Of a stretch of 64,000 nucleotides of DNA, positions 1-64,000 are shown piece by piece. Under the pieces are notes generated by a model that saw nothing but the letters and a program-made list of their open reading frames with translations, searched no databases and was not told where the DNA came from. Source of the DNA: Mycobacterium florentinum (lineage in GTDB: Bacteria; Actinomycetota; Actinomycetes; Mycobacteriales; Mycobacteriaceae); contig NZ_AP022576.1 of assembly GCF_010730355.1 (NCBI RefSeq), positions 3,658,001 through 3,722,000 of the forward strand, written 5' to 3'. The position numbers and the translations under genes were made by a program. Position 1 is the first letter of the stretch, and each line of letters starts with the position of its first letter.

Positions 1-248
1 GTCAGCGCACGGGCCTGCGCCCGGTCGCGGTGAGCGCCGGCGATGACGCCCGCGGCCGCGGCGTCCGTGCGGGCCGCCGCGCGCAGCAGTTGGTGGCTGC
101 GGCTCACTGCGGACCGGTAATTATCTTGTTCCACAATGCTATTCAGCGTCAGGGTCGGCACGACAGGTGCATCCAGCGGCGGCGGCCGAGTAGCCCCGGC
201 GAACAACTGATGCGCGCGGCTCAACGCCTCGATATCGCTTTCGGTCAT
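1..248 (-). CDS. 5' part of a gene following the HTH regulator (Rv0024-like position)
   Basis: An open frame begins at an ATG (248-246) and runs off the window edge without a stop, giving 82 codons. It begins MTESDIEALSRAHQLFAG and continues as an Ala/Arg-rich helical stretch. The ATG overlaps the stop of the upstream regulator by 4 bp, so the two are probably co-transcribed and translationally coupled. In M. tuberculosis the gene after Rv0023 is Rv0024, an NlpC/P60-type peptidoglycan hydrolase; identity here is inferred only from that order, since the catalytic part would lie outside the window. No signal peptide is visible in the part seen. Confidence 0.6.
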   Translation of the reverse strand, partial: MTESDIEALSRAHQLFAGATRPPPLDAPVVPTLTLNSIVEQDNYRSAVSRSHQLLRAAARTDAAAAGVIAGAHRDRAQARAL

Positions 249-1033
249 CGGTCCCCCTCGCCGTCACCCTGGTCGGTGCCGTCTTGACGCGCCGACCCCA
301 CCGCGTCGGTGAACGCGCGAACGCGGGGGAGTACCCCGGCCGGGATCACCCCGCGATTGCGGATGTCCCACATCTCGTCACTGCTCACCCCGAGCAGCGC
401 GGCGATGATCGCGTCCGGCAGTGACGACTGCGCGCAGGCCCGGTCGAACCGCGCGCTCAAACTGGTCGGCATCCGCTTCAGCAGCGCGCTGCGCGTTTCC
501 TCGAGGGCTTGCAGATGCTCCATCAGCCGGTCGGTGGAGTCCGCGCCGGCGTTCACGGCCACCCGCCATGAGCTGGCGGCGAGCATCTCGGCCTTCACGC
601 ACTGCGCGATCACAGAGAGAATATACGTCTCATATTCGTTTGATGTCGTCGCCGGCAGTCGATCGATGACGGATTTGAGCGCATCGAGCTGGGCTTCGGC
701 ATAGCCTTCCAGCACTTCGGTGTCGCTGTGGCGGTCGACAACCACCGCTCCGGCCCGCGGCTGAGACATGGTTTCGGGGTGCTGCGCGGCGATCAATCGG
801 GCCAGCTCGGCATCCGGATCGGCGGCCACCAACAATCGCGAATACGTGCCGGGCGGCAGGCCCAGGCCGTTTTCAACCTTCTGAACTGTGCTTTTGTGGG
901 CCTTGCGGGCGCCGCGCTCCAGATAGCTCAATCCCATGATGCTGACGCCGGTCGCGGCAGCAAGCTCCGCTAGGGACCAGTCGCGCGACTCGCGCAGCGC
1001 CCGGATAGCCGCACCTGCCGATTCACGGCTCAC
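245..1033 (-). CDS. XRE-type HTH transcriptional regulator (Rv0023-like)
   Basis: A 262-residue cytoplasmic protein. Residues about 8-60 form a helix-turn-helix of the Cro/CI (XRE) type: LRESRDWSLAELAAATGVS followed by a recognition helix with SYLERGARK. The remaining 200 residues are a helical domain of unknown role that in the M. tuberculosis relative Rv0023 (about 256 aa) is strongly conserved. It is divergent from whiB5 across a 144-bp gap, the same arrangement as Rv0022c/Rv0023. That gap carries a long imperfect direct repeat which could be its operator. It overlaps the next gene by 4 bp. DNA binding is well supported by the HTH; the regulated targets are not evident from sequence. Confidence 0.85.
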   Translation of the reverse strand: MSRESAGAAIRALRESRDWSLAELAAATGVSIMGLSYLERGARKAHKSTVQKVENGLGLPPGTYSRLLVAADPDAELARLIAAQHPETMSQPRAGAVVVDRHSDTEVLEGYAEAQLDALKSVIDRLPATTSNEYETYILSVIAQCVKAEMLAASSWRVAVNAGADSTDRLMEHLQALEETRSALLKRMPTSLSARFDRACAQSSLPDAIIAALLGVSSDEMWDIRNRGVIPAGVLPRVRAFTDAVGSARQDGTDQGDGEGDR

Positions 1034-1086
1034 CCGCTGGCTCCGGCCATAAGCCGGATGTTACACAGCCGGACCGCTATCGCTAT

Positions 1087-1156
1087 GTATATACGTTTTT
1101 ATCACGTTTCTCTTGCGCGGACCTCGCAGTTGTGTATACGCTTTTGTCTACGTTTC
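1087..1156. promoter_or_regulatory. Paired 24-25 bp direct repeats between HTH gene and whiB5
   Basis: Two near-identical elements lie at 1087-1110 and 1132-1156, reading GTRTATACGYTTTTRTC then ACGTTTC (one extra T in the second copy). Their starts are 45 bp apart, roughly four helical turns, and each contains a TATAC core. They sit in the divergent promoter region, the second ending 21 bp before whiB5. This is the layout of paired operators read by one regulator acting on both genes. The repeat is directly visible; the function is inferred. Confidence 0.6.
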
Positions 1157-1177
1157 ATTCCGAGCAAGGAGACTGAT

Positions 1178-1594
1178 ATGGGCCACCCCTGCGCAACCGA
1201 CCCGGAACTGTGGTTCGGCTACCCCGATGACGACAGTGGTGACGGCGCGGCCAAGGCGCGTGCCTATGAGCGGTCGGCCACCGAGGCGCGGATCCAGTGC
1301 CTGCGTCGCTGCCCGTTGGCACAGCAACGGCGGTGCGCTCAGTACGCCATCGCGCATCGGGAGGAGTACGGCGTGTGGGCCGGCGTCAAACTTCCCGGAG
1401 GCCAGTACCGAAAGCGCGACCAGCTGGCTGACGCCCACGACATCCTGCGGCGCATTGCCGACGGCGAGATCAACTCCCGTCAGCTGCCCGAGAACGCGGC
1501 GTTGCTGGCACGCAGCCAGCACCAGAGCATCCCGATGCCCGCCGTGGTGCTGCACCTCCCGATCGCACAGGTGGGTCCGCGTTCAGCCGCCTGA
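1178..1594 (+). CDS. whiB5: WhiB5-like iron-sulfur transcription factor
   Basis: 138 residues, against 139 for M. tuberculosis WhiB5. Four cysteines that would ligate a 4Fe-4S cluster are at C5, C41, C45 and C53, giving the C-X3-C spacing, followed by the WhiB turn GVWAGV at residues 65-70 and a basic C-terminal half that binds DNA in the family. WhiB proteins act with sigma factor and respond to redox or nitric oxide through the cluster. I chose the ATG at 1178 because AAGGAG lies at 1166-1171; an upstream in-frame extension from 1058 has no such site and would run through the promoter repeats. It is divergent from the HTH regulator. Confidence 0.92.
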   Translation: MGHPCATDPELWFGYPDDDSGDGAAKARAYERSATEARIQCLRRCPLAQQRRCAQYAIAHREEYGVWAGVKLPGGQYRKRDQLADAHDILRRIADGEINSRQLPENAALLARSQHQSIPMPAVVLHLPIAQVGPRSAA

Positions 1595-1768
1595 CCCGTG
1601 CGCCGCGCCTCGTGAACGTTTGTCAACCCAAACGACGAAGTATTCGACCGCGCCGGAACATCCGGCCGTCGACCCCGCGGTGGCCATGCAGGTACTGCGG
1701 CCGCCGGGCGGGTAAACCGTCGGCCCCGGGTACGGTCGCCGTATCACGCCCGCAACGAAGGGTGCACG

Positions 1769-2749
1769 GTGAGCAATCTCGAGACCGCGCCGGCCGAAGT
1801 CGCCTGCGGCGCTTCGCGGGTTGCGGGGACCGAGGTGCTGCACCCGCGAGAGGTACCGCTGGGTGGTCCGCGCGCCATCCGGGTGCAACGCACTCTTCCG
1901 CAACGGCAGCGCTCGTTGATCGGAGCGTGGTGCTTCATCGACCACTACGGCCCCGTCAAAGCGCGTATGGATGTTCCCCCTCATCCGCATACGGGACTAC
2001 AGACGGTCAGCTGGCTGTTCAGTGGAGAAGTGGAACACCGCGACAGCGCAGGAGTGCACGCCATCGTCCGGCCGGGTGAGTTGAATCTGATGACCGCCGG
2101 CGCAGGGATTTGTCATTCCGAGGTTTCGGTCGAGTCGGATGCCGTTTTGCACGGCGTGCAGCTGTGGGTCGCCCTGCCCGATTCCGATCGCGCTAGCGGA
2201 CGCGACTTCGCCCACCATGTGCCCGACCCCATCTCGCTTCCCGGCGCGCTGGCGCGAGTGTTCTTGGGTGAGCTCGGCGGCAGCCGGTCCCCAGTGCACA
2301 CATTCACCCCGCTGCTCGGCGCCCAGATCGATCTCGACGCGAACGCCGAGCTGCATCTCGAGGTCGATCCGGCGTTCGAGCACGGCGTGCTCTGCGATGC
2401 GGGCACCGTGGCGATGAACGGCACAGATCTGGCGATCGCCGACCTCGGCTACCAAGGCCCGGGCAGCACCGCGGTCAAGCTACGCAATGCTGGGGATCGA
2501 CCGGCGCGGGCGGTGCTGTTGGGGGGTACCCCGTTCACCGAAGAGCTGCTGATGTGGTGGAACTTCGTCGGGCGTACCCACGACGAGATCGTCGGCTATC
2601 GCCGGCAATGGGAAGACGCCGACGTGCGTTTCGGCGCCGTCGAGGGCTACCGGGGCTCAGTCACCCGACTGCCGGCCCCGCCGCTGCCGACCGCTCGGTT
2701 GCGGCCACGACCAACACCGCACGGACCGAATGGAGAGGAAACCACATGA
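1769..2749 (+). CDS. Pirin family protein
   Basis: 326 residues with the bicupin pirin fold. The N-terminal cupin has the metal-site pattern: PPHPHTGLQTVSWLFSGEVEH at about residues 70-90 (His pair in HPHTG) and later GAGICHSE (His and Glu). The C-terminal pirin domain contains LLGGTPFTEELLMWWNFVG. Pirins are non-haem iron proteins; some act as quercetinases, others as redox-sensitive transcription co-regulators, and sequence alone does not tell which. The start is a GTG followed by SNLETAPAE. It overlaps the next gene by 4 bp (ATGA), so the two form one transcriptional unit. It is not at this place in M. tuberculosis, so this is accessory content. Confidence 0.9.
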   Translation: MSNLETAPAEVACGASRVAGTEVLHPREVPLGGPRAIRVQRTLPQRQRSLIGAWCFIDHYGPVKARMDVPPHPHTGLQTVSWLFSGEVEHRDSAGVHAIVRPGELNLMTAGAGICHSEVSVESDAVLHGVQLWVALPDSDRASGRDFAHHVPDPISLPGALARVFLGELGGSRSPVHTFTPLLGAQIDLDANAELHLEVDPAFEHGVLCDAGTVAMNGTDLAIADLGYQGPGSTAVKLRNAGDRPARAVLLGGTPFTEELLMWWNFVGRTHDEIVGYRRQWEDADVRFGAVEGYRGSVTRLPAPPLPTARLRPRPTPHGPNGEETT

Positions 2750-3087
2750 CAACCGATAAGACCGGCGCAGAAACCACGGTCGCCGAGGGGCATCAGACGT
2801 ACACCATCGCCGTCGAGGGCAAGACCGTCGGCCACGCCGACTTCGCCGACCGGGGCGATCAGCGGGTTTTCTACCACACCGTCGTCGATCCCGAATTCGG
2901 CGGACGAGGCCTGGCGACCATCCTCCTCGAGGAGGCGCTGAACAAAGCGCGGGAATCCGGCAAACGGATCGTGCCGGTGTGCTCGATGGTCGAAACGGTG
3001 CTCAAGAAGCATCCCGAATTCAACGAGCACACCGACCCCGTCACCGCCGAGGTCAGGGGCTGGGCGCTGACCCGGCCGAGCAGCTGA
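2746..3087 (+). CDS. GNAT-type N-acetyltransferase, small YjdJ-like class
   Basis: 113 residues. The acetyl-CoA-binding motif A is clear in VVDPEFGGRGLATILLEEAL (residues about 45-64), followed by a C-terminal segment with VPVCSMVETVLKKHPEF that is typical of the compact YjdJ/GTL3-like GNAT proteins. The substrate is unknown. The ATG at 2746 overlaps the pirin stop and is preceded by GAGAGGAAA, so it is favoured over a longer in-frame extension that would overlap pirin by nearly 200 bp. Coupling to pirin suggests a shared role, perhaps stress or metabolite detoxification, but that is conjecture. Confidence 0.88.
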   Translation: MTTDKTGAETTVAEGHQTYTIAVEGKTVGHADFADRGDQRVFYHTVVDPEFGGRGLATILLEEALNKARESGKRIVPVCSMVETVLKKHPEFNEHTDPVTAEVRGWALTRPSS

Positions 3088-3426
3088 GGCAGGTCCTCGC
3101 GGCACGAAGGCTTTACTGCGACAACTGGTCCGCGTCGGCCGGCGTCATCGGCAGCTAAACGTTGCTTGGGCCTGGCGGCTTGCGCATTCACCGGGTATCG
3201 CCTAATCACATGACATACCGTGTTCTAGCAGGATTGCTGGGCAAAACGGGCATCCCGATACGCGGCATCGGGGCCGCATACCGGAGCCCTGGGGCCTCCC
3301 AGCTAATTCAGAGGTCTCCGTGAGCAAAATGGTTGACGCAGGCGGTCAGCCCCGACGATGGCATCGTGTTGGTTTGCCGTTCACCGCAGCCACCGGCGCT
3401 GGGCCTGTTCGATCGGGAGGGAAAAC
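3088..3426. other. 339-bp intergenic region before the PPE gene
   Basis: No gene is convincing here. A frame entering from 3320 reads through into the PPE region out of frame and resembles nothing. There is no PE gene or PE remnant, although many PPE genes have one upstream. A purine-rich GGAGGG at 3416-3421 is the ribosome site for the PPE GTG start. I see no clear promoter or terminator. Confidence 0.5.
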
Positions 3427-4794
3427 GTGGATTACGCACTTCTGCCACCGGAGGTCAACTCCGCGCGCATCTATGCCGGGCCTGGCTCCGGACCGATGCT
3501 GGCAGCTGCGTCCGCGTGGGACACGCTTGCTGCCGAGCTGCATTCGACAGCAAGCTCGTATCAGGCAGCAGTCACCGAGCTGACTTCCGGACCTTGGCTG
3601 GGCCCGGCGGCGGCGACCATGGCCGCGGCCGCCGCCCCGTATGTGGCCTGGATGCGTGCCGCGGCCGAGCGGGCCGAGCAGACGGGCAGACGGGCCATCG
3701 CGGCGGCCGCCGCCTACGAAGCCGCCTTCGCGGAGACCGTGCCGCCCCCGGTGGTCGCGGCCAACCGCAGCCTGCTGGCCGCGCTGGTCGCCACGAACCT
3801 CCTCGGGCAGAACACCACGGCCATCGCCACCACCGAAGCGCAATACGGCGAGATGTGGGCCCAGGACACCGGGGCAATGCAGAGTTACGCGAGCACCTCG
3901 GCGTCGGCCACCACACTGGCCCCCTTCGATTCGCCCTCACCGAGCACCCGCACGGACGGGCCCGCGGACCAAGCCGCCGCGGTCGCCCAGGCCACCGGCA
4001 GCACCGCGGGCGACGCGCAGCGCGGCGTCTCGTCGGCTCAGCAGGCCTTCTCCGCGGTTCCCAACGCGCTGATCAACCTGGCGAGCCCACAAGACGCCTT
4101 CGGATTCGGGGGCCGGGACCTACTGGGCCTGCTGGCGGACCTGAGTGCGGTTTTTCTCGATCCGGAAATCGGGGCGGCGGGCTTTGCGGCCGACACCTCA
4201 CTGGGCACCACGGCCCTTCCCTACGACGTCGGCGGGTATTGGACCGGTGTGCACACCGACGACATCGTCAGCGGCTGGGCGGGCGTGCAACCGTGGCCGG
4301 GCAACGCACCGGCGCCGCCGACGAGTTTTCCGATCATCAACGAACCCGCCTCGACAGTCTCCGGGCAGTTCCGCCACGCCCCATCGGTCGGGCGGTTGTC
4401 GGTGCCGCCGGCATGGGTGTCCGCCGCCCCCGAGCTGCGTGCGATGGCGACGGCGCTGCCGGCCGCGACCGTCGGCGCCGCCGCGCAAGCCACCGGCTCC
4501 AGCGCGGGCAGCCTGTTCAGCCAGATGGCCCTGGCGAGCATGGCCGGGCGCGCAATGGCCGGAACCACCGGCGGAGGTGGCGCAAGATTCCAGGAGCGCA
4601 TCGGGATGGCCGCGCCCAAGGCAAAGGACGCGCCGCCGGCCGAGCCGGTCGACGTGCCACCGACACCAATGGGCGGCCCGATCACCAGCATCGCCGCCGA
4701 GCTACGCGAGCTCGCCTCGCTGCGGGACGCGGGGATTCTCACTCAAGACGAATTCGTCGAGCAGAAACAGCGGCTGCTGCCGCGTGATCCCTAA
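3427..4794 (+). CDS. PPE family protein (SVP subgroup) with a C-terminal SHOCT-like domain
   Basis: 455 residues from a GTG start with GGAGGG 6 bp upstream. The N-terminal PPE domain (about residues 1-175) begins with [19 protein letters not shown] at residues 7-9 and W-L-G at 57-59, the helical hairpin bound by PE partners and EspG chaperones. The SVP-subgroup signature is present as [10 protein letters not shown] near residue 325. The last 35 residues, [19 protein letters not shown] onward to KQRLLPRD, match a SHOCT domain (short C-terminal domain), an unusual ending for a PPE. It would be exported by an ESX system, most often ESX-5 for this subgroup. No PE gene is adjacent. It converges on the SCO6745-like gene with a 7-bp gap. 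Confidence 0.9.
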
Positions 4795-4801
4795 AGTCTG
4801 G

Positions 4802-5689
4802 CTAGGCCAAGTGAGCGCTGGCGTCGTGTAATTCCGTGCGGCGCAATGCCATTGGAGTGACGGCTAGCACGTCGCCGCCCTCGACCACCGCCCGCGTAAT
4901 CGGCGTGAGCGCTTGGAACAGCGCCTCCACCTCGTCGTCGCTCAGTGCGTCGAGCGCCGACAGCCCGAGCGCGTCGGTGCTCGATTCGACGTGGTCCTTG
5001 AGTTCGGCGCCCGCCGCGGTGAGCGAGCCGTCGTCGTAAAGCAGGCCGCGCTCGGCCAGCCGTTGTTCGCGGTGACGCCATTCGCTGTCGTCGTAGTCGC
5101 GGGTGCGGGCGATGTAATCGCGCGGGACGCGGTCCGCCGCGGCGTGCAACACGTTGCACTCCCGGCCCGAGATGCCGGCGGCGGTCAAAACCGCCACATG
5201 GCCGTCGCCGCGGTGCTCGCGTAGCAGCGTGGTGGCATGCCACAGCGCGGCCAGCGGACTGTCCGGCCACGGCAGCGCGCGGTTGGCGGCGAACAAGGGT
5301 CGCCCGTCTACGCCCGCATGACGTGCTGCCTTTCCTGCCAATTCTGCTGCGGTACTGACGTTTTCGTCTTCTTTCAGGCCGTAGCGGCGCAGCGCCGCGA
5401 CCGCTGACTCCTGCCGAGCGCGCAACGCGGCTTCCGGACCGGCGATCTGCCATGCCGCCGGCAAGGCCTTGGCGACACGTTGGGGGGCGAAGTTGTGAAA
5501 GATCGCGGTCACCAGTTCCGGCGACGCCATGCCCAGCGGGGCGGACCGGGCCGCGAAGTAGCCCATCCAGAATCCTCGGTACCCCAACTCGTCGAGGGCC
5601 TCCCGCGCCTCCGGCGCGAAATATGTCACCGCGTGCACGGGCTCGAATCGATCGTAGAAGCGTCGCGCCAGCTCCGATTTTCTGCGCAC
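4802..5689 (-). CDS. SCO6745 family protein, function unknown
   Basis: About 295 residues of a soluble helical protein. Recognisable family features are FYDRFEPVHAVTYFAPEA near the N-terminus and GYRGFWMGYFAARSAPLG at about residues 32-49, followed by HNFAPQRVAKALPAAW. These actinobacterial proteins have no established activity. The start is uncertain: the frame is open upstream through the tRNA-Leu gene, so a start before that is impossible, and the GTG at 5689 (MRRKSELARRFYDRF) is the first sensible one. It is not part of the equivalent M. tuberculosis segment, where Rv0021c lies instead. Confidence 0.8.
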   Translation of the reverse strand: MRRKSELARRFYDRFEPVHAVTYFAPEAREALDELGYRGFWMGYFAARSAPLGMASPELVTAIFHNFAPQRVAKALPAAWQIAGPEAALRARQESAVAALRRYGLKEDENVSTAAELAGKAARHAGVDGRPLFAANRALPWPDSPLAALWHATTLLREHRGDGHVAVLTAAGISGRECNVLHAAADRVPRDYIARTRDYDDSEWRHREQRLAERGLLYDDGSLTAAGAELKDHVESSTDALGLSALDALSDDEVEALFQALTPITRAVVEGGDVLAVTPMALRRTELHDASAHLA

Positions 5690-5779
5690 GCCTGCAGTTA
5701 ACCACTGCCGCTGTGCCTGACCGATCCCGATTCGACGGAATCGACCTGTGTCACCGGCCGAGCATCGCCGGCCGCCACC

Positions 5780-5807
5780 GACAGAAAACCCCGGCCAATG
5801 GCCGGGG
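5780..5807 (-). terminator. Intrinsic terminator after tRNA-Leu
   Basis: A perfect 8-bp stem, CCCCGGCC at 5789-5796 and GGCCGGGG at 5800-5807 with loop AAT, is followed on the minus strand by TTTTCTGT. It begins 9 bp past the tRNA 3' end, so it should end the tRNA-Leu transcript. This is the one textbook rho-independent terminator I found in the window. Confidence 0.8.
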
Positions 5808-5815
5808 CGATGCTG

Positions 5816-5901
5816 TGGTGGGCGAAGGGGGACTTGAACCCCCACGTCCCGAAGGACACTGGCACCTGAAGCCAGCGCGTCTGCCATTCCGCCACTCGCC
5901 C
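5816..5901 (-). tRNA. leuT: tRNA-Leu (CAG)
   Basis: An 86-nt gene with the long variable arm of a class II tRNA. The minus strand begins GGGCGAGTGGCGGAATGG; the anticodon loop TTCAGGT gives anticodon CAG; the T arm reads GTTCAAGTC; and the acceptor closes as CGCCC with the 3' CCA encoded in DNA. It lies upstream of fhaA, the same place as leuT in M. tuberculosis. An intrinsic terminator follows. Confidence 0.96.
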
Positions 5902-6156
5902 GGGGAAAACAACCGATGGACCATATCACTGTAGTGGCCGTTCGCCATAACCGCGCCCGTGGCCGGCCCAGCCCGTTCTGCACCCGGCTGCCAAGCCTCG
6001 GAATCGGTTTGACCAGCATGGATGCGATTCTCAGAGTTCTCACGGTGACGCAGCCTCGCCGTATCCCGATACCATGCATGAGTGATGCGACACGCGGGCA
6101 AGTCGTTTGCCTTGCGCCGGCGATTTACCGCGACAAGTGCGGGCGAGCGCTGAGGC

Positions 6157-7842
6157 ATGGGTAGCCAAAGGGGGCTGGCTGCCCGGATCGAGCGCAAGCT
6201 CGAGTCGACCGTCGGCGATGCATTTGCCCGAATGTTCGGGGGATCGATTGTCCCCCAAGAGGTTGAGGCGTTACTGCGCCGTGAAGCCGAGGACGGCCTG
6301 CAGCCGCTTGGCGGAAACCACCTTTTGGCGCCCAACGAATACGTCATTACCCTCGGTGTGCACGACTTCGAGAAGGTGGGCGCCGATCCGGATCTGACGT
6401 CGAGTGGTTTCGGTAGATACCTGGCCGACTACATCCATGAACAGGGGTGGGAAACGTATGGTGATGTCGTCGTTCGGTTCGAGCAGCTGCCGAACCTGCA
6501 TACCGGACAGTTTCGCGCCCGCGGCGCTGTCAACCCCGATGTCGAGCCCCGCCCGAAGGTCAATGAACCCGCCCCGCCACAATCAAATCAGGCGTTCAGC
6601 GCAGAACCAGGAGTAGCACCAATGACTGACAACTCGAGCTACCGCGGTCAGGGGCAGGGGCGTCCCGGCGACGAGTATTACGACGAGCGTTACGGACGTC
6701 CGCAGGACGACCCACGTGCCGGCCAGGAGCCGCAAGGCGGACCCGACCCTCGCGCGGGGTACCCGCCGGAGCAGGGCGGCTACCCACCCCAGGGCGGATA
6801 CCAGCCGCCTCGCCCTCCCGAGCAGGGCGGCTACCAAGATCAGCGCGGCGGCTACCCCGAACAGGGCGGCTACCCGCCGCAGGGTGGCTACCCCGAACAG
6901 GGCGGCTACCCGCCGCAGGGTGGCTACCCGGGCCAGGGCGGCTACCAAGATCAGGGTCGCGGCTACCCCGACCAGGGTCAGGGCGGCTACCCGCCGTCAT
7001 ATGAGCAACGTCCGCCCGCCGGTGGCGGCTATGGCGGTCAGGGCTACGACCAGGGCGGCCAGGGCTACGACCAGGGCGGGCAAGGTTACGACCAGGGCTA
7101 CCGCCCGGGCGGCGGCTATGGCCAACCCGGCGGCGGGCAGCAGCCCGGCGCCGGCCAGCCGGGCTACGGCGGCGGTTACGGCGAATACGGTCGCGGGCCC
7201 GCTCGTCCCGAAGAAGGCGGCTACGCACCCCCGGCCGCGCCCGAACCGCAGCGGCCGTCCTATCCCGAGCAGGGTGGCGGATACGACCAGGGTTATCAGC
7301 AAGGCGCCCCGGGCTACGGCGGCCAGCAGGAGTATGGCGGCGGGGACTACACCCAGTACGCGGAGAACGTCCCGCCCGGCGGGTACGGCCCGGGGGCCGG
7401 TGCCGGATACCCCGAGACCGCCCACCGCGACTACGAATACGGACAGCCGGGCGAGTACGGCCAACAAGGCGGCGAGTACGGCCAACAGGCCGACTATGGC
7501 CAGCAGGCCGGCGGCGGCTACGGCGGCTACGGGCAGGGCGGTTATGGGTCCGCCGGAGCGGCGGTCACGCTGCAGCTCGACGACGGCAGCGGCCGGACGT
7601 ACCAGCTGCGCGACGGCTCCAACATCGTCGGTCGCGGACAAGACGCCCAATTCCGGTTGCCCGACACCGGTGTGTCACGGCGCCACCTGGAAATCCGCTG
7701 GGATGGACAGGTCGCGCTGCTGTCCGACCTCAACTCCACGAACGGCACGACGGTGAACAATGCGCCGGTACAGGAGTGGCAGTTGGCCGATGGCGACGTG
7801 ATCCGTTTGGGCCACTCGGAGATCATCGTTCGGATCCACTGA
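6157..7842 (+). CDS. fhaA: FhaA, FHA-domain protein of the PknA/PknB operon
   Basis: 561 residues; the M. tuberculosis protein has 527. Residues 1-120 are the conserved FhaA N-terminal domain (DUF3662), beginning MGSQRGLAARIERKLES. Residues about 200-460 are a low-complexity Gly/Tyr/Gln/Pro region made of GGYPPQ-like repeats. Residues about 468-561 are a forkhead-associated domain with the phosphothreonine-binding signature GRGQDAQFRLPDTGVSRRH and STNGT. In mycobacteria FhaA is a PknB substrate and its FHA domain binds the phosphorylated MurJ (MviN) pseudokinase, restraining peptidoglycan precursor flow; the murJ homologue is also in this window. It is first in the fhaA-to-pknB gene series. 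The extra length comes from the repeat region. Confidence 0.96.
   Translation: MGSQRGLAARIERKLESTVGDAFARMFGGSIVPQEVEALLRREAEDGLQPLGGNHLLAPNEYVITLGVHDFEKVGADPDLTSSGFGRYLADYIHEQGWETYGDVVVRFEQLPNLHTGQFRARGAVNPDVEPRPKVNEPAPPQSNQAFSAEPGVAPMTDNSSYRGQGQGRPGDEYYDERYGRPQDDPRAGQEPQGGPDPRAGYPPEQGGYPPQGGYQPPRPPEQGGYQDQRGGYPEQGGYPPQGGYPEQGGYPPQGGYPGQGGYQDQGRGYPDQGQGGYPPSYEQRPPAGGGYGGQGYDQGGQGYDQGGQGYDQGYRPGGGYGQPGGGQQPGAGQPGYGGGYGEYGRGPARPEEGGYAPPAAPEPQRPSYPEQGGGYDQGYQQGAPGYGGQQEYGGGDYTQYAENVPPGGYGPGAGAGYPETAHRDYEYGQPGEYGQQGGEYGQQADYGQQAGGGYGGYGQGGYGSAGAAVTLQLDDGSGRTYQLRDGSNIVGRGQDAQFRLPDTGVSRRHLEIRWDGQVALLSDLNSTNGTTVNNAPVQEWQLADGDVIRLGHSEIIVRIH
6763..7110 (+). repeat. In-gene GGY-rich tandem repeat tract of fhaA
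   Basis: A degenerate repeat of about 15-24 bp with the core CAGGGCGGCTACC encodes units such as EQGGYPPQGGY and QGGQGYDQ. Near-identical copies occur several times between 6770 and 6930. It is a coding low-complexity repeat, not a CRISPR array, because the units are contiguous and keep frame. It is a likely site of strain-to-strain length change. Confidence 0.75.
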
Positions 7843-7950
7843 ACGCACCGGGCACAAGCTGCCGTGCTTCGCCCCGCGTCGACCGCCCTCCAAGTATCGT
7901 GACGTTGCTTGGTTTCATGAGGTGCGGCGCCAGGACGGAAAGGACGCCAG

Positions 7951-8414
7951 ATGCAGGGACTGGTACTGCAGCTGACGCGTGCCGGATTTTTAATGCTGTT
8001 ATGGGTGTTCATCTGGTCCGTCCTCCGGATCTTGAAGACTGACATCTACGCACCGACCGGTGCGGTCATGGTGCGCCGCGGTTTGGTGTTGCGCGGCACG
8101 TTGCTGCCATCCCGCCAGCGCGGCCATGCCGCCCGCTATCTGGTGGTGACCGAAGGAGCGCTGGCAGGTGCACGCATCACGCTCAGCGGGCAGCCGGTGT
8201 TGATCGGACGTGCGGACGACTCGACGCTGGTACTGACCGATGACTACGCCTCGACGCGGCACGCCCGGCTGTCTCAGCGCGGCTCGGAATGGTACGTCGA
8301 GGATCTAGGATCGACCAACGGCACTTACCTTGACAGGGCGAAGGTGACCACTGCGGTACGAGTTCCAATCGGAGCGCCGATTCGGATCGGCAAGACGGCA
8401 ATCGAGTTGCGCCC

Positions 8415-8418
<4 letters not shown>
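7951..8418 (+). CDS. fhaB: FhaB (FipA), membrane-anchored FHA protein
   Basis: 155 residues, the same length as in M. tuberculosis. One N-terminal membrane helix (about residues 7-28, ending VFIWSVLRILK) precedes a basic linker and a C-terminal FHA domain with IGRADDSTLVLTDDYAS, RHA and STNGTY. Its FHA domain reads threonine phosphorylation by PknA/PknB; the relative FipA links FtsZ and FtsQ during oxidative stress. It is 108 bp downstream of fhaA and its stop overlaps the GTG start of pstP by 4 bp, so the two are translationally coupled. Confidence 0.96.
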
Positions 8419-9925
<1,507 letters not shown>

Positions 9926-9929
<4 letters not shown>

Positions 9930-11332
9930 CCACACAGGTCCAACCGCCGGTCACGCTCGCGCCATCGCTGCCGACTCGGCGCAACTCCGAGCTGCTGTTG
10001 TTGTGCTTCGCCGCGCTGATCACCGTCGCCGCGTTGCTGATCGTCGACGCCAACCAGGCACGCGGCCTGGGCTGGGGCGTGGCCAGTTACGGGCTGGGCT
10101 TTCTGGCCTTGTTCGGAGGCGCACACCTGGCCGTTAGGCGCTTCGCCCCCTACACCGACCCGTTGCTGCTGCCAATTGTGGCGCTGCTCAACGGACTTGG
10201 CTTGGTGATGATCCACCGGCTCGACCTTGTCGGCAACGAGTTCAACGGTCGTCACCCCAGCGCAGCCCAGCAGCTGCTGTGGACCCTGGTCAGCGTCGCC
10301 GCGTTCGCACTCGTCGTCACCTTCCTCAAAGACCACCGGCAGCTCGCGCGCTACGGCTACATCTTTGGACTCACCGGGCTTGTCTTCTTGGCCGTACCCG
10401 CCATCCTGCCGGCCGCACTGTCGGAGCAGAACGGCGCCAAGATCTGGATTCGCCTGCCGGGCTTCTCAATTCAGCCCGCCGAGTTCTCCAAGATTCTGCT
10501 GCTGATCTTCTTCTCCGCGGTGCTGGTGGCCAAGCGCGGCCTGTTCACCAGTGTCGGCAAGCACCTGATGGGGATGACCCTGCCCCGCCCGCGGGACCTC
10601 GCGCCGCTGTTGGCGGCGTGGGTGATCTCGATCGGTGTCATGGTCTTCGAAAAAGACCTCGGCACTTCGCTACTGCTCTACGCGTCGTTTCTGGTAGTCG
10701 TCTACCTGGCCACGCAGCGCTTCAGCTGGGTCGTCATCGGGCTGGTGCTGTTCGCCGCGGGAAGCGTTGTCGCGTATTTCATTTTCGCGCATGTGCGGAC
10801 CCGCGTGCAGATGTGGTGGGACCCGTTCTCCGACCCCGACGGCAGCGGTTATCAAATCGTGCAGTCACTGTTCAGCTTTGCTACCGGAGGCATCTTCGGC
10901 ACCGGTCTGGGCAACGGCCAACCCGACACAGTGCCGGCCGCGTCCACCGATTTCATCATCGCCGCGTTCGGTGAAGAGCTCGGACTGGTCGGGCTGGCCA
11001 GCATCCTGATTCTGTACACCATCGTCATCGTCCGGGGCATGCGTACGGCGATCGCGACACGAGACAGCTTCGGCAAGCTGTTGGCCGCCGGTCTGGCCTC
11101 GACGCTGGCGATCCAGCTGTTCATCGTCGTCGGCGGTGTCACCCAACTGATTCCGCTGACCGGACTGACCACACCGTGGATGTCCTACGGCGGATCCTCA
11201 CTGCTGGCCAACTACGTGCTGTTGGCCATCCTGGCGCGCATCTCGCATAGCGCTCGACGCCCGTTGCGATCCCGCACGCGCGACACGTCGCCGCTCGCGG
11301 CGGCCGGCACCGAGGTGATTCAGAAGGTATGA
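9926..11332 (+). CDS. rodA: RodA, SEDS-family peptidoglycan glycosyltransferase
   Basis: 468 residues (469 in M. tuberculosis), a polytopic membrane protein with about 10-12 helices. SEDS hallmarks are present: KIWIRLPGFSIQPAEFSKI in the middle, FEKDLGTSLLLYASF, and PLTGLTTPWMSYGGSSLLANY near the C-terminus. RodA polymerises lipid II for polar elongation and works with the class B PBP encoded next. An open frame extends upstream to 9296, but the ATG at 9926 overlapping the pstP stop is the true start by family length and coupling. It overlaps pbpA by 4 bp. Confidence 0.96.
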
Positions 11333-12807
11333 ACACCTCTCTCCGCCGGATCTCGATGACCGTGATGGCGCTGATCGTGCTCCTCCTTCTCAACGCCACC
11401 ATGACGCAGGTGTTCGCCGCCGACGGGCTGCGGGCAGACCCACGCAACCAGCGGGTCCTGCTCGACGAGTACTCCCGCCAGCGCGGCCAGATCATCGCCG
11501 GTGGCCAGCTGCTGGCCTACTCGGTGGCCACCGACAGCCGGTTCCGTTTCCTGCGGGTGTACCCCAACCCCGCGGTGTATGCGCCGATCACCGGCTTCTA
11601 CTCGTTGCGCTATTCCAGCTCCGGCCTGGAACGTGCCGAGGACTCGCTGCTGAACGGTTCCGACGAGCGGCTGTTCGGACGCCGGCTGGCCGACTTCTTC
11701 ACCGGCCGCGATCCCCGCGGCGGCAATGTCGACACCACGATCAACCCCCGGATGCAGCAAGCCGCCTGGGACGCGATGCAGCAGGGCTGCGGCGGGCCGC
11801 CGTGCAAGGGAGCCGTGGTCGCCCTGGAGCCGTCCACCGGCAAAATTCTGGCCATGGTGTCCTCGCCGTCGTATGACCCCAACCTGCTCTCCTCGCACGA
11901 CCCCGAGGTCCAGGCGCAGGCATGGCAGCGGCTGCGCGACAACCCGGACAACCCGCTCACCAACCGGGCGATCTCGGAGACCTACCCACCCGGTTCGACG
12001 TTCAAGGTGATCACCACCGCGGCCGCGCTGCAGGCCGGCGCCAAGGACGACGAACAGCTGACGGCCGCGGCCACGATCCCGCTGCCCAACAGCACCGCCA
12101 CCTTGGAGAACTACGGCGGCACGCCGTGCGGCGACCAACCGACCGTCTCGCTGAGCGAGGCCTTCGCCAAGTCGTGCAACACCGCATTCGTCCAGCTGGG
12201 CATCCTCACCGGGTCCGAGGCCCTGCGTAGCATGGCGCATTCATTCGGCCTGGACAGCAGCCCGAGCGTGATTCCGCTTCAGGTGGCGGAATCGACTGTT
12301 GGGATAATCGCGGATGCCGCCGCTCTCGGGATGTCTAGCATCGGGCAGAAGGACGTGGCGCTGACCCCGCTGCAGAACGCGGAGATCGCGGCGACCATCG
12401 CGAACGACGGCGTGACGATGCAGCCCTACCTGGTCGAGAGCCTCAAGGGACCGGATTTGGCCAACATCAGCACGACTGCGCCCTATCAGCAGCGTCGCGC
12501 GGTATCGCCGCAGATCGCCGCTAAGCTGACAGAGCTCATGGTCGGTGCCGAGAAGGCTGCACAGCAGAAAGGGGCCATTCCCGGCGTGCAGATCGCATCC
12601 AAGACCGGTACCGCAGAGCATGGCGCCGACCCGCGGAACACCCCGCCGCACGCGTGGTACATCGCATTCGCGCCCGCGCAATCGCCGAAGGTTGCCGTGG
12701 CGGTGCTGGTAGAGAACGGTGCCGACCGCCTGTCCGCAACCGGCGGCGCGCTCGCCGCGCCGATCGGACGGGCCGTCATCAAGGCCGCACTGCAGGGGGG
12801 CCCATGA
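11329..12807 (+). CDS. pbpA: PbpA, class B penicillin-binding protein (transpeptidase)
   Basis: 492 residues (491 in M. tuberculosis). An N-terminal signal anchor at about 7-28 is followed by the dimerisation domain and a C-terminal transpeptidase with all three active-site motifs: the nucleophile motif STFK at about 223-226 (in [16 protein letters not shown]), SCN in KSCNTAF, and KTG in [10 protein letters not shown]. It cross-links peptidoglycan in the periplasm, partnered with RodA. In M. tuberculosis PknB phosphorylates it and PstP removes the phosphate; both genes are in the same operon. Coupled to rodA and pknA by 4-bp overlaps. Confidence 0.97.
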
Positions 12808-14129
12808 GCCCGCGAGTTGGAGTGACGCTGTCCGGCAGGTACCGGCTGCAGCGCCTCATCGCCACCGGCGGCATGGGCCAGGTGTGGGAGGCCGTCGACA
12901 GCCGGCTGGGGCGGCGCGTCGCGGTCAAGGTTCTCAAGGCGGAGTTCTCCCAGGACCCCGAGTTCATCGAGCGGTTCCGCGCCGAGGCGCGCACCACCGC
13001 GATGCTCAACCACCCCGGCATCGCCGCTGTGCACGACTACGGCGAAAGCCAGATGGACGGCGAGGGTCGCACCGCCTATCTGGTGATGGAACTGGTCAAT
13101 GGTGAGCCGCTGAACTCGGTGCTCAAGCGCACCGGCCGGTTGTCGCTGCGCCATGCGCTGGACATGCTCGAGCAGACGGGCCGGGCGCTGCAGATCGCGC
13201 ACGCCGCCGGGCTGGTGCACCGCGACGTCAAACCGGGGAACATCCTGATCACCCCGACGGGGCAGGTGAAGATCACCGACTTCGGTATCGCCAAGGCCGT
13301 CGACGCCGCGCCGGTCACCCAGACCGGCATGGTGATGGGTACCGCCCAATACATCGCGCCGGAACAGGCACTGGGCCACGACGCCACCCCCTCCAGCGAC
13401 GTCTACTCGCTGGGAGTTGTTGGCTACGAAGTGGTTTCGGGTAAGCGGCCGTTCACCGGTGACGGCGCCTTGACGGTCGCAATGAAGCACATCAAGGAGC
13501 CCCCGCCGCCGCTGCCGCCCGAGCTTCCGCCCAATGTGCGCGAACTCATCGAGATCACGCTGGTCAAGAACCCCGGCATGCGCTACCGCAGCGGGGGCCC
13601 GTTCGCCGACGCCGTGGCCGCGGTCCGCGCCGGCCGCCGTCCCCCGCGGCCCAGTCAGTCACCGCCACCCGGACGGGCCTCGCCGGCGGCCATTCCGTCG
13701 AGCCCGCAAACCCGGTCCGCCGCCGCGGTCAGTCCCCGCACTGCCGCACCGCGGCGGTCCCAGCCGACGACGAGTCGCCGCCAACCGCCGGCCCGTCGCA
13801 CCTTTTCGTCGGGTCAACGCGCGCTGCTGTGGGCCGCCGGGGTGCTGGGCGCGCTCGCGATCATCATCGCGGTGCTCATCGTCATCAATTCGCGCGGCGA
13901 CAATCAGCAGCAGCCTCCGCCCCCGACGGTCACCGACACCGGGACGCCGCCGGCCAACGGGCCCCCGCCGGCCAGCAAGACCCCGAGCGGTTCGGCGCCG
14001 AGTTTGCGGCTGGATTGGACGGATCGCGGCGCGATAAGCAATTCTGGATTGCAGAGCAGGCCACCCGATCTGAGCTGGGCTACCCCCTCAACGCCCAGCC
14101 TGTCGCCGGCCCGAGGCGAGACACCGTAA
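12804..14129 (+). CDS. pknA: PknA, transmembrane Ser/Thr protein kinase
   Basis: 441 residues (431 in M. tuberculosis). The kinase domain at residues about 10-270 has the glycine loop [12 protein letters not shown], the lysine in VAVKVLK, the catalytic loop [10 protein letters not shown] and [10 protein letters not shown] Pro/Ser/Arg-rich juxtamembrane segment and one membrane helix (about 339-365, [16 protein letters not shown]) follow, with a short extracellular tail lacking PASTA repeats. It governs cell shape and division by phosphorylating Wag31, FtsZ and others. Coupled to pbpA by ATGA and to pknB by a 1-bp TAATG overlap. Confidence 0.97.
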
Positions 14130-16006
14130 TGACCACCCCGCAACACCTGTCCGACCGTTATGAACTGGGCGACATTCTCGGTTTCGGCGGCATGTCCGAG
14201 GTTCACTTGGCCCGCGACGTTCGCTTGCACCGCGACGTCGCGGTGAAGGTGCTGCGCGCAGATCTTGCCCGCGACCCGAGTTTCTATTTGCGCTTCCGTC
14301 GCGAGGCCCAGAACGCCGCGGCGCTGAATCACCCGGCCATCGTCGCGGTCTACGACACCGGCGAGGCGGAAACCCCCGCCGGTCCGCTGCCCTACATCGT
14401 CATGGAGTACGTCGACGGCGTCACGCTGCGCGACATCGTGCACAACGACGGACCGCTGCCGCCGCGGCGCGCGATCGAGATCATCGCCGACGCCTGCCAG
14501 GCCCTGAACTTCAGCCACCAGAACGGCATCATCCACCGCGACGTCAAGCCGGCGAACATCATGATCAGCACTACCAATGCGGTCAAGGTGATGGACTTCG
14601 GCATCGCCCGGGCGATCGCCGACAGCGGCAATAGCGTCACCCAGACCGCGGCCGTTATCGGGACCGCGCAATACCTCTCGCCGGAACAGGCCCGGGGCGA
14701 TTCCGTCGACGCCCGCTCCGATGTCTACTCGTTGGGCTGCGTGCTGTACGAAATCCTCACGGGGGAACCACCTTTCACCGGAGATTCGCCGGTTTCGGTT
14801 GCCTACCAACATGTCCGGGAAGACCCGGCGGCACCGTCGCAGCGGCACTCCGGTATTTCCCCGGACCTGGACGCCGTCGTGCTCAAGGCGTTGGCCAAGA
14901 ACCCGGAGAACCGCTATCAGACGGCCGCGGAGATGCGCGCCGACCTGGTTCGGGTGCACAACGGGGAACCGCCGGAAGCGCCGAAGGTGCTCACCGACGC
15001 CGAGCGGACCTCGCTGATGGCAACGGGATCTGGCTTCGGGAATCCGCGGACCGACCCGCTGCCGCGCCAGCGCCTCACCGACACCGACCCCGATCGGATG
15101 GGCGGTCCGGTCGGTCGCTGGGTCGTCGCGGTCGCCGTGCTGGCGGTGCTGACGATCGTCGTCGTGATCGCGTTCAACACGTTCGGCGGCTCGACCCGCG
15201 ACGTGCAAGTGCCCGACATGCGCGGCCAGGTATCCGCCGATGCCGTTGCCGCCCTGCAGAATCGCGGCTTCAAGACGCGCACGCTGCAGAAGCCCGACTC
15301 GTCGATCCCACCCGATCACGTCATCAGCACCGACCCCGGTGCGAACGCGTCCGTGGCGGCCGGCGACGAGATCACGATCAACGTGTCGACCGGACCCGAG
15401 CAACGCGAAGTACCCGACGTGTCCTCGATGAGTTACTCCGACGCGGTCAGCAAGCTGAAGGCCGCCGGGTTCACCAAATTCAAGCAGTCGAACTCGCCGT
15501 CGACCCCCGAGCTGCTGGGCAAGGTGATCGGCACCAACCCGCCCGCCAATCAGACGTCGGCGATCACCAACGTCATCACCGTGATCGTGGGCTCCGGACC
15601 CGAGACCAAACAGGTCCCCGACGTCGCGGGCCAGACCGTCGACATCGCGCAGAAGAACCTCACGGTCTACGGCTTCACCAAGCTCACCCAGACAGCGGTG
15701 GACAGCCCCCGCCCGGCCGGCGAGGTGATCGGCACCAATCCGCCCAAGGGACAGACGGTTCCAGTGGATTCGATCATCGAGCTGCAGGTGTCCAAGGGCA
15801 ATCAGTTCCTGATGCCCGACCTGACCGGCATGTTCTGGACCGACGCCGAACCACGGTTACGCGCGCTCGGCTGGACCGGGGTGCTGGACAAGGGCGCCGA
15901 CGTCGACGCCGGCGGCTCCCAGTCCCACAAGGTGGTGTATCAGAACCCGCCCGCCGGCGCCGGGGTCAACCGGGACGGCATCATCACGCTGAAGTTCGGT
16001 CAGTAG
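14129..16006 (+). CDS. pknB: PknB, PASTA-domain Ser/Thr protein kinase
   Basis: 625 residues (626 in M. tuberculosis). The kinase domain, residues about 8-275, has LGFGGMSEVHLARDV, HRDVKPANIM and MDFGIARAI with an activation loop containing SVTQTAAVIGT. A membrane helix lies at about 331-352, then four extracellular PASTA domains (about 355-625), each with a VPDV/MPDL start and GxNPPxG turn, which bind muropeptides and lipid II. PknB is the master regulator of wall growth, acting on CwlM, MurJ and PBPs. The start is the ATG overlapping the pknA stop. Its 3' end overlaps convergent trpG by 23 bp. Confidence 0.97.
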   Translation: MTTPQHLSDRYELGDILGFGGMSEVHLARDVRLHRDVAVKVLRADLARDPSFYLRFRREAQNAAALNHPAIVAVYDTGEAETPAGPLPYIVMEYVDGVTLRDIVHNDGPLPPRRAIEIIADACQALNFSHQNGIIHRDVKPANIMISTTNAVKVMDFGIARAIADSGNSVTQTAAVIGTAQYLSPEQARGDSVDARSDVYSLGCVLYEILTGEPPFTGDSPVSVAYQHVREDPAAPSQRHSGISPDLDAVVLKALAKNPENRYQTAAEMRADLVRVHNGEPPEAPKVLTDAERTSLMATGSGFGNPRTDPLPRQRLTDTDPDRMGGPVGRWVVAVAVLAVLTIVVVIAFNTFGGSTRDVQVPDMRGQVSADAVAALQNRGFKTRTLQKPDSSIPPDHVISTDPGANASVAAGDEITINVSTGPEQREVPDVSSMSYSDAVSKLKAAGFTKFKQSNSPSTPELLGKVIGTNPPANQTSAITNVITVIVGSGPETKQVPDVAGQTVDIAQKNLTVYGFTKLTQTAVDSPRPAGEVIGTNPPKGQTVPVDSIIELQVSKGNQFLMPDLTGMFWTDAEPRLRALGWTGVLDKGADVDAGGSQSHKVVYQNPPAGAGVNRDGIITLKFGQ

Positions 16007-16679
16007 CCGCCGGGTCGGGGAAATGCGGCCGCACCGCGGAACGAACCTCGTTCTCCAGGCGGCGGATCAGGGTGTCGTCGCGCGACCACCCGCAATCGGC
16101 GAGCCAGTTGGCCAGCATCCGGTGCCCGCCCTCGGTGAGGATCGACTCCGGGTGGAACTGCACACCGTGGATCGGCAACTCGGTGTGCCGCACGGCCATG
16201 ATGACCCCGCTGCGGGTGTGGGCCGTCGCCTCGAGCACCCGCGGCAGCGATTCCGGCAGGATGGTCAGCGAGTGGTAGCGGGTCGCCGTGAACGGATCTG
16301 GAAGTCCTTGCAGCACACCAGCATTGGTGTGGTGGACGCTGCTGGTCTTGCCGTGCAACAGTTCGGGTGCGCGGTCGACGGTGGCACCGAAGGCGACGCC
16401 GATGGCCTGGTGCCCGAGGCAGACGCCGAGCAGCGGGGTGGCCGCCGCCGCGCACGCCCGGACCAGGTCGATCGATGCGCCCGCGCGTTCCGGGGTGCCC
16501 GGCCCAGGGCTCAGCAGCACACCGTCGAACTGCGCGGCGATGGCGGCATGGCCACCTGGGGGGTCGGAAAGCCGGGGGTCGTCGTTGCGCCACACGTCAG
16601 CCTCGACTCCGAGTTGCCCCAGATATTGCACGAGGTTGAACACGAAGCTGTCGTAGTTGTCGACAACCAGGATCCGCAT
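15984..16679 (-). CDS. trpG: Glutamine amidotransferase subunit of anthranilate/aminodeoxychorismate synthase
   Basis: 231 residues (232 in M. tuberculosis TrpG, Rv0013). A class I glutamine amidotransferase: start MRILVVDNYDSFVFNLVQYL, oxyanion strand LSPGPGTPE, nucleophile Cys in GVCLGHQAIG, and the His-Glu pair in GVQFHPESIL. It supplies ammonia to TrpE for tryptophan synthesis and, in many bacteria with a single copy, to PabB for folate. Located away from other trp genes, as in relatives. The last 23 bp lie inside the end of convergent pknB; no separate terminator is visible. Confidence 0.95.
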   Translation of the reverse strand: MRILVVDNYDSFVFNLVQYLGQLGVEADVWRNDDPRLSDPPGGHAAIAAQFDGVLLSPGPGTPERAGASIDLVRACAAAATPLLGVCLGHQAIGVAFGATVDRAPELLHGKTSSVHHTNAGVLQGLPDPFTATRYHSLTILPESLPRVLEATAHTRSGVIMAVRHTELPIHGVQFHPESILTEGGHRMLANWLADCGWSRDDTLIRRLENEVRSAVRPHFPDPAATDRTSA

Positions 16680-16728
16680 CGTGTCAGGTTACCGCTCTGC
16701 CGAGCCCCGGGCCCCGCTCAGTGGGCCC

Positions 16729-17472
16729 TCAGTAGCCGACGGGGCCGGCCGGCTGCGCGAAATGCATGCGGACCGGTTCGCTGTGGCCGACCAACTGCAC
16801 GTCGGGTTTGGCGTCCTCGTGGTAGCCGAGCCCGAACCGGACCACGTACTGCTTGTAGAGAGTCACTAGGGGAGCGGCGGCCAGGGCCGCCTGCATGGCC
16901 GCGGCGTTGCCGATAGCGGTGATCGTGTACGGCGGGCTGTAGGTACGCCCGTTGAGCAGGAGCGTGTTGCCCACGCAGCGCGGTACCGACGTCGCGATGA
17001 TCCGCTGATCCTGCATCTGGATCGCCTCCGCCCCGGCGCTCCACAGGGCGTTGAGGACGGCCTGGATGTCTTGCTGGTGCACCACCAGGTCGTCGGGGGA
17101 CGCATCGCGCGGGAAGCGACCGTTGGCGTCGCGCTGGGCGTCGTCGAGCGCCACCACCAGCCCCGGCCCGTGCACCGGAGTCATGTCCGCGTCAGCGGCC
17201 AGTTCAGCCGAGCGCCGCAGCATGGCCGCCAGTGCGGCATCCGAAGATCGCAGATGCGTCGAATCGATCTTGCCGGCCAGTTCGTCGCGTTCGGCCTTGA
17301 GGCGATTCACCGAGGCCTGCGTCTCGCGCACCAGGTCGACCAGCCGCGGTGCGTCGCTGCGGCGGATCTCGGCGCCGCCGGATACTCCGTGGGTGGCCGC
17401 CAGCAGCAATCCGGCCAGCAAGCAAACCAACGGGACACCGAAGCGCCACGGGGAGCGGCGGGTCTGGGTCAT
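16729..17472 (-). CDS. DUF881 membrane protein (Rv0012-like)
   Basis: 247 residues. An N-terminal membrane helix at about 10-30 (FGVPLVCLLAGLLLAATHGVS) is followed by a coiled-coil segment (LVRETQASVNRLKAERDEL) and the extracytoplasmic DUF881 domain with VHGPGLVVALDDA and NALWSAGAEAIQMQDQRI. This family is linked by position to division genes in actinobacteria and Firmicutes, but no biochemical role is established. It is divergent from crgA, as Rv0012 is from Rv0011c. Confidence 0.9.
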   Translation of the reverse strand: MTQTRRSPWRFGVPLVCLLAGLLLAATHGVSGGAEIRRSDAPRLVDLVRETQASVNRLKAERDELAGKIDSTHLRSSDAALAAMLRRSAELAADADMTPVHGPGLVVALDDAQRDANGRFPRDASPDDLVVHQQDIQAVLNALWSAGAEAIQMQDQRIIATSVPRCVGNTLLLNGRTYSPPYTITAIGNAAAMQAALAAAPLVTLYKQYVVRFGLGYHEDAKPDVQLVGHSEPVRMHFAQPAGPVGY

Positions 17473-17590
17473 CGAGTCTCCAATTTCCTGGTCGGGGGGC
17501 CAGGTGGGTTAATCTCGTAGCCAAGTCCTGCGTGTAGCTATAACCGCTATCGTTGCACCCCGTCCCGTTCACCGTGATCCCGAGGTAATC

Positions 17591-17872
17591 ATGCCCAAGT
17601 CCAAGGTCCGCAAGAAGAACGACTTCACCGTCAGCGCGGTCAGCCGGACGCCGGTGAAAGTGAAGGTCGGCCCGTCCAGCGTGTGGTTCGTCGCGCTGTT
17701 CGTGGGACTGATGTTGATCGGCCTCGTTTGGCTGATGGTGTTCCAGCTGGCGGCGGTCGGCAGCCAGGCACCGACCGCCCTGCACTGGATGGCGGAACTG
17801 GGTCCGTGGAACTACGCGATCGCGTTCGCTTTCATGATCACCGGTTTGTTGCTCACGATGCGCTGGCACTAA
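17591..17872 (+). CDS. crgA: CrgA, septum-localised division regulator
   Basis: 93 residues, the same length as in M. tuberculosis. A basic N-terminus ([16 protein letters not shown]) leads to two membrane helices at about 33-53 and 68-90, with the conserved loop [18 protein letters not shown] between them. CrgA recruits FtsI and other septal proteins, interacts with CwsA and Wag31, and in mycobacteria acts as a scaffold at the divisome. GAGG lies 5 bp before the ATG. Confidence 0.96.
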
Positions 17873-17943
17873 CCAAGATCAAATGCCGAATGAATTCATC
17901 TCGGGGTCGATCCGCGGCTAACCCAGCAACCTTGTGACCACCC

Positions 17944-17992
17944 AATCACACGCGTGTGATTTATCCCCACTGTTGATAGCTGATGTGGATAA
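17944..17992. promoter_or_regulatory. 18-bp perfect palindrome with two adjoining DnaA-box-like sites
   Basis: AATCACACGCGTGTGATT at 17944-17961 is a perfect inverted repeat. It runs straight into TTATCCCCA (17961-17969; one mismatch to TTATCCACA) and is followed by TGTGGATAA (17984-17992), the exact complement of the TTATCCACA DnaA box. All three lie between crgA and the Rv0010c-like gene. The elements are directly visible; a role in DnaA titration or in control of the downstream gene is inferred. Confidence 0.55.
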
Positions 17993-18027
17993 CTGCATCG
18001 GCAGTGGTGGGAGGGGCTGAGGACCGC

Positions 18028-18462
18028 ATGCAGCAAACACAGTGGGAGCCGCGCGCTGCGGGAGTCGCTGGTTGTGGCCTCGGCGGGTTTTTCATGGCTA
18101 TCGCCAGTGTGACCGTAGTCACAGACGCGCCGGGGCGCGTCCTGGTGGGGATTGCCGGGGTGGGTCTGCTGTTGTTTGCGGGCGCGACGTGGCGAGCGCG
18201 CCCGAAGCTGGCAATTACCCCCGCCGGGCTGGTGATCCGGGGATGGTTCCGGACGCAGGTATTCCAGCACGCCGACATCAAGATCATCCGGATCACCGAG
18301 TTCCGTCGCCTCGGCCGCAAGGTGCGTTTCCTCGAGGTCGAAACGGCCGACGACAGCCTGGTGCTGTTCTCCCGGTGGGACCTCGGCACCGAGCCGCTCG
18401 AGGTGCTCGACGCGCTTACCGAAGTCGGCTACGCCGGTCGAAACGGCGCCGCGCCGGCGTAG
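18028..18462 (+). CDS. PH-domain-like membrane protein (Rv0010c-like)
   Basis: 144 residues (141 in Rv0010c). Two N-terminal membrane helices at about 10-55 (AGCGLGGFFMAIASVTVV and LVGIAGVGLLLFAGATW) precede a small beta-rich domain with LAITPAGLVIRGWFRTQVF and ITEFRRLGRKVRFLEVE, the pattern of the low-molecular-weight PH-like family (bPH). Function unknown. I chose ATG 18028 because GAGGA lies 5-9 bp upstream and it matches the family length; an earlier start at 17983 would fall within the DnaA-box site. It converges on ppiA. Confidence 0.82.
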   Translation: MQQTQWEPRAAGVAGCGLGGFFMAIASVTVVTDAPGRVLVGIAGVGLLLFAGATWRARPKLAITPAGLVIRGWFRTQVFQHADIKIIRITEFRRLGRKVRFLEVETADDSLVLFSRWDLGTEPLEVLDALTEVGYAGRNGAAPA

Positions 18463-18469
18463 CCAGAAG

Positions 18470-18486
18470 ACGATCTAGGAGATCGT
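18470..18486. terminator. Hairpin across the convergent stops of Rv0010c-like gene and ppiA
   Basis: ACGATCT (18470-18476), loop AGG, AGATCGT (18480-18486): a perfect 7-bp stem that contains the ppiA stop. No T-run follows on either strand. It may act as a bidirectional U-less terminator or 3' end stabiliser; the structure is real, the role inferred. Confidence 0.35.
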
Positions 18487-19023
18487 GATCGACTCGATGA
18501 CGACCGGGTCGGTCGGACGGTCGTTGCCGTCGGTGGACGTCGTCGCGATCGCGTCGACCACCTTCTGCGACTCGGGCTCGATAACCTCGCCGAAGATGGT
18601 GTGGCGACGGTTCAGGTGCGGCGTCTGTCCGACGGTGATGAAGAACTGCGAGCCGTTGGTGCCCGGGCCCGCGTTGGCCATCGCGAGCAGGTAGGGCTTG
18701 TCGAACTGCAACTCGGGGTGGAACTCGTCGGCGAACTGATAGCCCGGGCCACCGCGACCGGTACCGGTCGGGTCGCCGCCCTGGATCATGAAGCCCTGGA
18801 TCACTCTGTGAAAGACCGCGCCGTCGTAGAACGGACCGGAAGGACTGCCCGACGCGTTTTGGGTCGAGTACTCCTTGGTGCCCTGCGCCAGGCCAACGAA
18901 GTTGGCGACCGTCTTGGGCGCGTGGTTTCCAAACAGGGCGATCTTGATGTCGCCGCGGTTGGTGTGCAGTGTGGCAGTGGCAGTCTGAATCGGGCTGTTG
19001 GTCACGACACCAGAGTCTGCCAT
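18475..19023 (-). CDS. ppiA: PpiA, cyclophilin-type peptidyl-prolyl isomerase
   Basis: 182 residues, identical in length to M. tuberculosis PpiA. Cyclophilin signatures are [19 protein letters not shown] (catalytic Arg, Phe, Gln), [16 protein letters not shown] and [13 protein letters not shown]. It catalyses cis-trans isomerisation of Xaa-Pro bonds; the relative is cytosolic or partly secreted, and there is no signal peptide here. A frame open to 19089 would add 22 residues, but the ATG at 19023 ([20 protein letters not shown]) matches the family start. Confidence 0.96.
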
Positions 19024-19162
19024 TGCCCGCAGACCCGTCCGCACCGGGTGTCGCTCGGGGCAACCGGGTGCCGAAAATCCCACCATCACGCGGCAATAGG
19101 CGCGCCGGTCTTTCTATGGTGGCAGTCTGTAGGTTCCACGGCCCGGCACAGAAAGGCGGCAG

Positions 19163-19603
19163 ATGAGCGCTAAGGCGGAATCCCAGCTGACCCCTAGGCA
19201 GCGACTGTCCCGGGGCCTGACGTACTCGGCGTTGGGACCGGTGGACGTCACCCGCGGTGTCATCGGCCTGGGGGCGCACTCCGTGCAGTCCACCGCCTCG
19301 GAATTGCGCCGCCGCTACCGCCAGGGTCAACTGTCTCGCGAGATCGCAGCGGCGCAGGAGTCGATCGCCCAGGAGCTGGCCGCCGCGCAGGAAGTGGTTT
19401 CGAGCCTGCCGCAGGCGCTGCAGGACGCGCGCAAATCCCGGCGCCGCCGGGGCAAGCGCCCGTTGCTCGTTGCGGGAGCCGTCGCCGTGGTCGTGCTGGC
19501 CGGCGGCGCGGCCGCGTTCAGCATCGTGCGGCGCTCCACCCGCCGGGACAACCCCGAGCCGTCGCCGCGGCCGCCCAGTGTGGACGTGCAGCCACGGCCC
19601 TGA
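19163..19603 (+). CDS. cwsA: CwsA, cell wall synthesis protein
   Basis: 146 residues (145 for Rv0008c, CwsA). The N-terminal part has LTPRQRLSRGLTYSALGPVD; the centre is a coiled coil rich in Ala/Glu/Gln (residues about 55-95); one membrane helix at about 103-123 follows a strongly basic RRRRGK segment, with a short Pro-rich tail. In mycobacteria CwsA interacts with CrgA and Wag31 and influences polar growth and shape; crgA is 1.3 kb away. It is divergent from ppiA. Confidence 0.92.
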   Translation: MSAKAESQLTPRQRLSRGLTYSALGPVDVTRGVIGLGAHSVQSTASELRRRYRQGQLSREIAAAQESIAQELAAAQEVVSSLPQALQDARKSRRRRGKRPLLVAGAVAVVVLAGGAAAFSIVRRSTRRDNPEPSPRPPSVDVQPRP

Positions 19604-19744
19604 CGCCGGCCCGGCAGTAGGCCGCAAATTTCACCAATTGCACTGCGGCCATTCGCCATCCGTTGTATCGCGCTACCTAGCAGCGCTGTCTGGATCGCCT
19701 TACAGTTGCGGCCACGGGGGCCGAAATGAACGGAGCGGTCAATT

Positions 19745-19861
19745 ATGTCTCGTCTGACGAAGAAGGCGATCCTGGGTGCGGTCCTGATCAGCGCGGTGCT
19801 GTCGGTGACGGCGACGGGATGCGCCGGCGCGCCGGCACCGACGCAAATCACCACCCAATAG
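19745..19861 (+). CDS. 38-residue lipoprotein-like small protein
   Basis: ATG at 19745 to TAG at 19861. The product has a positively charged start (MSRLTKKA), a hydrophobic stretch ILGAVLISAVLSVTATG and then Cys25 followed by AGAPAPTQITTQ. This is a signal peptide with a passable lipobox (ATGC), leaving a mature lipopeptide of only about 14 residues. GGAG at 19732-19735 gives a ribosome site 9 bp away. No similar gene is at this place in M. tuberculosis as I recall it. It could instead be a leader peptide or a decayed lipoprotein gene. Confidence 0.5.
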   Translation: MSRLTKKAILGAVLISAVLSVTATGCAGAPAPTQITTQ

Positions 19862-20021
19862 GGCCGATCGCCGGGGGCCGGCACCGAGCGTCGCACGTCA
19901 TCTCAGGTCGGCGAAACACTTGTGCGGCTGAGGAACTCACCACAGCCGTCTGGGTCGATTTCACCTCGCGGCCGTAGTTCTCGCCGTAATATCGTAGCCC
20001 GCAAGGAAAGGTTGTGCGCCC

Positions 20022-20234
20022 ATGGAGATCCGCGCGTTGGTGGCCGCGTTGGCCACGGTTGCCGTTGCACTCGGTATCGGCATGATCGTCGCGCCCGCCG
20101 CGCAGGCGGACCCGCCGTACGCCAATTGCAAGGCTGCCGCGGCCGACGGTCGCTACAACATCCCGCGCGGTGATCCCGCCTACCAGCAAAAGCTAGACCG
20201 GGACAACGACGGCATCGCCTGCGAATCGCACTAG
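20022..20234 (+). CDS. Secreted Excalibur-domain protein
   Basis: 70 residues. A clear signal peptide (MEIRALVAALATVAVALGIG, then AAQA cleavage near residue 29) is followed by an Excalibur calcium-binding domain: YANCKAAAADGRYNIPRGD and the DRDNDGIACE loop, which resembles an EF-hand and is bracketed by the paired cysteines. Such domains occur on extracellular proteins of actinobacteria and Bacillus; this stand-alone version is a small mycobacterial type without known activity. AGGAAAGG lies just before the ATG. It converges on the CDGP-like gene. Confidence 0.88.
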   Translation: MEIRALVAALATVAVALGIGMIVAPAAQADPPYANCKAAAADGRYNIPRGDPAYQQKLDRDNDGIACESH

Positions 20235-20235
20235 G

Positions 20236-20250
20236 CGACTGATTCAGTCG
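20236..20250. terminator. Hairpin between convergent Excalibur and CDGP-like genes
   Basis: CGACTG (20236-20241), loop ATT, CAGTCG (20245-20250): a perfect 6-bp stem right between the two converging stop codons. There is no T-run. It is a candidate bidirectional terminator, comparable in position to the hairpin at 18470. Confidence 0.35.
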
Positions 20251-20558
20251 TCGATGTGGTTTGGCGGCTGCCCGAGCGGAACGGGCTGCGCCGGGTCAAC
20301 CGGGTAGCACTCCGGCGGCGGGGTGATGTCCTCGATCACGCCGCGGCCGCCGAACACCGGGTAACTGGGGCCCTGGTGGCACCGCTCCCAAACCCCATTC
20401 GGGCCTACGGGTTTGTCGCAATAAGACTCGCCCGGAACGATGGTGGCCTGACAGCCCGCCGACGCGGGTGGAGCCATTCCGATGCCAATTCCAATTCCGC
20501 CGATCGTGAGTGCCGCCCCCAGCGTCACGGTGCCGGCAACCCGCGCTGATTTCATCAT
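20244..20558 (-). CDS. Small secreted CDGP-like protein
   Basis: 104 residues from the ATG at 20558 (MMKSARVAGTVTLGAAL). A long signal peptide ends near PPASAG; the mature part has four cysteines and the motif YCDKPVGPNGVWERC, close to the CDGP...G.W.RC pattern of mycobacterial 'CDGP domain' proteins but with CDKP in place of CDGP. The tail is Pro-rich (DITPPPECYPVDPAQPVP). Likely exported by Sec and disulfide-bonded; role unknown. The open frame extends upstream to 20609, but that would place extra residues before the signal sequence. Confidence 0.8.
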   Translation of the reverse strand: MMKSARVAGTVTLGAALTIGGIGIGIGMAPPASAGCQATIVPGESYCDKPVGPNGVWERCHQGPSYPVFGGRGVIEDITPPPECYPVDPAQPVPLGQPPNHIDD

Positions 20559-20719
20559 GAGCCGCACGATACAGCTAATAGTGTAGGCGCGCCCGCCAAG
20601 TGGGGTCATTGCCTAGCAGCAAATGGGCGTGGTGCCGCCGATGCGGCTCAGGGGCCAACGTCGAAGGGGGAGCCGGTAATTCGGCGCACTGGCCAGAATT
20701 CCGATCGCCGCTATCAATT

Positions 20720-20749
20720 TGTGGAGCCTAGGGTGTGTGGAGCCTAGGG
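20720..20749. repeat. Tandem 16-bp duplication of the tRNA-Ala 3' end
   Basis: TGTGGAGCCTAGGG occurs at 20720-20733 and again at 20736-20749 with a 16-bp period; the second copy is the acceptor and T-arm end of the tRNA-Ala gene. Duplicated tRNA 3' ends are typical marks of integrase attachment sites, but here no integrase gene or element lies nearby, so a small local duplication is equally possible. Confidence 0.6.
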
Positions 20750-20810
20750 GAATCGAACCCCTGACACCTGCCTTGCAAAGGCAGTGCTCTACCAACTGAG
20801 CTAAGGCCCC
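20738..20810 (-). tRNA. alaT: tRNA-Ala (TGC)
   Basis: 73 nt on the minus strand beginning GGGGCCTTAGCTCAGTTGG; the anticodon loop TTTGCAA gives TGC; T arm GGTTCGATTCC; acceptor end GGCTCC plus discriminator A. CCA is not encoded. It is paired with tRNA-Ile between cwsA and the DUF3566 gene, as alaT/ileT in M. tuberculosis. Confidence 0.96.
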
Positions 20811-20955
20811 TCTTCCCGGTTAACGGGTGTGGGATCAACCGCTGCCACGTGCCAAATTTCGACCCCGCGGCGTGACCGCATTACCGCCGCCACCAAGGCA
20901 ATCAGTGCCAACGGCAATGCAAGTCTCACACAACGTCTTGACGGGCACATGGTTG

Positions 20956-21029
20956 TGGGCCTAGGAGGACTCGAACCTCCGACCTCTTCGTTATCAGCGA
21001 AGCGCTCTAACCGCCTGAGCTATAGGCCC
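20956..21029 (-). tRNA. ileT: tRNA-Ile (GAT)
   Basis: 74 nt on the minus strand beginning GGGCCTATAGCTCAGG; the anticodon loop CTGATAA gives GAT; T arm GGTTCGAGTCC; acceptor end AGGCCC plus discriminator A. CCA is not encoded. It lies between DUF3566 and tRNA-Ala and is probably processed from the gyrA-DUF3566 side transcript. Confidence 0.96.
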
Positions 21030-21089
21030 GTACTCGCGTACAGCCGAGCGACGAGATTACCGCAATCGCCGCCCCACCCCAAACCTGCA

Positions 21090-21950
21090 CTAATCCCGGT
21101 CGGCCAACGTGACTTCGATGCCGCCGATCAGGTCGGTCGTCAGGTTGTAGACGAACGCGCCGATCGTGGCCATCGCCGTCAGCAAGACGATGTTGACCAG
21201 GCCGATCAGCACGGCGCCACCGAAGATCGTGCCGCTCGAGACCAGTTCTCCACTGCTGCCGCTGGTGTTGTTCAGGAGGTCACCGACGTTGCTGTTGAGC
21301 TTGGCCCACACGCCCATGCCGCCGAGCACGAGGTAGAGGAACGCTACGGCGATCATCCAGACGAAGAACAGCGCCACCGAAAGCATCAGGGACACCTTCA
21401 AGGTGCTCCACGGGTCGATCCGGCGGACCTGCATGCTGGCCCGCACCGGGCCCCCTCGGCGCCGCGGCACCTGAACCAGGCTGTCCCGGTTCTCCCGGGA
21501 TTCCGTGCTCGTCGTGCGCCCCGAGCCCGCCGGCTGCGACGAATCCGAGCTGCGCTCCGACGTGGTGCTGCGCTGCGATCCGCGCGGAATCCCGCCGGAC
21601 AGGTCCGGCAACTCGCTGGCGTAGGCCTCGTTCGTCGGCCCGTCACCGCGACTCGGCGCGTCGAAGTCGTCCCGCCTCGACGGAGCTTGCCCCGCAGTGT
21701 TGCCACCCGAAATGAAGCGGTTCAGCCGGGCGTCGACACCGGAAGGCGGGCCCTGCGGCCGCGCCTCGGTCGGCGGTTCGCTCGGCCGATTCCCGGCGTT
21801 GGCGGCGCGGGCCGCGCCGCGCTGCCACGGCGGCGAATCCCCGCTCTGGGTGGGCGTCCCGCGCGGGTGTGCGCCGGCACGCTCGGCCGAAACATCCCCG
21901 TTCTGGCTGTCGCCCTTCTTGGGGGCACCCGGCTCGCTCGGTGAGGTCAC
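21090..21950 (-). CDS. DUF3566 membrane protein (Rv0007-like)
   Basis: 286 residues (304 in Rv0007). The N-terminal 150 residues are disordered and rich in Gly, Ser, Arg and Pro. The C-terminal DUF3566 domain begins at [19 protein letters not shown] and has two membrane helices ([20 protein letters not shown] and [20 protein letters not shown]). The gene follows gyrA in the same direction in most mycobacteria and may be co-transcribed with it. Biochemical role unknown. Confidence 0.92.
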
Positions 21951-22086
21951 CCCGACTCCTTACCTCCGCTGCCTGGGCCGCCCGGTCGGTGGCCCCCGCA
22001 TTGTCTCTGGTCGGGCTGAGTCTAATTGCCCGCGTCCGGTGGCAGTCCCTTGGCAGGCGCCTGCCCGGCCCGCAGCCCCTGTTGGG

Positions 22087-24606
<2,520 letters not shown>

Positions 24607-24647
24607 GTAGTCCTCGTTGGTCGATCAACGGTGGCCGGTCTGATTGC

Positions 24648-27067
<2,420 letters not shown>

Positions 27068-27083
27068 ATAACAGATCTGTTAT
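27068..27083. promoter_or_regulatory. Perfect 16-bp palindrome at the HTH/nucleotidyltransferase promoter
   Basis: ATAACAGATCTGTTAT is an exact inverted repeat. Its right end overlaps TATGCT (27081-27086), a TANNNT -10 element placed 6 bp before the GTG start at 27093, which leaves no room for a Shine-Dalgarno and implies a leaderless mRNA. A regulator dimer on the palindrome would block polymerase, so autorepression by the HTH protein is likely. The surroundings (27050-27085) are strikingly AT-rich for this genome. Sequence is direct, mechanism inferred. Confidence 0.65.
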
Positions 27084-27092
27084 GCTCTCGTC

Positions 27093-27404
27093 GTGAGTTC
27101 GTACGGTGGAAATCTGATTCGCGAAGCGCGCCGCCGCGCCGGACTTACACAGGCCGAACTCGCCGCGCGTGCCGGCACCGCGCAACCCGCCGTCGCCCGG
27201 TGGGAATCAGGATCCACCGCCATCAGCCTCGACGATGTGATCCGGTTGATCCGACTGTGCGGGCTTGACCTCGAATTACACATCGTGACCCACGACGAAA
27301 GCGACCTGGCACAGGCCGCCCGCCTTGCTCACCTTTCGGGGCAAGATCGGCTCGATCGCCACTCACGTCTGGCACGCCAACTCAGAAAGATGCGCGAGGC
27401 CTGA
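27093..27404 (+). CDS. XRE-type HTH protein, probable antitoxin/repressor
   Basis: 103 residues from GTG. The first 65 residues are an HTH-3 domain: LIREARRRAGLTQAELAARA, then GTAQPAVARWESG as the recognition helix and ISLDDVIRLIRLCGLDLEL. The last 35 residues are charged (HSRLARQLRKMREA). It is one base away from the nucleotidyltransferase gene that follows, so the pair is an operon. The layout, HTH first then MNT/AbiEii-type nucleotidyltransferase, is that of toxin-antitoxin modules. It is transcribed against the gyrB/dciA direction and is absent at this place in M. tuberculosis. Confidence 0.85.
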   Translation: MSSYGGNLIREARRRAGLTQAELAARAGTAQPAVARWESGSTAISLDDVIRLIRLCGLDLELHIVTHDESDLAQAARLAHLSGQDRLDRHSRLARQLRKMREA

Positions 27405-27405
27405 C

Positions 27406-27888
27406 ATGGAACTTGATCTGGAAAGACTGTTCCAGGTGCTCAACCGCCACAAGGTGGTCTATGTACTGATCGGCGGCCTCGCCGCGGTCTATCACGGTTC
27501 CCCTTTCCCTACCGAGGACGCCGATATCACGCCTGATGGTACCCCTGCCAACCTCACCCGCTTGGCTGCCGCTCTACGAGAGCTCAACGCCAAGATTCGT
27601 ACGGAATCCGTGCCTGAGGGCCTGACTTTCGCTTGCGACGCAAGGGGATTGGCGGCCGCTCAGACGTGGAGCCTCGTCACCGACGCCGGCGACCTCGACG
27701 TTGCGTTCGAGCCTTCTGGCACCCACGGTTACCGAGACCTCCACCGCGACGCTACCTCAGTCGAAATCTACGCCACCACAGTGGAAATCGCCTCACTGAG
27801 CGACGTGATCCGATCCAAACAGGCGGCCAACCGTCCAAAAGACCAACGCGTACTACCCACACTCCGGGAAATCGCCAACCGCGCCTAG
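27406..27888 (+). CDS. Nucleotidyltransferase of the MNT/AbiEii-like superfamily, probable toxin
   Basis: 160 residues. The active-site pattern of Pol-beta-fold nucleotidyltransferases is visible: LIGGLAAVYHG (residues 21-31) followed by PTEDADI, giving the two metal-binding aspartates, with a third candidate in DLDVAF. This arrangement (GG-x-A-x-x-x-H-G then D-x-D) is seen in DUF1814/AbiEii and MenT-type toxins, which modify tRNA. The ATG at 27406 follows the HTH stop by one base; an upstream frame from 27325 overlaps the HTH gene and is not needed. A non-toxic role, such as antibiotic or small-molecule adenylylation, is also possible. Confidence 0.8.
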   Translation: MELDLERLFQVLNRHKVVYVLIGGLAAVYHGSPFPTEDADITPDGTPANLTRLAAALRELNAKIRTESVPEGLTFACDARGLAAAQTWSLVTDAGDLDVAFEPSGTHGYRDLHRDATSVEIYATTVEIASLSDVIRSKQAANRPKDQRVLPTLREIANRA

Positions 27889-28191
27889 TGACAAGCGCGC
27901 ATCGAACTGGCGGCCTTGATCTCGGTTGCCGCCGATATCGGGCTTATTCGGTCCCCGGTGTTGCCGGGGTGCAAGGCCCGGAAGCAATCCTTGTGTGGCA
28001 GCGGCTTTCCTTGCCGGACAACGTAGTTAGCTTGACCCCCACTGAGGACTAGCTAACCGAATCCAACGGTATCGGCGGGCTGGTGAGCTGGATACCCGAA
28101 TTGCTGCGTTGCATGAACCGGCGCTCGAACCTGCCCTGGATCTGCCTGCCGTCCAACTTGCCCGCGAGCACGGATGAACGCCTCAATTGTG
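27889..28191. other. Convergent intergenic region after the nucleotidyltransferase
   Basis: 303 bp between two converging genes, nucleotidyltransferase and dciA. It holds a 6-bp hairpin, CCCCGG (27953-27958), loop TGTTG, CCGGGG (27964-27969), without a T-run, which might end transcription from the inserted pair. No coding frame here resembles a known protein, and I see no inverted repeats or target duplication that would reveal how the module entered. Confidence 0.4.
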
Positions 28192-28749
28192 TCAGCCGTA
28201 GGTGTCGCGCGGGCCCCGGCCGGAGATGTGTCGGGGTCCCTTTCGCCAGGAGGGGGCGGCCGGGCCGGTGATTTTCAGCGACGTCACCACACCGTTGCCC
28301 ACGGCGGCCGCGATCTTGGCCAACAATTGCGCCTGGATCATCCGCAATTGCGTGGCCCAGGCGGTGGATTCGGCCGTCACGCTGAGGACGCCCTCGCTCA
28401 GCGCGGTCGGAGTCGCGTGGTCGGCGATCTGCTGACCCACCACCGACGCCCAGTGCCCGAGCACAGTGCCCTCGGCGACGCGGCCCGACCAGCCGCGCTT
28501 TTTCGCGAGGTCGCGGGCGACGCTTCCCATGGGTTGTGGATCGCGAACGTCGGGTCCCGGCCCCGACCATCTTCGCCGTTGCCCGGCGACCCGGCGCGGG
28601 ACGGCATTGCCGCCGCGCCCGCGCCCGGCGTCCTTGCCCTGTGCGCGGGCCGCCGCACGCGCCTCTTCGAGGGTGCGTCGCACCAAGTCGATACCGCTGA
28701 GCCCACTTGGTGTTTCGGCGGGTGCCGCGTCGTCGCCGCTGCCGGTCAT
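28192..28749 (-). CDS. dciA: DciA-like DUF721 protein (Rv0004-like)
   Basis: 185 residues (187 in Rv0004). The N-terminal half is basic and flexible ([20 protein letters not shown]); the C-terminal DUF721 domain contains [19 protein letters not shown] and [22 protein letters not shown]721 proteins such as DciA bind the replicative helicase and help its loading in bacteria lacking DnaC, which includes mycobacteria. The ATG overlaps the recF stop by 4 bp, so it is the end of the dnaN-recF-dciA unit. The helicase-loader role is from family knowledge. Confidence 0.93.
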
Positions 28750-29912
28750 GGTTGCATCACCGAAACCCGGCCGGTGTCATCGTCTTGCAAGTCGATGTGC
28801 ACCCGCCTAGCGTCCCAGCCCGCCGGGATATCTTCCAGTACCGCCGCGGTTACCAATACCTGTTCCGCCGATTCGGCCACTGCGGCCAGGGCGCGGCGGC
28901 GGGCGGCGTCGAGTTCGGCGAACACGTCGTCGAGCAACAGCACCGGCTCGCTGCCATCCTCACGAAGCAACTCATAGGCCGCCAGCCGCAGCGCAATCGC
29001 AAAAGACCACGATTCCCCGTGGCTAGCAAAGCCTTTCGCTGGTTGATCACCGAGACGCAGCTCCAAGTCGTCGCGGTGCGGGCCCACCAGACACACCCCG
29101 CGTTCCAATTCGGCGCCGCGCCGCGCCGCCAGTGCGGCCAGCAGCGCGGCTTCCAAAAACTCGCGGTCGGTACCCGTGGTGTCTTGCGCACCCTCGATAC
29201 CCAACCCGTCGATGCTAGTTCGGTAGTTGATTGCCGCCGGGCGCGAACCCGGCGCCAGCAGCTGGTATGCCTTCTCCACCTCCGGTGCCAGCTGATTCAC
29301 CAGATCGATCCGCGCGGCCATCAATTCGGCGCCGTGCTCGGCCAACCGGCTGTCCCACACGTCGAGGGTGTCCAGCGCGCCATGGTCGCCTCGATGCCGC
29401 GATCCGACCGATGACTTCAACAACGCCGTGCGCTGCCGCAGCACCTTCTCGTAATCCGCGCGCAGCGCGGCGACCGCCGGGCGCCGCACGGTCGCCAAGT
29501 CGTCCAGATAACGACGCCGGTCCGACGGATCCCCGCGGACCAGCGACAGGTCTTCGGGAGCAAACAGCACCGCTCGTAATACCCCGACCACCTCGCGAGT
29601 ACTGCGCACCGGCGAACGGTTCAACCGGCCCTTGTTCGCCCGGCCGGCGGCGATCTCCAAATCGATCGCACATTCGCGGCCCTCGTTCACCACGATCGTC
29701 GAGATCACGGCTCGATCCGCTCCCGCGCGGATCAGTGGAGCGTCGGTTCCCACCCGGTGGGACCCCAAAGTGGTCGAATACCACAGTGCCTCAACCAAAT
29801 TCGTCTTCCCAAAACCGTTGGGGCCGACGAACACCGTCCGGCCCGGTTCGAGCTCGAGGTCGGCGTGTGCCCAGGACCGAAAGTCACGCAGTCCCAAATG
29901 CCGGACGTACAC
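28746..29912 (-). CDS. recF: RecF, recombination mediator ATPase
   Basis: 388 residues (385 in M. tuberculosis). Walker A is GPNGFGKT at about 30-37, the ABC-type signature region occurs near [16 protein letters not shown], and Walker B/D-loop lies in [18 protein letters not shown] near the C-terminus. RecF acts with RecO/RecR to load RecA at gaps and stalled forks. Its start is immediately next to the dnaN stop (29913), indicating one transcript. Confidence 0.97.
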
Positions 29913-31112
29913 CTATCCGGGCAACCGAACTGGCATCAACAAGTAGACGTAATCCGTGGGCAACGCGGAAAACGGACCGGTGCCCGTCGGATGGCTGTCC
30001 TCGTCGAACGCCGGACGCAGCAACGCCGGCTTGCCCGGCGTAGTGAAGCCGAACGACACTCGGTCGGCCTTCACCGAGCTGAGCCCGTCGGTCAAATACG
30101 TCGGGTTGAACGCGATCGTCAACGGTTCGCCGGCGAAGTCGACGGCGAGTTCCTCCTCGGCCCGTCCCACGTCGTCGGCGCCGGCCGAAAGCCGCAACGA
30201 ACCCTCGGCGAATTCCATGCGCACCTGCGCACCCCGGTCCGCCACCAATGCAACCAACTTGATAGCCTCCGTCAGCTCGGCCACGTTGATCGTCGCGACC
30301 GCGGTGTGCTCGGCCGGCAACAACTGCCGAAACTTCGGGAACTCGGCGTCGAGCAGTCGCGTAGTGCTGCGCTTCCCGTTGCCGCTGATCCCGAGCAGCC
30401 CGTCTTTTCCGACTCCGGTGCCGGCGCCCAACGACAACCGAACCTCGGAACCGTCCGTACCGGTTTTGGCGGCTTCGGCCAACGTCTTGGCCGGTACCAG
30501 TACCGCCGCCTCGATGTCGGACGACAACGCCGACCACGTCAGCTCACGAACCGCCAGACGGAACCTGTCGGTGGCGGCCAAAACGACCGTCTCACCCGAG
30601 ATCTCGACCCGGATGCCGGTCAACATCGGCAACGTGTCATCGCGGCCGGCGGCAATCGCGACCTGACCGATGGCCTCGGCGAACAAATCCGACGGCAAGG
30701 TCCCGGTCTCTTCCGGCAGCGTCGGCAGCGTCGGGTAATCCTCAACCGCCATCGTCGGCAACGAAAACTTGGCACTGCCGCACGTCAGCGCGACTCGATT
30801 GCCGTCGACGTAAAAGTCGATCGGCTTGTCCGGCAATGCCCGAGTGATATCTGACAACAGTCGTCCCGACACCAAAACACTTCCAGGAGAAGCGATTTCG
30901 GCCGCAATCTGTGCCTCGGCGGAAACTTCGTAGTCGAATCCCGAGATCGTCAAACCCTCATCGGAGCCGGTCAACAACACGCCGGACAGCACGGGAACCG
31001 CCGGACGGCTCGGCAGGTTCTTCGCAACCCACGACACCGCGTCGGCAAAAGATTCTCGGACCAGGCGAAACTTCAGATCGGTGAGACCAGCACTTGTCGT
31101 CGCCACGTCCAT
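29913..31112 (-). CDS. dnaN: DNA polymerase III sliding clamp (beta subunit)
   Basis: 399 residues (402 in M. tuberculosis). Three clamp domains are visible; characteristic pieces are [51 protein letters not shown] and the C-terminal [12 protein letters not shown]. It forms the dimeric ring that tethers polymerase III. It is separated from dnaA by the origin and followed without gap by recF. Griselimycin and related compounds target this protein in mycobacteria. Confidence 0.98.
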
Positions 31113-31612
31113 AGCGTCCCTTCACCTACCAAAGTTCAAAATCCAGGGCCCCGCAACGAACGTCCATGACGGGTAACGCGTCACGACGTCCACAACGGGA
31201 GTCGAATCACAACCGTAGAGCTTCTGCGCCCATCTTGAAAGCTAATCGCAAAGGCCGACAAGCCGAGTGGACGACAGCTTCGCGGGTGCTGTGTAGCGAC
31301 GTGTCCCCAAACCTGTTCTTCAAAGAAGAAACAACGAATAGATCTCAGTACCAGTATTAAGGCCTGTGCATTCTGGGGACAGACCCACAGCGGTGCAGCT
31401 AGCACGGCGATCTGCTTGTGGATGACACGGTTGGTAACTGTGCAGCCGATGTTGGGCCACTGGGGATGGGTCGGCGGTGTGCAGGTCAGCCCAGATCGCT
31501 GCACTGTTATTTGGCACGTTTGTACACAATGCTGCGCACATCGTTGGGGTGTGACTGGAGTTACAGACGTGCGGGAAGTTTTTTGAAAAAGTTTGGCGCG
31601 CGGTGGCCGAAA
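31113..31612. other. oriC: oriC, chromosomal replication origin (dnaA-dnaN spacer)
   Basis: The 500-bp gap between dnaA and dnaN is the functional origin in mycobacteria. DnaA-box-like sites (mycobacterial consensus TTGTCCACA) include TTGTACACA at 31520-31528 (one mismatch), TGTGGATGA at 31417-31425 (complement of a one-mismatch box), and weaker ones such as ACGTCCACA at 31186-31194. TGTCCCCA (31302-31309) and TGGGGACA (31374-31381) form a separated inverted pair. AT-rich stretches lie at about 31318-31360 and 31576-31596, the latter next to the dnaA stop, either of which could be the unwinding element. No gene is seen. Confidence 0.88.
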
Positions 31613-33136
31613 TCAGCGCTTGGAGCGCTGACGGATGCGAGTGGTGAGTTCTTTGACGTGATCGAAGACCTCACGCCGCTCGGCCATCTCGGACAAGATC
31701 TTTCGTTGCGCGTACATGACCGTGGTGTGGTCCCGGCCGAACGCCTGGCCGATCTTCGGGAGTGACAGATCGGTGAGCTCGCGACACAGGTACATCGCGA
31801 TCTGGCGCGACTGAGCCAGCGCCCGGGTCTTGCCGGGCCCGCGTAACTCTTCGACCGTGGTGTCGAAGTATTCGGCGGTGGCGGCCATGATGGTCGCCGC
31901 GCTGATTTGCATGGTGCTGGCATCGGCGATCAGGTCGCGCAGCACGATCTCGGCCAGCGACTTGTCGATCGGCGTCTTGTTCAGCGAGGCGAACGCGGTG
32001 ACGCGGATCAGGGCTCCCTCGAGCTCGCGGATGTTGCGTTCAATGCTGCTGGCGATGAGCTCGAGGACATCGTCGGGTACCGCGAGTCGTTCCATCTGTG
32101 CTTTCTTGCGCAGAATCGCGATACGGGTTTCCAGTTCGGGCGGCTGGACGTCGGTGATCAGGCCCCACTCGAACCGGGTTCGCAGCCGGTCTTCCAGGGT
32201 GGCGAGTTGTTTGGGTGGCCGGTCCGACGAGATGACGATCTGCTTGTTGGCGTTGTGCAGCGTGTTGAAGGTGTGGAAGAACTCTTCCTGGATGCCTTCT
32301 TTGCCCTCGATGAACTGAATGTCATCGACCAGCAGCACATCGACGTCGCGGTAGCTGCGCTTGAACGCGACCTTGCGATCGTCGCGAAGCGAGTTGATGA
32401 AGTCGTTGGTGAATTCCTCGGTGGACACGTACTTGACGCGCATGCCAGGGAAGAGCCGCTGCGCGTAATTGCCTGCGGCATGCAACAAGTGGGTCTTGCC
32501 CAACCCGGACTCGCCCCAGATGAAAAGGGGGTTGTAGGCGCGGGCCGGCGCTTCGGCGATGGCCAGGGCCGCGGCATGGGCAAACCGATTCGAGGCGCCG
32601 ATGACGAAAGTTTCGAAGGTGTAGCGCCGGTTGAGGCTGGTTCCGCCGGCGGCCGCGGCGGCGTCGTTGCTGTGCGGCCGTTCGGCGAAGTAGTTGGGCC
32701 AGTTCTGCTCGACGCCGATCGCTTCACCGTTTTCGTCGGCCTCGTCAGCGTCACTTGACGTTTCTAGCCCGACGTCATCGGTGAAGGTGTCGCCTTGCGG
32801 AATAGGGGCGTCGTCCGCGTCGTCGGCGGGCGGAGCGATGCGCACTCCCAGTTGAATCTGTTGGCCGAGCCGTCGGCTCAGCGCATCCGTGATCGGGGTG
32901 CGCAGATGCCGCTCGATCTCGTTCTGCACAAAACTGCTCGGCACCGACAGCAGGGCGAAGCCCTCGACGATGGTCAGCGGCTGAACAAGATTGAGCCACG
33001 CGCGCTGCTGCGGGGTGAGCGGGGTGACAAGAGTCGTGCGATTACCGGGGGCACCGTCCGTGTCGGAATCGCCGTTGAGTTCAGAGACGACCGCATTCCA
33101 CACTGTCGTGAAACCAGAACCGGGGTCATCGGTCAA
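31613..33136 (-). CDS. dnaA: DnaA, replication initiator
   Basis: 507 residues from a TTG start at 33136, the same start and length as M. tuberculosis DnaA (reading [16 protein letters not shown]). GGGAG lies about 9 bp upstream of that TTG, while the upstream ATGs at 33160 and 33190 have no ribosome site, so TTG is preferred. AAA+ features are Walker [11 protein letters not shown], Walker [15 protein letters not shown], and the initiator-specific motif; the C-terminal domain IV has [14 protein letters not shown] for DnaA-box binding. It opens oriC, which lies just past its 3' end. Confidence 0.97.
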
Positions 33137-33190
33137 CGACGCATCTCCCTGGTCCGACATCGAGGCGCAATCATGCTGGCGACAAAGCAA

Positions 33191-33222
33191 CTGTCCACAT
33201 AGTTATACACAGGTGTGGACAG
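33191..33222. promoter_or_regulatory. Three DnaA boxes upstream of dnaA
   Basis: CTGTCCACA (33191-33199), TTATACACA (33203-33211) and TGTGGACAG (33214-33222; complement CTGTCCACA). The outer two are identical boxes facing each other around a central one. Each differs from TTGTCCACA or TTATCCACA at a single base. They lie 55-86 bp before the dnaA start, suited to autoregulation of dnaA by DnaA. Confidence 0.75.
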
Positions 33223-33538
33223 GATAGGCGTACACGGGCCGCAACCTACCGGCGACGGCTCGCGATCCACGGACTGGAGACAACCCGGGCTAGGTCGCCT
33301 GCACAGCAGGTAGATCCGCCATCATGCTTCGTTGTCGAGCGCCGCTCCGGTCTGAAACGGCATTGCCCGAAGCTAACAGTTTTCCGTGCGGCTGCCAACA
33401 GTTCTGCTGTATTCCAGTCACGTTCTTTAGGGTGTGCCAGGGCGTGCTGCGGCTTGTCGAAGATGTCGTGCCGGAGGGCCGCGCCGGAAGCCAAGATTTC
33501 AACCCGGGTGTCAGTGCGACCGTTGGGGCAGGCCAAGT

Positions 33539-33567
33539 TTGACCCAGCGAACGCTCGTCAGTACCCT
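33539..33567 (+). promoter_or_regulatory. Sigma-A-type promoter for rpmH-rnpA operon
   Basis: A -35 hexamer TTGACC (33539-33544) is separated by 17 bp from TACCCT (33562-33567), which fits the TANNNT -10 of mycobacteria. Transcription would start near 33574, about 175 nt before rpmH. Confidence 0.6.
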
Positions 33568-33747
33568 CATACAGTCGCCCGAAAGTCGGCGATACGGCTG
33601 CGACCCAGGAGTTATTCGCCCGGGGACCGCGCCGGCCAGCAGCATGAACTACCTTTCGACCGAATCACGAAGCAATCTAGCTGAGCCAAACGTGAACGGC
33701 CGGATGGCGGGGACAAGCTTCTAGCGAAACAGAACGAGGAGAACGCC

Positions 33748-33891
33748 GTGGCCAAGGGCAAGCGGACCTTCCAGCCGAACAACCGACGCCGGGCGCGGGT
33801 GCATGGCTTTCGGCTGCGCATGCGTACCCGTGCCGGGCGCGCCATCGTGTCTGGGCGGCGCCGCAAGGGCCGCCGCGCGCTATCTGCCTGA
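33748..33891 (+). CDS. rpmH: Ribosomal protein L34
   Basis: 47 residues from a GTG start preceded by GAGGAG (33735-33741). The sequence is the fully typical basic L34: [20 protein letters not shown] continuing to a C-terminal [11 protein letters not shown]. It belongs to the large ribosomal subunit. The gene is divergent from dnaA and begins the rpmH-rnpA-yidD-yidC series, as in nearly all bacteria. Confidence 0.97.
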
Positions 33892-33906
33892 TCTGATCCG
33901 ACAGGC

Positions 33907-34272
33907 GTGTTGGCGGTGCTTCCCGCGCGCAACCGCATGAGGCGGTCACGGGAATTCGACGCGACAGTGAAATATGGGGTGCGCACCGCGCAGCCCGATC
34001 TCGTCGTCCACGTGCGGCGCGGAGATGAAGGCGAACCCGGCCCGCGGGTCGGGCTGATTGTCGCGAAGTCCGTCGGTTCGGCCGTCGATCGTCATCGGGT
34101 CTCGCGCCGGCTGCGGCACGCGGTCGCCGGCATGCTGACCGATCTCGATCACCGCGATCAGGTGGTGATCCGCGCGCTGCCGACCAGCCGCCAGGTGTCG
34201 TCGACGTGGTTGGAGCAAGAGTTGCGCAGAGGCCTGCGCCGCGCCTTCGAACGCGCGGGGACGGACCGTTGA
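33907..34272 (+). CDS. rnpA: RNase P protein component
   Basis: 121 residues. The RNR-type motif is clear in [20 protein letters not shown], preceded by [15 protein letters not shown]. The protein assists the RNase P RNA in tRNA 5' processing. GTG at 33907 is used here; a GTG three codons later (33916) is an equally reasonable start near the M. tuberculosis N-terminus. It ends within the likely start of yidD (TTGA overlap). Confidence 0.93.
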
Positions 34273-34631
34273 CCGTGACGGCGCCGGCGCGCGCGGGAGT
34301 GGGTGTTGCAAGCAGGACCGTGGTGCGCGGGGTGGTCTTCCTGATCCAGCTGTACCGGCACATGGTGTCACCCCTTCGCCCGGCGACGTGTCGCTTCATG
34401 CCGACCTGCAGTCAGTACGCCGTCGAGGCCCTCACCGAATACGGGTTGATTCGGGGGAGCTGGCTCGCGGCGGCCCGGCTCGCCAAATGCGGACCATGGC
34501 ATCGGGGAGGATGGGACCCGATACCGGAACGTGCCTCAGAACACCGGGATAGCCGGGTGGACGTTGCAGACACCAGCGCCGTCGGGGATGACCCGGCGCC
34601 GCGAGGGGAGAGTGAACCTTTTGTCGTTTGA
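34269..34631 (+). CDS. yidD: YidD, membrane protein insertion efficiency factor
   Basis: 120 residues from a TTG overlapping the rnpA stop, the same length as Rv3922c; GTG at 34275 is an alternative. The UPF0161/YidD core is present: [36 protein letters not shown] and [16 protein letters not shown]. It is a small amphipathic inner-membrane-associated protein that helps YidC-dependent insertion. Its last 20 bp overlap the yidC start. Confidence 0.93.
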
Positions 34632-35727
34632 TCTGTTTAGCCTCGACTTCGTCTACTACCCGGTGTCGTGGATCATGTGGGTTTGGTACAAGCTGTTCGG
34701 CGCCCTGTTGGGACCCTCGAACTTCTTCGCGTGGGCGCTGTCGGTGATGTTCCTCGTCTTCACCTTGCGCGCGCTGCTCTACAAGCCGTTCGTGCGGCAG
34801 ATCCGCACCACCCGGCAGATGCAGGAGCTGCAGCCACAGATCAAGGCGCTGCAGAAGAAGTACGGCAAGGATCGTCAGCGCATGGCGCTCGAGATGCAGA
34901 AGCTGCAACGCGAGCACGGGTTCAACCCGATCCTGGGCTGCCTGCCGATGCTCGCCCAGATCCCGGTGTTCTTGGGGCTCTATCACGTGCTGCGCTCGTT
35001 CAACCGGACGACGGGCGGCTTCGGACAGCCGCAGATGTCAGTCGCCCAAAACCGGTTGACGGGTAACTACATGTTCAGCCCGACCGACGTCGGGCACTTC
35101 CTGGACGCGAATCTGTTCGGCGCTCCGATCGGTGCGTCCATGACGCAGCGCACCGGGTTGGATGCCTTCATCGATTTCAGCCGGCCCTCAGTCATCTTGG
35201 TGGGCGCCCCGGTGATGATCTTGGCGGGCATTGCCACCTACTTCAACAGCCGGGCATCGGTGGCGCGGCAAAGTCCCGAGGCCGCCGCCAATCCGCAGAC
35301 CGCCATGATGAACAAAATGGCGCTGTACGTGTTCCCACTCGGCGTCGTCGTCGGCGGTCCGTTCCTGCCGTTGGCCATCATCCTGTACTGGTTCGCCAAC
35401 AACATCTGGACCTTCGGCCAGCAGCACTACGTCTTCAACATGATTGAGAAAGAGGACGAAGCCAAAAAGCAAGAGGTGCTGCAACGCCGGGCGGCCAACG
35501 CACCGGCGCCGGGAGCCAAGCCCAAGCGCAAGGCAGCGCCGGCCGGTGGCAACGGTGCTCCGCCGGCGGACGACGACAGCGCATCGACGACGGATGCCGG
35601 GGGCGGCGGGACCGAAGGAAAGACAACGGACGCGACACCCGACAAACCGGATACGGCCGGAGGCGCCGATGGCCCGGCCAACCGCGCGCCCCGACCCGGG
35701 GCTCGACCAAAGCGACGGAAGCGCTGA
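34612..35727 (+). CDS. yidC: YidC membrane protein insertase
   Basis: 371 residues (366 in M. tuberculosis) from GTG 34612, preceded by GAGGGGAG; an open frame further upstream is inside yidD. The Oxa1-type core has [18 protein letters not shown], the conserved coiled region [20 protein letters not shown], the [21 protein letters not shown] helix and a C-terminal pair of helices around [21 protein letters not shown]. The tail is long, charged and ends in RPKRRKR. It inserts membrane proteins alone or with SecYEG. Confidence 0.96.
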
Positions 35728-35811
35728 CGAACAGTGCCACAGCTTTACCGGGCCGTCTCCGGAGAGTGACCCGAATGAGACAGGGACGGACCCATGGATG
35801 AGGGAGAGAAA

Positions 35812-38215
<2,404 letters not shown>

Positions 38216-38238
38216 TCACCATCCGTGAAGGGACGACA

Positions 38239-39222
38239 ATGACGCAGCCGTCACGCAGGAAGGGCGGCCTCGGCCGAGGCCTGGCTTCCCTGATTCCGAC
38301 CGGCCCCGCCGAGGGCGACACGGGACCCGCGACCCTTGGTCCCCGCATGGGCGACGCGGCCGCCGATGTGCTGATCGGCGGGCCTGCGCAGGCCACCAAC
38401 GAAATGGGTGCGGTGTACCGCGAGATCTCGCCGTCCGACATCGAGCCTAACCCGCGTCAGCCGCGCCAGGTGTTCGACGACGAGGCGCTGGCCGAGCTGG
38501 TGCACTCGATCCGCGAGTTCGGTCTGTTGCAGCCCATCGTGGTGCGCGCGGTCACCCCGTCACCGGGCGGCGCGCGCTACCAGATCGTGATGGGGGAGCG
38601 GCGCTGGCGGGCCGCCCAGGAGGCGCAGCTGGCCACCCTCCCGGCCATCGTGCGGGAGACGACCGACGACAACCTATTACGAGACGCCCTCCTGGAGAAC
38701 ATCCACCGGGCACAGCTGAACCCGTTGGAAGAAGCGGCGGCATACCAGCAGTTGCTCGATGAGTTCGGCGTCACCCACGACGAACTGGCCTCGCGGATCG
38801 GCCGGTCGCGGCCACTGATCTCCAACATGATCCGGTTGCTCAAACTGCCGATCGCCGTGCAGCGCAGAGTGGCGGCCGGCGTGCTGTCCGCCGGCCACGC
38901 CCGGGCGCTGCTGTCGCTGGAGTCGGGCCCGGAGGCGCAGGAAGAGTTGGCGAGCCGGATCGTCGCGGAGGGTCTGTCGGTGCGCGCCACCGAGGAGGCC
39001 GTGACACTGGCCAACCGTGGCGACGCGGCGGCCCCGACACCACAGCGCCGCAAGCCGATCCAGATGCCCGGTCTGCAAGACGTCGCCGATCGGCTGTCGA
39101 ATGCGTTCGATACCCGGGTGACGGTCAGTCTGGGCAAGCGCAAAGGGAGGATCGTCGTCGAGTTCGCCTCGGTCGAGGATCTACAGCGAATTATCGACAC
39201 CATGACCCCGCCCAAGGCATGA
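38239..39222 (+). CDS. parB: ParB centromere-binding CTPase
   Basis: 327 residues (344 in M. tuberculosis). The N-terminal CTP-binding domain has [19 protein letters not shown], the [11 protein letters not shown] motif and [19 protein letters not shown]; the HTH follows with [20 protein letters not shown]; a C-terminal dimerisation domain ends the protein. It binds parS, slides as a clamp and recruits SMC. It begins 23 bp after parA with AAGGGAC as the ribosome site. Confidence 0.97.
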
Positions 39223-39506
39223 CCCGTTACCCGGTGTAATTACGTCACTGTGACACCGCACGGGTTCTGGACGTGTGCCTGGCTCCCTCAAACACGGAGA
39301 TCCGGTGTGTATCAAGCCTTTTCGGCATTCGCCCTGCGGCGGCATCGCACCGCGGAGCGTTTCGGCGGCCGCGTCGGCGTGGCAGTGCCAACACTGGCCC
39401 GAGAGCGACAAACTCTCCTATCCTGGAGGGGTTGGTGGTGCACCTCAGCCCGGGACACCCGGGCCTGCGGCAGTGGGCCGCGATACGCACGGAAGCCGGG
39501 AGGCAA

Positions 39507-40259
39507 GTGTCTGCTCGAATCACGCCCCTGCGGCTCGAAGGCTTCGAGCAGCTTCCCAAGCACGCGCGCCGCTGCGTCTTCTGGGAAGTCGATCCCGCGA
39601 CCCTCGGTGATCAGGACCACCTCGCCGACCCCGAATTTGAAAAAGAGGCGTGGCTGTCGATGGTGATGCTGGAGTGGGGATCGTGCGGTCAGGTCGCGAC
39701 CGCGATTCCCGACGAGCAAAGCCCGACCGACCCGCCCTGTCTGGGCTACGCGCTGTACGCCCCGCCCGGCGCGGTACCGCGGGCACATCGGTTTCCGACG
39801 GCGCCGGTGTCTGCAGACGCGGTGCTGCTGACGTCGATGGGTATCGAACCCGGGCATGCCGCCGACGACTTGCCACACGATCTGCTGGCTCGGGTCATCG
39901 ACGAATTGATGCGCCGCGGGGTCCGGGCGCTGGAGGCCTTCGGTCGCACCCCCGCGGCGTCGGAGTTGTTGGATCCCGGCCTCGCCGATCGCGACGTCCA
40001 GCCGGTGCTGGAATCCCTCGGTGACTGCTCGGTCGACCGCTGCATCATCGATGCGGAGTTCTTGAAAGACGTGGGTTTCGTTGTGGTGGCACCACATTCG
40101 TACTTCCCGCGGCTGCGCCTCGAGCTGGACAAGGGCCTCGGGTGGAAGGCCGAGGTCGAGGAGGCGCTGGAGCGGCTACTGGCGAATGCTCAGCTGCAGC
40201 AGCCGGTGGGCGCCGGGTCTGCGGCGGGAAATACGTTGCAGAACAAGCAGAACGGTTAA
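39507..40259 (+). CDS. Acetyltransferase-like conserved protein (Rv3916c-like)
   Basis: 250 residues (244 in Rv3916c) from GTG 39507 with GGGAGG just upstream; the open frame continues 78 codons further upstream but the start motif VSARITPLRLEGFEQLPKH matches the family. The N-terminal half looks like a GNAT-type fold (CVFWEVDP, WLSMVMLEWGSCGQVATAIP, VLLTSMGIEPGHAADDLPHD), the latter resembling an acetyl-CoA pocket without a full motif A. Function not established. The TATCCT at about 39420 may be its -10. It converges with cwlM with a 4-bp overlap. Confidence 0.88.
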   Translation: MSARITPLRLEGFEQLPKHARRCVFWEVDPATLGDQDHLADPEFEKEAWLSMVMLEWGSCGQVATAIPDEQSPTDPPCLGYALYAPPGAVPRAHRFPTAPVSADAVLLTSMGIEPGHAADDLPHDLLARVIDELMRRGVRALEAFGRTPAASELLDPGLADRDVQPVLESLGDCSVDRCIIDAEFLKDVGFVVVAPHSYFPRLRLELDKGLGWKAEVEEALERLLANAQLQQPVGAGSAAGNTLQNKQNG

Positions 40260-41497
40260 GTACCGCCGAGGCGGGTCGTCCGTTCCACCGACAATTCGTG
40301 AGCCAGCAGCTCGGCGAAGGTGAACGTGCCCGTCGGCCGGTCGTTCTTGCCGAGCAGGTAGAGCCGCTTGACCGCAGCGAGGATGCCCTCGGCGATCGCA
40401 TCGCGGGTTTGAGTCGCGAGCAGCCTGTCCCGATCGCCCGGGTTGGTGATGTAGCCGACGTCGACCTGCACGGTGGGCATCCGGGTCAGCCGCAGCAGGT
40501 CCCAGGTGCGGCCGTGCGTCCGGCAATCCCGTAACCCGGTGCGGGCCACCACTTCTCGCTGAATGAAGTCGGCGAGATTACGGCCGATCGTCGACACCGA
40601 GCCGTGCGAGTTGCCGAAGTGGAACGAGGCCACCCCGTTGGCCGAAGGGCTGACCTGAGCTTCGCAGCGCAAGCTGATCATCAGGTCGGCGCCGACGTTG
40701 TTGGCGGTGGCGGCACGTTCGGCGTCGGAGGGGCTGCGGTTGGTCGGCCGGGACAGGAAGGTCTCCATGCCGATGGCGGTCATCCGGCCCTCCAGCCGAC
40801 TGGCCAAGTCCCACAAGATATCTGCTTCGCTGACCGGGCCGGCCGGCCCGTGTGCGATCAGACCGTGGTCGTCGCCGCCGCGGCCAGGATCGATGATGAT
40901 CCGCTTGCCCGAAAGTCGAGGACCTGAGCGGCGGACCAGCTCTTCCTCCCGAATGGCGTGGGGCGAACCGCCGCTGACCCGTGAACTCAGAAAGTACAAG
41001 GAGCGCAAGGTTTCCGGGCCGCAGATGCCGTCGGCGGCCATCCCGTACTCGCGTTGATAGGACATCAAGGCGTTGTGCGTCTGCAGGCCGAAATGTCCGT
41101 CGACCAGACCCGTGTAGAAACCGAGGTCCTGCAGCCGAGCCTGCAACGTCGCGACGTCGTCCCCATAAAGGGGAGCACCGAATTGGTGGTACAGCGTGCG
41201 CGCACCGAGCCGGTAGGAAGCCTCTTTCAAGGCCCGGTAGGTCGCCTCGCCGACGATACCGTCGACGAGCAGGCCGCGATGCTGCTGGAACGCGCGGACA
41301 GCCTGATCAAGCTGGGCGTCGAAGACGTCGACGGCGACGTGGCGGCCCGTGGTGAGATCGTCTTCGGCGTTGTCCAATAGCCCTAGTGCAGCAAGCGAGG
41401 CCCGGATTTCGGTCACAGCTGCGCTGCGGTCACCACAGCGCAGAGCGTCGCCGTTTTCGCGGCGCGGACTCGACATACCAAGGGCCCTCCGGGACAA
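40256..41497 (-). CDS. cwlM: CwlM, amidase-like regulator of peptidoglycan synthesis
   Basis: 413 residues (406 in M. tuberculosis). Two N-terminal peptidoglycan-binding domains (about 25-90 and 105-175, e.g. AFQQHRGLLVDGIVGEATYR and YGMAADGICGPETLRSL) precede an Amidase_3 fold. The usual zinc motif DPGHGG reads DPGRGG here, so one metal-binding His is lost. In mycobacteria CwlM is cytoplasmic, phosphorylated by PknB, and activates MurA; the non-phosphorylated form interacts with MurJ, and both pknB and murJ are in this window. The lost ligand agrees with a regulatory rather than hydrolytic role. Confidence 0.95.
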   Translation of the reverse strand: MSRRALGMSSPRRENGDALRCGDRSAAVTEIRASLAALGLLDNAEDDLTTGRHVAVDVFDAQLDQAVRAFQQHRGLLVDGIVGEATYRALKEASYRLGARTLYHQFGAPLYGDDVATLQARLQDLGFYTGLVDGHFGLQTHNALMSYQREYGMAADGICGPETLRSLYFLSSRVSGGSPHAIREEELVRRSGPRLSGKRIIIDPGRGGDDHGLIAHGPAGPVSEADILWDLASRLEGRMTAIGMETFLSRPTNRSPSDAERAATANNVGADLMISLRCEAQVSPSANGVASFHFGNSHGSVSTIGRNLADFIQREVVARTGLRDCRTHGRTWDLLRLTRMPTVQVDVGYITNPGDRDRLLATQTRDAIAEGILAAVKRLYLLGKNDRPTGTFTFAELLAHELSVERTTRLGGT

Positions 41498-41609
41498 ACT
41501 GACAGGCTTACAAACCCACTACAGCTAATCGGTATTGTCGCAGATCCTTCTCGATTTCGGGAAAACCCCAGGCCAACCGGCGGGGCATCGCCGTAAAGCG
41601 CCGATGCGC

Positions 41610-41963
41610 TCAGGTGAGGTCGGGGACCGCGTCGGAAAGCTCGCGCAGCAGCGCCGCCTTGCCCTTTGCGCCGACGATTCGCTTCACCGGCTGGCCGTCC
41701 TTGAACAGGATCATCGTCGGGATCGACACCACCTGGAAGTCACGCGCCGTCTCGGGATTCGCGTCGACGTCGAGCTTGGCGACGGTCAACTGATCGGACC
41801 GCTCAGCCGCGATCTCCTCGAGAACGGGCGCGACCATCTTGCATGGTCCGCACCACGTCGCCCAAAAGTCAACCAGCACAGGCTTATTGCTGGACAACAC
41901 ATCCGCGGAGAAGGAGGCGTCAGATACTTCCTTTGTGGCCCCGGCTTTTTCGGCGTCGCTCAT
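41610..41963 (-). CDS. trxC: Thioredoxin
   Basis: 117 residues (116 for M. tuberculosis TrxC, Rv3914). The redox site WCGPCKM is at about residues 36-42 in [18 protein letters not shown], with the cis-proline in [10 protein letters not shown]. It reduces disulfides with electrons from the reductase encoded just upstream, overlapping by 4 bp. The two-gene operon probably responds to disulfide stress through the SigH-type promoter before trxB. Confidence 0.97.
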
Positions 41964-42976
41964 CGTGGTGCTCCAATCAAATCAGTATTATCCGCACTTC
42001 CGGCCGCCGACCTCTTGCCGGCGACTTCCGACTCTTCGTGGTCGGCCAGCCAGCGCTCGGCGTCGATGGCCGCCGCACAGCCACTGCCCGCAGCGGTGAC
42101 GGCCTGGCGGTAGGTGCGGTCCACCAGATCGCCGGCCGCGAAGACACCGTCCAACGTCGTATATGTGGTGTGCCCCTTGACAAGTACGTAGCCCTCGGCG
42201 TCGACGTCAATCGCGTCGCGCACCAGGGCCGAGCGCGGATCGTGGCCGATCGCGACGAACACGCCCGTCACCGGGAGCGTGGATTCCTCGCCAGTTACGT
42301 TGTCGCGCAACCGCAAACCGGTGACCGTCGTCTCGCCCTCGACCGAGAGCACGGTCTGGTTGGTCAGGAATCGGATCTTGTCGTTGCTGCGCGCCCGCTC
42401 GAGCATGATCTTCGACGCCCGGAATTCGTCGCGCCGGTGCACCAGCGTCACGCTGCGCGCGAATCGGGTCAAGAACGTCGCCTCTTCCATCGCCGAGTCG
42501 CCGCCGCCGATGACGGCGATGTCCTGGTCGCGGAAGAAGAACCCGTCGCAGGTGGCGCACGCGCTCACCCCGCGGCCCAGCAACTCCTGCTCGCCGGGCA
42601 CCTGCAGGTAGCGCGCCGCGGCGCCCATGGCCAAGATGACGGCCCGGGCCTTGTAGGTCTCACCTTCGGCGGTGACCACCGACTTGACCGGTCCGTCCAG
42701 CGAAACGGATTCGACGTCTTCCATCCGCAGGTCCGCCCCGAAGCGCAGCGCCTGCTCGCGCATCTGGTCCATCAGCTCCGGGCCCATGATGGCGTCGCGG
42801 AAGCCGGGGTAGTTCTCCACCTCGGTGGTGGTCATCAGCGCACCGCCGAACGATGTCCCCTCGAAGACGAGCGGGGCCAGCTGCGCGCGGGCCGTGTAGA
42901 GGGCTGCGGTGTACCCGGCCGGACCGGAACCGATGATGATGACGTCGTGGACTGTGTCATGAGCGGTGTCGGTCAT
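41960..42976 (-). CDS. trxB: Thioredoxin reductase
   Basis: 338 residues (335 for TrxB2, Rv3913). FAD site [16 protein letters not shown], redox-active [14 protein letters not shown] site [12 protein letters not shown] and the C-terminal FAD motif VFAAGDLVD are all present. It transfers electrons from NADPH to thioredoxin. First gene of the trxB-trxC pair; the M. tuberculosis homologue is essential and belongs to the SigH regulon. Confidence 0.97.
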
Positions 42977-43013
42977 ACGAGCCTTTCAGCTACAGATTTC
43001 TTCAATCGTGTCG

Positions 43014-43039
43014 AACGCCAGCGTAGGCGTGGGTGTTCC
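43014..43039 (-). promoter_or_regulatory. SigH-type promoter of trxB
   Basis: On the minus strand GGGAAC (complement of 43040-43035) is followed 19 bp after GGAA by GTT (complement of 43016-43014, within CGTTC). This is the GGAA-N18/19-GTT form recognised by SigH. It lies 38 bp upstream of the trxB start. SigH control of trxB2-trxC is established in M. tuberculosis; its operation here is inferred from the conserved elements. Confidence 0.7.
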
Positions 43040-43069
43040 CACTCGTGTCGCGCAACACGTGGCACCACT

Positions 43070-43846
43070 TTAAGGGCGCGGGATCTGGGTGCTGGCTAAT
43101 AGTCCCGTATCGGCGGCGCTGCAGTTCAGCGCCACCGCAAAGACCGCTAGGCCGGCCGGACTATCGGCGGGCAGCACCAGCAGCACGCCGGGGCGGGCAT
43201 TGATCTCGATCGGCCGCGCGCCGAGCACCGGCGTGGACGAGGAATAGCCGAGACCGCCGAGGCAGGAGGCCCGCCGGGCCGGGTCGGCGAGCGGACCGTA
43301 GTCGGGAGTGCGGCCCAGCAGGCCGACGATCTCGGCCGCCGACAGCGGGATCGCCATCGGCGGGGTCGACACCGTGATGTGCATGGCGGTGGTCGGTGTA
43401 CTCGGCGCGGGCTCGGGCTCGTTGAGCAGTGCCGCCGTCCCGAAGCCGATGGCCGCGAGTACCGCGCCGACACCGGCCACCCCGGCCGCAACCCGGGTGG
43501 GGCGGATGCGCGGGCGCGCGGCGTGGGAGGCCACGCCCGAAGCGCCGCCGGGGCCCGCCGACCGCAGCGCCGTGGAGATTCGGTCGGTCACCTCGGCCGG
43601 TGGTTCGGGGGCCGACTCCGGATCCGCGGCGACGGCCGCGACATCGCGCCGCACCTGGTTCAATGCGCGCAGCACCCCCTCGGCATCGGGGTCTTCGCGG
43701 ACTTGCCTGCGCAGCCGGGCGGCGGCTTCGTCGTCCAGCAGACCCGCCTGCAAATCGGCGAGCGACTCGACCGTCGGCGGTGGGTCCGCTCCCGCATTCC
43801 GGGGATCCGGGTCGTGATCCGCCGGTTCGTTCTCCGCTTCGCCCAT
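43070..43846 (-). CDS. rsmA: RsmA, anti-sigma factor for SigM
   Basis: 258 residues (about 254 in Rv3912). The cytoplasmic N-terminus contains the helical anti-sigma segment (ESLADLQAGLLDDEAAARLRR region, residues about 28-60); one membrane helix lies at about 117-140 (RVAAGVAGVGAVLAAIGFG); the extracytoplasmic part has LLGRTPDYGPLADPARRASC and VLLVLPADS. It holds SigM at the membrane until released. It follows sigM after a 47-bp gap, the usual sigma/anti-sigma pairing. Confidence 0.9.
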   Translation of the reverse strand: MGEAENEPADHDPDPRNAGADPPPTVESLADLQAGLLDDEAAARLRRQVREDPDAEGVLRALNQVRRDVAAVAADPESAPEPPAEVTDRISTALRSAGPGGASGVASHAARPRIRPTRVAAGVAGVGAVLAAIGFGTAALLNEPEPAPSTPTTAMHITVSTPPMAIPLSAAEIVGLLGRTPDYGPLADPARRASCLGGLGYSSSTPVLGARPIEINARPGVLLVLPADSPAGLAVFAVALNCSAADTGLLASTQIPRP

Positions 43847-43893
43847 CCGCCCCAGTGTCCGTCATGCCCGGACCGGCGCTCGCGCCCGGCCCG

Positions 43894-44481
43894 TCAGCGC
43901 TGGCCGGCGGGGTGGTCGGGGGTGGTGTGGGCGCCGGCGTCCAGATAGCCGAGCAGGTAGGCAAGCCGCACCCGGGCCCGGGCGCACCGGCTCTTGACCG
44001 TGCCCTCGGCGATGCCGAGCAGCGCGGCGGTGTCGGCGATCGAGTAGCCCTGCATGTCGACCGCCACGATGGTGGCGCGCTGTTCGAGCGGAAGTCGCAT
44101 CAGTGCGCGTTGCACCAGCATGGCCGTCTCGACCTGAGCCGTGCGGTCGGGCACCGGATAGACGTCCTCGAGCGGTGCGGTCCGGTGATATTTGGTGCGC
44201 CGCAACCGATCCAGGCAGGCGTTGACCACGATCCGATGCAGCCAGCTGCCGACCGCGGCGTCATACCGAAACGAGCCGGCACCCCGGTGCGCCGACAGCA
44301 TGGCGTCCTGCAGCGCGTCTTCCGCGTCCTCGGGCGTGCGGGTGGTCAGCCGGGCCAGCCGGTGCAGCTGACGCCGGTGCCGACCGAACAGCTCCCCGAA
44401 GGCGTAGCGGTCGCCGGCGACGTGGGCGGCCAGCAGCTCGGCATCGCTGCGTTCCTGCTGGATGTACCCCCCGAAGCCCAC
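43894..44481 (-). CDS. sigM: SigM, ECF sigma factor
   Basis: 195 residues. Region 2 covers SDAELLAAHVAGDRYAFGEL to GSFRYDAAVGSWLHRIVVNA; region 4 is LPLEQRATIVAVDMQGYSI and the HTH LLGIAEGTVKSRCARAR. In M. tuberculosis SigM raises expression of ESX-related and PPE genes through GGAAC-N16/18-CGTCR promoters, and one such promoter stands before the gene at 53077. The M. tuberculosis protein is annotated with a longer N-terminus; the start at GTG 44481 here gives MGFGGYIQQERSDAELL. Confidence 0.94.
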   Translation of the reverse strand: MGFGGYIQQERSDAELLAAHVAGDRYAFGELFGRHRRQLHRLARLTTRTPEDAEDALQDAMLSAHRGAGSFRYDAAVGSWLHRIVVNACLDRLRRTKYHRTAPLEDVYPVPDRTAQVETAMLVQRALMRLPLEQRATIVAVDMQGYSIADTAALLGIAEGTVKSRCARARVRLAYLLGYLDAGAHTTPDHPAGQR

Positions 44482-44541
44482 GGCCGGACAGTAACCAATC
44501 GGTTGCCGTGCGGCACTTCACTCGAAGGGGCGGTTGTGAGT

Positions 44542-47500
44542 CTAGGACGCGGCCGCAACAGTGATCTCGGAGAAGCCGGCCTGGCTCTTGCCGTTGGTGG
44601 TTCCCAGCGTGGAGATCCACACCAGCAGGTTCGACGTCGGCGCGCCGGCCCTGACCGGGATGACGTTGTGACCGGGCTTCAGCGTGAACGCCGTGGCCAG
44701 CACGGTGGTGTCCTCCAGCTTCGCCGGCGAAGCCGTCGACGCGGACCGAATCTCGACCTTGGTGCCGGTGCTCGGCGTATCGATGCTGACCTGGCCGATC
44801 ACGGTGGGTTTCGGCAGCTGCAGGATCAACCCTTCGCCCTGCTTGAAGTTGGGGAACGGGACGGCGTCGGTATAGATCTCCGTCGCCCAGGCGGTGGTGG
44901 GGTCGCCGTCGATCGCCTGCCCGGCCGTGCCCGGATTGTCGGGCTCACCGTCGGGTGCGTACACGGTGGCCCGGGTCGGTTTGACGATGCTGCCCGCCGG
45001 TGCGGGATTCGCCGACGACGAGGTGTTCGACGAACTCGGCCCGTTGAGTCCGAGCTCGTCCTTGTTGAGGCCACCGCCGACATTGCCGAAGATCTTGCTC
45101 ACGATCGACGCCAGGACCAGCAACGCGACCACGATGATGGCGAGCGCCGCGGTGCCGCCGATGATCAGGTTGCGGCGCCGGCGCGCCAAGATCGCGTACG
45201 CCTGCCCGTTCGCTTGCGGGGTCGGAGGTGGCGGCGAATCGTCGATCGGACCCAACACCTCGGTGCGGTCGGCCACCGCGGTGGCCTGTTGTAGAAGGTT
45301 CAAAAGTGTTGATGCGCTGCGGATTCCGCCGTCTTCTTGGACCGCTCGGACCGCGACGGCCGAGATCTGGAAGGGAATGTCACGATCGATGGTGTTGGGT
45401 TCGACGGGAAGGCCCGATGCATCTCGCCCGGCCGGCGCGAGGCCGCTGCGCACCCCGAACTCCGGCAGCGGCCACCGGTTGACCAGCAGGGCATACAGCG
45501 AGGCGCCGATGCCGCGGATGTCGTCCTCCGGATTAGCGTCGGGCATCGTCGCCGGGTAGGCGAGCACCACGTCTCCGTCGATGCTGACCCGCACCCGGCT
45601 GGGGTGGTCGATGGACAGGGCGACGCCGGCGCGGTGGGCGGTGTCGGCGGCGGCGGCCAGCGACTGCATCGCCCGCACGGCGCCGACGGGCGAGGGCGCG
45701 GTGTCCGCCACTTCCTGCAGCGAGCCGCCGCGGATCCACTCCGCGACGACCAGGCCACCGCGACTGGTGTGCACGACGTCGAGCACCCGGGCGATGCCGG
45801 GTTTGTCGATCCGGCTCAGGCGCAGTGTGCGGGACAGGATCTCCTGCAGGACCTCGTCGGGCAGGGCGCCGTCCGGGTCGACGAACGTGAGCGACACCTG
45901 CCGGTCCAACGCGGTGTCGAGGGCCTGCCAGAACTGCAGGGGCGGCGCACCGCCGTGGAAGACCAGCAGCCGATACCGGCCGCCGGCGATGCGGGCGCCG
46001 GGAACCAAGTGCCCATCGTCGCCCGGCGATTCCGTAACACGTTCGCGGACGAAATCGCCGTCGCGCGGCTCCGACGGGGGCGGGCCCGATGGCTCGGGCG
46101 TGGGCTCGGCCGGAATGTCGGGCTGGAAGTCGTCGGCAGCCGGGCGCGGTCGGTCGCCGCCTGAACCCAAACTGGAGCCAGGGCCGGATGCGGCGCTCTC
46201 CAAGGGGCGGTCGGTCACCTCCGGTCCTTTCACTAGCCGGGCGTCGCCTGCCCGATCCGGAGGCCTGCGCCGGATCGGCTCCTGGACCGCATTAACCCCC
46301 GGCGGCGACGAATTCCTCTGCTCAGGGTACGTGACGGCGCCCTGCTGAGACGATCCCCGTGGCACAGCCGCCGGGCCGGATTCCAGCGCCGGCTGCGGGC
46401 CGGTGCGGCGGCCACGGCGCCGGACGGCCGCGATCGCCGCCACCGCTTCGGGGACATGCGCGCGAACCATGACCGCGACCATGATCGGCAGCATGATGAA
46501 GCCCAGCACCAACAGTCGCAGCAACGAACCGGCAGCTCCACCGTGTGCGGTCAACCCGGCCAGCCCCAGCAGCCGGTCGGCGATGTGGGCGATGAGCCCG
46601 GCGAGCATCGACGCGACGAGCGTCACCAAGACCGTCCGCACCTCCGCGACCCCGACCAGCTGGCCGCCGGCCGGCAGCAGGGTGCGCCGCAGCAGGTAGT
46701 AGCCCACCAGCGCGCCGGTGAGGAACCCCAGCCCGTTGGCCAGCCCGAGGTATCCGGCCACCAGCTGGGGGTCACTGGTCAGGTGCGGCGCGAGCACCGA
46801 GCCGGCGATCTTGACGGCCGTGATGACGAGGATGATCACGATCGGTGTCCACGGCTGCTCGCGCGCGTAGAACACCCGCAGCTGCAGCAGCACCAGCCCG
46901 TAGGGAATCAAGGTGAACGCCGACAACGCGATCGCGGCACCCAGGTATCCGGCGTCGACCCCGCCGAAGTGGCCGTAGGCGAACAGCGCGCTGCCGATCG
47001 CGGGCCCCCCGACGGTCATGAACGCCACGATCGGGATCAGCGTGATCAACGTCAGCCGGGTGGCTAGTGACAGGTCGGCGAGGACGGCCTCGGTGTCGTC
47101 GGCCGCCGCGTTGCGGCTCAGCCTCGGCATCACCACGGTCAGCACCGTCACGCCGATCATGCCGAACGGCAGCATCAGCACCAGCCACGTGTAGTTGTAG
47201 ATCGCTGGGCCGGAAGCCGCTGCGGTACTGGCGATTTGGTTACCGACCACCAGGCCGAGCTGACTGATCAGCACGTAGAGCACCATCGCGGCGGCCATCG
47301 TGCCGAAGCGCTTGAGCCGTTCGTCGATGCCCCACAGCGGCCGCAGGCTCACGCGTTCGCGCCGCAGCGCGACCAGCAACACCGCGGTCTGTGCGAACAC
47401 CCCCAACGTGGTGCCGATGCCGAGCACCAGCAGCTTGGCGTTGCCCATCCGGACGGGATCGACCGACAGCTCACCGGGGACGGCCAGGTACACCGCCAGG

Positions 47501-48156
47501 GTCGCCAGGGCGACGACGTTGTTGACTACCGGGGCCCACGCCGTCGGCCCGAAAACGTTGCGGGTGTTCAGGATTGCCATGAACACCGACGTCAGGCCGT
47601 AGGCGAGCACCTGCGGCAGCAGCAGGTAGGCGAACGCCGTGGTCAGCGGCTCGTTGACCTGCGGGCTACGGCCCAGCATCAACCGGACCAGCAGCGGCGC
47701 GGCCACCACCGACACGATGGTGGCGAACACCAGCAGCGTGGTGGTCACCGTGACCAGGCGCCGGACGAACGCGGCGCCGCCGTCGGGGTCGCTCTGCTCG
47801 GCCCGTGCCAGCACCGGCACGAAGATCGCGGTGAAGGTCGCCTCCAGTACGAGCGCGGCGACCAGGTTCGGCAGCTGGTTGGCCACCGAGAAGGCGCTGG
47901 ACAGGGCGGCGCCCAGGATCGCCGCCAGCACCACGATCCGGCCGAACCCGGTGATCCGGCTGACCAGTGTCGCGAGCGCCATCGCCCACGATCGCGAGAC
48001 CAGGGCGGCGTCGGACAGCTCAACCCGCCGGGTGGGCAGGTCCGTCACCGGGGGCAGCGGTCCCGTCGGCGGCGGAATCCGGTTTGGTGGCGGCGGTGGC
48101 GGTTGATGCCGCTGCGGGGGTTGCTGTGGATGGGACCGCCGGTAGGCGGGGTTCAT
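44542..48156 (-). CDS. murJ: MurJ (MviN), lipid II flippase with pseudokinase domain
   Basis: 1204 residues (1184 in Rv3910). A Pro-rich N-terminal 40 residues, then the MurJ/MOP flippase core of 14 helices (about 50-560), a disordered linker, a kinase-like domain at about 720-960 that lacks the catalytic HRD and DFG motifs (hence a pseudokinase), a single membrane helix near 990-1020 and an extracytoplasmic beta-rich domain at 1050-1204. PknB phosphorylates the pseudokinase in relatives, which recruits FhaA; fhaA and pknB are both in this window. It overlaps the Rv3909-like gene by 4 bp. Confidence 0.96.
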   Translation of the reverse strand: MNPAYRRSHPQQPPQRHQPPPPPPNRIPPPTGPLPPVTDLPTRRVELSDAALVSRSWAMALATLVSRITGFGRIVVLAAILGAALSSAFSVANQLPNLVAALVLEATFTAIFVPVLARAEQSDPDGGAAFVRRLVTVTTTLLVFATIVSVVAAPLLVRLMLGRSPQVNEPLTTAFAYLLLPQVLAYGLTSVFMAILNTRNVFGPTAWAPVVNNVVALATLAVYLAVPGELSVDPVRMGNAKLLVLGIGTTLGVFAQTAVLLVALRRERVSLRPLWGIDERLKRFGTMAAAMVLYVLISQLGLVVGNQIASTAAASGPAIYNYTWLVLMLPFGMIGVTVLTVVMPRLSRNAAADDTEAVLADLSLATRLTLITLIPIVAFMTVGGPAIGSALFAYGHFGGVDAGYLGAAIALSAFTLIPYGLVLLQLRVFYAREQPWTPIVIILVITAVKIAGSVLAPHLTSDPQLVAGYLGLANGLGFLTGALVGYYLLRRTLLPAGGQLVGVAEVRTVLVTLVASMLAGLIAHIADRLLGLAGLTAHGGAAGSLLRLLVLGFIMLPIMVAVMVRAHVPEAVAAIAAVRRRGRRTGPQPALESGPAAVPRGSSQQGAVTYPEQRNSSPPGVNAVQEPIRRRPPDRAGDARLVKGPEVTDRPLESAASGPGSSLGSGGDRPRPAADDFQPDIPAEPTPEPSGPPPSEPRDGDFVRERVTESPGDDGHLVPGARIAGGRYRLLVFHGGAPPLQFWQALDTALDRQVSLTFVDPDGALPDEVLQEILSRTLRLSRIDKPGIARVLDVVHTSRGGLVVAEWIRGGSLQEVADTAPSPVGAVRAMQSLAAAADTAHRAGVALSIDHPSRVRVSIDGDVVLAYPATMPDANPEDDIRGIGASLYALLVNRWPLPEFGVRSGLAPAGRDASGLPVEPNTIDRDIPFQISAVAVRAVQEDGGIRSASTLLNLLQQATAVADRTEVLGPIDDSPPPPTPQANGQAYAILARRRRNLIIGGTAALAIIVVALLVLASIVSKIFGNVGGGLNKDELGLNGPSSSNTSSSANPAPAGSIVKPTRATVYAPDGEPDNPGTAGQAIDGDPTTAWATEIYTDAVPFPNFKQGEGLILQLPKPTVIGQVSIDTPSTGTKVEIRSASTASPAKLEDTTVLATAFTLKPGHNVIPVRAGAPTSNLLVWISTLGTTNGKSQAGFSEITVAAAS

Positions 48157-50552
48157 ACTCGGTGCTCTTCGTCGACGCGATCGCCGACCTCACGCGCTGG
48201 CTCGGCGGGATGGTGGTGGGGCGGGTCGGGCCGGTCCAGGTCGGCGCGGTCGGGCTGGCCGCGGAACCGATGCCACAGTCGTCGCCCGGCGAGCAGCACC
48301 AGCACCGCCGCCGCGGTCAGGGTGATCGCGAACAGCACCTTGCCGTAGGCGTTCGAGTGCACCGACATTCGCACGGGCTCGCCCAGCCGGGTGCCGTCCG
48401 GGGTTCGCAGCGTCACGTCGATCGCGACGCGCTGGGTGAAGTTCACCTCGATCGGCACCCGCAGCGGCAGGTAGCCGGGCGGCAATTCGATCTGCCCGAC
48501 GTCGGTCACGGTCATCCCGGGCGGGGCGTCGACCTGCAGGCGGACCTTGATCGGCACGGCGAGCCCGTTGTGCAGCGCCACCGGCAGGGGACTGTGCTCG
48601 GTGGCCAGGGTGTAGGAGCCGCCGGGGTTGACGATCGTCACCGCGCCGAACAAGTCGTTGATCGTGTTGCCGACGACGGCCAGCCGCTGCTGGGCCTGCC
48701 CGTTGCGGCCATCGGGCGGTTCCGACTGGCTCAGCGAGCGCAGCATGTCTTCGCGCAACGGCGCGGTGTACTGGATGCCGGTCAGGCCGGTGCGCTCGTC
48801 GGTGCTCAACGCCGAGGTCAGTTTCCACAGCCGGCCGGCCTGGCCGTTGATGTCGGCGATGACGTTGTCACCGAATCGGCCGCGCTCCGGGGCGGGGACG
48901 TCGAGTGGCTGCGGCGGCCCGGGGCGGGCCGCGGCTTCGGCGATCACCGCCGGAAGTGGCCGGGGCACCCCCAAACCGGACCGGATCGTGGTGGCCAGCG
49001 CCGTCAGGATCACCTGCGCGTCATCGGCTGCCAGGTTCCATGTGGCCGGCGGGACCAGGAGCTGGGTGCGCGGCGGGGCGTCTTTATCCAGGGCATGCCA
49101 GAAGATCGAGCCCAGGGCGTCTTGGCGCCGCGCGGTGTTCGAGTCATGCGCGAGCCGCACCGTCAGCGACGGGTCCAGATAGGTCGGGACGCTGGGGCTG
49201 TTGCCCGCCCCGGCCAGCGCCGCGCCGACGGCCGGGTCGAACGGCGCGACCACCACCTGTGGGGACAGCCGCCGTGGTGCGGTGTCGACGCCGTCGGCTC
49301 CGGACGACGCCGGTGAGTCGGGGGCGACCAAGTCGCCGGCGGCGACCGCCACCGTGCTGTTGTTGGCATTGAGCAGATCGACCGCGCCGTTGGTCAGCGG
49401 CCCGTCGGGCAACAGGGTGGCGCCGCGGGCCGACGGGACGTCCAGGATGTGGTCGACGATGTCGCCGACGCTGGTGGTGGCGATCGCGCTGAGCCCCGGA
49501 TCGTTGACGCGTTGCAAGGCGTCGAGGTCGGCTTGCGCGTAGGGCAGCGGGGCGACGCAGGTGCGATGGGCGAGTGCGCGCAACCGGTTCAGCCAGCCGG
49601 TCGCGGCGGTCTGCCCGTTGCCCGGATGCGTCGGGGTGCCTGGTTGCTGCGCGGGCCCGTCGGGGGAGTTCGACACCACGTAGCCGGCCGTCATCGCGTT
49701 GACCGTGACCAGCAGATCCGGGTCGATGGCGAGGCATAGCGCCCGGCCGACGGCGCCGTCGGGATCGACGTCATGACTGGTCGCGACCTCGGCCGCGGAC
49801 AGCAGGATGTCCAGCCGGCCGCCGGTGGCCAGCGAGGTGGCCAGGTCGTCGTCGACCAGCCGGACTCCGATGGTGCCGCCGGGTTGACCCGGGGACAGCC
49901 GGGGACGGTCGGCCAGCGGCCACAGCATGGTGATCCACACGGGCTTCGAGGTGTCCGGCGCGACCGCGGATTCCAGGGCATCGGCGTGGTCGGGCGGCAC
50001 CCCGATCACCGGCAGCAGGAACCGGGCGTTATCGAGGCGGGCGGGGGCGCCGTAGTCCGGCGTGCCGTTCGCATTGACCAGCAAGGGGTAGATCCCGGGC
50101 TGGTTGATCCCGAGGGACGACTTGGCCACCGAGCGCAGCGGCGCGGACAGGGTGAAGCCGACCTCTTGGCCACGCTGTAGTTCGGGTGCCACCGTGAGGA
50201 AGTCGGCCGCGGGCTGGTATTGATCGGTGGCGCCGTCCAGGGAGGTGCGCAGGCCCGCGGACGCGGTGACCGCGGCGGCATGTTCGAGCCGGACCATCAC
50301 GTCGCGGACCGGGCGGTCACCGATGTTGGTGACCATTCCGCTGACCGTGACAACCGACGGGCTCGTCGTGGTGACGACGTCCGGGGTCACCTGGTCGATG
50401 CGGACGCGAACGAACGGCGTTGACCCGGGCTCGTTGGCCGCCGCGTGAGGCATGCCGACGGGCCCGGTGAGCAGCACCGCAAAACCGGCCACGATGCCGA
50501 TCACGACGGCAAGGCGCAACAAACCGGCCCAACAGAGTCGCGGCGCGGTCAC
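48153..50552 (-). CDS. Large exported membrane protein (Rv3909-like, DUF6049)
   Basis: 799 residues (802 in Rv3909). A signal-anchor helix at about 10-35 ([20 protein letters not shown]) precedes a large extracytoplasmic region with Ig-like parts ([21 protein letters not shown] and [20 protein letters not shown]), and a C-terminal helix at about 755-775 ([18 protein letters not shown]) leads to a short basic tail. It is coupled on both sides by 4-bp overlaps, to mutT4 and murJ, which suggests a part in envelope assembly with MurJ. No enzymatic motif is seen. Confidence 0.93.
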
Positions 50553-51301
50553 GGCCCCGGCCCGTGACCGTTCTTACGACCGCAGGGTTTGTCGCTATGC
50601 CGGGTTCGGGAATGGGTTTGCGGGTTGCGCCGGGGCGTGCTGGGCGGCAGCGGCGGCAACGAGGCGGGGCCGTCGCTCTGCAGCTTTCCGATCAGCTCGT
50701 TGGCGACCTCGGCGAGGCGACGTTCGTCGGCGTAGGCCAACCTCGACGGCAGCTCCTGCATCGGCACCCACGCCACCTCGGCGACTTCGAGGTCCTCATC
50801 GGACAGCTCGCCACCGGAGAAGCGCATCAAATAGTGGTGCACGGTCTTGTGCACCCGACGGCCGTCGGTGACGAACCAGTAGTCGATGCGCCCCAGCGCG
50901 GCCAGCACGCTGCCGCGAATGCCGGTCTCCTCGGCGACCTCGCGAATGGCGGTCTGCTCGGCGGTCTCGCCGAGTTCGATGTGGCCCTTGGGCAGCGACC
51001 ACAGCATGCGGCCGCGCCGGTCGATGCGACCGATCAAGGCCGCGACCTGGGCGTCGAGCGGGCCGTCGATGCCGTCGATGACCAGGCCGCCCGCGGAAGT
51101 TTCGTGCACGGTCCGCAATCGGTCCGGCACCCGGCGGGGTGCGCGCGGCCGGCGCCGGTTGCCCGCGGTCGAGTCGGCGGTCACTTTGGCTTCGGCGTCG
51201 TTTTCGGACGCGCCGCCACCGCCACGACCGCGACGGCGCCCCCGACGTCGACGTGGTTTGGCTTGTTCGCCATCCGACACCCAAGCGATAGTAGCTGGCA
51301 C
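50549..51301 (-). CDS. mutT4: MutT4-like Nudix hydrolase
   Basis: 250 residues from GTG 51301 ([15 protein letters not shown]), matching the Rv3908 start; an ATG at 51322 is also possible. The first 60 residues are highly basic ([14 protein letters not shown]), after which the Nudix domain has [14 protein letters not shown], the Nudix box starting GHIELGE and ending [11 protein letters not shown], and [19 protein letters not shown]. MutT-type enzymes remove oxidised or non-canonical nucleotides; the true substrate of MutT4 is not settled. It heads the mutT4-Rv3909-murJ series and is divergent from pcnA. Confidence 0.93.
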
Positions 51302-51425
51302 GACCTGTTCTTTCGGACACACTCGCCGCTGGTGCGGGCGCGACGACGGCCCGACGCGATTTGAAGGCCGCGCTTCTCAGCGGGCCGTCCCGGCCCGCAT
51401 CGTCACGCGACTAGGCTGATCGAAC

Positions 51426-52868
51426 GTGTCCGAAGCCGCGAATGATGTGGAGCTGCTGGCGTCAGCTCTCGTCTCTCTCAGAGAGCACCACGAGGTGCTG
51501 AGCGGACTGGGCTCCTTGTTCGAGACCGCTGGGCACGACTTGTATCTGGTCGGCGGATCGGTGCGCGACGCGCTGTTGGGCCGGTTGAGTCCCGATCTCG
51601 ACTTCACCACCGACGCCCGGCCCGAACAGGTGCAGCAGATGGTGCGGGGGTGGGCCGACGCGGTCTGGGAGACCGGGATCGAATTCGGCACCGTGGGCGT
51701 CGGCAAGGACGAGCACCGCCTCGAGATCACCACGTTCCGCGCCGACAGCTACGACCAGGTGTCGCGTAATCCCGAGGTGAAGTTCGGCGAGCGCCTCGAA
51801 GACGACTTGGTGCGCCGGGATTTCACCGCGAACGCGATGGCGGTGCGCATCACGTCGGCCGGGCCCGGCGAATTCCTTGATCCCCTAGGCGGTTTGGCGG
51901 CGTTGCGGGCCCGCGTGCTGGACACCCCGGCGGCGCCGTCGGTGTCCTTCGGCGACGACCCGCTGCGGATGTTGCGCGCCGCGCGGTTCGTCTCGCAGCT
52001 CGGGTTCACCGTCGCCCCGCGGGTGCGGACGGCGATCGAGGAGATGGCCCCGCAGCTGGCCCGGATCAGCGCCGAACGGGTGGCGGCCGAGCTGGACAAG
52101 TTGCTGCTCGGCGCGGACCCGGTCGCCGGGATCGACTTGCTGGTGCAGACCGGAATGGGTGAGGTCGTGCTGCCCGAAGTCGGCGGCATGCAGATGGCCA
52201 TCGACGAACACCACCAGCACAAGGACGTGTATCAGCACTCGCTGACGGTGCTGCGCCAAGCCGTCGCGCTGGAAGATGACGGGCCCGATCTGGTGCTGCG
52301 CTGGGCGGCGCTGCTGCACGACATCGGCAAGCCCGCCACCAGGCGCCACGAGGACAACGGCGGCGTGAGTTTTCACCACCATGAGGTTGTGGGCGCCAAG
52401 ATGACACGCAAGCGACTGCGGGCGCTGAAGTACTCCAAGCAGATGGTCGACGACATTTCGCAGTTGGTGTATCTGCACCTGCGGTTCCACGGCTACGGCG
52501 ACGGGAAGTGGACCGACTCCGCGGTGCGCCGCTACGTCACCGACGCCGGGCCGCTGCTGCCGCGGCTGCACAAGCTGGTGCGCGCCGACTGCACCACCCG
52601 CAACAAACGCCGGGCCGCCCGGCTGCAGGCCAACTACGACCGCCTCGAGACGCGTATTGCCGAGTTGGCGGCCCAGGAGGATCTGGCGCGGGTGCGTCCC
52701 GATCTGGACGGCAACCGGATCATGGAGCTGCTCGATATCCCGGCCGGCCCGCAGGTCGGTGAGGCGTGGCGGTTCTTGAAAGAGCTACGGCTGGACCGCG
52801 GTCCGATGTCCGACGAGGAGGCCACCGCGGAGCTGCTGGCGTGGTGGAAGACGCGTGGGAACGCTTAA
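51426..52868 (+). CDS. pcnA: CCA tRNA nucleotidyltransferase / poly(A) polymerase family
   Basis: 480 residues, the same as Rv3907c. The head domain has YLVGGSVRDALLGRLSPDLD with the DxD metal site; RRDFTANAMAVR and DPLRMLRAARFVSQLGF are the neck and RNA-binding motifs; an HD domain occurs in RWAALLHDIGKPATR. It adds or repairs the 3' CCA of tRNAs, needed here since tRNA-Ala and tRNA-Ile lack an encoded CCA. Starts with GTG; it is divergent from mutT4. Confidence 0.96.
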   Translation: MSEAANDVELLASALVSLREHHEVLSGLGSLFETAGHDLYLVGGSVRDALLGRLSPDLDFTTDARPEQVQQMVRGWADAVWETGIEFGTVGVGKDEHRLEITTFRADSYDQVSRNPEVKFGERLEDDLVRRDFTANAMAVRITSAGPGEFLDPLGGLAALRARVLDTPAAPSVSFGDDPLRMLRAARFVSQLGFTVAPRVRTAIEEMAPQLARISAERVAAELDKLLLGADPVAGIDLLVQTGMGEVVLPEVGGMQMAIDEHHQHKDVYQHSLTVLRQAVALEDDGPDLVLRWAALLHDIGKPATRRHEDNGGVSFHHHEVVGAKMTRKRLRALKYSKQMVDDISQLVYLHLRFHGYGDGKWTDSAVRRYVTDAGPLLPRLHKLVRADCTTRNKRRAARLQANYDRLETRIAELAAQEDLARVRPDLDGNRIMELLDIPAGPQVGEAWRFLKELRLDRGPMSDEEATAELLAWWKTRGNA

Positions 52869-52911
52869 CCGTTTGCGATATCCGGGCGCCGAGGGGTTCT
52901 AGGATTTGCCC

Positions 52912-52971
52912 ATGCCGTTGGGCGAGGGGGCGCAGTTCGCTGGCTATACCGTGGTGCGGCTCGTGTCGTGA
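52912..52971 (+). pseudogene. N-terminal remnant of a Ser/Thr protein kinase gene
   Basis: ATG at 52912 encodes only 19 residues, MPLGEGAQFAGYTVVRLVS, then TGA at 52969. This closely follows the first 18 residues of PknF-type kinases (MPLAEG-FAG-TIVR-LG), which normally continue with the GSGGMG glycine loop. Everything past the first beta strand is gone. A second short frame (52968-53030) encodes KSHVDLTKDPPVWVRKPGS and may come from the other edge of the deletion, but I do not recognise it. No kinase is at this place in M. tuberculosis. Confidence 0.65.
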
Positions 52972-53041
52972 AGAGCCACGTCGACCTGACCAAGGATCCA
53001 CCGGTGTGGGTTCGCAAGCCCGGGAGCTGACCCCGGCACGA

Positions 53042-53068
53042 GGAACCACTGAGGGTCGACCCGCGTCG
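53042..53068 (+). promoter_or_regulatory. SigM-type promoter before the Rv3906c-like gene
   Basis: GGAAC (53042-53046), 17 bp, CGTCG (53064-53068): a full match to the SigM consensus GGAAC-N16/18-CGTCR. Transcription would begin close to the ATG at 53077, so the mRNA would be leaderless or nearly so. SigM is encoded 9 kb to the left. Confidence 0.65.
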
Positions 53069-53076
53069 GAAAGGCT

Positions 53077-53586
53077 ATGGATTACTGCCTTTCTGGGGAC
53101 GGTGGCACAGCGGCGATGTTCCACGGTCAGCCCGACCTCGATCTCGACCACGATGGCCGGTTCGAATCGATCGGGCTGGACTTCGACCACGACGGCATGC
53201 ACGACGACGCGCTCGGGGATTTCGACGGCGATGGGCTCGCCGATCATGCCGTGCTCGACCTCGACAACGACGGCACGCCCGAGGCGTACTTCACCGACGA
53301 CGGGTCGGGAACCTGGGCGGTAGCGGCGGACCGGGGCGGGGGATTGCACTGGTACGGACTCGACGGCGTCGAGCACACCGGCGGTCCGCTGGTCGATTTC
53401 GACGGTCACGGCCGCCCGGACGATCGGCTCGTCGACATCGACGGCAATGGCGTGGCCGACCGGGTGCTGTGCGCGGATCAGAACGGCGTGACCGGCTATG
53501 TGGACACCGACGGCGACGGCCGCTGGGACGTCCGGTTATCCGATACCGACGGTGACGGCTCGGCCGATGGCGCTACCAGCCTTTGA
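53077..53586 (+). CDS. Asp-rich repeat protein (Rv3906c-like)
   Basis: 169 residues, the same length as Rv3906c as I recall it. The sequence is made of about eight DxDxDG-type loops, for example DLDLDHDGRFES, DFDGDGLADHAVLDLDNDG, DIDGNGVADR and DTDGDGSADG, like thrombospondin type 3 or EF-hand calcium loops. It is very acidic (pI surely low) with no signal peptide and no membrane helix, so if secreted it would need ESX or another route. It stands just before the esxD operon and is preceded by a SigM-type promoter. Function unknown. Confidence 0.85.
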   Translation: MDYCLSGDGGTAAMFHGQPDLDLDHDGRFESIGLDFDHDGMHDDALGDFDGDGLADHAVLDLDNDGTPEAYFTDDGSGTWAVAADRGGGLHWYGLDGVEHTGGPLVDFDGHGRPDDRLVDIDGNGVADRVLCADQNGVTGYVDTDGDGRWDVRLSDTDGDGSADGATSL

Positions 53587-53651
53587 CGTGGTGTTTTGCG
53601 CCTACCACGAGTGGGTAAATCAACGCCTGTGCAGCAGGCAAAAGAACTGAA

Positions 53652-53679
53652 GTGACAGACCCCGATGCCTGTCTACACT
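53652..53679 (+). promoter_or_regulatory. Candidate sigma-A-type promoter of the esxD operon
   Basis: GTGACA (53652-53657; five of six to TTGACA), a 16-bp spacer, and TACACT (53674-53679; TANNNT). The start would be near 53686, about 45 bp before esxD. It suggests the truncated ESX-2 cluster still has its own promoter. Confidence 0.5.
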
Positions 53680-53731
53680 CTTATCAATATCCAGGTCGGG
53701 GAGGCCTAGGGAAATCGAAGGGGAGAAACAC

Positions 53732-54055
53732 ATGCCAAGCTCAACCGTTGTCACACCGGAACTGCTGCGCGCTTCGAAGCAAAAGATCGAAGCGCGACTG
53801 CAAGAGGCGGCCGCAATCGCCAATCAGTACTTGAGCGGCCACGAGAACATCGTCAGCGCCACCGGGTGGGCCGGGCAGGCCGGATCCACATCGCTGAACA
53901 CAGCGGGCCAGATTGCGCATGACCTGCAGCAGATCATGACCGGCGGTAACCGATTGGCTCACGGCCTCGGTCAGACGGCCACCCTGATGGAGCACCACGA
54001 GGCCGATTCAGCCCACAGCCTCAATGGCGTGTTCGGCGGAGTTCAGTCCACCTAA
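53732..54055 (+). CDS. esxD: EsxD, WXG100-family protein of ESX-2
   Basis: 107 residues, as M. tuberculosis EsxD. Two amphipathic helices are joined by a turn with GWAG (in SATGWAGQAG, the W-x-G site, about residues 46-49). The start VTPELLRASKQKIEARLQ and the end HEADSAHSLNGVFGGVQS match the EsxD type rather than EsxF. It probably forms a heterodimer with the next product and is secreted by ESX-2. GGGGAGAAA precedes the ATG. In relatives eccB2, eccC2, PE36 and PPE69 come before it; here they do not. Confidence 0.93.
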   Translation: MPSSTVVTPELLRASKQKIEARLQEAAAIANQYLSGHENIVSATGWAGQAGSTSLNTAGQIAHDLQQIMTGGNRLAHGLGQTATLMEHHEADSAHSLNGVFGGVQST

Positions 54056-54098
54056 GCCCGCAATCCCAACAGCTTATTTACCGTAAGGAATAACGAAC

Positions 54099-54389
54099 AT
54101 GTCAGACCACATTGTTTACAACCACGCAGCGGTCAGCGGCCTCACCGGCGACATCGCGTCGCAGGCGGCGCAGCTGATGGAAATCCACGACGACGTTCTC
54201 CACATCACGCAGTCGTTGGCCGATTTCTTTCAGGGTCACGGCGCCACAACCTTTTTCGACGCGCAACAGCAGATGCTGCACGGGCTGCAGGACATGATCC
54301 AGACCGTCAGCCTGCACGGGCACACCGTGGGCAATGTGCACGAGGCTGCGATCATTGCGGACCAGAACACATCTCTCTTTTTCGCGTAG
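54099..54389 (+). CDS. esxC: EsxC, WXG100-family protein of ESX-2
   Basis: 96 residues (95 in M. tuberculosis). The start is MSDHIVYNHAAVSGLTGDI and the helical hairpin carries FFQGHGATTFFDAQQQMLHG, in which the usual W-x-G is replaced by a G-H-G turn, as in the EsxC relative. It pairs with EsxD. AAGGAATAA lies before the ATG, 43 bp after esxD. Confidence 0.93.
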   Translation: MSDHIVYNHAAVSGLTGDIASQAAQLMEIHDDVLHITQSLADFFQGHGATTFFDAQQQMLHGLQDMIQTVSLHGHTVGNVHEAAIIADQNTSLFFA

Positions 54390-54447
54390 ACCCGGCTTGG
54401 CGGGGCGCACCTAGCGTGCGCCCCGCACTTGGCTCTAAGGGAAGACC

Positions 54448-55281
54448 GTGCTTACCACCTCTCTAGAAGGCCTCTGGGTCCTTCAGGTACTTACGGGCAT
54501 CGAGGTCCTGGCTCCCGAGATGGGGCTGCGGCCGCATTTGCCCAGCGTCGAGCCCAAGCACAAGGCGCTGGCCCACCCGGTGACCGCGGAACTGCGGGCC
54601 GCGGGGGCCATCGACGAAACCGACTCCGTCGACGGCGCGATCGTCGAATGGCTGACCGTGCTGTCGCGCCGCGACATCGGGCTGCTGGTGCACTTCCGCC
54701 TGGCTGACGACGGCGAACCGGCGCGCGCCCTGCTCGCGAGGTTCGCGCACTGGTGGGTCGCCATCGAGCGATCGGGAGAGTTGGTCCGGATCAGCGGCGC
54801 GGGCATCGCGGACAACGAGGGCACGGCCAGCGCGGCGCTCAACGCGCAGATCGAACGTCTTTGTGGCGCAAACGATCCCGCACCCTTGCGTCCGGTCACG
54901 CTGGACGCCGATGCCATGCGTGCCGCCGCCACCGACCAGGCAGCGCTGCACGAGTTTCTGGGCAATCAAGGGCTCGACGCCGATCAGGTGCACATGCTGA
55001 AACTGGCTACCGATCCCGGTCGCTCGGCCCAGGCGTCGATCGTCGCGCTCCAGTCCGGCGTGGAAACCGGGTCGCCCACCCGGACCCATTTCGAACCGGG
55101 CGCGGTAACGATCATCGATACGCCGGAAGGTCGTGTAGTCGCCGAGCAGGTTTCGTCCGGCGGCACGAAGTGGATGATCGTCGCGCCGGGGACCAAGAGC
55201 AACATCGGTACCGCAATCAACCATATGGTGCGGCGGTTACCGGCAGAGCGGGAATGGCATTCGTACCGAAAAGTCGTGTAG
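54448..55281 (+). CDS. espG2: EspG2, ESX-2 PE-PPE chaperone
   Basis: 277 residues (276 in M. tuberculosis) from GTG 54448. EspG-family start LTTSLEGLWVLQVLTGIEVL, the central LRAAGAIDETDSVDGAIVEWL and the C-terminal GRVVAEQVSSGGTKWMIVAP are visible. EspG proteins bind the tip of PPE proteins and deliver them to the cognate ESX system. Since the ESX-2-linked PE36/PPE69 pair is missing here, its natural client may be encoded elsewhere or lost. Confidence 0.93.
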   Translation: MLTTSLEGLWVLQVLTGIEVLAPEMGLRPHLPSVEPKHKALAHPVTAELRAAGAIDETDSVDGAIVEWLTVLSRRDIGLLVHFRLADDGEPARALLARFAHWWVAIERSGELVRISGAGIADNEGTASAALNAQIERLCGANDPAPLRPVTLDADAMRAAATDQAALHEFLGNQGLDADQVHMLKLATDPGRSAQASIVALQSGVETGSPTRTHFEPGAVTIIDTPEGRVVAEQVSSGGTKWMIVAPGTKSNIGTAINHMVRRLPAEREWHSYRKVV

Positions 55282-55316
55282 TCGAAAGGCAGTGTCAAAA
55301 TGATAGCATCGGCATC

Positions 55317-56345
55317 GTGACGAGCCCGTGGACGGGCTCATCCAATTCTCCGGAACAGGGCGGACCGACTCGCCGAGAAGCGCCCGCCGCGCAGTACCAA
55401 AATCAAGACTCAGTATCCGGAACATTACGCATTTCCGATATGGTCGCCCCGCGCAAAATTCCGCCGGGCGGCGGCTGGCGCAAATTCCTTTATCAGGTGT
55501 CGGGCCACGTCATCAACTTCGGCGAATCGCCGTCGGAGAGACACTATCGCGAATTGCAGGAGCGCATCCGACGGCATATCCGCAAGCAGTACGTGGTCGG
55601 AGTCGTCTCGGGAAAGGGCGGCGTCGGTAAGACCACGATGACCGCCTGCATCGGTGCGGTATTCCGGGAGTGCCGGCCCGAGAACGTCGTCGCGATCGAC
55701 GCCGCCCCAGGCTTCGGCACGCTGGCCGGCCGGATCGACGAATCCCCGCCGGGTGACTACGCGGCCGTCCTCAATGACACCGATGTGCAGGGCTACGCGG
55801 ACATCCGAGAACACTTGGGGCAGAACAGCCTTGGACTCGACGTGCTGGCCGGCAACCGCGCGTCGGATCAGCCGCGGCCGCTGGTGGCCTCGATGTTCTC
55901 CGGAGTGCTGGCGCGGCTGCGGCGCACCCACACCGTGATCGTGGTGGATACCTCCGACGACCTCGAGCACCCCGTGATGAAGGCGGTGCTCGACGCGTGC
56001 GACACCCTGGTGTTCGTTTCCGGTCTCACCGCCGACACCTCGTTGCCGGTGACCCGTGCGATCGACTTGCTGCGCTCAATGGGCTACCACGAGCTGGTGT
56101 CTCGCAGCATGGTCATCCTGAACGATAGTCGCGACAAGTACGACGGGGAGTCGCGCACTTATCTCACCGAGCGCTTCGCACAATCGGGCGCAACGGTCGA
56201 ATTCATGCCGTATGACCCATTCCTCGCAAAAGGCGGGATTATCGATACCCGGCATGAGCTGAAGAATAAAACCCGCCTGCGCATATTCGAAATCACCGCG
56301 GCATTGGCCGACAAATACATTCCAGATGCGGACAGGCCGCGTTAA
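55317..56345 (+). CDS. MinD/ParA-like ATPase of the ESX-2 locus (Rv3888c-like)
   Basis: 342 residues (341 in Rv3888c) from GTG 55317; the frame is open far upstream inside espG2. A disordered N-terminal 40 residues precedes RISDMVAPRKIPPGGGWRKF; the SIMIBI-class P-loop is VVSGKGGVGKTTMTACIGAV, with DAAPGFGTLAG as Walker A' and TVIVVDTSDDLEHPVM as Walker B. Related to the ESX-associated EspI-type ATPases, with a role perhaps in placing or energising secretion. It overlaps eccD2 by one base (TAATG). Confidence 0.93.
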   Translation: MTSPWTGSSNSPEQGGPTRREAPAAQYQNQDSVSGTLRISDMVAPRKIPPGGGWRKFLYQVSGHVINFGESPSERHYRELQERIRRHIRKQYVVGVVSGKGGVGKTTMTACIGAVFRECRPENVVAIDAAPGFGTLAGRIDESPPGDYAAVLNDTDVQGYADIREHLGQNSLGLDVLAGNRASDQPRPLVASMFSGVLARLRRTHTVIVVDTSDDLEHPVMKAVLDACDTLVFVSGLTADTSLPVTRAIDLLRSMGYHELVSRSMVILNDSRDKYDGESRTYLTERFAQSGATVEFMPYDPFLAKGGIIDTRHELKNKTRLRIFEITAALADKYIPDADRPR

Positions 56346-57838
56346 TGACCCCGTACGTGGGTAAGGTTTCGTTTCCAGCCCGATGTGCGGTCGCGGTGGT
56401 GTGTGGAGAACACCTGGTTTCGCAGGTGTACCCGGCCTCGGTGCCCATCGAGGCGTTCATCGACAACGTCGTCGAGCTGCTCAACGAGGAACTCAAACGC
56501 CGGGGCTTCACCGGACTCGAGCCCGGCGTCGGATACGAACTCCAGAAGGCCAACGGCGTCCGGCTCGACGTCACCAAGACGTTCGACGAACTCGGCGTCG
56601 AAGACGGCGCCACACTCACCCTGGTTCCCGCGGTGGCGGGCGAATCGTTCGAGCCGCAATACGAGTCGTTGTCCACCGGTCTGGCCCGGGTCGGGAAGGG
56701 CCTGTTCGAGCCGGTGACGCTGCAAACCGCGGCGCACACCGCGTTGGTGATCCTGGCGATGGTCTCCCTAACCCTGATGGGACTGGCTGTGCGCCAACGC
56801 TTCTCGACTGACTCCCTGACGCCCACCATCGTGACCGGCGTGGCCGGCCTGCTGATCGCCGGTGGTGTGACCACGGTGTGGCGTTGGTGGCCGGGTCGCG
56901 TCGACATGGTCGACGGGCTCGGCTGGATTGCGGTACCGCTGCTCACGGTCAGCCTCGCGTCCGGCGCGCCCGGGCATGTCGGGGCCGCGCACGCGTTCAT
57001 CGCGGCCCTGACCGGTGCGGTATTGACCTGCGGAATCACCTCCGCGACAGGGCGTCACGCCAATGTGGCGGCGACAGTGGTGACCGTGCTGGGACTGGGT
57101 GGCGCGGCCGCCGCGGCCCGGATGTGGTGGCCGGTGCCGGCGCAATGGCTGGGAATGTGCACCCTTGTCGCCCTGCTACTGCTGCTGACCATGGCCCCGA
57201 CGATCGCGTTGTGGGTCGCGCGGATCCGCCCGCCGTACTTCGGGTCGATCACCGGCCGCGATTTGTTCCGGCGCAGCGCGGGTCTGCCGGCCGACGCGGT
57301 GTCGCCCGTCGAGGAGGGCGCCGACGAGGAAGCCAATTCCGATACCACTGCGCGCGGTGCCCAGATCGCGCTCGCGGCGGTCCACGCCAACAACGTCCTG
57401 ACCGGGATCTGTGCGGGCGCTGGCCTGGCCCTTCCCCTCGCGGTGTGGGCCACGCTGATGCCGGGCCAGGACCGCGGCATGCCGGCCGCCGCGCTGGCCG
57501 GACTGTTCGTGGTGATCTTCATCAGCCGGGGGCGGGCATTCGCCGACAAGCGGCAGGCGATCGCCCTGGTGTGCGGCGCGGCGGCGGCGTTGTGTGTCGG
57601 GGTCCTGAAATACGTTGTGCACGAGCCGACTTCATCGGGCTACGGCGTGCTATGGGGAGCATTGGTACTGGCCGTCTTCGGCGGGGCCGGTCTGCTGGCC
57701 GCCCTGCTGGTGCCGATCACCCGGTTCACCCCGCTGGTGCGGATGACCGCCGAATGGGTGGAGATAGCGGCGATCATCGCGGCCCTGCCGCTGGCCGCAT
57801 GGATCGGCGGATTGTTCACCTGGGTGCGCATGCGATGA
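56345..57838 (+). CDS. eccD2: EccD2, ESX-2 membrane channel component
   Basis: 497 residues (509 in M. tuberculosis). The N-terminal 100 residues form the cytosolic ubiquitin-like domain (VIDNVVELLNEELKRRGFTG region), followed by about 11 membrane helices starting near residue 125 (ALVILAMVSLTLMGLAV) and ending at AAWIGGLFTWVRM. EccD dimers surround the EccB/EccC core in ESX structures. Coupled to the previous gene by TAATG and to mycP2 by a 4-bp overlap. Confidence 0.95.
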   Translation: MTPYVGKVSFPARCAVAVVCGEHLVSQVYPASVPIEAFIDNVVELLNEELKRRGFTGLEPGVGYELQKANGVRLDVTKTFDELGVEDGATLTLVPAVAGESFEPQYESLSTGLARVGKGLFEPVTLQTAAHTALVILAMVSLTLMGLAVRQRFSTDSLTPTIVTGVAGLLIAGGVTTVWRWWPGRVDMVDGLGWIAVPLLTVSLASGAPGHVGAAHAFIAALTGAVLTCGITSATGRHANVAATVVTVLGLGGAAAAARMWWPVPAQWLGMCTLVALLLLLTMAPTIALWVARIRPPYFGSITGRDLFRRSAGLPADAVSPVEEGADEEANSDTTARGAQIALAAVHANNVLTGICAGAGLALPLAVWATLMPGQDRGMPAAALAGLFVVIFISRGRAFADKRQAIALVCGAAAALCVGVLKYVVHEPTSSGYGVLWGALVLAVFGGAGLLAALLVPITRFTPLVRMTAEWVEIAAIIAALPLAAWIGGLFTWVRMR

Positions 57839-59493
57839 CGCAGACGGCGTTCACCGCTCGCGCACTGACCCGGCGGGTAGCCGCCTTGGCGCTGACGAGC
57901 CTGCTGGTCGTCTTGATAGCGGGTCTTCCCGCAGCACAAGCGATTCCGCCGCCGGTTGTCGATCCCGGCCGGGTACCGGCCGACGGCAAGCCGGCGGCCG
58001 ACCAGCCGATGCGCCAGGCCTTCGCGTGCGCACGAACGATCACCGTGGCCGATCCGAACGTGGCCCTGCCCGCGCCCGGGTTCACGATGCTCAATGTCAG
58101 CAAGGCCTGGCAGTACTCGACCGGGAACGGGGTGCCGGTCGCGGTCATCGACACCGGCATCAATCCCAGTCGGCGGCTGCCGGTGGTCGCGGGCGGCGAC
58201 TACATCATGGGCGGGGACGGACTGAGCGACTGCGACGCGCACGGAACCGTCGTGGCGTCGTTGATCGCCGCTGCGCCGCAAGGAACTCCGATGCCCGCCC
58301 CGATGCCGAGCGCCCCGGCCTTCCCGCCACCGGCGGGCCCACCGCCGACCGATGCGGGTGCGCCGCCGCCCGGCGGACCACCGCCGCCGCCTGCGCCTGC
58401 GCCGCCGCCGTCGCCGGTGACGATCACCCAAACGGTGGCCCCGCCGCCGCCACCGCCCCCACCCGACGCTCCCGCGAACGGGCCTGGGGACCCGGCGCCC
58501 GGCCAGCCCGACGATCCCGAGGTGCCACCGCCGCCGCCGGGCGCTCCCGACGGCGTCGCCGGCGTCGCCCCGCACGCGACCGTCATCTCCATCCGGCAGT
58601 CCTCGCGCGCGTTCGAGCCGGTGAATCCCGGCGGCGGCGACTTCGAGGGACGCAAGAAGGCCGGCACCATCGCGACACTGGCCAGCGCCATCGTGCATGC
58701 CGCGAACATGGGCGCCAAGGTGATCAATATCAGTGTGACAGCGTGTGTTTCGGCCGCCGACCCGCTGGATCAGGGCGCCATCGGCGCCGCCGTCTGGTAC
58801 GCGGCCACGGTCAAGGACGCGGTGATCGTCGCCGCGGCCGGCAATGACAGCGAAGACGGCTGCGCCCAGAACCCGACGTTCGACCCGCTCAACGCTTCCG
58901 ATCCGCGCGACTGGCATCAGGTCAAGACGGTGTCGTCGCCGTCCTGGTTCTCCGATTACGTGCTGTCGGTGGGTGCGGTCGACAACACCGGCGCACCGAT
59001 CAACAAGAGCCTGGCCGGGCCTTGGGTGGCCGCGGCGGCACCGGGCGTCGGCGTCATGGGGTTGTCCCCGGAAACCGGCGGACCGGCGAATGCCTACCCG
59101 CCGATCCGCCCGGGCGAGAAGAACATGCCGTTCTGGGGAACCAGCTTTTCCGCGGCATACGTCAGCGGGGTGGCCGCCTTGGTGCGGGCCAAGTATCCGG
59201 GACTGTCCGCACACCAGATCATCAACAGGATTCTGCAGACCGCACACAATCCACCCCGCGGAGTCGACAACCAGGTTGGTTACGGCGTGGTCGATCCGGT
59301 GGCCGCACTGACATTCGATGTGCCTCCGGGAGAACGGCTTTCACCGTCGGCCGCGAGCCGCATCGTCCATCCCGCACCGCCGCCGGCGCCACCCGACCAC
59401 CGCGCCCGCAACGTGGCATTGGTCTTTGCCGGCGTGGTGGCGGCGGCCATCGCGGTGGTCTCGTTGATCGTTCGAGCGCGGCGGGAGCGATGA
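57835..59493 (+). CDS. mycP2: MycP2, ESX-2 mycosin protease
   Basis: 552 residues (550 in M. tuberculosis). A signal peptide (to about residue 38) is followed by a subtilisin-type domain with the full catalytic triad: D106 in VAVIDTGI, H136 in DAHGTVVAS, S437 in FWGTSFSAAY. A long Pro-rich insertion (about residues 155-240, rich in PPPPP) is typical of the MycP2 loop. A C-terminal membrane helix (about 525-547, NVALVFAGVVAAAIAVVSLI) anchors it, with RARRER facing the cytoplasm. Mycosins are needed for ESX complex stability. It overlaps eccE2 by 4 bp. Confidence 0.96.
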   Translation: MTQTAFTARALTRRVAALALTSLLVVLIAGLPAAQAIPPPVVDPGRVPADGKPAADQPMRQAFACARTITVADPNVALPAPGFTMLNVSKAWQYSTGNGVPVAVIDTGINPSRRLPVVAGGDYIMGGDGLSDCDAHGTVVASLIAAAPQGTPMPAPMPSAPAFPPPAGPPPTDAGAPPPGGPPPPPAPAPPPSPVTITQTVAPPPPPPPPDAPANGPGDPAPGQPDDPEVPPPPPGAPDGVAGVAPHATVISIRQSSRAFEPVNPGGGDFEGRKKAGTIATLASAIVHAANMGAKVINISVTACVSAADPLDQGAIGAAVWYAATVKDAVIVAAAGNDSEDGCAQNPTFDPLNASDPRDWHQVKTVSSPSWFSDYVLSVGAVDNTGAPINKSLAGPWVAAAAPGVGVMGLSPETGGPANAYPPIRPGEKNMPFWGTSFSAAYVSGVAALVRAKYPGLSAHQIINRILQTAHNPPRGVDNQVGYGVVDPVAALTFDVPPGERLSPSAASRIVHPAPPPAPPDHRARNVALVFAGVVAAAIAVVSLIVRARRER

Positions 59494-61031
59494 CGGCCGC
59501 CACGAAGCTGACGATCATCGTCGCGATCTTCCTCGCCGCCCTCGTCGGATGGGCAGCGGGTGGATACCCCGGTGCGGCAGCGGGTTTGGTGATCGGAATC
59601 GCCGTCGGCGTGATTCGGTGGCGGGGCCAGCCGATCTGGTCCTGGCTGATTCTGTGGTTGCGGCGGCGGCGGCCGATCGCGTGGACCGAGCCGCTCACGG
59701 TGGCCAATGACCGGGCCGGCGGTGGTATCCGCTACCAGGACGGCGTCGCGGTAGCGGCGGTCCAGGTGCTCGGAAAGGCCCATACCCCAACGTTGTTCAC
59801 CGGGTCGACCGCAACCTACACCGACAACTCGTTCGACATCACCGAGCTGATGCCGCTGCTGCACCAGTCCCTCGGCCTCACCCTGGATTCGCTCAGCGTC
59901 GTCACCGCGGGAGCCCGCCGGCGCAACACCGGTGACTACCCGCGCGTGTACGACACGTTGATCGGTACGCCGCCGTATGCAGGCCGGCGTGAAACCTGGC
60001 TCATCGTGCGCATCTCGGCCCTCGACAATGTCGAGGCGCTGCGCGGGCGCACCTCGGTGGGCACCGCGACGCTGGCCGCCGCCCAGCGGATCAGTGCGGC
60101 ACTGCGCCAGCACGGCATACGCGCCAAGGTCGCGACGGCCACCGACATCGTCGAGATGGAACGGCGGCTGGGCCGCTCCGCGCTGGACGCCTCGAATCGG
60201 CGCTGGCGCTCGGTGCGCGGCGACAGCGGTTGGTTGACCACCTATTGGTACCGGCCCGGGGACATCACGTCGGAGAAACTGGCGGAGGCGTGGTCGGCGC
60301 GCGTCGACGGGATCGTGCAGAACGTCACGCTTTTCAGCGACGGCTCCGCGACCGCCACCGTGACCGTGCGCAGCGCCCAACCACCGACGGCGTCGTTGAG
60401 CATGCGGCTGCGGACCCTGCGGGGTGAGCAGGCCCAAGCCGTCGCCGCCAGCCTGTGCGGTCCGTTGCCGCGGCTGCGCGGCATCCGTCGCGGCGCACTG
60501 CGCGGCCCGCTGGTCGTGCCGATCGGACCGTCGGGTGTGCTGCTCGGCAAGGTCGCCGGGGGCAACCGCATGCTGCTGCCGCTCGACGACGCCGGGGAGT
60601 TCAGCCGGGTGCACGTCGCCGCGGAGGACGCGCTGGCCAAGCGGTTCATCATCCGCCTGGCCGGTGCCGGCGAACGGATCACCGTGCACACTCGAAACAT
60701 GCAGCGGTGGGCCAGTGTTCGGATGCCGGACATCGCCGTGACCGATCAGCCGAAGCCGGTGTCGGGCACCACGGTCAGCATCGTCGACGGCAGCATGTCG
60801 CCGGCGCCGCGACCGAACACCCTCATTTCGATCGGAGGGCCGGGCGAGCCCTACCGGGGGACCGCGAATGTGCTGATCACCCAGACGGGTCCCGCGACGG
60901 TCGACGTGATCGCGGCGGAGGGTCACCTGCACACGGTCGAAGTCGAGCTGTTCCGCGCCGAGAATCGATACGTATCGTCGGAACCGATGGCATTGCGAAC
61001 CCCTGATCTCGAAGCGGCGGATACCCCATGA
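59490..61031 (+). CDS. eccE2: EccE2, ESX-2 membrane component
   Basis: 513 residues (537 in M. tuberculosis). Two N-terminal membrane helices (about 5-25 and 29-48, KLTIIVAIFLAALVGWAAGG) are followed by the periplasmic EccE domain with WTEPLTVANDRAGGG, the STATYTDNSFDITELMPLL region and a second half with GVLLGKVAGGNRMLLPL. EccE sits at the edge of the ESX ring and binds MycP. It is coupled on both sides by 4-bp overlaps. Confidence 0.94.
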   Translation: MTAATKLTIIVAIFLAALVGWAAGGYPGAAAGLVIGIAVGVIRWRGQPIWSWLILWLRRRRPIAWTEPLTVANDRAGGGIRYQDGVAVAAVQVLGKAHTPTLFTGSTATYTDNSFDITELMPLLHQSLGLTLDSLSVVTAGARRRNTGDYPRVYDTLIGTPPYAGRRETWLIVRISALDNVEALRGRTSVGTATLAAAQRISAALRQHGIRAKVATATDIVEMERRLGRSALDASNRRWRSVRGDSGWLTTYWYRPGDITSEKLAEAWSARVDGIVQNVTLFSDGSATATVTVRSAQPPTASLSMRLRTLRGEQAQAVAASLCGPLPRLRGIRRGALRGPLVVPIGPSGVLLGKVAGGNRMLLPLDDAGEFSRVHVAAEDALAKRFIIRLAGAGERITVHTRNMQRWASVRMPDIAVTDQPKPVSGTTVSIVDGSMSPAPRPNTLISIGGPGEPYRGTANVLITQTGPATVDVIAAEGHLHTVEVELFRAENRYVSSEPMALRTPDLEAADTP

Positions 61032-62878
61032 CCAGCAGCACGACGCCGGCCGCCGCGCGTAAATATTTCGACGCGGCGATGGCGTTGCTCGACAGCGACG
61101 TCACCGCGGCCGCGGCCCGGTTCCGGGAGGCAACCGAAGTCGACCCGTCGATGGCCGACGCCTGGCTCGGCCGGATCGCCGCCGGTGACGAGGCGTTGTC
61201 GACCGTCGAACAGCTTTACAACTACGGCAGCCGGCTGCACCGGGAGACCAACCGGATCGGGGCGCGCCTGTCGGCACCGATCAAAGCCGGTCCGTATCTG
61301 TCGATTTCGGTGACCGAGGCCTCGCACGCCGGCCTGGCGCTGGCAAGCGCCCTCATCGACGATCGGCAATACGAGAAAGCCGAAGCGCTGCTCGGGGATT
61401 CGACGCTGCTGGATACCTGGGAAAACCACCAGTGGAAGCAGTACATCGAGTCCTACCTGATGTTCGCGACGCAACGGTGGCCGGACGTGATCGCGGTGGC
61501 CGCGGCCATCTTGCCGCCGCAGGCCATCATCATGTCGGCCGTCACCGCGGCCACTTGCACGCTGGCCGCGCACGCCGCCGCGCATCTCGGCCAGGCGCGG
61601 GTCGCGCTGGAATGGACCGACCGCGTCGAGCTGCGCTCCGGGTTCGGTGGGCCGACCGAGACGCGGCGTCAACACCTCGAAACCGTAGTCACCGCAGTCG
61701 ATCCCACCGACTTCCCGTTGATCGCGGCCGACCTTGCTTACGTGCGGGGAATGGCGCATCGCCAGCTCGGCGAGGAGCCCAAGGCGCAGATCTGGTTGTC
61801 CAAAGCCACGATCAACGGAGCATTGATCGAGCCCGCCAAGCAAGCGCTGGCCGATCCCGCGCTGCAACTGGTCGTCACCGATGAGGACGCGATCAGTTCT
61901 CGTAGCAACAAATGGGATGTGACCACCGAGCTGTCGGAGCAGCAGCGACAGGAGGAGGAGCACCAAGAGCGGCGCACCGAACTCCTGCAGGAGGGTCGCG
62001 CGCTGCTCGACAACCAGGTCGGATTGGCCGACGTCAAACGCGCGGTCGCCGAACTGGAAGATCAGATCGAGGTGCGGGCGCTGCGACTGGCGGCGGGGCT
62101 GCCGGTGGCCAACCAGACCAACCACATGCTGTTGGTCGGTCCGCCCGGCACCGGTAAGACCACCACCGCCGAGGCGCTGGGCAAGATCTACGCCGGGCTG
62201 GGCATCGTGCGGCATCCGGAGATCGTCGAAGTCAAGCGGGCCGATTTCTGCGGAGAGCACATCGGCGCATCGGGACCGAAGACCAACGAGCTGATCAACC
62301 GGTCGCTGGGCCGCATCCTGTTCATGGACGAGTTCTATTCGCTGGTCGAACGCCACCAGGACGGTCGGCCGGACATGATCGGCATGGAGGCGGTCAACCA
62401 GCTGCTGGTCGCGCTCGAGGTGCACCGGTTCGACTTCTGCTTCATCGGCGCGGGATACGAGAAGGAAGTCGACGAATTCCTCACCGTGAACCCGGGTCTG
62501 GCGGGCCGGTTCAACCGCAAACTGCGATTCGAGTCCTATACGCCCGACGAGTTGGTGGAAATCGCCGTCCGCTACGGCAAACCGCGTGCCACGGTTCTCG
62601 ATCCCGCGACCGCCGAGGCGCTGAAAGCCGCGTGCGCGACGCTGCGCGGCTATCGTGCGCCCGATGGCCAGCACGGCATCGACGCCATGCATAACGGTCG
62701 GTTCGCGCGCAATGTCGTTGAGCGCGCGGAGCGGCTCCGGGACTCGCGGGTGGCCGCACAGCATCGCGTCGACAAAGGGTCGGTGACGGTGGAGGATCTG
62801 CAAACGCTACGTACCCAGGACGTCGTTGCGGCGGTGAAGGACGCGTGTGCGGAAAAGCATGTGCCGATAGTGCTTTGA
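61028..62878 (+). CDS. eccA2: EccA2, cytosolic AAA+ ATPase of ESX-2
   Basis: 616 residues (619 in M. tuberculosis). The N-terminal half is a TPR-like helical array (AARFREATEVDPSMADAWLG onward to about residue 290); a coiled linker (LSEQQRQEEEHQERRTELLQ) leads to a CbxX/CfqX-type AAA+ domain with Walker A GPPGTGKT at 371-378 and Walker B in RILFMDEFYSL. It recycles EspG from PE/PPE complexes and acts on ESX substrates. It is the last gene of the ESX-2 series. Confidence 0.95.
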   Translation: MTSSTTPAAARKYFDAAMALLDSDVTAAAARFREATEVDPSMADAWLGRIAAGDEALSTVEQLYNYGSRLHRETNRIGARLSAPIKAGPYLSISVTEASHAGLALASALIDDRQYEKAEALLGDSTLLDTWENHQWKQYIESYLMFATQRWPDVIAVAAAILPPQAIIMSAVTAATCTLAAHAAAHLGQARVALEWTDRVELRSGFGGPTETRRQHLETVVTAVDPTDFPLIAADLAYVRGMAHRQLGEEPKAQIWLSKATINGALIEPAKQALADPALQLVVTDEDAISSRSNKWDVTTELSEQQRQEEEHQERRTELLQEGRALLDNQVGLADVKRAVAELEDQIEVRALRLAAGLPVANQTNHMLLVGPPGTGKTTTAEALGKIYAGLGIVRHPEIVEVKRADFCGEHIGASGPKTNELINRSLGRILFMDEFYSLVERHQDGRPDMIGMEAVNQLLVALEVHRFDFCFIGAGYEKEVDEFLTVNPGLAGRFNRKLRFESYTPDELVEIAVRYGKPRATVLDPATAEALKAACATLRGYRAPDGQHGIDAMHNGRFARNVVERAERLRDSRVAAQHRVDKGSVTVEDLQTLRTQDVVAAVKDACAEKHVPIVL

Positions 62879-62940
62879 TCAGGCACTAACCGCTCGCGAA
62901 TTTGCTCGGGCCCCCGGTGGCCAGCGTTGCGGGAAACGCG

Positions 62941-62968
62941 TTGTCCCCGCGGCCGAAAAGCTTAAGAT
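62941..62968 (+). promoter_or_regulatory. Candidate promoter of mycP1
   Basis: TTGTCC (62941-62946), a 16-bp spacer and TAAGAT (62963-62968) form a sigma-A-type promoter about 65 bp before the mycP1 start, in the 155-bp gap that divides the ESX-2 series from mycP1. Confidence 0.5.
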
Positions 62969-63033
62969 GCACGCAGGCCCGCGACCGGGACAGTGCGGTC
63001 ACGAAACCAGGCTGACGAATGGAGCGTCCGGCG

Positions 63034-64000
63034 GTGCACCGTATCTTCCTGATCACGGTGGCATTGACGCTAGCCATGGTCAGTGCACCTCCCGCCGTAG
63101 CGGTTGCGCCGCCCTTGATTGACTCGACGGCGGTACCACCCGATGTGACGGGTCCCGATCAGCCGCTCGAACAGAAGCGCGTCTGTAAGGCGCCGTTGTC
63201 GCTGCCCGGCACCAATTTCCACGATGCGCCATGGCCGAATACCTACCTCGGTGTCACGCAGGCCCAGAAGTTCGCGACCGGCGCGGGAGTCACGGTCGCC
63301 GTGATCGATACCGGGGTGGACGCCTCACCACGGGTCCCCGCGGAGCCGGGTGGCGACTTCGTCGTCAAGGACGGCAACGGGCTCTCCGACTGCGATTCGC
63401 ACGGGACGCTCACCGCGTCCATCATCGGCGGGCGTCCCTCGCTGACGGACGGCTTCGTCGGTGTCGCGCCCGATGCGCGGTTGGTCTCGGTGCGCCAGAC
63501 GTCGGAGGCGTTCGAGCCGAAGGATTCCCAGCCCGATACAGGCGACCCGAACGCCACGCCGGCCGCGGGCTCCGTCCGCAGCCTGGCCCGCGCGGTGGTG
63601 CACGCCGCGAATCTGGGCGCCGGCGTGATCAATATCAGCGAGGCCGCCTGTTTCAAGGCCAAGAAGCAGGTCGACGAGACGACCTTGGGCGGAGCGCTCA
63701 ACTACGCGGTCAACGTCAAGGGCGCGGTCGTCGTCGTCGCGGCCGGCAACGTGGGTGGGGATTGCCAGCAGAATCCGCCGCCCGACGCGTCCATTCCCTC
63801 CGATCCCCGCGGTTGGCAAGGGGTTCAGACGATCGTCACCCCCGCGTGGTACGCGCCGCTGGTGCTCACCGTCGGGGGCGTCGGGCAAAACGGAGCGCCG
63901 AGCGAGTTCTCGATGCACGGACCATGGGTGAGCGTGGCGGCGGCCGCCGACAACGTGATTGCGCTCGGCCCCGGCGGCGACCCGGTGGATGCGTTGTCGG
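63034..64000 (+). CDS. mycP1: MycP1, ESX-1 mycosin protease, cut by the window end
   Basis: The first 322 codons; no stop before 64000. It starts at GTG 63034 (HRIFLITVALTLAM), like M. tuberculosis MycP1; an in-frame ATG at 63019 is an alternative. A signal peptide ends near residue 22. The catalytic Asp is D92 (VAVIDTGVDAS) and His is H123 (CDSHGTLTAS); the serine lies beyond the window. Other family features are DPNATPAAGSVRSLARAVVH and VVVVAAGNVGGDCQQ. It differs from mycP2 nearby by lacking the Pro-rich insert. In M. tuberculosis mycP1 (Rv3883c) also follows eccA2 and precedes eccE1, so ESX-1 genes should continue. Confidence 0.94.
   Translation, partial: MHRIFLITVALTLAMVSAPPAVAVAPPLIDSTAVPPDVTGPDQPLEQKRVCKAPLSLPGTNFHDAPWPNTYLGVTQAQKFATGAGVTVAVIDTGVDASPRVPAEPGGDFVVKDGNGLSDCDSHGTLTASIIGGRPSLTDGFVGVAPDARLVSVRQTSEAFEPKDSQPDTGDPNATPAAGSVRSLARAVVHAANLGAGVINISEAACFKAKKQVDETTLGGALNYAVNVKGAVVVVAAGNVGGDCQQNPPPDASIPSDPRGWQGVQTIVTPAWYAPLVLTVGGVGQNGAPSEFSMHGPWVSVAAAADNVIALGPGGDPVDALS

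What the first reader, a model, noticed from the sequence alone, without database searches (positions are those of the whole stretch)
53587..62878. ESX-2 cluster lacking eccB2, eccC2, PE36 and PPE69
esxD, esxC, espG2, the MinD-like gene, eccD2, mycP2, eccE2 and eccA2 are all intact and tightly coupled, but the motor ATPase EccC2, EccB2 and the PE/PPE pair that precede esxD in M. tuberculosis are not there; the block esxF/esxE/cpnT and others between Rv3906c and eccB2 is also missing. A secretion system without its own EccC/EccB should be inert, yet no gene left behind is frameshifted and a promoter remains. Either the deletion is recent, the missing genes are elsewhere, or the remaining part works with EccB/EccC of another ESX system. 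The last would be new.
Basis: partly seen in the sequence, partly recalled or inferred. Interest (0 to 1): 0.72.

Follow-up and report, generated by a model that had tools for sequence, protein, structure and literature searches.

The report
Secretion cluster split across replication origin
The genes that seemed to be missing from this mycobacterial secretion cluster are intact about 63,000 bases away on the other side of the replication origin, because an old chromosome inversion, shared by a group of related species, cut the cluster in two without breaking a gene.

Summary
The window holds esxD-esxC-espG2-MinD-like-eccD2-mycP2-eccE2-eccA2 (53732-62878, +) without eccB2, eccC2, PE36 or PPE69. 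They are not deleted: in the same single-contig genome, intact PPE69, PE36, eccC2 and eccB2 lie 9-17 kb left of the window, on the other strand, across oriC. Intact relatives keep the cluster together and Rv3906 beside Rv0036; one inversion across oriC, cut at PPE69|esxD and Rv3906|Rv0036, turns their order into this one. Split genomes are one clade in trees of both halves: 31 of 31 EccD2 rows, 17 of 17 EccC2 rows. Both halves are under purifying selection. A promoter-like element, TGAAGTGACA, precedes esxD in split and unsplit genomes, so the cut spared it. Two papers already describe separated ESX-2 genes, in M. paragordonae and the M. avium complex (passages).

The parts
53587..53647 (.). 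right-hand inversion junction: Rv3906 side joined to esxD side (breakpoint between the Rv3906 stop and the esxD promoter-like element)
   Evidence: intact relatives have Rv3906 next to the Rv0036-like MDMPI gene and esxD next to PPE69; split relatives have Rv3906 next to esxD
53648..53679 (+). conserved promoter-like element of esxD: TGAAGTGACA, 16 bp, TACACT
   Evidence: invariant 10-mer in 16 of 16 aligned upstream regions; 58 of 63 loci with an esxD match among the 69; one match of element plus -10 in this genome
53732..54055 (+). esxD (WXG100)
   Evidence: PF06013, 1.4e-07
54099..54389 (+). esxC (WXG100)
   Evidence: PF06013, 7e-07
54448..55281 (+). espG2 chaperone
   Evidence: PF14011, 1.2e-35
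55317..56345 (+). MinD/CbiA-like ATPase (Rv3888c/EspI-like; start uncertain)
   Evidence: PF01656; GKGGVGKT P-loop
56345..57838 (+). eccD2
   Evidence: TIGR03920, 6.6e-94
57835..59493 (+). mycP2
   Evidence: TIGR03921, 9.1e-108
59490..61031 (+). eccE2
   Evidence: TIGR03923, 1.5e-68
61028..62878 (+). eccA2
   Evidence: TIGR03922, 4e-196
245..1033 (-). HTH regulator heading the other half; that half continues left of the window: NlpC/P60, two DUF4226, EspC-like, DUF2694, DUF5631, eccB2 (genome 3647181-3648686), eccC2 (3643095-3647174), PE36, PPE69
   Evidence: PF01381; order read from L019, L020 and L023
1..248 (-). 5' end of the NlpC/P60 gene of the other half (minus strand), cut by the window edge
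   Evidence: PF00877, 1.6e-21 for the whole gene
31613..33190 (-). dnaA, marking oriC between the two halves (gyrA/gyrB at 22087-26681 on one side, parA/parB at 37094-39222 on the other)
   Evidence: gene order; names by position and recall, not by a family search

Best explanation
This is one complete ESX-2 type VII secretion system encoded in two pieces flanking oriC. An inversion spanning oriC, with ends between PPE69 and esxD and between Rv3906 and the Rv0036-like gene, moved regulator-accessory-eccB2-eccC2-PE36-PPE69 (left half) away from esxD-esxC-espG2-MinD-like-eccD2-mycP2-eccE2-eccA2 (right half). No gene was cut. The right half kept a promoter-like element that already stood in front of esxD before the inversion, so the operon became two transcription units whose products would still assemble into one EccBCDE complex. 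Shown: both halves present, intact and constrained; the single-inversion geometry; one clade in both trees; the element. Inferred: that the element is the promoter, and that the proteins still form one machine.
For: One orphan EccB/EccC pair and one orphan EccD in the same complete genome. Left half reads Rv0037-Rv0036 | PPE69-PE36-eccC2-eccB2-...-HTH, right half pcnA-Rv3906 | esxD-...-eccA2. In G060 and G186 both predicted ancestral junctions are found, PPE69 beside esxD and Rv3906 beside Rv0036; in G083 PPE69 is beside esxD and Rv3906 is followed by the next genes of the same flank, without an Rv0036 or Rv0037 hit. In the fast grower G136 Rv0036 and Rv3906 lie at the facing ends of adjoining 20-kb stretches with no other query gene between. 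In 13 of 13 split genomes (own included) with both halves on one contig, the halves are divergent and 58.1-69.2 kb apart. Split genomes form one clade: EccD2 31 of 31 rows, SH-aLRT 99 (quick tree); EccC2 17 of 17 rows, 100. dN/dS against up to eight relatives is 0.04-0.17 for eccA2-eccE2 and mycP2. TGAAGTGACA precedes esxD in split and unsplit genomes.
Against: No expression, protein or secretion data. The careful EccD2 tree did not finish. The EccC2 and EccD2 trees agree on the split clade but not in every inner group: G010 sits with the szulgai/gordonae side in EccC2 and with the simiae side in EccD2. In the three intact relatives esxC gave no match, and esxD and PPE69 are only about 37-58% identical to ours. 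Some split species have lost or are losing parts: M. gordonae and M. tilburgii have no ESX-2-type eccB2, M. genavense is broken in many genes, G031 has eccC2 in two frames, and eccD2 is in two abutting pieces in M. asiaticum DSM 44297 and M. intermedium (not examined further). So the split system is dispensable in some lineages. Esx, EspG and PPE genes have higher dN/dS (esxC up to 0.26, espG2 up to 0.27, PPE69 up to 0.26). dS nears saturation for the distant pairs.
Confidence: 0.93

Rival explanations
1. The eccB2-eccC2-PE36-PPE69 half was lost and later re-acquired by horizontal transfer, as proposed in print for M. paragordonae.
For: Stated in PMC6616192 (passages read). G006 carries the block while M. 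gordonae CTRI 14-8773 (about 97% identical flanks) lacks it with exactly the junction found in the 85%-identical strain DSM 44160, which would fit loss followed by regain in that one lineage. G010 changes place between the two trees.
Against: EccC2 of all 17 split genomes tested is one clade (100). The accessory block, eccB2, eccC2, PE36 and PPE69 stand in the same order in the intact sister group, and the junctions are those of an inversion. In G006 the flanks match M. gordonae CTRI at 98% in the 50 columns next to both edges of the block, which a regain by homologous recombination would not easily leave.
Confidence: 0.04
2. True deletion, with the remaining half working through EccB/EccC of another ESX system.
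For: In M. gordonae the eccB2-eccC2 half is deleted and seven checked genes of the remaining half are open and constrained.
Against: In the window's own genome eccB2 and eccC2 are present, full length and constrained.
Confidence: 0.01
3. Assembly artefact at the junction.
For: None beyond the general risk.
Against: The same neighbourhood occurs in 20 of the 29 best loci of other genomes and in named species; one plain inversion links the two states.
Confidence: 0.01

Closest known systems
M. paragordonae ESX-2 in two regions (PMC6616192; passages read)
   Same: First part next to ESX-1; second part with pe36, eccC2 and eccB2 far away. Locus tags 300xx and 002xx suggest that they lie on either side of the record's start.
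   Different: That paper treats one species and explains it by lateral transfer; here it is clade-wide, with mapped breakpoints and one inversion.
M. avium complex 'transposition of EccB2 and EccC2' (PMC4791881, passages read); PMC3749206 gives PPE69 = MAH_0168 and EccC2 = MAH_4605 (passages read)
   Same: ESX-2 divided, with the parts far apart.
   Different: My candidate genomes G036, G046, G080 and G100 break between eccC2 and PE36, not PPE69 and esxD, 153-173 kb apart, in another ESX-2 type with about 58% identical EccC2. That they belong to the M. avium complex is inferred.
M. tuberculosis ESX-2, Rv3884c-Rv3895c (range stated in PMC6616192)
   Same: By recall, the same gene families in the same relative order when the two halves here are put end to end.
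   Different: Contiguous there; the type that I take as Mtb-like has EccB2 about 64-66% and EccC2 about 58% identical to these.
ESX-2AN of M. tusciae (PMC4791881, passages read)
   Same: An ESX-2-like cluster outside the M. tuberculosis type, in relatives of M. komossense; L145 (M. komossense) belongs to the type found here.
   Different: The paper places ESX-2AN before both ESX-2 and ESX-5; no M. tusciae sequence was compared here, so whether this type is ESX-2AN is open.

Membership tests
ESX-2 type VII secretion system | EccB, EccC, EccD, EccE, MycP and EccA present | tested here: met
   TIGR03919, TIGR03924/TIGR03925, TIGR03920, TIGR03923, TIGR03921 and TIGR03922 all above their cut-offs
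ESX-2 type VII secretion system | Esx pair, PE/PPE pair, EspG and EspI/MinD-like gene | tested here: met
   WXG100 twice, PPE, EspG, CbiA; PE36 found no Pfam family and rests on its place and on matches between relatives
ESX-2 type VII secretion system | Closer to ESX-2 than to ESX-1, -3, -4 or -5 | tested here: inconclusive
   EccC2 58-61% to the lineages taken as ESX-2, 32-33% to the other four EccCs of its own genome; but no named M. tuberculosis sequence was compared, and ESX-2AN was not tested
ESX-2 type VII secretion system | Single contiguous operon | tested here: not met
   two loci 63 kb apart across oriC; contiguity is usual, not defining for function
ESX-2 type VII secretion system | Secretes EsxC/EsxD through an EccBCDE complex | not testable with these tools
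   needs protein work

The most novel reading that the evidence does not exclude
In M. gordonae the split had a second act: the eccB2-eccC2 half was deleted, and the orphan esxD-eccA2 half has stayed intact under purifying selection, so a secretion half-system may run on EccB/EccC borrowed from another ESX, chromosomal or plasmid-borne. The two strains share the blunt junction although their flanks are only 82-88% alike in the nearest 200 columns; dS between them is 0.51-0.69 in these genes and dN/dS 0.00-0.20, much as in pairs that keep eccB2-eccC2. Against it: if the deletion is younger than the strains' divergence, most of that constraint predates it, and in the close pair G006/CTRI dN/dS is higher for eccE2 (0.23), espG2 (0.25) and eccD2 (0.17).
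Probability: 0.15. Interest if true: 0.75.

Novelty: new member of a known kind. Interest (0 to 1): 0.4.

Why it matters
It warns that a gene cluster that looks gutted in a 64-kb view can be whole across the origin, and it replaces 'deletion' or 'lateral transfer' by one inversion shared by many species. It shows that an ESX core can be encoded as two distant transcription units for a long evolutionary time, and points to a very conserved esxD control element in a system whose function is unknown. M. gordonae then becomes a natural test of whether ESX cores can share EccB/EccC.

Tried and rejected
Deletion of eccB2/eccC2 in this genome: rejected. Two successive inversions or a block transposition, my first model when I compared only with the recalled M. 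tuberculosis order: dropped once G060, G083 and G186 showed that one inversion suffices. Lateral gain of the eccB2 half: disfavoured. Import of the deletion between the two M. gordonae strains: looked for and not seen, since CTRI matches G006 (98%) and not DSM 44160 (88%) in the 50 columns on each side of the junction; recurrent identical deletion and a very precise regain in G006 both remain open. Direct repeats at the deletion ends: none seen by eye. Literature: the 10-mer as a term gave 26 papers, of which the 10 listed have no mycobacterial title; Rv0023/Rv0024/Rv0029 with ESX-2 gave one listing, not read. The Dumas 2016 paper is not held. Rows dropped: the EccD2 tree left out loci whose best EccD2 piece covered under 85% of the protein (among them M. 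genavense, M. intermedium and M. asiaticum DSM 44297), nine duplicate sequences, and L132, identical to L131. In that tree 'contiguous' means PPE69 or eccC2 upstream of esxD, so it includes Mtb-like genomes that are split elsewhere, and M. kyorinense. The EccC2 tree used 37 of the loci in hand; G031 and G076, whose eccC2 is in pieces, were left out. Gene order was mapped with best tblastn pieces, so a missing label is not proof of absence.
Full report
What is in the window. The right end of the window carries pcnA-Rv3906-esxD-esxC-espG2-MinD-like-eccD2-mycP2-eccE2-eccA2 on the plus strand, followed by a mycosin-like gene (the last matches mycP2 stretches of relatives at 38-44%). Names Rv3906, Rv0036, Rv0037, Rv0040, Rv0020 and those of the oriC genes are by position and recall; the ESX families are by model. 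Seven of the eight ESX genes were re-translated and have no internal stop. The window also contains oriC: gyrA, gyrB, recF, dnaN, dnaA, then yidC, parA, parB, trxB.

Where the missing genes are. The genome is one contig of 6,219,859 bases. Model searches found five EccB, five EccC and five EccD. One EccB/EccC pair, at 3643095-3648686 on the minus strand, has no EccD near it; the window's EccD has no EccB/EccC near it. Reading that region gave, in transcription order, an HTH regulator (window 245-1033), NlpC/P60, two DUF4226 genes, an EspC-family gene, DUF2694, DUF5631/5632, a 1056-codon gene without a Pfam match, DUF2710, eccB2, eccC2, PE36 and PPE69. So all parts of an ESX-2 system exist, in two divergent blocks on either side of oriC, with eccB2 and esxD starts 63 kb apart.

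How widespread it is. EsxD of this genome was sought in 198 genomes of the genus; 85 had a match at 1e-10. Of the 30 best loci (own included), 20 have Rv3906 directly upstream of esxD and 9 have PPE69; the thirtieth, G188, is also split, with a kinase-like ORF between Rv3906 and divergent esxD/esxC genes. EccC2 was then sought in 32 genomes, 21 of them split: 19 of the 21 have an ESX-2-type EccC2 (G031 in two frames, G076 broken); G089 and G120 have none. Where both halves are on one contig they are divergent and 58.1-69.2 kb apart in 13 of 13 genomes. A scan of named genomes with an EccD2 alignment gave 69 loci. Named species with Rv3906 before esxD are M. ahvazicum, montefiorense, numidiamassiliense, angelicum, szulgai, gordonae, asiaticum, intermedium, sherrisii, simulans, genavense and tilburgii; several belong, by recall, to the M. 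simiae complex. ESX-2-type eccB2 was found in 19 of 23 handles tried from this group; the four without it are M. gordonae CTRI 14-8773, M. gordonae DSM 44160 twice (G211 and G120 give the same rows) and M. tilburgii.

How it arose. In G060 and G186 the gene order is eccA2-...-esxD-PPE69-PE36-eccC2-eccB2-...-HTH-...-Rv0020-...-oriC-...-pcnA-Rv3906-Rv0036-Rv0037-...-leuS; G083 has the same order but no Rv0036/Rv0037 hit. In these three esxC gave no match, and esxD and PPE69 are far diverged (about 37-58%). Inverting the stretch between PPE69|esxD and Rv3906|Rv0036 gives the order of the window's genome. In the fast grower G136 Rv0036 and Rv3906 lie at the facing ends of adjoining stretches, so that neighbourhood looks older. 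In the EccD2 tree 31 of 31 split rows are one side of a branch (SH-aLRT 99), next to M. fragae, Mycobacterium sp. SM1, G060 and G186 (83 rows, quick method in place of an unfinished careful one). In the EccC2 tree 17 of 17 split rows are one side of a branch (100, 37 rows). Inner groups agree broadly, but G010 changes sides and the order of G143 and G173 differs. On the whole the halves have travelled together since the inversion.

Why it was tolerated. Upstream of esxD, 16 of 16 aligned sequences (12 split, 4 unsplit) share TGAAGTGACA, followed at 16-17 bp by a -10-like hexamer (spacing counted by eye). Among the 69 loci, 63 have an esxD match and 58 of these have the 10-mer within 400 bases upstream, starting 62-96 bases before esxD. 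Absent: M. tilburgii, L152, L161 and L186; one locus is cut short. In this genome the element with its -10 occurs once, and the 10-mer once in the 126 kb examined. In eight Mtb-like loci (L198, L200, L202, L204, L206, L208, L211, L213) it was not found before esxD. Its presence on both sides of the event means that the esxD unit probably had its own promoter before the cut. No RNA evidence exists here.

Selection. Against up to eight relatives, dN/dS is 0.036-0.081 for eccC2, 0.047-0.113 for eccB2, 0.038-0.123 for eccA2, 0.070-0.149 for eccD2, 0.094-0.169 for eccE2 and 0.045-0.132 for mycP2; esxD 0.072-0.143, esxC 0.064-0.264, espG2 0.136-0.272, PPE69 0.117-0.256. Flanking pcnA and mutT4 give 0.097-0.239 (best matched piece only, so mycP2, pcnA and mutT4 are partial or missing in some rows; the MinD-like values are not usable there, because that ORF overlaps espG2).

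Other ESX-2 histories seen on the way. Genomes with a second ESX-2 type (EccC2 about 58% identical; I take it as the M. tuberculosis type because PMC3749206, gives 88.7% homology between M. avium and H37Rv EccC2, and because of gene order) show the HTH...DUF5631 block abutting Rv0036 with no eccB2 there: G029 and G046, and G105 from two adjoining stretches; G195, with no ESX-2 eccB2 match, shows the same. G036, G046, G080 and G100 have ESX-2 divided between eccC2 and PE36, 153-173 kb apart. In G029, G046, G058 and G105 the HTH gene is 85-87% identical to ours although eccB2 is only 64-65%, while nine split-clade genomes with HTH at 82-90% (G010, G023, G045, G064, G113, G116, G143, G173, G188) have 80-91% eccB2. 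I read this as replacement of the ESX-2 core after a shared inversion, leaving the accessory block behind; by recall it corresponds to Rv0023-Rv0029 of M. tuberculosis, which I did not fetch. M. kyorinense E861 shows a third break, between eccC2 and PE36, with recR-like and leuA-like genes near the new junctions (names read from the sequences by recall).

M. gordonae. Aligning G006's left-half region to M. gordonae CTRI 14-8773 and DSM 44160 shows matches 1-4273 and 16769-20000 directly abutting in both: a 12,495-base deletion from the HTH side into PPE69. The junction is the same, while the two strains are 82% and 88% identical in the nearest 200 columns on the two sides. Ten genes were checked: esxD, esxC, espG2, MinD-like, eccD2, eccE2 and eccA2 of the remaining half, and mutT4, pcnA and Rv3906 beside it; none has a stop in its matched piece (95-100% of the length). 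mycP2 is cut by contig ends and was not judged. dN/dS between the strains is 0.00-0.20 for the seven ESX genes, much as in pairs that keep the block; in the close pair G006/CTRI it reaches 0.23-0.25 for eccE2 and espG2. G006 has the block although it is about 97% identical to CTRI; I could not decide between recurrent deletion and regain.

What is known. PMC6616192 (passages read) reports ESX-2 of M. paragordonae in two distant regions and absence of pe36, eccC2 and eccB2 in M. gordonae, and suggests lateral transfer. PMC4791881 (passages read) notes transposition of EccB2 and EccC2 in the M. avium complex, and names an ESX-2AN type that I could not compare. In searches I saw no account of the oriC-spanning inversion, its clade or the esxD element; only listings were seen, except passages of PMC8025370, PMC10619280, PMC3749206, PMC4791881, PMC6616192 and PMC4894912. 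Dumas 2016 could not be read. The finding is therefore mostly ordinary genome rearrangement with a clear history, partly known, plus a sharper open question in M. gordonae.

Noticed in passing
L121 versus L296-L300 (G006 versus M. gordonae CTRI 14-8773 and DSM 44160): Same blunt 12,495-base deletion of HTH-...-eccB2-eccC2-PE36-part of PPE69 in two M. gordonae strains whose nearest flanks are 82-88% alike, while G006 (about 97% like CTRI) keeps the block.
   Followed up: partly
L198-L205 (G046, G036, G080, G100): Second, different division of ESX-2: eccB2-eccC2 and PE36-...-eccA2 153-173 kb apart and divergent; fits a published remark on the M. avium complex.
   Followed up: partly
L127 and L128 (G094, M. 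kyorinense E861): Third break, between eccC2 and PE36, with recR/ybaB-like genes beside eccC2 and leuA/dnaQ-like genes near PE36; looks like a reciprocal inversion, in a draft genome.
   Followed up: partly
L209, L207 with L267, L216, L217: In Mtb-like ESX-2 genomes, and in G195 without an ESX-2 eccB2 match, the HTH-NlpC-DUF4226-EspC-DUF2694-DUF5631 block sits alone next to Rv0036: probably a relic of an earlier ESX-2.
   Followed up: partly
window 53648-53679: TGAAGTGACA element before esxD, nearly invariant in this ESX-2 type across slow and fast growers, not found before esxD in eight Mtb-like loci; regulator unknown.
   Followed up: partly
L145, L164 and others: ESX-2-like clusters of this type in Mycolicibacterium litorale and komossense (fast growers by recall), although PMC4791881 says that ESX-2 occurs only in slow growers.
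   Followed up: no
L108 9105-11722 (G188) and L144: Split relatives with divergent esxD/esxC (55-56% and 47%); in G188 a 690-codon kinase-like ORF lies between Rv3906 and esxD.
   Followed up: no
L130 14678-21491 (M. montefiorense): eccA2 match ends early and is followed by eccB2 in two frames and eccC2: the halves are side by side again in a new order, or the draft is misjoined.
   Followed up: no
L131 and L132 (M. numidiamassiliense): Two identical 21.5-kb copies of the right half in opposite orientation in one contig, also eccB2 twice; likely assembly artefact.
   Followed up: no
L102, L122, L169 (M. genavense); L196 (M. tilburgii); L197 (M. leprae): ESX-2 genes in many broken pieces: the system decays in these lineages.
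   Followed up: no
L023 10081-13251: 1056-codon gene without Pfam match near eccB2; matched in 4 of the 18 left-half loci of split genomes (full length in G110 and G164, pieces in G031 and G076).
   Followed up: no
L023 4095-8174 (eccC2): A P-loop pattern was found in the first and third ATPase domains of this EccC2 type but not in the second (4 of 4 checked), unlike the paralogues tested.
   Followed up: no
L167, L168, L180, L181: ESX-2 loci in metagenome bins labelled Lentisphaerae, Acidobacteria and Bifidobacterium breve: probably mis-binned mycobacterial contigs.
   Followed up: no
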